Source: Gracilaria domingensis (Eukaryota > Rhodophyta > Florideophyceae > Gracilariales > Gracilariaceae). Taken from it: 30,695 nt of DNA. This document shows positions 1 to 30,695 of the stretch, in pieces. The stretch covers positions 1 through 30,695 of the forward strand of contig VCMS01000440.1 in assembly GCA_022539475.1 (NCBI GenBank), in the 5' to 3' direction. A program made the position numbers and the translations under genes. Within the stretch, counting starts at the first letter, position 1. Each line of letters starts with the position of its first letter. Below the pieces are notes generated by a model, which saw only the letters and a program-made list of their open reading frames with translations, did not search any database and was not told the origin of the DNA.

Positions 1-1140
1 ACATGTTCAGCATTGGAGACGACCTGTCAGATTCCGGACAGCATGCAAATGAGCAAGTCCGCTCGGCATCGCAACACAGACGTGATCGATAACCCGCCGC
101 GCCTGTTTCCGTTCGACGGTGTTTCCTTATTGGGGCTGTTAGGCGACTTATGACGGTAGGCATTCCGCGAAACAGTTGCGCAGCGATTTATTGCACTAAT
201 CGACAAACGCTCGTGCCCTTCCCTTGATTCAGGAAACCGTCTGGTCCGAGACAGCAATTAACCCGAACGGCCTTCCGCGATAGGACGAAAGCATGGGCGC
301 TTTCTCTTTGTCAGTTATACTCCTCCGTTACGATAGCCAAAGCTTCCCTATCTGAAGCGCCATTCTACGTCTGCGTCAAAGTCCCTGTATCGGCCTGGGC
401 CTAGCATGATTGCTGCCCAACGTGGATAATTTTTTCGTGAAGCCAGTCTTTGTGTACATCACGTAAACGTATCCAAAGTGGCTTTGGCCCGAACGCACCG
501 ATTTTTCTTCGACGGCGTAGTTTTCTCGAGATTATTATAAGCATAAAATCACTCTGGTTGATTGTCTCCATCCTTTACCTGTTGTGTGGGTATGCTCTCA
601 TACTAAAGTCGTCGGCGCTATTCCCGTTGAGCCATCGTTGCGTTTATAATTACGCGGTCTACTTCCGGCATGTATCTCTGGGGATATTATTGTCGCATTA
701 TCGCAATCTGATTCGTTTCTCGATATAAATCTGGTATCCCTGGTGTGGTATACTGCTGCATATTCCCTATTTATTGTTAGTATGTTTCATCTTGTCTGTT
801 TTTATCCGTAGACAAAAACCCAGGTGAATAACGAAAGCTTGGCGACCCACAGCAGCTAACCTTCTTAAAGCACAGTCCGGTACCAGCTTCGAACGTCGGT
901 CAAAACAAGCCAAACCGTTCCCCCGAGGTCGAATAATCACGAGTATATCCGATCGCCCACAAACTCCAAGTAGAGCCCTAGCAGGAATAGTCTGCCAACA
1001 CTTGGAATTACTTATGCAACTGACGCGGTTTCTTCGCGCCAGCTCAACATCCCACGAAACATGGCATACGCGTCAAAGCCAGCCGGCCAGTAAATCCTTC
1101 CGTCAAGGGTAGTTACAACTTCCTCACCAGGTGCTGCTGA
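1..1140. other. No gene recognised; downstream flank of gypsy pol
   Basis: Only short reading frames without recognisable motifs occur here on either strand. Because the neighbouring gypsy pol remnant runs on the minus strand, this stretch should hold the integrase C-terminus, the polypurine tract and the 3' LTR if they survive. I could not pair any part of it by eye with sequence near 5-7 kb, so no LTR is called. Confidence 0.4.
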
Positions 1141-1488
1141 CTAACTCCATAGTGCGACAAATGCAGTACTCGTGAACTGACAAGGAGTGCGAACCACAAT
1201 CTTGGCCTGTTTCTCGAACAGTTCGATTAGAAAATCTTTGGTCGTTTCGACGAAAGGCAAACTTCTCCACCGTTTAGACGTACTACGAATCACCGTAACC
1301 AAAAACGTCCGGTGTGCTGCTCCCGATGGATTCCACCGGCTTGATGTGTACGAAGAGGGCCCGTCGGTGCGTGTCCTACACGGCAAACAGCATCTAGGAT
1401 TTTTGGTTTTTTCTTTTTTTTTTTCTGCCCCCCAAATCCCCTTTTTTCTCCACGATTCTTCATTGCATCGCTCGAGCCGTACTTCCAC
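1141..1488 (-). pseudogene. Ty3/gypsy integrase fragment
   Basis: The 115-codon minus-strand frame contains an integrase-like core. A CxxC near residues 33-36 (CCLPC) resembles the end of the zinc-binding region. It is followed by DGP, then RTFLVTVIRSTSKRWRSLP, which matches the beta-sheet of the retroviral-type catalytic core that carries the first acidic residue, and then FTSTAF, which matches the conserved FTS segment after the second aspartate. Neither expected aspartate (the D of VITD, the D of SDNG) is visible, so the protein would be inactive. It lies downstream of the RNase H remnant in the normal pol order. The first part is a low-complexity lysine stretch encoded by a pyrimidine-rich tract at about 1395-1425 and is probably not original integrase. 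The family assignment is inferred from pattern and position. Confidence 0.6.
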
Positions 1489-1509
1489 GAGGAAGCACGT
1501 TATCTCAGA

Positions 1510-1818
1510 TCATCGACTGGCGGCAGCTTCAGTCCGCTTTCCAAGCGGGACATGCATCACCCTGAGTGTTTCAGGATCCTTCTTGTAACGGCATTTCGAA
1601 GTCGAAATTCCGGACACGAAGTCTGCCACCGCACACGCGCCAGAGCTCTGCTTATAGAGCATACCACGCGTACATGCCGAATATCGTAATGAACAATGAA
1701 GCGGGTCCCCATAAATGAGCCGGCAATTCCTGTACGCCAGACAAACGCCAACGCACTCCTTCCCGGATACCGGAGTAATACCTCTCTGAAACGTTGACGC
1801 TCCTTGACAATTACTCAA
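1510..1818 (-). pseudogene. Ty3/gypsy RNase H remnant
   Basis: Two overlapping minus-strand frames (1818-1510 and 1751-1557) each preserve part of a retroelement RNase H. The first has GKECVGV followed by IYGDP, as in the ERE..AVV...YLYG region. The second has GTRFIVHYDIRH, matching the 'F.V.TDH..L' motif with its aspartate, and then SRALARVRWQTS, matching 'SGRLARW...L.EFDF'. The homology jumps between the frames, so at least one indel separates them. Domain order and strand agree with the reverse transcriptase upstream (higher coordinates) and the integrase downstream. Confidence 0.65.
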
Positions 1819-2251
1819 TTGGCAATCGCTCGCCCATCATTTGATGCCTCTGGAACTAGGCACAGCCGACTTCGTAGTCGCTCGCATCCGTATCTACTTA
1901 TATGGCCATAAAACCAAGCCCTAGCAGGATAAAACAGGTGGCCTGATGTCACCGCCGTCACGACACGAAAAGCCCACCTTGGTCTCATATTCTGTCCAGA
2001 ATCACTTGGCTGGCCTTTGCGAAGAAGCTCTTGCAAGGTGCACATCATCCGCGAAGTTCGGACATGACACGCATACACATTGCACAAGCCGAGAAAAAGA
2101 GATCACGAAGTTCCGCTGCTCTCGATGCTCAAGCCTTATTCGAGGGATTTCACGCGTACTTCGCCAAATCGAAACCGTCCCGCACGATTAACATGTGCCG
2201 AATACACTGACCTTTCGGTATAAGAACTCACCCACTTTCTTGAGCTTGAGC

Positions 2252-2871
2252 TTACATGCCTAGCATCGCGTAGGCACTCGCATCACATCCCGGACGTGTC
2301 AATGACTCATCCAGGTGCTGGAGTAGACATGATGTCATCCAGTATAACCAGCAAGCTTCCACTTGAAGCGCATAGCAAAAATCCACAGCTCGTTTAAAGA
2401 GTGCTGGCCCGTTCGTTAACCCAAAGGCATCGATGAATCGGTACAATCCTTCATGACAACGAAGGCTGTCTTGTCACATCCTCAGCCCTCACGGAAACTT
2501 GCCAATAAACCCCCAATTTCCATCTAGGTTCGTGAACATTTCGCGTCGCCCAACGAACATCATCAATCTATTCGTGGGAATAGACATACATCTCGACTGC
2601 TGCCGCTTTAAGCTGCGTAAATCCGATGACAAAATCGTCCAAACCCATCAGCTTTGGGCCGCCGAGCATCCACCGCACTGCCCAAGTGGACTGACGCCGG
2701 CTCGAACTCCAAGCGGACATCTTTCTCAACTTGAGCCTTCTCTCCTCCTGACCGACTCCCGGTCCGCCCTGTAAGGTGCTGCGAATGGCCCGAAGTATCG
2801 TAGCAAATCAATCGATGTTCGGTAATACCAATCTTACCCAGCGGTCCATCCCACATGCGTGAACTCCTCAA
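2252..2871 (-). pseudogene. Ty3/gypsy reverse transcriptase remnant
   Basis: Frame 2871-2608 carries MWDGPLGKI and ITEHRL, then an acidic region and EPASVHLGSAV with KADGF.RFC, matching the '.TEHRI...GVIEPS.SPW.SPVVLV.KKDG..RFC.DYR' block of Ty3/gypsy reverse transcriptases. Frame 2446-2252 carries MYRFIDAFGLTNGPALFKRA, the 'YRF..MPFGLTNAPATFQR' block, and then QHLDESLTR. The catalytic YLDD-type motif survives in an adjacent frame as LVILDDIM at about 2320-2350. Several indels and stops make this an old dead copy. The wording of the motifs suggests the gypsy families common in oomycetes and red algae, but that is an impression rather than a placement. Confidence 0.75.
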
Positions 2872-3535
2872 GCATGTGCCGCCAAATTTATCCGGTAGTC
2901 TCTGACATGTTCAAGATACCAGAGACTCCAGTTCTCTGTACTTCCTTATCCTTCGATGTCACGCAGGCACTCAGTCCTTATTCATTACTGCCCGACAGAT
3001 CGGCATCGCTTCCTTCGACAGGCTGCGTTATCGCATCCGACGTAAGTCGCCCGTGAGCATCTCCGACGAACTGTTCTCGGTCCAGTATTCGTTCGAATTT
3101 TTCCCGTTCCGCCTCCCCCTCCTCCGCTATCGCATTCCGGATAACCTCGCAATAGACAACCTGAGTAGCACTAAGCCGCAGTGTGCGAAAAGCAATCGAA
3201 ACCAATAACTTGGTCACTAACCAACCGTTGAGGAAACGGCTGACTGAAGTCTTCGCAACCAGCACCTGAACAAAGCTGCTCGGTCACGAAATACAATCCA
3301 TTAGCGAGGCACTTATGCTTCTCCTGGAACGCAAAGCAACGTTGTACCGTTTGTAAGCCACATTTTGGACTCACAGCTAACCCAGACCTGTGATTTCAGG
3401 CGGATGAAATAGGCCCGAGTACTCGGCAGCTTGTAGACTTCCGTTTCATCTGCTGTAGGCTCTGTGCCGCAGGCAAAGGGACTTCTTCTTCACGCCCGTA
3501 CGGGACGACCGAACTCGTAGAGTATCAAGTCCCAT

Positions 3536-3847
3536 CTATCCTTTCATGGCCTTCCGCGGTCGAACATACGACAAGCGGTCACAGAAGTCCAGCGAGGATA
3601 ACCGCGCAGCGAGTTTGCTTGCAAAAAACCAAAGAAATCGACTTCGCCACGTACGGCCAAGGCCTACCGGCAGTTTCTGACTTACTCCAACAGTCCCGAG
3701 AGGCCGATTGTTTCGCATCCCATAATCAAATCTGCGCGCCGCACGAACGCAACGCAAGTCGCGATCATCGATCAAGCTAAGAAATTTGCCCAGCCCAGTA
3801 TCGAGCACGGACCAACTGCCGAACCATGTACTTCGGAAACACCCCAT
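3536..3847 (-). pseudogene. Ty3/gypsy aspartic protease remnant
   Basis: The 103-codon minus-strand frame contains VLDTGLGKFLSLID, an aspartic-protease active-site DTG at residues 17-19, followed by a region resembling 'LGV.....VG....R.RF.....L...LGCDFIDR' (here GVSQKLPVGLG, SRFLWF, SLDFCDRLS). The final VRPRKA corresponds to the usual end of the protease fold. It lies about 650 bp upstream of the reverse transcriptase on the same strand, in the standard Ty3/gypsy order. It is the least disrupted domain of the element. Confidence 0.55.
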
Positions 3848-5790
3848 GGTCGCGTAAACTTGTAAGTAACTTTCGCCAGACCAGGACTCTATCGGAAACC
3901 GGCTGTTTTAGACCGTATCACGGGGCGACGCAATGACACCACAGGATGCTCAGATGTCCACTTGTACTGCCCAGGTTCCGAAAGTGTGACCGGTGAGCGA
4001 GCTTCTCAGCCTCAGCGCACTAAACCCCGTCGCTGGGCCTCCCATTGCGTGAGCTCCCTTGCTCAGTTTCTACAGCCTCCCGCCAATCTGCGAAGTTGCG
4101 ATTCCGCAGGCGCACAATTCCCCATTCCGATGTCACCGTTCCTGGCTCCAGCTGATCCTCCGCTTCGCACGAAGGTACACTTTTGTCCGAACACGTTCCC
4201 GTCGGCGGGCGTCAACGACTCATACTGAGCACATATCTCCCAATATCCCTATGGGCATAAGCAACGAGCATGTGCCGCCTGTTACAGGTATACCAAATAA
4301 GAGACGAAGAAGACTCCGCGCTTGGGCGCCGGCGCTCCTGTCTGAGAGGATTCACGTCCCTCCATCAGCTTGCTCAGATTATCCGCCAGAGTGCGCCACG
4401 GGCAATGCCGGGACTTGACCGTCTCGCTACCAGAGCGGGTCTGCGTCACTGGAGACTGCTCCGTCGTCGACAGCAATTCCGAATCGGCATGAAACCATCT
4501 CTTAAAACAGTGATAGTTATCATAACCCCCTTAAACAAACCTCGCGACTGATGGCATAGAGAGTCTCGGCTCTATCATGAAGGATGTCGCGCGTGTCGCT
4601 CTTGATACCAGCGCGTTGCTCGAGCCTGCATCTCCCTCAGTTGGCAAATTGAACGAGTTCCAAGAGTAATCTGCGTTTGTTCTCCCGATAATGGGCTACC
4701 AACGGCCGAACTGATCGGTCCAGTCCATCAATCAAACAACTACACCGCTCGGCTCGCGGAAAACACGTTCACATCTTGGAAAGCCTATTGAGGCGGTCGA
4801 ATAAGACGGTTTCCGCTCTCGGCTCCTGTCGTGTCTCGTTAGCCGGAGTATGCACCGTGTATATCGCAGATTGCCTGTCCGGTAATGAGCGCAGAAGATA
4901 TGTACGCTTCCGGCCAGCACGTAACTCCTCCTTCGGAGCGCGAGACGACCCCCACGAACCGAATTGAATTGATCTTCGGCTTACACCCGTCAAAAGTACG
5001 GCAGCGCGATTGTGCCTGTGCCTCACTCATGTCGAAGTACATCCGCTTCCGCTACAGCGACTAGACAAATCCAAGACCAAGAATTGGTCTTCCCCAGAGA
5101 ACTTGTGGGGCTTTCAGCGTGAGCTCCATTTGCGGAATGACTTTCGCACTTTCCAGTCGCCACGTGGGGTCCTCTGTGGCTCTTCATCAAGCCGATAAAC
5201 GTAAGATAGAGCTTCCACTACAGTAACGTTTGTCGGCTTCAACTCCTTCAATCGAGTTCTCCCCTCCTTTCGTACGGCCTCGTCAACACCAGAAAGTGGT
5301 TCAGTATGCTCCGCGAACGGATGCCACGATAGCGAGACGCTCTTCCGCGCTGATCCGAAGATCGGTAGACGATCCCCTTTTTGGGTCCCTACCTCCATCA
5401 AGAAAGGATGAAGAGACGAGTCAACTATCAACCTTGACCTTCTTCTTTGCGGACGATCCCCGGAACGCGCGAAGTGCTGGAGAACCCTCAGAAACCGAGC
5501 TCCCGCGCAACAGCATCAGGATTACGATGATTCGCTCGCCCGTCTCCAGACGCGGTAGCCAGGCGGTTCAGGTGCGCGCAGCCTGCTCGGCAAGACCAGC
5601 CGACACCTGTCGTTGTCCTAATTCTGGTAATCAGACCGTCAAAACACGACGTCGCTCAAACTCCCGGACACCGCGTCATACGAGCCGTCCGAGTTCGTAA
5701 TATCCCGGTATGACGCCCACTGGGAGTTCTGCCAGGATGCAACCTGAGCCTCTAAATTCGCGGAGGTATACTCTCCGGACCGCGACACAT
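3848..5790. other. Expected gag region of the gypsy remnant; nothing recognised
   Basis: By order, gag and the 5' LTR of the minus-strand gypsy element should lie here. Many short frames exist on both strands (the longest are 156 codons plus-strand at 5230-5700 and 105 codons minus-strand at 5431-5114), but none shows a zinc knuckle, capsid motif or other recognisable domain. I treat them as chance frames in a GC-balanced, decayed region. Confidence 0.35.
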
Positions 5791-7400
5791 AACGTCACCG
5801 CTTCGCCCGGCATACAGCCGCCAGGGCGGTTTCAGTTGGCCCACGAAAGTGCGTGGGTCCCTTATCAGAACGGCTGCCCCGGAGCCCGGTTTCGGTCGCC
5901 ATTGCCTGGACCATCCAGTGCGTCCTCGCCAACGAGGAAACTGCGGACAAGCCGACGAACCGGGCACAAACGCACGTGGCGCCTACTCCTGCGACGCGGA
6001 CTGACATCGCTTCACCGACACAGTCGGCCAATGAGCAACCAAAACCAAACCTCCAAGCGCGACAATAAGAGAACCTAAAATAACGGATATTCTCAACTAT
6101 CTGGGCTCCAAACAAACGAACCAGGCTCCAACGATTGTTGGCCAATAAAGCCGATTTCCTAGTCGGGAGACCACTTGTCGTGCAAAACCGGTGACGTGGA
6201 AAACGACAGCCGCTCCGAAGAGCACCGACGAGGTGTTCGAACCCTCTCCCATACAGGGTAGGCGCAGTGAACAGAACCTCCATAGGCCAACACGGACCGG
6301 TGTAAATCCGGGTGACCCGATCTGGGCGTGCAGTCGGAGGTAAGGGGGGTAGAATCGGCGTAGGTATCCGAATGGTTCCGGCGGCACAGCGGTGGGGGTA
6401 TCCAGCCCAACGGTATGGACGACAAAAATCAACAAACGAGCCGCACTGCGGAGCACTGACTCGCGATAAGCGGGAAAACTCCCGAGACAAATGGGACAAA
6501 CCTACAATGGTAGGGCAGAGTAGCGAAAGCCGTAAGACGGAAATGAAAACAATAAATAGATAGAAAAAAAGATAGCCGATGACGACGATAGTACCTCCTC
6601 AACGAGTTTGTGTCAGCCCGAGAAATTTGCAGAAAAACCAGGTATTCCCCAGGATGGCTGTACCGTGCCGCACGCAAGAAGATCAGAGCCAAAAGCCTCG
6701 TTAGGTACTTCCCTACAGTGCGCAAGTGCGCTCACTTATTTACGGCACTTGGAAATATCAATTAAAAATCAACTATCCGCCTCTGTCCGGCCAAATACCA
6801 CTACATGTGTGCCCCCCGTGCATGCTTGCCACGGCGCCCGCGCGATCGGGCCAACTTGGCACACGTGTGCAGAAATACTACCCTTCCTAGGCATACCCAA
6901 AATAGGGGCACTACCCCAGTAGCCTCTCATAACCTGAGGTGTCGAAGCCGGTAACGGATCAACAAACTATGAAAAGCACTCGGTGCATCCCCACAAAGGG
7001 CGTTTTGCTCTACATGAACCAGCTGATGCTGACGGTGACATTCTTCGCATATTGGATCTCGGAGTACCACCAAAACCATTCGAGATCTGGACCTCGTCGA
7101 GGTAGATATCATGTCGTCATAGCGTTAGCATTTCTGGAACGTGTCTGAGATGTTTGACTCGCCGTCCCAGTTCTAGACGGATCACTGCGAGTGCGGTGTG
7201 CGTATGCACGTCGCCTTGACGCTCCCATGTCCTTGTTCGCAACTATGCCTTCGATCTTATTGTTGATGAGCAGTCATGCCCTCTGCGCTGGCGTAGGACT
7301 GCCTGCTACGACCCCTGTGCCTGTAATTCCATAGGGACCTCCAGGACCACCTCCACGATGTAGAAGTAAACGACCAGATTGAAGTTTCTATACGAGCCAT
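5791..7400. other. Unassigned stretch; no supported gene
   Basis: The longest frame is 234 codons on the minus strand (6499-5795), but it is rich in Arg, Cys and Trp and shows no domain, coiled coil or repeat; shorter shadow frames overlap it. A short inverted pair, catgtgtgcc/ggcacacgtg, at about 6804-6865 is the only structure noticed. The 7.0-7.4 kb part may hold the extreme 3' end of the minus-strand coiled-coil pseudogene, but this cannot be shown. Confidence 0.3.
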
Positions 7401-7429
7401 ATTCAGAGCCGTCACGTCTCTCAGGTTAT

Positions 7430-8931
7430 GGACTGGCAACGTCGGCAGCTTCAACTTTGAATCTCATATTCTTCAATTCTTCTAAACGGCGAATTGGTTC
7501 CCATCCCTTCTTCGGTAGTCGGCCTCTCGTCGTAGTCTGGCACACTCGTCATTGGCCCTGGTCAATGCCTCACGCAATTCATTGATTTGCTGATGACTGA
7601 CTCCAGTAGTACTAGAGATATGGGATAGCTTATTCTGGTAGAGTAACACCTGCTGACGAGATTCTCAGTCTCTCCGAAGTTGTCGTGAAGCTTCTTAGAG
7701 AACTCATGAACAAGCTCGACTTGTGCAGTAACATGGGACATCTCGAGCTCATAGCCATGAGTGGCCTCCAACGTCTCGAGCCTCATTTCCGAATCCTCAG
7801 CCTCACAATCTCTATTTCTTTCGACAAGTTGAGATCTGGTTACATCCTAGCTCTCTGACCTTGTTCTTCTCTGCTTTCAAGTTCCTTTCGGAGAAGCTGA
7901 AGCTCCATATCTCTGTTCCCTGTCAGTTCGACCATCTTCTGTATCATTGCTCGTTGCACTTCAGCTCACATATTTTGCATATGACTGGATATCATAGTAG
8001 TGTTCTTGTCCTGCTTTGACTCTGCTTCGTCTATTCGAGTGTGCAGCTTTGCATCTCCTTCCTACATGGGCTGGTTTAGATTCTCTCCGACCCCTCCAAT
8101 GGATGGCTTCGAGGCCTGAGATGAACGATCTTGCATTGGCACATTCTTAGTAGTAGCGCTAAGCATGCTTAGAGCTTCTTTGAGCTTCTGCTCGTGCTCA
8201 GCAAGGATCGTCTTCACGGCCTCAACAACAGATTCTGAATCTTGTCTTTCTAGAAGCAGAATCTCTTGCTGCTCAAGCCGGTGAGTCTCCGTGAAAATGA
8301 TTCGTAGTTCTTTCCTCGAGATGTCATCGCGAGCTGCAACTAACTCCGGCGTAAACCCGTCCAAACTGCGCTTGCCCACTCTAACATCCTGCCCATCTGT
8401 ACCCATCGCCGTTGCGCCAGATTTAAACGTAGTTGATGTCACTTCTAAGTCTCTAGATGTTAGTGCCTTCGCTAGTTGCTTAAACTTCTCCGGGTCACTG
8501 CCACTGGTTGAAATAGCATTCATGGCAGCTGACCCATCGGCCGAAGGCTTCCCAGATGTATCACCTCTGAAAGCTTCTCCTCGACCGTCACCCTGTTTGC
8601 CAACACTAGTTTCACTCGCCAGTATCCTGTCCTTTCCATCTGTGAACAAATCACCGTAAAACGCCACCGATGTCCCATCAGGATCCTCAATAACACTTGA
8701 ATGAAGTTCCCCATCCGGTGACAATAAGCTCTGTGAAGCAAGTTCAAGGATTTTGTGAGGAGGCCTGACCACTCGAGGTCTGCGACTTCTCGAACTGTGT
8801 ACAGACGCAGACCCACGCCCAACAGCTAGCTCAGTATCACCAGATGGTAGAGCTGATTCCTGCGACCGGGATCCAGATGGATGTAATACTGTGGACTTCG
8901 GACTGAGTCCTCCATCCAATATGTTGAGCAA
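7430..8931 (-). pseudogene. Coiled-coil protein, decayed
   Basis: A 289-codon open stretch (8931-8062) begins with a Ser/Arg-rich low-complexity part (to about residue 90) and ends with an acidic helical part (residues 200-265) containing heptad-like leucines (LEQQEILLLERQ, AEHEQKLKEALSML). The same frame continues as helical coding sequence through in-frame stops at 8062-8064 (TAG), 7966-7968 (TGA) and 7840-7842 (TAA), for example LHTRIDEAESKQDKN and MELQLLRKELESREE. It then changes frame (7786-7562 and beyond), still with coiled-coil character such as QQINELREALTRANDECARL. No conserved domain is recognised. The first ATG is not certain. It sits downstream of the glycosyltransferase remnant on the same strand. 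It could be a retroelement ORF1-type protein or a cellular structural protein. Confidence 0.5.
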
Positions 8932-9306
8932 ACCGAACCCTGATCCTGGCTTTCTTCATCAGAACTTTGCCATACTCAGATTCGTTTCCGGAACAAACCG
9001 GCGGAGGGCTCCATTGTGCTACTCGGCCGTTTTCCATGATCGACCGGCTGGGGAGGCGGTGTTTGGTCGCTGAACTTTTTAATGAGCGTCTCGATTGACG
9101 GTTTCGATTCCAGTCCTCCTTGTCGTACGTATCCTTCCAGTCGGGCATCCAGTACTATCTCAGCGCCACATGTCGATATCGCAATGGCGACGACATCAGA
9201 ATCAGTGTCTCCTTCAATCTGCGACGTTTGTCCCCTGTGCTTTCTAATCCGAATCCCTTGCTTCTTTCGTGTCTTGTGCGCATTGACTGCTGTACGTGCC
9301 CAGCAA

Positions 9307-9969
9307 TCACTGAGTTCGGAAGAACGCTTCTATGTCGTCCTTGTCATCCATGGTGGATAGAATGTCGAACAGATGCGCAACGGTTATCGCTCCTGGCACA
9401 GTCGCTTCGTACAGCTTTCCGGCCGTGTGAAGGAGGAAATCGCCAGGTCTGTACTCCTACGTACACACGTTCATCGTCCAGTTCGTAATGTATTTGACAT
9501 GCTGTTATATATCCGGTTCAGAGTTGAAAAAGTGTTCAAACCCGCTTTGATCCAGTGCGCGAGCGGCATCAAACTCTCTGGTTGCATAAGCGCGCTTCAG
9601 AAATCCAAGAGGCGACCTGGAACTTTTGAAAAGAAGGGCGACCGCATTGATCATGATCCAGTGCGCAGTGATAGCTACATTGTTTCAGTCGTCGATCAGG
9701 TGAGTCAAAGGCAGCGTCTGATTCACAATCTTTGCATCACCTTCTGACCATAGCGACCAGTACCTCACTCTCCCAACGCATGTGGACAACGCTAGTTTGA
9801 TGTTTCCAAACGTTGGCGCTCTCTGATCGATTTGAAATGCCTTCTCTTCCACACAGTACACATTATCTCTCCTGACCACGCCCTGATTCGAACATTTGGC
9901 GCGTCGATACAGTGTGTGCTTGCTGGACGGAGTGTGCGAAACCATCTCATATAGGCGTCGGGCTGGCAT
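9307..9969 (-). pseudogene. GT34-like (GMA12/MNN10 type) glycosyltransferase, decayed
   Basis: One reading frame from 9969 to 9307 shows the hallmarks of a GT34-like galactosyl/mannosyl-transferase: an N-terminal QIDQRAPTFGNIKLAL block, an EGDAKIVNQTLPL block in the place of the D-x-D nucleotide-sugar/metal site (E-G-D here, so the first acid is changed), then WI.NAVALLFKSS, LDQSGFEHFF and PGDFLLHTAGK, which corresponds to the family's 'GDFvvHfAG' motif. Stops in the same frame at 9685-9687 (TGA), 9505-9507 (TAA), 9457-9459 (TAG) and 9307-9309 (TGA) break it. These enzymes are normally Golgi type II membrane proteins. A hydrophobic segment in another frame (10162-9947, TMFLAALVLFIAS) could be its signal anchor, but linking them needs a frameshift. 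Confidence 0.7.
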
Positions 9970-10162
9970 ATCGCTGCTTGTTCGGGATAGTTAGCAATCC
10001 CAACTCAGAGAACAAGGGAGCATTAAGGAGGTGAAGAACAGCAATCTTTGCTGCGAAACACGCAAGCGAACATTGAACATCGGATGCAATGAACAGCACG
10101 AGCGCCGCTAGAAACATTGTACGTTTGCTTTTTCGCATTGAAGAAGATGGCATCTTCATCAA
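9947..10162 (-). pseudogene. Short frame with hydrophobic segment, possible signal anchor
   Basis: The 71-codon minus-strand frame starts with a basic stretch (MRKSKR) followed by about 15 hydrophobic residues, as in a signal anchor, then a Cys-containing loop. It overlaps the first codons of the glycosyltransferase remnant in a different frame. It may be that enzyme's displaced N-terminus or chance; no domain supports it independently. Confidence 0.25.
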
Positions 10163-10439
10163 CTTCCAGCACGACGAACAACAGTGTCAGCCAGCCAGTC
10201 GAGCGATCGTCGCTCACGAGTCGTGACGCTGTGATCAGCAGCTGAATCAACGCTGTCTAGCAGACGCGTAATACGACGCTCCTAGTTGTTTGGCAGACGA
10301 GTTCAAACCTGTTCAAGCCGTCCCAAACGTAAGCGATAATGTAGCATGACCCATGCACCGCAGTGCAAGGGCTGCAAAGCCTTTCCCAGACGTGTTCAAA
10401 CAACACCTGGTTTTGGGCGCGAATGCTTCTATCAAAATG

Positions 10440-10920
10440 ATCAGCTTCAACTGACGAGATTTGCAGCGTGGCCATCAGGTCCTTCTCGCCCACCAGAATC
10501 ACCAACAGGTTGCTCAGCAGGTCCGACCGCTTCTCGGCGTTCATCTGCATGTAGTCGCCCACCTCCGTCACCGCGTCTACCGCGATTTCCTTCGCCCTCT
10601 GCACAATCCCACGTCTCGCAGAGATGAGCGCCTCTGCCTGCTGTCATTTCAGCATGGCCTGAGCAATCTCCGACGCGTACGATAGTTCGTTAACATTGAT
10701 CGCCACGATACAAACGCCTGGCACGGAGCATCTCATCTGTAGCTCATCGCGCATCAGGTTCTATATTTTAGTTGTTTCAGTGCGTACAATTTCAATGTCT
10801 TCCAAAGGTGATTCGTACGGATAGCTGGACACTATGCGTTCGAAGACTGCTGGAGCTTGATCTCGAACGAATTTGTACGGATTGTCAACATCGATTACTG
10901 CTCTTCTGGCGGTTTCAATG
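10440..10920 (-). pseudogene. SPFH/Band-7 (stomatin-like) protein fragment
   Basis: Read on the minus strand in one frame from about 10920, the sequence encodes IETARRAVIDVDNPYKFVRD, then VAINVNELSYASEIAQAMLK, then QQAEALISARRGIVQRAKEIA and RSDLLSNLLVILVGEKD. These match the C-terminal half of bacterial-type SPFH/Band-7 proteins ('V..VNE..YA.EIA.AML.RQQA.A...AR..IV.GA' and 'K..MVSNLLVVL.....'). Two in-frame stops, TAG at 10761-10763 and TGA at 10644-10646, interrupt it; the second replaces the Arg of a conserved RQQA. The N-terminal half of the domain is absent, so this is a truncated copy. SPFH proteins scaffold membrane microdomains. It is adjacent to an unrelated RPC2 fragment on the same strand, pointing to a pile-up of gene pieces. 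Confidence 0.7.
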
Positions 10921-10980
10921 TTCTACGTTACAATGACCGAGATACACAAGGGTTTCCGCGAGCATCTAAACTTCAGTTGC

Positions 10981-11305
10981 TCACAGCTTAAGAGCATACG
11001 TCGATTGAGCCTCCAGGTCGTACAGCAATCTTTCCCGAGAGGCCAGGCTCTCATCTGTATTCGTATGACTCATCAGTGCCATGTTCTTAAGCAGTTCACA
11101 AGCTTCACATTCTGGAGTGTCGCTGGGACACAGCATATCCCACTTTGATGGTCGCAAAGCTCGCGGTCCACAAACCTTTCGCGTTTGTTCGATTTGGGAT
11201 GTGATCCTTGTCATCATCCCTACAACATAGATGAAACTGTGTCGGAACAGCACTTCTGTTACTCGTGCTGCTTCCATTTTGAATCGCTCCGCATTCCAAT
11301 TTCCG
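10981..11305 (-). pseudogene. RNA polymerase III second-largest subunit (RPC2) fragment
   Basis: Within the 138-codon minus-strand frame 11397-10981, residues from about 33 onward read [37 protein letters not shown], then [19 protein letters not shown]. This is the highly conserved central block of DNA-directed RNA polymerase second-largest subunits. The combination 'GMMTRI.SQ.E.TRKV.GPRAL' followed by '[20 protein letters not shown]' fits the Pol III subunit best. Substitutions at normally invariant sites ([12 protein letters not shown] instead of [12 protein letters not shown]) show it is not under selection. Only about 85 conserved codons remain of a subunit of roughly 1100 residues. It ends at a stop at 10981 and is followed by the SPFH fragment. 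I judge it a duplicated gene fragment, not the cellular gene. Confidence 0.75.
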
Positions 11306-11649
11306 GAGCATTGTGGCGTGCCACACTGCTGAGAACTGAACGACGGGGCGTGAACTGGTGTCCGTGGTAAAGAGAGGTGATATGGAGCAGAGCCCATTAC
11401 ACGAGGGGTGTTTCAAGAAGGCGGAGCATGTTATATACTGATAGGCTGTGGGGTTTCAATGTAGGCCAGACACAGCATGTGACTGGATGACGCACTATAC
11501 GACATCGGCGGTGACGGAAACGGCAACGGCGACACAGGATTGGCCAAGCGCGAGAAAACTTTTGACTATCGGCGTCTCACGTATCCGAATCGCTGTAGCT
11601 CCACAGCAATTTTGTCTCGCATCACTGATGTTTCTCGACTTCGGTTTCT

Positions 11650-12759
11650 TTACCGTATGTTATCTGACTCCATGTGGAGATTCTTCTGTAAATTCACGAT
11701 CGGTGACCCATGTACACTGTTGTCTACATGGCTTGGAATTGTTTCGAATGAGCTTCCGTCGTCCACATCTAATACGAAATTATGCAGCTTGCATGCAACC
11801 ATAATGATAAGCGTAACTTTGTGCAGGGGGTAGCGAATTGCAGACCAAAAGATGCCGAACCGACAGACCAATATACTGAATGCCTGTTCCACCACAGTCC
11901 TACAAGAAGACAAGTATGCATTAAAGGAATCTTCCAACCCACTTAAACCTTTTCCCGGATACGGTGTCAACACTCTGGACTCATTTGAATAAGCTTCATC
12001 AGCAGCAACAACAGCCCAACTAGGGAGCTCGGTCCTTTTAGTAGCTCATACAGTTTTGTAGATGAAAACGCAGTAGAATCGTGTGTTCCCCCAGAATGAG
12101 TTGCAGACACGAAGCAGAACTTGTAGTCGGCCTGCGCTGCAGCTTGAACGCAGACAGCGAAGAACCCTTTTCGATTGAAATACTTCTTAGGATCCTTCAC
12201 ATCGCTTCGTTTTGGCTTCGTTATCTCGATCGCGATTCCATCAAGTGCTGCGAGTATACCATAGATCGGAGATCGGCGCAGCTGACAAAACATATTAGCC
12301 TTTTGCGTGCATTCTGCGTGGGTACGAGGGAAACGAATCTCAGGTAGCAAGGTATCCAATGCACACAATGTTTCCTCAAATATGCTGTATACTGTACGGA
12401 ACCTATTCCATACGGCCACCCTACGTCCAAATAGCTAGCTCCAGCCATAATACGTAGTGTAACAAACAACATTATTTCGACGTTGAGTGCCGTGGAAGCC
12501 TGGGTATGATGTCGCTGTGAGCGTTTTAAAAAAGATCGTAACGTGTCCACCAGGAGACGAAACGTGGTCTCGTCATGCGGTACATGCGGCGAAATTGTTC
12601 CCATGAGATACTTTCCATGTATGCCCAGACGGGACAGTTAAAGATGAGGCGTAAGACCACTGAGGGAACTAAAGAAATGAAATAAACTGCGTCAGCCAGG
12701 TTAAATCTGGAGCTCGTAGGATTCCTCGGACAGTGATCTGAGCTGCTTTTACACAGCAC
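11650..12759 (-). pseudogene. PIF/Harbinger transposase (DDE_Tnp_4), frameshifted
   Basis: Four overlapping minus-strand frames form one transposase: 12759-12526 (N-terminus, EQFRRMYRMTRPRFVSW), 12604-12221 (ALNVEIMLFVTLRIMAGASYLDV, the helix-turn-helix-like block), 12419-11967 (catalytic core) and 11973-11650 (C-terminal core). The catalytic triad of PIF/Harbinger nucleases is visible: D in LAALDGIAIEI, D in GGTHDSTAF, and E in RTVVEQAFSILVCRFGIFW. The Y..K.FF....A..D....F segment and the closing KLHNF block are also present. At least three frameshifts make it inactive as written. Before the last frame, sequence reading WAVVAADEAYSNES shows that coding continues across the junction, so these are indels rather than introns. 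I found no terminal inverted repeats or DNA-binding partner ORF. Confidence 0.85.
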
Positions 12760-12786
12760 GCAACCTTACGGAAACAACCGAGTGAC
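12754..12786 (+). repeat. Direct repeat copy A (about 32 bp)
   Basis: The segment beginning cagcacgcaaccttacgg and ending in gagtgac recurs at 12998-13028 in the same orientation with two small indels. Copy A lies next to the presumed N-terminus of the Harbinger remnant. The two copies frame a 210-bp stretch without a gene; they may be element ends or a solo-repeat structure. Confidence 0.6.
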
Positions 12787-13226
12787 CTCTTAGAGCGGCG
12801 GCGTCAAATCATGTACTTGGGTAAACCAATGCACGTCAGTGCAGATTTCCAGCATGTCTTTGTTGACGCATTAAAGATGGGATGCAAAGCACGTCGCAGC
12901 GGCGGTTAGTTTTAGCCATGACGTAAAGCATGTTCACATTGGACCTTGAGCCGGTGCATAGTTGGGACAGCACCATGACACGGACCTTCTGAGGTAACAG
13001 CACGCAACCTTTACGGAAAACGAGTGACTCGGGCCGGTTCACTACTTTCCAATTTTTCATTTCGTAAACTCCTGGAACGCCCCTAATTGCAAATGCACGA
13101 TTCAGTCGCCGTTTTATGCACTTTCAAAGCATTTCGTCTCTTGTCTGCGGTGCTATTGAGACAGACATGGGCTGATGCGCACACATCATGACGACGTCGC
13201 ATGCCGCGTATAACGTCAACAGCCTC
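12760..13226. other. Spacer between Harbinger and pogo remnants
   Basis: Apart from the pair of direct repeats, this stretch holds one 74-codon minus-strand frame (13060-12836) with no recognised motif. Its right edge is the pogo-element insertion site. Confidence 0.4.
12998..13028 (+). repeat. Direct repeat copy B (about 31 bp)
   Basis: Second copy of the repeat at 12754-12786, reading cagcacgcaacctttacgg and ending in gagtgac. The copies differ by one extra t and by loss of a short 'ac' unit. Confidence 0.6.
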
Positions 13227-13228
13227 TA
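13227..13228. other. TA target-site duplication, left
   Basis: The dinucleotide TA directly precedes the left terminal inverted repeat; the same dinucleotide follows the right one at 15224-15225. A TA duplication is the signature of Tc1/mariner/pogo superfamily insertion. Confidence 0.8.
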
Positions 13229-13255
13229 CACCCAGTGACCGTAAATGGAGTGGGT
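13229..13255 (+). repeat. Left terminal inverted repeat of pogo-like element
   Basis: Twenty-seven bases, CACCCAGTGACCGTAAATGG followed by AGTGGGT, match the reverse complement of 15197-15223 without mismatch. Confidence 0.95.
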
Positions 13256-13327
13256 TACACTATTTATGGTAAGCTAAATTGAGGCAGTCCATAGATAGTG
13301 TTGGCACATTAAGAGGTACAACGATAA

Positions 13328-14989
13328 TTACGGTACAAACGATATGTTGGCCACATTAGCATTCCGGTACAACGATAATGTACCGGTATCAACTCGCATG
13401 AGTCTGGACTCAATTTCTCTGGAGCAAGAGCTGGAGCTCTTCCAGAGGCCGTTCAGATCAGAGCAAACCGTACGTATCATAGCTTCCTGGCATATGTCAA
13501 CCACTGATCTCTTGAAGATGGCATCTCTTACAGCATCCGGCCAGTTGCAAAAAGAATCTCTTGCCTGGATTCTAACCTTCCGGACGACAACCATTCCCTT
13601 TTGCAATCATTTGAAGTTTGTGCTTCTCCCTCGAGTGCTCCAAGCACTTTTAATCTTTTGTATAAACAAGAATCGGCTGCTGCACGAGATGTGTGGCGTT
13701 CGGTGGAAAGTATCGTATTTCGGTGTTGATACGATTCGCAGCTTCAGCAAGATTGGGAGTCAAGTTATGCCGCTACAGTTATCAACAAACAGTACGCGTT
13801 TGCGATCATTCGCCAACCGCTTTATCGCTCTAGGCTCGCCGAGCCATTGGGGCATCACCGTAGTGTCCATCCATCCTTTTGGACCCGTTCGATAAGAAAC
13901 TCCCGGCACGTCGTCCGGAACGCCAAGAATAGGATAAGAACGTGAATCGTTTTTGAACACCATGAAAACGGGCTCTATACGAGCGTTCACTCCACGACTC
14001 AATCGCACAACCATGGTCATTCCTTCGCCTCCGGAAACGACATCTGCATACTTTACTTCCGTTTCTCCGCAAAATCCCAGTGTCCTGCGATTGTCAAAGT
14101 TAATTACGAAGTGAGTTTCATCAGCATTCTCTACTTCCACATCGTCCCAGACTCCACTGCGAAAAGCTCGGCATATTTTCCCCAAATGAATGGCGACCTC
14201 TATGTGTATCTGCTTTGTTTTCGCAGGTGAAAGCATGTGTTTTCCAGTATGTGCGTGACTGACAATGCGATAGCGCTCCATAAATCCCTGTATCCACCTG
14301 CGCGTGATACATTCTGAGAGCAATTTCTTCGATTTGGGGTCAATAACATGCCTGTCATACGGCTTGTCAACACCAGTGTGAATGATAGTAATTGCGAGAG
14401 CTTGAAGGACTTTCCAATTGAATTTGACACCCAGTTTGCGCAGACGATTGAACTCCTCCAGCATCTCGAGGTGCAGAGCATGCACCCAAGCCCGTGGCTT
14501 ACAACCACGGCCCTGTCTGGCCTTCAAGTTTACACGCTTTAGGCCCATGTGCGTGCTACGAGACACTGCTGCGCATAAACGTCTTGTAGCAACAAGTCCA
14601 TCGTCGGATAGATATTCGTTTCGAGTGCGCCATATGCGGCTGGCCTTTTGAAGGTTAGCGTCTTTAGATCCGCGAGAAAGGTCAGGGAACTGAAGAACTG
14701 CTTTGGAGATTATGCGCTTCTGCCCGTTGCAACTGCTTTCTTTGAAGATCCAGGCTGCAATTTTGGCTCTTTCTCCGATAGTAAGAACCCGAATAACTCT
14801 ACGTGTGTCTGTGGTTTGCTTTTTGCGTATCTCATTTTGCTCGATGCGGGCAGAAGATGGTGCAACTACGGGCTGTTGTGAAAGAACATTGGGAACTGTC
14901 GCCGCCAGGGTGACGCTGCGGCGGCGTTGTGCAGCTCTTTGAAAAGCTGCGATAATGGGCGATCCGCTAAGTGGTGCGCTCATGGTCAT
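13328..14989 (-). pseudogene. pogo-like transposase (DDE superfamily), C-terminus frameshifted
   Basis: The 409-codon open frame starts at ATG 14989. Residues about 65-135 hold a basic helix-turn-helix-like region (VIRVLTIGERAKIAAW ... RIWRTRNEYLSDDG). Residues about 165-275 hold a second, CENP-B-like DNA-binding region (PRAWVHALHLEMLEEFNRL ... RWIQGFMERY). The catalytic core begins at about residue 280 with the first Asp in ENADETHFVINFD and continues through GEGMTMVVRLSRG and YRTGPKGWMD to the second Asp in VLFVDNCSG. The frame stops at 13760-13762. Coding resumes one frame over with FPPNATHLVQQP and then back in the first frame with FIQKIKSAW, a TGA at about 13612 and the C-terminal tail (13606-13328). 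Two compensating frameshifts and a stop therefore cut the third catalytic region. The core resembles oomycete-type pogo transposases. Confidence 0.85.
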
Positions 14990-15152
14990 ACGAGTTTGTG
15001 TGTGGCGGGAACAAAAGCAGCTGTGTGTGAGAGAGACATTTTGTCTCTGTTGTGAGCTGAAGTAAGCTTCTCATGATAAAGCGGCCGTTTCCCGCGCAAA
15101 CTGGTCTGCAACCCACACTAAATTCGACCGCTGTTTGAGCTCTATGCACCCT

Positions 15153-15192
15153 AATTAGTGTGGCCTACATCAATCATGGGCCAACACTAATT
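15153..15192. repeat. Small hairpin inside pogo right end
   Basis: aattagtgtggcc (15153-15165) pairs with gggccaacactaatt (15178-15192) around a 12-base loop, just inside the right terminal inverted repeat. It may be a transposase subterminal binding structure; function is inferred. Confidence 0.6.
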
Positions 15193-15196
15193 ATTC

Positions 15197-15223
15197 ACCC
15201 ACTCCATTTACGGTCACTGGGTG
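15197..15223 (-). repeat. Right terminal inverted repeat of pogo-like element
   Basis: Perfect 27-bp inverted match of 13229-13255, followed by the TA duplication at 15224-15225. Confidence 0.95.
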
Positions 15224-15317
15224 TAGCGCGTAGCAGCTGCTTGCATCTCTTGGCTGATTCCATTTATGTCGCTGCCTCATTCTAAGCTGCCCCTCTTTCC
15301 CTCCTGAAGCAGACGCC

Positions 15318-16173
15318 ATGGCGCAAAACAAGAAGACTCGCTGCTCTCCCTCTAGAAGTTCCGTGTCCCCCCCGTTGCCACTGCGCCCGAAAAGAATGAA
15401 GAAACGATCCAGCGGAAAGAGGTAATGAACACCGCCCGTGCCTCAAACCGCTCCAGCAAGAAAATCAAGTGCCTCGAACGCGATTTTCTCTCCTCCGCCC
15501 CCGCTGTTCGTAGCACTGTAGAATTGGTGTTCTACGAGGATATCCTGTTGAGCTGCTGGAAAAGGCCGAATACCAGGAACTCTTCGAGGCTGTTATAAAG
15601 GTTTGGATGCTATTCGGACAAGAACAGGCATGAAATTGACTTGAACACAGTCAAGAGAAATATGCAAGGTGCCCTTTACATTGTGCACGACAAGAAAAGC
15701 GATACATATTCTTTGGATCTCAGAACCATGACAAAGAACTTGCGATTGATTCTCCAGAACTGCATGGAGTATAATGAACTGAACAGCGACCTTTACAAGA
15801 CATCTAAAAGGCTCTTCAACAATATCAACCAATATATTATTGAACACGAGGTGCATACTGCCCGTCAAAAGTAGAAAGGACGTCTCTAGATTGAGAGAAA
15901 GGGCGAAAATGAAAAGAAGCGTCGTAAGGCTGCCAAATAAAAGGCTGCACTGGCCGCATCTCAGAAGAAGAAAGCAGCGGCTCAGCTCCAAAAAGTAAGG
16001 CGCGAAGCCAGAGAAGCAGAAAGAAGAGGACAAGAAAAACTACGAACAATAGAGGCTGAATGGGCGGCCCGAGTGAAACAAGAGAAAGCTCTCGCAGTTC
16101 AGGAAGCCCTTCACCAACTTCTCGCTAGGCAACGAAAAGAGAGAGGAGGTAGTATTGTAACACCAGCAGGTTG
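15318..16173 (+). pseudogene. Bromodomain protein gene remnant
   Basis: An ATG in good context (gccATGG, 15318) opens 35 codons of a basic, Ser/Pro-rich leader ending in TAA. Broken frames follow, one reading ELLEKAEYQELFEAV. Then comes a clear bromodomain C-terminal half in the frame ending at 15874: DLNTVKRNM, LDLRTMTKNLRLILQNCMEYN and SDLYKTSKRLF. NC..YN is the acetyl-lysine-contacting Asn motif of the domain and is intact. Downstream, across stops, the sequence continues as a Lys/Glu/Ala-rich coiled coil (KKAAAQLQKVRREAREAE) to about 16170, as in many bromodomain factors. Stops and frameshifts throughout show it is a dead copy. It begins 95 bp to the right of the pogo insertion. Confidence 0.7.
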
Positions 16174-16410
16174 AACAGCGATGAACAAGACACTGGCTTT
16201 GGAGAGGGTATCTTTACATTCGTTGCTACTGCGTGAATGGGAAAGAAAGGTGGTCTAAAGAGCGCGATCGTCTTGGAGCTTCAAAAACAGCATGGTAACG
16301 TGATCGAGAAAAGAAAGGCGATCGTATAGGCATCAACGCAGGGTTGACGAAAGCGCACAGGCTCGCATGGCGGCGGTAAACGCGATCAAGGGGACAATCG
16401 GACCTGGACA

Positions 16411-16728
16411 CATGGTGGTTGAGGTGCGCGGCAAGCATTGGGGCGTGTACTAGCCTCTCCGACACCCGGCTATCGGCGCGGCAGAGCAGAAGTAGTGGCG
16501 TGGATTTCTGTAACGCGCGGAAGGCGGTGGAATAGGAGGTGCGCTGCGGAGCTGCATGGACGAGGAGGAGTGGTGGCTGATGGAGGTGCGCATTGCACTG
16601 GAAATCGAGTGCATAAGAAGGAAGCGTGGCAGCCGATGGAGACGCGCATGTCCGTACAACGTGAATGCATTGGGAGGAAGCGCGGCTGCTGGTGGAGGGA
16701 CGCATGGCGCGGCAAAGTGAGTGCATTC
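16411..16728 (+). repeat. Degenerate 56-bp minisatellite
   Basis: Three adjacent units of 55-56 bp can be read at 16562-16616, 16617-16672 and 16673-16728. Each starts with ggaggaagcg/gaggaggag-type sequence, passes through gatggag.cgcat and ends in gtgcat or gaatgcatt. A shorter related unit (16515-16561) and an isolated related fragment (about 16411-16442) precede them. Divergence between units is high. The repeat generates a 203-codon minus-strand frame and others that look like genes but are repeat artefacts. Confidence 0.65.
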
Positions 16729-16739
16729 GGAAGATGATT

Positions 16740-17188
16740 TTGAAGACCCTCGTATCTGGCATGTGAGAGGCGTCCATTTGGAAGCTACTGCGAAGATGCG
16801 CTGAGGGCAGGTGGAGTGTTGCGGAGGCAAATTGCACTCGTATTGGCCTCCAAGTTTTGAAATAAAATACCCTGCCAGCAGATTAATTTGAAGCACTCCG
16901 ATATGTAAAATTGCACTCAATCTGCGTTCCAAAAATTGCAAATTTTCTTGTAGGGTCCGAGTTTTGATACGGGATAAGATAACCCCATCTGGAGCGAGCA
17001 CGTCGTTCAAGACGGATTATAGTCTGCAGGAAGTTGGACCGCAGCAAGCGGGGGAGGTATCAAAATTTAGCACGCAAGAGCGGACGGGTCCAGCACAGGA
17101 AATTCTGGTGAGCGGAAACGTTCTAATAGCGATCCATCACACCGGCAAGCCTGGCAAGATTCTCTCCATACTGGATTTCGCCGATTGT
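16740..17188. other. No supported gene
   Basis: Only the repeat-generated minus-strand frames and a 91-codon plus-strand frame (16964-17239) lie here; none shows a motif. Confidence 0.35.
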
Positions 17189-17743
17189 TTAGAAGAAAGC
17201 CACGTCGAAACGGAAGTTCAACGGAGTCGGACGCTTTAAATAAGTGCAAAACATTTGCATGTGCGCTACGCGAACCATGGCTGCACGAGCGGAGTTGTGC
17301 AACTGACCACGATTGTAAATGAGCGCATTTGTGGGCACGGTAATCCGGTAATTCCAGTCAAACGTCACCGTCATCCAGACGTGCACGCCTTCTGGGAGGT
17401 GACCGCTGCCATCGGCATACGCCTCGACGAGGGAACTGTTGGTCAAGCCTTGCGGATGGAACCACGGAGCCCGTAAGAACGGTGTCGGATTAGTTCGAGG
17501 GTCAACGTTGTCGAGTTCGCCGTACGACGCCCACGCGCCCGCATGCGGGTTGACAACTGGTTGGACCGGAACAAGAGGCGCGATCCAGTTCCACTGCGGT
17601 ACCGTCGCCGGAGGCGGAAGTTGACCACCCACCAGGGGAAGAGGCGCCGTGTGAAATCCTGGATTGACCGGTTGCGGAAACGGAACGCCAGCGGAAGACG
17701 GCTGTGAGATAGGTACTCTAGAGGAGGAAGGTGTAGAGCAAAC
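17189..17743 (-). CDS. Proline-rich protein of unknown function, no ATG found
   Basis: An open stretch of about 185 codons runs from the stop at 17744-17746 to the stop at 17189. The first 60 residues are rich in Pro, Ser and Val (ISQPSSAGVPFPQP, QLPPPATVPQWNW). The rest is more globular, with aromatic patches (VWMTVTFDWNYRI, ALIYNRGQLHNSARAAM). No ATG begins the frame upstream of the proline-rich part, so it may be the 3' part of a longer broken gene. It resembles a gag-like N-terminus in composition only. Not recognised. Confidence 0.35.
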   Translation of the reverse strand, partial: VCSTPSSSRVPISQPSSAGVPFPQPVNPGFHTAPLPLVGGQLPPPATVPQWNWIAPLVPVQPVVNPHAGAWASYGELDNVDPRTNPTPFLRAPWFHPQGLTNSSLVEAYADGSGHLPEGVHVWMTVTFDWNYRITVPTNALIYNRGQLHNSARAAMVRVAHMQMFCTYLKRPTPLNFRFDVAFF

Positions 17744-17746
17744 CTA

Positions 17747-18453
17747 GAAATGGGGAGGATTCACAGGATGTCCGAGTCCTGCTCCCTATATTCCTCCCCG
17801 TTTCCCCAGCTTTGAGGTTAGATCACATGAATTTTCGGTGTTCTAGACGTTATTGATGTGGGAAAGAGTTTTTTAAAGATAACTAAACATAAACTATACT
17901 TTATCTAAATGACTTGTTCCTACTACAATACTTATATTGTTCGCCTTTCTGCGGTTCGAATATGCCCTTTTAAAACTTACATCCTTTATCACTAAAAGCT
18001 GACTAAGGTATTGCTGGATAGAAAAGGGTCACGCCATATCATTACGTCTGTGTTCTCGTTTTGCTATTAGGCGCACTAGAACACAATTATCGGACGAAAT
18101 TAGTCAAAAAATCTGCAAAAATTGCGTATAGGGCTATGTGCAAACAATTAATTTCAATTTTTTGTATACTACGCTTTCATGTACTAGGTCTTTTTCTCCA
18201 TTCAATGCAGAACAGTTGACGTACGCCACGATTGCTAGTATATGTTCGCGAAATGAAAGTATCAGACGTATTATTTGTTGCCGTTTGAGGACATCATGTG
18301 ATGTCCACCTGTGCCGCCATATTTACTTTCGCTAATTCTCTACAAATACTCTAGAATAGTCATCATTACTACGACTACCTAGTACAATATTCATCTTATG
18401 GAATCGCGCGCATGCATCTCGCCACCCCCATACCACTTCAAGTTGCATTCTAC
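17747..18453. other. AT-rich intergenic stretch
   Basis: Base composition changes here to clearly AT-rich, with short frames only. An imperfect inverted pair, ggggagga/tcctcccc, lies at about 17753-17802. It separates the older remnants to the left from the ParB/methyltransferase cassette to the right and may contain that cassette's left boundary, which I cannot define. Confidence 0.4.
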
Positions 18454-19281
18454 TTACAAGAGCCCACCGCCACCACCCTCCTCTATCTCCGCATCTGCGA
18501 AAGACAACGGCCCAAACGCTTTCGCCACATCATCGCCCCGTTCCTCCTCCTTTTCCTCTTCCTCCACATCCTCCCAGGTCCACTTCTCCTGATATCCCAC
18601 AACGCTGCTTCCCTTCCACAACGGCTTTGGAACACACCTGAACCCAACCCTAGTCTTCTTCTTTTTCTCCATCTTCTCCTTCTTCTCCTTTCCAACCTTC
18701 GGCCTCACTTCATCCTCCTCTACCTCTAGCTTCCTCGCCACGATTGGCCTCTTTTCCACGTACTTCCTCTTTCGGCCCCTCTTCTTTCCTTCATTACCCG
18801 CAACATTTTCATCCTCACCCAAGCTCTCCGTAGCCGGCACAAAGTTCCTCGCATCCTCATCTGCATCCACACTAGCCCTATCGACCCCGACCCCGACCCC
18901 GACCCCGTTCAAAATCCTCAGCGCAGGAGTCACTGGAGTACCTCGGACTTGACGTACATCCTCCCGCTTCTTACTGAGTTCCTTTAGCTTCCCCTCCAGC
19001 TCCTGCACTCGACCTGTCAACTCTTTTTGTCCATCCTTCAATCCCCTTAGCTCCCTAGCAATAAATTCTGTGACCTTCTTCGTCAGTCGACGCATGTCCT
19101 CACCAATGCGGGTCCCAATCGCCCCTGCGCACCCCAACATAGCCATCGACCACCAGTTCAGCTCATCCTTGTCCTCCCTTTCATTTTCCTCCGCAAAAAT
19201 CCTCTTAATCTTCTTATGCGACCTCTCCTCATCGCTAGGATCCCACGGCCACTTCACGATCGACTGAGACTTGCCGCTCAT
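18454..19281 (-). CDS. Charged coiled-coil protein with nuclear-localisation-like stretches
   Basis: An intact 275-codon frame from ATG 19281. Residues about 15-35 are basic/acidic (DEERSHKKIKRIFAEENE); residues about 45-58 are mildly hydrophobic (WWSMAMLGCAGAIGTRIG). Residues about 60-110 form a coiled coil (MRRLTKKVTEFIARELRGLK, VQELEGKLKELSKKRED). A GVGVGVGV tract at about 125-132 is encoded by cgaccc-type repeats at 18881-18904. KKRGRKRKY and KEKKEKMEKKKK are monopartite nuclear-localisation-like clusters. The C-terminus is acidic and ends in a poly-Gly run. No catalytic domain is recognised. It is one of the few undisrupted genes of the cassette. A plausible role is a DNA- or chromatin-associated accessory protein, by inference from composition and neighbours only. 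Confidence 0.6.
   Translation of the reverse strand: MSGKSQSIVKWPWDPSDEERSHKKIKRIFAEENEREDKDELNWWSMAMLGCAGAIGTRIGEDMRRLTKKVTEFIARELRGLKDGQKELTGRVQELEGKLKELSKKREDVRQVRGTPVTPALRILNGVGVGVGVDRASVDADEDARNFVPATESLGEDENVAGNEGKKRGRKRKYVEKRPIVARKLEVEEDEVRPKVGKEKKEKMEKKKKTRVGFRCVPKPLWKGSSVVGYQEKWTWEDVEEEEKEEERGDDVAKAFGPLSFADAEIEEGGGGGLL
18881..18904 (+). repeat. cgaccc microsatellite in coding sequence
   Basis: Four perfect copies of the hexamer cgaccc encode the alternating Gly-Val tract of the coiled-coil protein on the minus strand; repeat number, and so tract length, is likely to vary. Confidence 0.75.
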
Positions 19282-19318
19282 GATCAGATTTCAATGAGCG
19301 GGAACGTATCGGCGGGAA

Positions 19319-19428
19319 GAATGGAAAGGAAACGGAAAGGGAGGGAAGGGAACGGGAACGGGAACGGAGGGGAACGGAAACGGAAGGGATACGAAACGGA
19401 AGGGATCCGAAACGGGAGAAGACGAAAC
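19319..19428 (+). repeat. Purine-only G/A tract upstream of the coiled-coil gene
   Basis: About 110 bases built from ggaacg, ggaaacgg and gggaagg units, almost pure purine on the plus strand apart from isolated c and t, begin about 40 bp upstream of the minus-strand ATG at 19281. On the template side this is a pyrimidine tract in the 5' leader or promoter. Such tracts can form triplex or nucleosome-free promoter DNA; the role is inferred. Confidence 0.6.
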
Positions 19429-19429
19429 T

Positions 19430-19816
19430 CTATTCGTGCGTAAGCGCTCCGTGAACTTATCACGGTGCAAAAACCCTGTCATGTATATACGCGCTTTCAC
19501 CACCACTGCCTAGAACCCGTTCTTATCCCTGTGAAACAAGTTGTTTCTCAAAAATAATTTCATAAATTCTAGCCCAATTCCCCAGTTTTCAACAGTCCCC
19601 CCCTCTTCATATTACCACTTCTTCATCATCCATGTACCTTATTCCTTACTTATATCACTGTCTCGTCTCATAGTACAGTATAAAAGCAACCAGTTTAATC
19701 AATCGTTTATGAAAACCCTGTTCCCAACATGTTAGTAGCATCCAATTTTAAAGAAGCGTAATAGTAGAGCTGTTTTCCTATGTATTATAACTCGCAAACA
19801 GTCCACGTTTTAATGA
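19430..19816. other. AT-rich spacer, possible divergent promoter region
   Basis: No gene is seen. It lies between the minus-strand coiled-coil gene and the plus-strand membrane-protein gene, so it should contain both promoters. A tataaaa sequence at about 19679-19685 sits about 140 bp upstream of the plus-strand open stretch and is a possible TATA box. Confidence 0.35.
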
Positions 19817-21089
19817 AGAAATGTACCTCATCTCTATAACCATCCGAAGCACCCTTTACTCTCCTTTAGTACGAATTCGAAAACGAAACTGTTCCGCAAT
19901 TGTCTTTCGCAATACACACCAAGTACGGGAAATCCCGCTAAACAATCGACTGCTTTCTCTACGTATCCAGCTGGATGCTTTCCCACATGCAACGTACATC
20001 ACTTTCAACAGTTACAGTACGACCTCGATGCTGAAGAAGCTCACATTCGTCGGGTGCAAACTCTCATCACTCCCGCACTTCAGAATGAGCTCAATGAGCT
20101 CTATGAAATACTACATGACACACCCCGTCACGAAAGTATTCTGGAGCACCCACCCTTTACTCACGCTATTTAAACTCTCCCAGAGCTTTCGAATTATATA
20201 TATCAGTCAAGATTCTACTCTAAAAATCCTCTCAGCATGCTTTCGCCACCTTCAATGGTGTTATTTGCTTCATTGTTAGCGGTAGCAATAGGCGCGCTTT
20301 ACGGTATAATCAAGCCCGTCTTGGCCCAAGCGCTTATATTCATGCGCTTCTCTCGCCATGCTCAGCTAGATTCCACCATTCTCTATAGCATTCTGGAAAC
20401 CATGTTACACATTATTCTCTTTGACCTCGCCTTTTCCCTACATGCCGCAAGATACGGTACCCTAGATCTCGAACCGATGATTCCCTCGCACATGACGAGC
20501 ACCTCCTCCATATTGAGGAATAAAAACTTGGGTATAGAGGTCGGTGGCCTTTTCACTCTCAATCTCTCCATCTTCGTCACCTATCAACTCCGTCCATCCC
20601 CCTCCAATCTTATAGATTCTGTCAGAACAGCTTATATAGCGTTTTTTCCTAGTAGATTTTTTATTCGGCCTATTCACTATCGTCCTGAACGCACTCTCTG
20701 TCTTCTACTCTACAGGCAACACCTTTAACAACATTGTATCGCTCTCGCACCGCGTAGGAACTCGATGGGAAAGGCTCTGTCTCTACATCCGTTGTGTCCT
20801 ACACTCCTTCAAAAAGGCTCTCTTTTTCCATGATGTATTGCTCTCCATCGGAATGTTTTTGAACAGAGTAGTCCCAGTATTCTTTGCCCACACGCTTTCT
20901 GAGTCGCTAGAACCATCAGCCTTTCGTATGTTTAGAGGTATTCCCCCTCTTCTTACAAACACCCTATTCGTTGCACTTCTTGTGTGTGCGGGTATCGTCA
21001 AGCACGAATCACGGGTCAACCTCAAGAGGTACTTGTGTGCACTCGGAGAGCATCCTAGACCCCAGACTCGACATCTATTGGAGAAATAA
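19817..21089 (+). pseudogene. Multi-pass membrane protein of unknown family, broken
   Basis: One frame is open from 19817 to a TAA at 20171-20173 and includes a helical, soluble-looking part (QQLQYDLDAEEAHIRRVQTL, NELNELYEILHD). The same frame continues past the stop (TLPELSNYIYQSRF) and includes ATG 20237, which starts a 163-codon frame with hydrophobic segments at residues about 6-27 (MVLFASLLAVAIGALYGII), 48-66 and 100-115. Removing one base from the T6 run at 20642-20647 joins it to the frame ending at 21089 with further hydrophobic segments (FLVDFLFGLFTIVLNALSV; TNTLFVALLVCAGIV). I infer one protein of about 420 residues with four to five membrane helices near its C-terminal half, interrupted by one stop and one frameshift. 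No family recognised. It converges on the ParB/dioxygenase gene with about 230 bp between the stops. Confidence 0.5.
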
Positions 21090-21322
21090 TTTAGACACTA
21101 ACTACGATAATTATTAGTAGTACATGGATAAAGAACAAACATTTAACTCTTTCTTAATGAAGTCCCTTTGTGGAAACATATGAAAATTTATATAGCACTT
21201 GTGACATAGGTTTTACGCAAAACAAAAATCAATATCTTCAACAACAACAAAACATGGTGAAGACATCTCCAGATTTCCACTCGTCAACTGCAATATCATA
21301 AAATCCTAAATTCATGGCTCGT
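21090..21322. other. Convergent 3' region
   Basis: AT-rich spacer between the ends of the membrane-protein gene and the dioxygenase-like gene; it should contain both polyadenylation regions. No gene. Confidence 0.5.
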
Positions 21323-22790
21323 TCAGTTCTCCTCCCCATTTTCTGTCCTTTCCTCCATCCCCTGCGCTTCATAGTTCTCGTCTTCTTCCTCCCTGTCCCC
21401 TTCCTCGACCATCAACTCATCCTCTTCGTCCTCGTCCTCCCCATTCTCCACCAATTCGATGTCCACCGCAGAACCAACTGTGTTGTACTTCATTCCCATG
21501 AGATCGTCTTCTTCCACAAAAGTCGGTAGAAAATGGTGATTCAGAAGAACTGCATCCGGCAAACTGTACTTCTCTGGTACCATATACATATGGTAGCGAA
21601 ACAGTGGGTTCTCCCGAAATCTTCCATCTTTAGTGCCCGCACCGGCATGAAATACATCCCTCCTCCCAATAAATACAGACATAGATGGTACAAAGAACTT
21701 TCTCACAACCATTCCTCGTGCCAACCCTTTAAATGCCTTTGCTGTTACAGCAAAGTGACTGTGAAATCCTTCACATATCCAAAGTGGGAACGACACAGTT
21801 CTGGAGACCATCACAAAGTACCCCTGGTTCTTCCCCTCCAGCTTGTCTTCGTTTGTCAAGGTCTCGAAGTCGGTATATAGTTGCTGTCGCTGGCAAGTCA
21901 CTCCGGTACATAAAATCCTCCCTTCGGTTTTCGGTGCATACATTCTCTCATTCGGTTGCTTGTTGTCTTGTAGCCCCAACGCCGCACATATCTGACCAAG
22001 CTGAGCATCTAACAACGCCCTCTTCTTGAAAAGCAAATGCGTTTCCGCTCTATTCTCCAGCTTGTCCACTATACCCCCTCCTTGTCCTCATATACCTCCC
22101 ATTGTCCGCGTTGATTAAAGAAATCCATGTAGTTCGATTCTTTGGTACCTTGAGGTCTGGGGCTTCTTCGAAACTTTTTTTGAAGAAGGCCAATACCTCG
22201 ACGCTTATAATCCCATCGATGAGCTTGCTAAGACTTTCAGTCATCTTCAAAAGGTCTTTGTCACAAGCAAAGCCTTCCAAAATACAGAAACCTCTCTCCC
22301 GAAGCTCAACCATCTTGTTCACAAAATACATGTACGCGACGGAATCGCTCTTAACTGCCTCTGCCCATAGGGTCCCATTATCAACCTTCCCCTCTCCTAC
22401 CGCCTTGTTGAGAAGCTTCTGACCCTGAGACGCAGCATGCCAAAACACAGCATGATGTACTTCTTTAAAGTCCTTCGGCTCGAGCAAATGGCCTCGGTGC
22501 TCCTTCCGGAGATGTATCGCATCCATCCACGGATATACCGACTTAATCCCATCCACTCCAGCATGCCACTTGGTAGGAACTTTCAACAATTTCAACCACG
22601 AATCCCCCCCCCTCGTAAGGTCCTTCGTCTGCCTTCTTCAGCCCTAGGAGTAGAATTTTCGGGACTCTGTCGTCGTCGAAAGGATCCGTGTCGTCTCCTC
22701 GCGTCTCAACATTTGGCGCTGAATCAGAGTCCGTGTCGCTGCTGAAGGAGATTTGATGAGCTTTGAGGAAGCTTCTGACCCCTTTCCCCC
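21323..22790 (-). pseudogene. 2-oxoglutarate/Fe(II) dioxygenase-like domain, C-terminal part of ParB-type protein
   Basis: Coding sequence runs from about 22790 across a C9 run (22604-22612) and a C5 run (22074-22078); dropping one base at each keeps one frame open. The N-terminal part has PKILLLGLKKADEG, a helical region and RERGFCILEGF, typical of the first strand of double-stranded beta-helix dioxygenases. The C-terminal part (21323-22069) has RQQLYTDF in the place of the HxD iron motif, VSFPLWICEGF, then VFHAGAG (second iron-ligand His, codon 21657-21659) and FRYHMYM (2-oxoglutarate-binding Arg). The first iron-ligand His is a Tyr (TAT, 21875-21877), so this copy should not bind iron normally. 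The tail is highly acidic. By neighbours and fold, an oxidative nucleic-acid or histone demethylase-type activity is possible in intact relatives; substrate unknown. Confidence 0.6.
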
Positions 22791-23879
22791 AAGCTTACGC
22801 AGATGATCGATGACGAATGTTTCATCTTGGGGCACCTCGCTTACTTTCACCTTCTTTTGAGCCCTGGGGTTGTTATCGCTTATCATCTTCCTTCGTCGAC
22901 GACTTCTTCTGGTGCTCCTTCTCAACCCCGTACCACTTGGCTCCACTAAAATCACGTCGCTCACCAATTCCTGAACGTCTTCCTCGGCATTCTTCGCCTT
23001 AACAAGTTTAGAACGCGACGCCCGAGTATCCGGTTTAGTGACTTGGGTCGTAAAAGTGATCGCTTTTCCCCCTTCCGCCGTAGCAGACGGCCCCACAGTC
23101 GAATTTAAATCCATCCCGATGGACTTCTTCAGCTTTTCACGAGCATAAGCCATCCTTCTCGATATCTTTCCGCCCCAAAGCTTCTTTATCGCTGCAGTTT
23201 CCAGGCGTGCGGCCTGTGTCGCATGATACTCACGGAGACTGAGTTTCTCAAACCTAGTGAATTCAATCTGCATCTCGTATACTTCCTTCAGAGAGAGTCT
23301 CTTTCTTTTCGATACTTCAACGGCCAGCTCATTTAAAGACCGGCAGCATATAAAGAAATACTTTCGTATTTCTTCAAAGCGGCCCTTCAGTTTGGACTCT
23401 CGTCTCCTCGCAAAATATGCTGCCAGGGTGTCGAGGGTGAAATCGGTTGTGTCCTCATCCATAGAAAAGAACTCATCACTGGAGATAGATGTAATACCAA
23501 TTTCATTATACTCCCGACACACATTTTCCAAATGCTTCAGCAATCGAAGACTCTTGGCCACCTTCAAACCTATCTCCGCAAATCTCGATAGATGCCTGAT
23601 ATGGTACTGAGCTATGATTCCGCATACAATTAAGGCACCCGCAACAGCGGTTCTTGTCATGTTATTCAACACTTTCTTCTCCTCTTCAACCATCGCGGTT
23701 ATAAAGGATACAATGGAATGAACCTTGTCGGCGAAGTTCATAAGTCGGGCCTGCTTCAGTCCATCGTTCAAAGCATTACCCATGCTCAGAAGCTCCCTCG
23801 TTTTCATCTTTTGTTCATGCTTTCTTCTCCATAAGGAAACGGTAAGTCCTTTACGCAGTTTTCTTATCTTCGCATCCTC
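22644..23879 (-). pseudogene. Helical and basic middle segment of the ParB-type protein
   Basis: The longest open piece here is 387 codons (23807-22644), in the same frame as the ParB-like segment upstream and separated from it only by TAG 23880-23882. Coding continues right after that stop (KIRKLRKGLTVSLWRR), so the ATG at 23807 is probably internal. Content: MNFADKVHSIVSFI and MTRTAVAGALIVCG (helical), several Arg/Lys-rich helices, and a strongly basic nuclear-localisation-like block (LRRSTRRSRRRRK, residues about 299-311). Near 22790 the frame changes: HLRKLGGKG in this frame is followed one base over by the more protein-like AWGKGVRSFLKAHQI and an acidic linker leading into the dioxygenase domain. 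The last 50 residues of the 387-codon frame are therefore probably out of frame. Confidence 0.55.
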
Positions 23880-24566
23880 CTAACATACTTCCTTGAGTGC
23901 AACAATACGATGAGCTCCATCTATGAGGATACAAGTAACTTTCACGCGAATGCCCTCCACCATCTCCTTCTCGGACTTACCAGTGATCAAAATAGCAACA
24001 ATCATCGTTCCAAGGGCCTGAAGAAACCCTTTCCTTCGAATCTCCGCCTTCAGAGCTTCAACATGCTCCCGAACTGTCCCTCTCACAGTTGCGTCCGGGA
24101 TCTCGATTAGGTCGACGTCGACCTTCACAGACTCGTACTCATAATGGTCCAGGGTGAACTTGAGCGACGCGAGACTCATATCCACGTCACTCGAAGGTAA
24201 TTCATCACCTTCGTCGAATAGTTCATTGACGTTTCCAGCCAAGCTCTCCTTCACCAAGACAACGTCATCATCATCCACTTCGTCCACATCCACAACTTCC
24301 ATCCTAGCTCCACTGTGACTCCCAGCCATTGCAATCGCTTCAGCAGTGCTTTTTCTGGACGACCCAGACTGGACATTCATCGCTGGTTGCTTCCGTAATG
24401 CAGAGACGGCACTCTCCGGAGTTGTGGTCAATTGTGCAGTTCCTACCGTTGTACAACCCTGGTCTTGCTTAGATGGAGTTTTAAGCACAGGCTGAGGCGC
24501 TGGGGGCGGTACTTCCTGCCCCCCTTTGTTCTTCTGTTGTTTGCCTGGTGTTTTGGCCTGGGATAC
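23880..24566 (-). pseudogene. ParB-like (ParB/sulfiredoxin superfamily) domain segment
   Basis: The frame is open from the TAA at 24567-24569 to the TAG at 23880-23882. A disordered, acidic part (DVDEVDDDDVVLV, DEGDELPSSDVDMSL) comes first. At the C-terminus is the ParB N-terminal fold: VKVDVDLIEIPDATVR, then EHVEALKAEIRRKGFLQALG, then TCILIDGAHRIVALKEV. These match the family pattern 'I....I.....R....VEEL..SI...G..QP..V' and the closing 'L.DG.HR..AL' loop; in this fold the loop follows the nucleotide-binding region. ParB-family proteins bind DNA and hydrolyse CTP or ATP in bacteria and phages, and occur next to DNA-modification genes. I assign the fold with fair confidence; enzymatic activity is not shown. 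It is same-frame with the segments on both sides. Confidence 0.65.
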
Positions 24567-24629
24567 TTAAGGTGGCAAGTGCTTCCCACTCGGTGTACGC
24601 GGGGGTTTCGGTGTTTCCGGCATACGCAC

Positions 24630-25142
24630 TCATTTCCATCCTGTCGTGGACGTCGCGTTGGTATGCCCTGATTTCTTTCTGGGCATCTGCGGCGTGGTGT
24701 TCTGGACGGTCTCACCTGAAGCCATAAATTTCAAGTCCCAAGCATAGAAACCCATTTTGTTTAAGTCTGCAACGGTCTTCGGAATGGAGTCTTCATCCGT
24801 ACACTTAAAGGGATACCGGTACGGTGTATGGAGCCCCTTCGATACATCAACTCGCCATATACCGACTATATCCTCTCCCGGCTTCCCTTTCAGTGTGTGA
24901 GGATGCATTTCTCTTCGATACTCTTTGCCGTCGCCAGCAGACTCGATGGCTACCACATCAGCCGTGCCAATTGGGACCTTATCCCCTCCATTCCCCGCGA
25001 TCAGAAGAGTCACTTTGTCCCCCGGTGCGGGTTCCTCTTTCCCCGCATTAGAGCTCATACTTGTCTCCGGATTCTGTGCTCCCTGACTACTCTCCTTCCC
25101 TCCTTCTTTTGTCTTCTTCGCACTTCCAAGATGCGGCGCCAT
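24630..25142 (-). pseudogene. N-terminal segment of the ParB-type protein
   Basis: ATG 25142 opens 170 codons to TGA 24630-24632. The start is favoured because a TATA-like TATATAA lies about 70 bp upstream and upstream sequence looks non-coding. Residues 1-40 are Lys/Ser/Gly-rich and disordered (KKTKEGGKESSQ). Residues about 45-150 look globular (DKVTLLIAGNGGDKVPIGTADVV, EDIVGIWRVDVSKGLHTPYRYPF, LNKMGFYAWDLKF) with the feel of a beta-rich reader fold, but no family is recognised. After TGA 24630 and TAA 24567 the same frame enters the ParB segment, so either this is a separate 170-residue protein or, more likely, the N-terminus of one long protein. Confidence 0.5.
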
Positions 25143-25210
25143 GAGGTTTCAAACTTTCCGCGGCTTTCGGGAGCGCCTCATCTGCCGGTTCCTTAATCCT
25201 CTTGGTTCCA

Positions 25211-25217
25211 TTATATA
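25211..25217 (-). promoter_or_regulatory. Possible TATA box of the ParB/dioxygenase gene
   Basis: TATATAA on the minus strand, about 70 bp upstream of ATG 25142. Position and sequence fit a TATA element; there is no other support. Confidence 0.35.
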
Positions 25218-25529
25218 GCGTCTTTGAATTTAGCTTCGTCAAATACCTATAAAAGTTGAATGCAGAACAAAGCGGTAATCGTATAATGCTCTGATTACGT
25301 CAGCAAACGTCGCACCCGCTCGGTTTGAACACGGTAAACGCTTCGCTGTCGGTTGAAGCGTCGCACTGGTTCGTATCGCAGATTTGTAGTGCAGCACGCG
25401 GAAATGCTGGCGTGAACATTCGCATCACTTCGAAAGAGTGGTACAGGCGGTTACGGACGGTGTAGAAGGCTTAGATGCATACCAGACAGCATGATCAACC
25501 CTCACGGTTCTCCCCTGGTACCCTCCTGT
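25218..25529. other. Divergent intergenic region, left part
   Basis: No gene is supported. It lies between the divergent ParB/dioxygenase and methyltransferase genes. A plus-strand TATAAAAG occurs at 25249-25256. Confidence 0.4.
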
Positions 25530-25671
25530 GGTGGCCGGATGTGACGTGTTCAGACCCCGGTCTGGACCGCGGTCAACCGAGTTCATGGCCGAGATCGTAG
25601 CCATGATCTCGGCTATGAACTCGGCTGACCGCGGTCCAGACCGCGGTTTGAACACGTCGCATCCGGCCACC
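25530..25671. repeat. Long near-perfect palindrome, 67-bp arms
   Basis: Left arm 25530-25596 and right arm 25605-25671 are inverted copies with five mismatches, separated by the 8-base spacer gtagccat. The arms begin ggtggccggatg and include a nested palindrome GACCGCGGTC; the GC content is far above the flanks. Four of the five mismatches are transitions. It lies between two divergent genes, so it could be a bidirectional control element, a replication origin, a binding site for the ParB-like protein, or a fold-back MITE inserted there. No target duplication is obvious. Confidence 0.95.
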
Positions 25672-25725
25672 TCGCCACTCTACGGGGGGTGCGAAAGCAG
25701 GTTGTAGGGTACAACATAGAGCTGA

Positions 25726-27065
25726 GTAGAGCTACGCAGAGCACATTGGTCTTTTCACATCGCAGTTTATACGTATCTACACAGAGGCAAGAAGCAATTT
25801 AGGGCGGTGAGTAAAACATCCGGTAAAACATCCGGTGCAGACCCGGGTCCCGTGGATGTCATTGTCATAGACGACACGGATGATGACGACGACGGAGCGC
25901 ATCCTCTTTCTATTGCTCCTGATGGTATTCTTCCACCTCACGACTTTGGCGATGTAAGGACGACGAAGGCTCTCGGTGTGGTCAAAAAGAAAATGGAGCA
26001 ACAGTTCTCTATGGATTGAGTTGGTTATGAAGAGTTAGTGGAGACTCATGGTACACTGTTCCCTTCCGATAATTTCCTAGAGGACATGTTCAACTCGTAC
26101 TCACGGACCCACCTTATGGTATATGTGACAGTGAGCATGATGAGCTTCTCGACGAAGATATGGTTAATACTGCAGAAATGATGGCCTCAATGCCTCGCCC
26201 TGGCGGTCATTTTATAATGTTCTGTACTATCGAACAGTTCGCGGACTGGGAGGAGATTCTACGTGAGCATAAATCGGAGAATGCAGTGGGGAGGCAAAGT
26301 GCTTCGTTCTTAGTCGACCCCGCACCGATGCAATTCATTCGCTCTCGTACGCACACTTTGAAGAAACCCGGAAGGAACACAACATGGTTGTCCTCTGCAA
26401 CCGAGTATGCCGTGCACGGAGTCCAGAATGGAAACGCGTACGAGGAGCATAAGGTAATGGTGAAGTACAAAAATTTCAACTACGCTCCCACGCAGTACCC
26501 CGGGGACTACTCCATTATCGATCAGGTTCCGCATCTGGAGGCTGGTGAACGACTCCGTTGGAGGGTGAAGAAGCGTTCCAAAATACACTTGGTTCAGGTT
26601 CGCCCCGGACACAAACCGAGGGCACTGCTAAAGGAACTCATTGCCAGGTTCTCAAATCCCGCGGACGTTGTGGTTGATCCCTATATTGGAACATTTTCCG
26701 GTGCCTTGGCTTGCATGGACATGGAAGATCCCCGACGCTTTATTGGATGTGAGAGAGATGAGCAGTGCTTCGCTCATGCGGAACACAATGCTGTAGTGAT
26801 GTATGCGAGGAAAGTTTGGGGTAACGAGTTCAACGCAAGAATAACTGTCAGTAATGAGGTCGTTCAGGCCTCGTATTTAGTACAGACAAAGTTCCAAGAA
26901 GGGAAGCAAAGAACCTCGCGTATATGGACCGCAACGAAAGGATTCCCGCCTTACCAATGTTTCCCGTTTCGTATCAATTCCTACATCGCAACTTTTTGCA
27001 GAGAACCGAGTCTCATCGCGCAGCAGAAGGAGAAACCGGTGCACGAGTGGCCTCTGAATCTCTAA
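25726..27065 (+). pseudogene. DNA N6-adenine/N4-cytosine methyltransferase (beta class), broken N-terminus
   Basis: The catalytic part is on the frame ending at TAA 27063-27065. Motif IV DPPYG (codons 26106-26120, as LTDPPYGICD) comes first. A region with MPRPGGHFIMF follows, then KPRALLKELIARFSNPADVVVDPYIGTFSGALA, which combines the conserved KP..L...LI and the SAM-binding motif I (DP.xGTxS), and then FIGCERD..CFAHA. Motif IV before motif I defines the beta class, shared by many restriction-modification and phage enzymes. The product methylates adenine N6 or cytosine N4; which one cannot be told. Upstream coding lies in another frame (25726-26016, acidic DDTDDDDDG leader), with TGA 26017-26019 and a one-base shift just before motif IV. 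No ATG was found for the leader, so the start is unresolved. Confidence 0.75.
25812..25835 (+). repeat. 12-bp tandem duplication
   Basis: taaaacatccgg occurs twice in a row, giving the protein duplication KTSGKTSG in the methyltransferase leader frame. Confidence 0.8.
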
Positions 27066-27080
27066 AGCACATTGGAGACG

Positions 27081-27659
27081 ATGGATGTACAGAGTTTGCT
27101 CGCCGCTGAAGCAGCAGGTTTATCGTTGTACAGGAAGAAATTAAATATCAAACAACTCACAAGTGGAGATGGAGTGTTCAGTAGTAGATCATTCTCGGAA
27201 GGAGAGGTTGTTGGGTACTTCTATGCGACATTGGTATATCATGACATAAGCCGACGCAATGCAAAACAGATGAAATACGGAAGCGGAGTGCTCGGTACCA
27301 CCGTTTCTCGTTTCAATAGGTATTGCAGGGAAGTGAAGCTGAAAGGGCAGATGTACAGCACGCTTCCTCACTATGATTCCGAAATCAATACTGCGACTGC
27401 CTGGGTAGTACCCGCTCCTTTCTGTATAGCGGGCTACATCAATGATGCTTCGTACCGCGATGGGGACGAAGAGAAGGATTTGGCCGAGATGGAGTCTTAC
27501 CAAGGCAGCTTACCAAACGTTATTATTCGACAGCCTTCCGAGCATCAAGCTACCACATGGGGTACACTCACAAGCGATAGACTACTGTTGGTGACGGCTA
27601 CCAGGGATATTCATAAACACGACGACCTGTACGTAGGCTATGGACCGAGCTATCCATGA
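27081..27659 (+). CDS. SET-domain protein (lysine methyltransferase-like)
   Basis: An intact frame starts with ATG 27081. It shows the SET-domain order: GDGVFSSRSFSEGEVVGYFYATLV (the GxG...I..GE.I..Y.G region), a variable insert, CIAGYINDASY (the RFINHSC/N position, here YINDASY without the cysteine), PNVIIR (N-terminal sheet of SET-C) and LLLVTATRDIHKHDDLYVGYG (the I..GEEL..DYG motif, here DDLYVGYG). At 192 residues it is a minimal SET protein, similar in size class to viral and transposon-borne SETs. It begins 15 bp after the stop of the methyltransferase and in the same frame, with readable coding between (STLET), so it was probably the C-terminal domain of a methyltransferase-SET fusion. 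Changes at the NHS and Y positions make activity uncertain. Confidence 0.7.
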   Translation: MDVQSLLAAEAAGLSLYRKKLNIKQLTSGDGVFSSRSFSEGEVVGYFYATLVYHDISRRNAKQMKYGSGVLGTTVSRFNRYCREVKLKGQMYSTLPHYDSEINTATAWVVPAPFCIAGYINDASYRDGDEEKDLAEMESYQGSLPNVIIRQPSEHQATTWGTLTSDRLLLVTATRDIHKHDDLYVGYGPSYP

Positions 27660-28222
27660 GAGAGGTATTTGTAACTCTCCCATGCTTTATAATTTGACGT
27701 AGTACAAACTGTTGTAGTGTATTTCATAACTACTGCGTCATTTATTGAATGCATTCATCATTCCAGTAAACCTATTGTTGCAGGAAACGACAACGTAGCA
27801 CAAGGACACATTGTCGTGCTAAGCAAAGAGCTACTAAGAATACTCCACAGCGGTCAGTGCTACCACCTCAAAACCAACAACTCAGAATTAACACCTTACA
27901 CCCAGAAGATTGGACCAGGGAATAGAGGACCTTCATCATGAAGGGACCCGACAGACGGACCTGGCACATAGAACATAGCCAATGAAAAATACGGCCGTGG
28001 GAAATGTGGAAAATTGGTATGAATGTCTGCCACAGGAATGGACCAGCTCACTCAGGGCTCAAGAACCACTGAAGGTCTCCATCACCTTCTGCAAAGGGTT
28101 CACAAGCTTTCCCCCTTCCGCTTTTTCACCCCACACTACGAGCAGAACTCCAGAAGCTTCCGTTTCTCCACTTTATAATCCGAACATAATCCCTTCCTTT
28201 TCACACGATTCTGAAGCCCAAT
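27660..28222. other. Spacer with one short frame
   Basis: A 74-codon plus-strand frame (27717-27941, GTG first codon, IVAGNDNVAQGHIVVLSKELLRIL) is the only candidate; no domain is seen. The rest should hold the 3' end of the SET gene and the promoter of the basic repeat gene. Confidence 0.35.
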
Positions 28223-29390
28223 ATGGCTTCACAAAAGCACAGCAACGCGGACGACCGGGAGACGAAGGGATCCCAAACACTCCCGCGATATTGTATTGAC
28301 GTTGCTAAGCGCAAGAACCCTCCGCCTGCCACGACCCGAAGAAGTACTCGACGACGAGCTCCCCGTGTCGGGCTTATTGGAAAGAAATCTAGTTCGAAGT
28401 CAGCACTGCGGGCTTCGAAGACAAAACCGAAACCGAAGCTGGGTGTTAGTACGACCACAACAGAAGTGACAGAGAGCGAAGTAGTGTTACCACATCACAG
28501 CTCAATGGAGGGCGGGTTACACGACACATGGCTGCAGAGAAAGTGCCAAAAATAATCGATGATGCGAATGTGGAAGAAAATGGTACAGACAGACGTACGA
28601 GAGCGAAAGGAACACGGACAAGAAATTTGAGAAACAATGTCATCGAAGAAGAGTTGGAGAGACATGAAAAAGCAATCTCACCTGGTAGGACGAGGCGCAT
28701 TACAAAGGATTCCATTCAACCTCTACGTAGTAGGTACGAAGAAGAAGCCGATGATATACAGCCCACTGTACGTGCGCCGGCGACATCGCGAAGGGAGATG
28801 AAAAACCGGGAACGACTCCATTCAAGCCGATCATGATAGTGACGAGGAAGAAAGTCGATGTAATATGCAGTCCTCTGGAACGTCACCCGCACCGTCGAGG
28901 AAGAATTTCCGGAATGGGAACGATTCCATTCATCCCGAACGTCGTACGAACGAGGAAGAAGTCTACGAGATAGAGCCTGCTCTTCGTACGGTCGTACCAT
29001 CGCAGAATAGGTTCAACCAAATGAGATGGAAGGGTTAGACCTCGATTTCCTTTGCCGAGATGCGTAGGGAACGGACAGAGGTGGGGTCAGACTTACCAAA
29101 AGAGACATGGAACGAAAGGGGTCGTAATGTGGCAGGTCGCCGGAAAATTAAACGTACGCTTCCATCTCGTGCTCTTGCTGGTGTTAGACGAAGAAGTGGA
29201 AGAGGATGAAGCCTAACGCCACTCTACGAGCTGTGGACAGATCGAGACCTTGAAAAGCGGTCTCTTTCCGATAAATGAGATAATCGAAGTCTGAAGATGA
29301 CCGTAAGAATAGCACAGAAAAAGCGTGACGAACTAGAGGGAAGGTGAAGGAGCAAGATGTTTAATAAACCACTTTCGAAGGGACACTGAA
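28223..29390 (+). pseudogene. Basic repeat protein, broken
   Basis: ATG 28223 (atATGGC) starts a basic Thr/Arg/Lys/Pro-rich segment (TTRRSTRRRAPRVGLIGKKS, KTKPKPKLG) resembling AT-hook or nuclear-localisation-like tails. At about 28540 the reading passes to the next frame (KIIDDANVEENGTDRRTRAKG), and from about 28805 (A5 run) returns to the first. Between 28690 and 29015 lie three repeats of about 105 bp encoding '.DSI.P.R.R..EE....I.P..R....SR'. Further readable sequence with TAG and TGA stops (WNERGRNVAGRRKIKRTLPS, LYELWTDRDLEKRSL, KKRDELEGR) runs to about 29390. Stops fit C-to-T changes. A DNA- or chromatin-binding role is suggested only by charge. Confidence 0.4.
28690..29015 (+). repeat. 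Three protein-coding repeats of about 105 bp
   Basis: Units near 28694-28800, 28801-28908 and 28909-29014 share gga(t/a)cgatTCCATTCAt/aCC, then an acidic gaagaagaa block, then c(c)aTCGcg/TCGagg. They encode about 35-residue units with a central EEE. Confidence 0.65.
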
Positions 29391-29724
29391 GCGAGAGCAA
29401 CACGGAGGAGCATGATTCGCACAGAGGAAGAAAAGATACGAATTGATTGAACGACCGTATGTAGGGTAAGCGAAACAGATTTTACGAGCCATACTGGGAT
29501 ACCGAAAAGACGAGACAAGGGGAATTGTGCTTCGAGATGGAGTCACCGGCGAGAAAACTGGTGAGAATCGAAGGTGAGACACTCGGACCTGAGACAGTTA
29601 GCAGTGTCTGGTCGTTGATGGAAAGAAGTTTCACGCTGTCAATGGAGGTACCGCGATGAATGAGAGCGTAACTCATCGATTACGTTACGTCATAACTTGC
29701 TGATGCAAATCGTGGAACGAGGTA
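29391..29724. other. Decayed coding, not assigned
   Basis: Short plus-strand pieces such as RKLVRIEGETLGPETVSSVW look protein-like but cannot be joined into a gene without guessing. The minus-strand frames here are shadows. Confidence 0.3.
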
Positions 29725-30264
29725 ATGAAACGCTGCGTTGGTATCCATCTGGGAAATGAAAGAAGAATAGACTGCATTGACAGCGGAACCAGCACATTTG
29801 CTACGGGAAAGTTGAGCATCTTGAGCGATGCGTGGGATTGGAAAACGCCATGCGAAAGAGAAGTTGTTGATGAGCAGGGTTATGACTTGTTGTGGAGAAC
29901 AACATCTCTGCTAGGAGAGGAGCATATACCTAAACCACGGAGGAACTACGGAGAAGCTTCTGCCGCTAGATTGCAGAAAGGGTGAGATTCTCTCCACATG
30001 GAGAACATCCAAAATATGAGAACATATCATTTTCCGGTTCAAAATGCTGTGCGAGACAGAACAACCGCAAGACTTGCAGTTAGAAACGTTCTAAGCGCTA
30101 CAGTCTTTACGGGGAGTTCTGCTCTTACGAGTGAGACCAAAATGATTCGAGAAGCAATTGCGGAGACAAGGACCCAGGATGACAACAATAGTGGCAAAGT
30201 TGAGCCGTCTAGACGCCTTGATCCGCCAGTTTTCGAGCTGCAGAGTCGAAGGAGGCTGGAGTAA
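29725..30264 (+). pseudogene. Unidentified protein remnant
   Basis: One plus-strand frame covers 29725-30264 with a single TGA at 29983-29985. The first part (TFATGKLSILSDAWDWKTPCE, REVVDEQGYDLLWRTTSLLGEEHIP) has a protein-like distribution of aromatic and acidic residues. The second part (RTTARLAVRNVLSATVF) is more basic. No family recognised. Its strand and position make it a further gene of the cassette; it may continue past the window edge through the broken frames to 30695. Confidence 0.3.
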
Positions 30265-30695
30265 AAAGCAGGTTTGTTCTTCCAACCTTTTAGGAAGATA
30301 TGTTTGCACAGGCGGTGGAAAGTATACGATGCTGCACGAATGAAAATGAGCAGAAGTTGGAACGGAGTTCAGGAACGGCTCAATGGCTCAAGATCCAGCC
30401 CAATAGAGTACCATGACCCCTTAGGAAACTCGTCGGCATACTGCGATTGACGGCGTCTAGAAGAAAGCTATATCTAGCTGTTCGAGAACATGTAATTCAT
30501 GGAAATATTACGCAAGAACATCTTGGAGCCGTATTGGATTAGCTCTATATGGTTTGTGACCCACGATCGCGTAAAACTCTCGCTATAAGAGCAATCTATG
30601 AATCCGAGATGATAATTGACCGATTGTAATCGAATGTCTCGCGAACAAAGTGAGGAAAACGAGAGGGGGAGTGGTAGACGTGAGCACAGATGAAA
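30265..30695. other. Window edge, no supported gene
   Basis: Short frames only; possible continuation of the preceding decayed coding. The right boundary of the cassette is not inside the window. Confidence 0.35.

Follow-up and report, generated by a model that had tools for sequence, protein, structure and literature searches.

The 30,695-nt stretch of Gracilaria domingensis DNA analysed here (contig VCMS01000440.1; hereafter the window) contains a decayed copy, cut by the contig end, of a giant DNA transposon whose transposase is of the Plavaka type. The element carries two divergent accessory genes, one joining a DNA methyltransferase (MTase) to a SET domain and the other a ParB-like domain to a 2-oxoglutarate (2OG) dioxygenase, which, on balance, we take to form one epigenetic module sustaining expression. 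The data show the structure of the element, its terminal repeats, copy number and gene order, past selection on its cargo and the palindromes in its spacer.

The element exists as three subfamilies, A, B and C, the window copy being A-type. A B-type copy on C12 spans 19,977 bp and is bounded by terminal inverted repeats (C12:65379-85355). The Plavaka domain of its transposase (Pfam PF18759) scores E = 5.9e-24 and 85.3 bits against a cut-off of 26.3, over residues 283-536, and of the two motifs, C(2)C and H(3-4)H, that Plavaka (CMCT/EnSpm-like) transposases have between the second D and the last E, a candidate for the first, PCHRC, is visible in the protein. This transposase has 50 matches in the genome and, besides the query, 11 are full length and at least 97% identical; note that scores from the genome searches cover the best candidates only. 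The terminal inverted repeats are CGTCTGTGTT...AACACAGACG, with CGTCTGTGTT found at either end of the C12 element as well as at two ends of A-type elements, and the right border is common to 34 of 40 scored copies, ending within 7 bp. Since the termini read CGTCTG..CAGACG, and neither TGT..ACA nor CATCA..TGATG as in fungal PlavakaA / PlavakaB, we file the element in neither fungal sublineage. Some 38 places hold near-identical B-type copies (97-100%), indicating a recent burst. A sequence common to the C12 and C157 left ends, first read as the terminus, was dropped once the terminal repeats were found. Plavaka elements typically have 2-5 bp target-site duplications; the C12 element is flanked by two different repeats.

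The window copy comprises the following features (window positions; strand where it applies):

18045..18066: A-type element terminus, repeat CGTCTGTGTTCTCGTTTTGCTA; its 22 bases recur unchanged at the opposite end of another A-type copy (C157:109351)
18454..19281, minus: element gene, 275-aa ORF, function unassigned; 68% DNA homology inside the B-type element (C12:84149-84918)
20072..21080, plus: element gene, remnant encoding a hydrophobic (membrane-like) protein; matches C12:82300-83304, within the B-type element, at 68% identity
21323..25148, minus: ParB-2OG fusion gene, decayed (in-frame stops and a frameshift; two-frame tblastn)
23883..24239, minus: ParB/sulfiredoxin-like domain with DGAHR motif (profile matches)
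21488..22400, minus: 2-oxoglutarate/Fe(II) dioxygenase domain, start approximate (sequence, fold matches, motif conservation)
25524..25677: long imperfect palindrome of the divergent spacer, containing CCGCGG-centred dyads; putative binding site
25801..27671, plus: MTase-SET fusion gene, decayed (tblastn of the A-type C157 protein)
26073..27062, plus: beta-class amino-methyltransferase domain, TDPPYG ... DPYIGTFSG (Pfam N6_N4_Mtase, 2.9e-14)
27066..27656, plus: SET domain (Pfam SET, 1.1e-4, barely above the gathering score)
28223..30304, plus: remnant of element gene C, a coiled-coil-like protein (tblastn with C399 gene C over 28940-30304, 31% identity)
30305..30695: contig end inside the element; the window stops before the element does

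The first 10 bases of the terminus at 18045 are common to both ends of the B-type C12 copy, and the homology at C12:84149-84918 precedes the B-type terminus at C12:85355. The ParB-2OG gene is broken by stops at 24632-24630, 24569-24567, 23882-23880, 22646-22644 and 22640-22638 and by a frameshift near 22070; MTase-SET lacks ~454 N-terminal residues and has a stop near 26017, a frameshift near 26082 and a stop at 27063. The start of gene C is taken from an ORF at 28223 similar to A-type gene C frames, in a contig tail of low accuracy. Within the window, no transposase gene of the element was detected; on C110, which matches the window exactly from 21609 to about 28500, a transposase-C-terminus-like frame lies at 166763-167338. 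A 10-base terminus-like match lies at window position 82 on the minus strand and may be due to chance.

The arrangement of these genes recurs across the genome. MTase is followed by SET in 86/96 cases and ParB by 2OG in 63/88; ParB lies divergently upstream of MTase in 56/96, each of the three other arrangements being found in 0/96, and the transposase adjoins SET, convergently, in 28/97, again with none in each of the three others. Gene order is identical in every copy whose neighbours were found. These counts use rows picked by hand with no fixed cut-off (96 of 125 for MTase, 76 of 149 for 2OG, 88 of at least 159 for ParB, 97 of 150 for SET and 42 of 50 for the transposase), leaving out the C-type, extra fragments of copies already counted and some short partial A- and B-type ParB and SET matches. 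The initial annotation of this region had described a cassette of four domains in two divergent coding regions, carried by a mobile element, and proposed looking for a conserved order in other copies: the divergence, the mobile carrier and the order are borne out, and the four domain assignments stand, that of ParB least strongly; the domains form two fusion genes.

The spacer between the two fusion genes is highly structured. In the window, its palindrome has 75-bp arms with 10 mismatches and a 4-bp loop (folding z-score -16.1), and equivalents exist in B- and C-type copies; one B-type palindrome has 53-bp arms with 7 mismatches and is perfect only over the inner 38. Of 20 palindromes with arms of at least 38 bp, 18 lie in the divergent spacer (the shuffle control was made at 14-bp arms only, where 3 of 30 shuffles contained one). 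Large palindromes are absent from some A-type spacers (L009, L025, L014, L015) and from one B-type spacer (L024). CCGCGG occurs at 2.24, 3.21 and 6.51 per kb in A, B and C spacers (unshuffled counts, spacer G+C 0.53-0.60), compared to 0.063, 0.045 and 0.172 per kb in the remainder of the same loci. The dyads centred on it differ by subfamily (GACCGCGGTC in A, GAACCGCGGTTC in B and GCCCGCGGGC in C), with flanks that vary among the three and are mostly still symmetric. From these patterns, we consider the spacer palindromes a candidate binding site. Alternatively, they may be structural, arising from a nested foldback element or serving replication or recombination, with no relation to the ParB-like protein. 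Their arms are far longer than an ordinary operator, their single-strand folding is extreme and the C157 element has two more long ones close to its left end, all of which keep this explanation a serious minority possibility. However, all three subfamilies have them upstream of MTase-SET with subfamily-specific dyads, and all 32 occurrences of the 26-base core in 291 kb fall within the divergent spacer.

In the better copies, the N6/N4-type DNA methyltransferase and the SET domain are encoded in one open frame. Motif IV (DPPY/SPPY) precedes motif I and the domain matches Pfam N6_N4_Mtase, as expected for the beta class; DPP[YF] and the D and G of motif I are kept in 22/22 aligned rows. A protein search returned 20 relatives, some from metagenomes, of which 19 entered the alignment (A1; P0025 was left out). 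The best PHROG match of the MTase domain is phrog_67, bacteriophage DNA methyltransferases (5.1e-24), a family of prokaryotic viruses that matches this domain only; likewise, among the best 15 of 45 phage records, the MTase domain alone is matched. The Pfam SET score is 23 bits in the window against a gathering score of 22.4, and 28.4 bits in the C12 copy. SET lysine methyltransferases usually have an NHS motif and a catalytic Tyr. Here SET reads IND at the usual NHS place, and in the alignment a C-terminal DYG-like motif is common, not universal.

On the opposite strand, the ParB/sulfiredoxin-like domain and the 2OG dioxygenase form one frame of ~1,326 residues, uninterrupted in two B-type copies, C61 and C140 (1326-1327 aa). 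A protein search with most of this sequence returned no relatives, unlike one with a narrower region, which returned 10, metagenomic ones among them. Profile scores of the ParB part are weak (PHROG ParB 8.1e-5 at best; PDB sulfiredoxin 0.23 and SbnI 0.86), and Pfam searches gave no match to Pfam ParB. Canonical partition ParB, a CTPase clamp, bears a GERR-type CTP-binding motif. The domain has DGxHR instead, as would fit a nucleotide-binding relative within ParB/Srx better than a partition ParB of the canonical type. The dioxygenase shows a double-stranded beta-helix fold, in a low-confidence model with low TM-scores, and the HxD...H...R pattern, of which HxD and His are conserved in 11/11 aligned sequences; C61 and C140 have Leu at the expected 2OG-binding Arg position. 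In the window, YTD replaces HxD (His lost), the distal His and Arg are kept, and a single-sequence model of the 2OG piece is uninformative (pLDDT 34). TET/JBP is not among the 50 fold matches listed, which excludes no TET/JBP identity. SUMO-interacting motifs picked by eye in both fusions were discarded, being not clearly more frequent than in shuffled sequences (6/22 against a mean of 5.2, and 5/12 against 3.5).

Most likely, the transposon would set and tune the marks of its own chromatin. The ParB-like part of ParB-2OG, perhaps with gene C, would recognise the palindromes with CCGCGG that lie in the promoter region shared by the two genes; MTase-SET would then methylate adenine in the DNA of the element and lysines of a protein close by, probably histones, and the dioxygenase, for which many substrates are possible, would remove or trim such marks. 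Such a self-contained balance of marks could keep the element genes expressed despite host silencing, with the subfamily-specific palindromes directing the module to its own kin. Counting against this model are the Leu at the 2OG-binding Arg position in C61 and C140, the low-confidence dioxygenase model, IND in the SET domain, the weak ParB profile scores, the near-neutral drift of single copies and the spacers that have no large palindromes. A stronger version, which we hold only tentatively, is a parS-like addressing system: the subfamily dyad at a central palindromic hub would be read by a co-evolving ParB-like protein recruiting writer (6mA and lysine methylation) and eraser, giving a private epigenome along the element by which self is told from host and from sister subfamilies.

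Non-histone proteins are also methylated by SET enzymes, and small-molecule enzymes make up most of the fold neighbours listed for the dioxygenase. It is therefore conceivable, at perhaps the same tentative level, that the dioxygenase and SET act on element or host proteins such as the transposase or silencing factors, leaving the MTase alone to act on DNA; that one is fused to a ParB-like domain and the other to a DNA methyltransferase argues against this. The module could instead limit itself, repressing its own promoters through repressive methylation at the central palindromes and so keeping copy number tolerable. Dyads are common sites of DNA-binding repressors, and the palindromes do lie within the module's promoter region, as autoregulatory operators would. 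The present observations fit activation and repression alike, but the recent burst of B-type copies speaks against self-limitation, which we consider unlikely.

The cargo could also be hitch-hiking, as captured genes useless to the element or host genes undergoing duplication. Single copies indeed decay near-neutrally (ratios of 0.67-0.99 in six A and B MTase-SET pairs, and 1.0 for C61 versus C140), and many copies in the genome are broken. Between subfamilies A and B, however, dN is 0.26 and dS 2.8, with a ratio of 0.09-0.18 wherever computable; for the MTase part alone, silent sites are saturated at a dN of 0.19. Since protein-changing sites differ much less than silent ones between these two, selection has acted on the cargo, and the catalytic residues are kept in distant relatives, which makes hitch-hiking very improbable. 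Finally, of the two carriers initially suggested, transposon or endogenous virus, the latter (giant-virus or polinton-like) can practically be set aside: ~20 kb, several genes and, among them, methyltransferase and ParB-like ones of the kind that phages and large viruses carry would suit it, but the Plavaka transposase lies within terminal inverted repeats, at least 37 confirmed loci on viral contigs all match residues 489-786 only, ahead of the SET part, and the few Pfam hits, from an element searched in part, include no capsid or polymerase.

The preferred reading, an epigenetic module carried by a Plavaka transposon, has precedents. The Ectocarpus giant transposon Sola1-1_Ec32 (21.5 kb), similar in size, encodes a 1104-aa protein with a ParB-like domain and an N4C/N6A-type MTase, transcribed opposite to the transposase, and its authors propose that it binds and modifies its own sequence; it differs in its transposase superfamily and in having ParB and MTase on one protein, and the available text mentions no SET, 2OG or palindromic spacer (PMC12477816). 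Red algae are reported to have giant EnSpm elements with multiple accessory genes and ParB/MTase-like proteins (cited in PMC12477816), and Plavaka transposases resemble the EnSpm superfamily (PMC12730594); that red-algal study (Petroll et al. 2025, Current Biology) may already cover parts of this element. Fungal Plavaka and TET/JBP-carrying transposons share with it the Plavaka transposase and the capture of a 2OG dioxygenase, thought to counter silencing; the fungal dioxygenases are TET/JBP, the termini read TGT..ACA or CATCA..TGATG, and the available text mentions neither MTase cargo nor a SET fusion nor ParB (PMC12730594). Phytophthora HarbingerS and MuDR likewise carry a SET methyltransferase, with other transposases and, in the passages available, no mention of a DNA methyltransferase fusion (cited in PMC12730594). 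Amoebidium giant repeats are also Plavaka-flanked and multi-gene, some genes matching red algae, but are tandem gene clusters of up to 50 kb with tyrosine recombinases, for which the accessible sections mention no such module (PMC11244446). ParB-methyltransferase proteins in giant algal transposons are thus already published; the kind is known and this gene combination is a variant, its exact gene set having no description that we found in the open-licence literature.

What is new here are the long imperfect spacer palindromes and their CCGCGG-centred dyads with subfamily-specific flanks. Other transposons are known to carry SET genes, and others TET/JBP dioxygenases (PMC12730594), and, as far as the available texts go, the comparison transposons bear one such enzyme each: SET, a TET/JBP dioxygenase or a ParB-methyltransferase. 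In the Gracilaria element, MTase-SET and a candidate eraser joined to a ParB-like domain share a promoter region, and the candidate site there is strongly structured and specific to the subfamily. If this site is the module's address, the transposon would be a selfish element whose epigenetic control is targeted and reversible, and a natural parallel of engineered epigenome editors. The element offers a concrete test of whether eukaryotic DNA adenine methylation partly stems from mobile elements.

The features of the window that concern the divergent gene pair are the following:

26073-27062, + strand: beta-class amino-methyltransferase (Pfam N6_N4_Mtase, 2.9e-14)
27066-27656, + strand: SET domain (Pfam, 1.1e-4, the gathering score being barely exceeded)
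21323-25148, - strand: pieces of one gene with ParB/Srx-like and 2OG dioxygenase domains
25524-25677, in the spacer between the two genes: imperfect palindrome (75-bp arms, 10 mismatches, 4-bp loop)

The initial annotation had assigned ParB, 2OG, methyltransferase and SET domains to this region, and all four assignments stand, although Pfam is blind to two of them here: searches of the window ParB-2OG region recognised neither a ParB nor a 2OG domain. The divergent layout on opposite strands also holds, and better copies in the same assembly carry the four domains as two fusion genes, not as four genes. MTase and SET share one open frame of 1118 aa on contig C12, 1121 aa on C157 and 1055 aa on C597, and ParB and 2OG likewise share one (C61, 1327 aa; C140, 1326 aa); on C12, ParB-2OG carries a frameshift. 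Both genes are broken in the window: ParB-2OG has five in-frame stops and one frameshift, with its HxD motif present as YTD, and MTase-SET lacks ~454 N-terminal residues and is interrupted by a frameshift and by stops near 26017 and at 27063. The size and genes of the searched assembly (77.9 Mb, 680 contigs) suggest a eukaryote, conceivably a red alga. Within it, the window contig, C440 (30,695 bases), is base-for-base identical to C110 from 21609 to about 28500, and its tail (28500-30695) shows 42 mismatches and 166 gap columns in the alignment to C110, so that C440 is probably redundant and its end inaccurate.

Three further observations concern these frames. The window ParB-2OG retains the Arg expected to bind 2-oxoglutarate and has lost a metal-binding His. 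Both of the intact ParB-2OG frames examined (L036 and L037, on C61 and C140) have Leu where this Arg is expected. At L022 (C564:19563-23417), a C-type MTase frame continues stop-free, over 1285 aa, into a putative pogo/Tigger-type transposase, judged by eye, which disrupts the SET domain.

Gene order in other copies, a check named in the initial annotation, follows a single arrangement wherever neighbours were found. SET immediately follows MTase in 86 of 96 rows, and ParB lies upstream and divergent in 56/96, each of the other three arrangements scoring 0/96. 2OG is downstream of ParB in 63/88 (opposite strand, 0), and of 97 SET matches, 28 have a transposase downstream in convergent orientation, with 0 for each of the three alternatives. 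The result of these counts is the orientation bias; missing neighbours tell little because the rows, drawn from genome searches, were hand-chosen and only the best candidates were scored. Among metagenome relatives, P0007 and P0027 report the same longest contig (20,528 bases), as do P0010 and P0033 (25,405 bases), which suggests that each pair sits on one contig.

Carriage by a mobile element, also proposed initially, is borne out on C12 by a Plavaka transposase frame and inverted terminal repeats. The frame, of 1110 codons (1,072 from the first ATG), matches the Plavaka transposase domain (5.9e-24) and lies beyond gene C, whose product is coiled-coil-like, convergent with MTase-SET. As a query it gave at least 50 genomic matches, at least 11 of which, besides itself, cover the full 1,072 residues at ≥97% identity, and DNA probes found the left part of the element at 98-100% identity in at least 38 places. 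On the right, similarity ends within 7 bp of C12:85355 in 34 of 40 scored copies; three continue past it (the query included) and three end earlier. Inverted copies of CGTCTGTGTT occur at this border and at C12:65379, with 15 identical bases, and thus delimit an element of 19,977 bp, the left border being set by the repeats and not by a pile-up of copies. It contains the transposase, gene C, MTase-SET, ParB-2OG, a membrane-like gene and a small coiled-coil-like gene. The A-type ends at C157:109351 and window 18045 are identical over 22 bases, and the 10-base terminus CGTCTGTGTT also starts insertions at C231:73432, where similarity to other A copies ceases within 4 bases, and at C266:89980, where a SET frame is broken.

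These two insertions (L010 and L020) are further elements with the same terminus, lying within A- and B-type copies; ~2.4 kb inside the C266 end, putatively within that element, an ORF encodes a Myb DNA-binding domain (Pfam, 1.1e-6). Three copies (C12:85355, C233 and C299) have a junction in common, where sequence shared with C-type loci begins immediately after the B-type right end. Other repeats are present as well. Window 11327-12540 and C12:64163-65378, the latter adjoining the B-type element on its left, are one repeat (96.5% identity), Harbinger-like in the window (DDE_Tnp_4, 6.1e-10), and window 7015-9091 and C12:59907-61992 are another (95%), the window copy holding a 289-aa ORF. A 409-aa ORF at window 13760-14989, weakly matching DDE_1 (0.0025) and the Tc5 DNA-binding domain (0.039), is perhaps a second, unrelated transposase.

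The cargo genes diverge differently between and within subfamilies. For MTase-SET, A (C157) versus B (C12) gives dN 0.26 and dS 2.8, a ratio of about 0.09, which like the other ratios is soft because dS is near saturation; by part, it is 0.12 for the N-terminal part and 0.13 for SET, and the MTase part has dN 0.19 with saturated silent sites. Silent sites are also saturated in two pairs involving a C-type copy, which give no ratio. For ParB-2OG, the ratio between C61 and the decayed window copy is 0.18 in the ParB part and 0.09 in the 2OG part. MTase-SET pairs drawn from a single subfamily show ratios of 0.67-0.99 (five A pairs, one B pair) and 0.33 (one C pair), and C61 versus C140 gives 1.0 for ParB-2OG. 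This is the pattern that genes held functional in the element lineage would leave, with single insertions drifting.

MTase-SET has 20 database relatives (E 1.3e-147 to 1.2e-44), all with a precomputed N6_N4_Mtase domain and 10 with a SET domain too; in the alignment (19/20 relatives), several without a precomputed SET show SET-like sequence after the MTase. DPP[YF] and the motif I residues D and G are kept in all 22 aligned MTase rows. The closest solved structures are adenine methyltransferases (e.g. DpnA, CcrM, MboIIA), with a cytosine-N4 enzyme far behind; adenine N6 is the likelier predicted product. For the ParB-like domain, the PHROG ParB families phrog_1033 and phrog_3264 match 5/11 (best 0.0022) and 3/11 (best 8.1e-5) domain sequences; a PDB profile search returned four matches, the top two, sulfiredoxin (0.23) and SbnI (0.86), both of them ParB/Srx-fold proteins, not being significant. 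Ten of the 11 sequences carry DGxHR in place of the GERR-type motif seen in canonical ParB. The MTase-SET relative P0020 has a FILDGAHR stretch N-terminal to its methyltransferase with a weak ParB match (0.014), so that the ParB-like and MTase-SET parts may sometimes share a single protein.

Long imperfect palindromes concentrate in the spacer, whose borders were set generously by hand from open frames. Arms measure 38-91 bp in six A-type sequences (window and C110 being the same sequence), 48-81 bp in B-type, where the inner 38-43 bp per arm are perfect in five, and 55-78 bp in C-type. Over 28 scanned sequences, 18 of 20 palindromes with arms ≥38 bp fall in the spacer, taken on C264 as the stretch upstream of MTase-SET, where no ParB gene adjoins; the other two are close to the C157 element's left end. 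A-type spacers L009 and L025 have no arms above 17 and 15 bp, and in L014, L015 (A) and L024 (B) arms reach 22-24 bp only. Folded as single-stranded DNA, the window palindrome has a z-score of -16.1, with 0/200 shuffles folding as well, and a structural role is possible. With up to 4 mismatches allowed, there are 32 occurrences of a 26-base core in 291,476 bases, always in the spacer; of 30 sequences, the 12 that carry it are all A or B. Across 14 loci, CCGCGG reaches 2.24 (A), 3.21 (B) and 6.51 (C) per kb in spacers versus 0.063, 0.045 and 0.172 in the rest, an enrichment of about 36-, 71- and 38-fold. Its flanks vary by subfamily and mostly remain symmetric: GACCGCGGTC in 16/25 A sites, GAACCGCGGTTC in 15/18 B sites and GCCCGCGGGC in 15/15 C sites. 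Such symmetric half-site change would be the trace expected of a dimeric binding protein co-evolving with its candidate site. Separately, C-type palindromes at L022 (C564:18488-19248) contain telomere-repeat-like GTTAGGGTA/TACCCTAAC; given the Myb ORF close to a related terminus, this resemblance may not be accidental.

TET/JBP-bearing transposons in fungi, Plavaka among them, are described in PMC12730594, which also notes that HarbingerS and MuDR elements carry SET genes. Within the literature reached, two features appear new: the pairing of MTase-SET with ParB-2OG in a single Plavaka element, and the palindromic spacer that differs by subfamily; red-algal work may already describe parts of the element. 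That the module limits its own element, or that it acts on non-chromatin proteins, are both live alternatives. On the best reading, the element would bring with it an addressable writer/eraser module that works on the element's own chromatin; we infer its steps of binding, methylation and demethylation and any benefit to the element, and the module would act most likely against host silencing.
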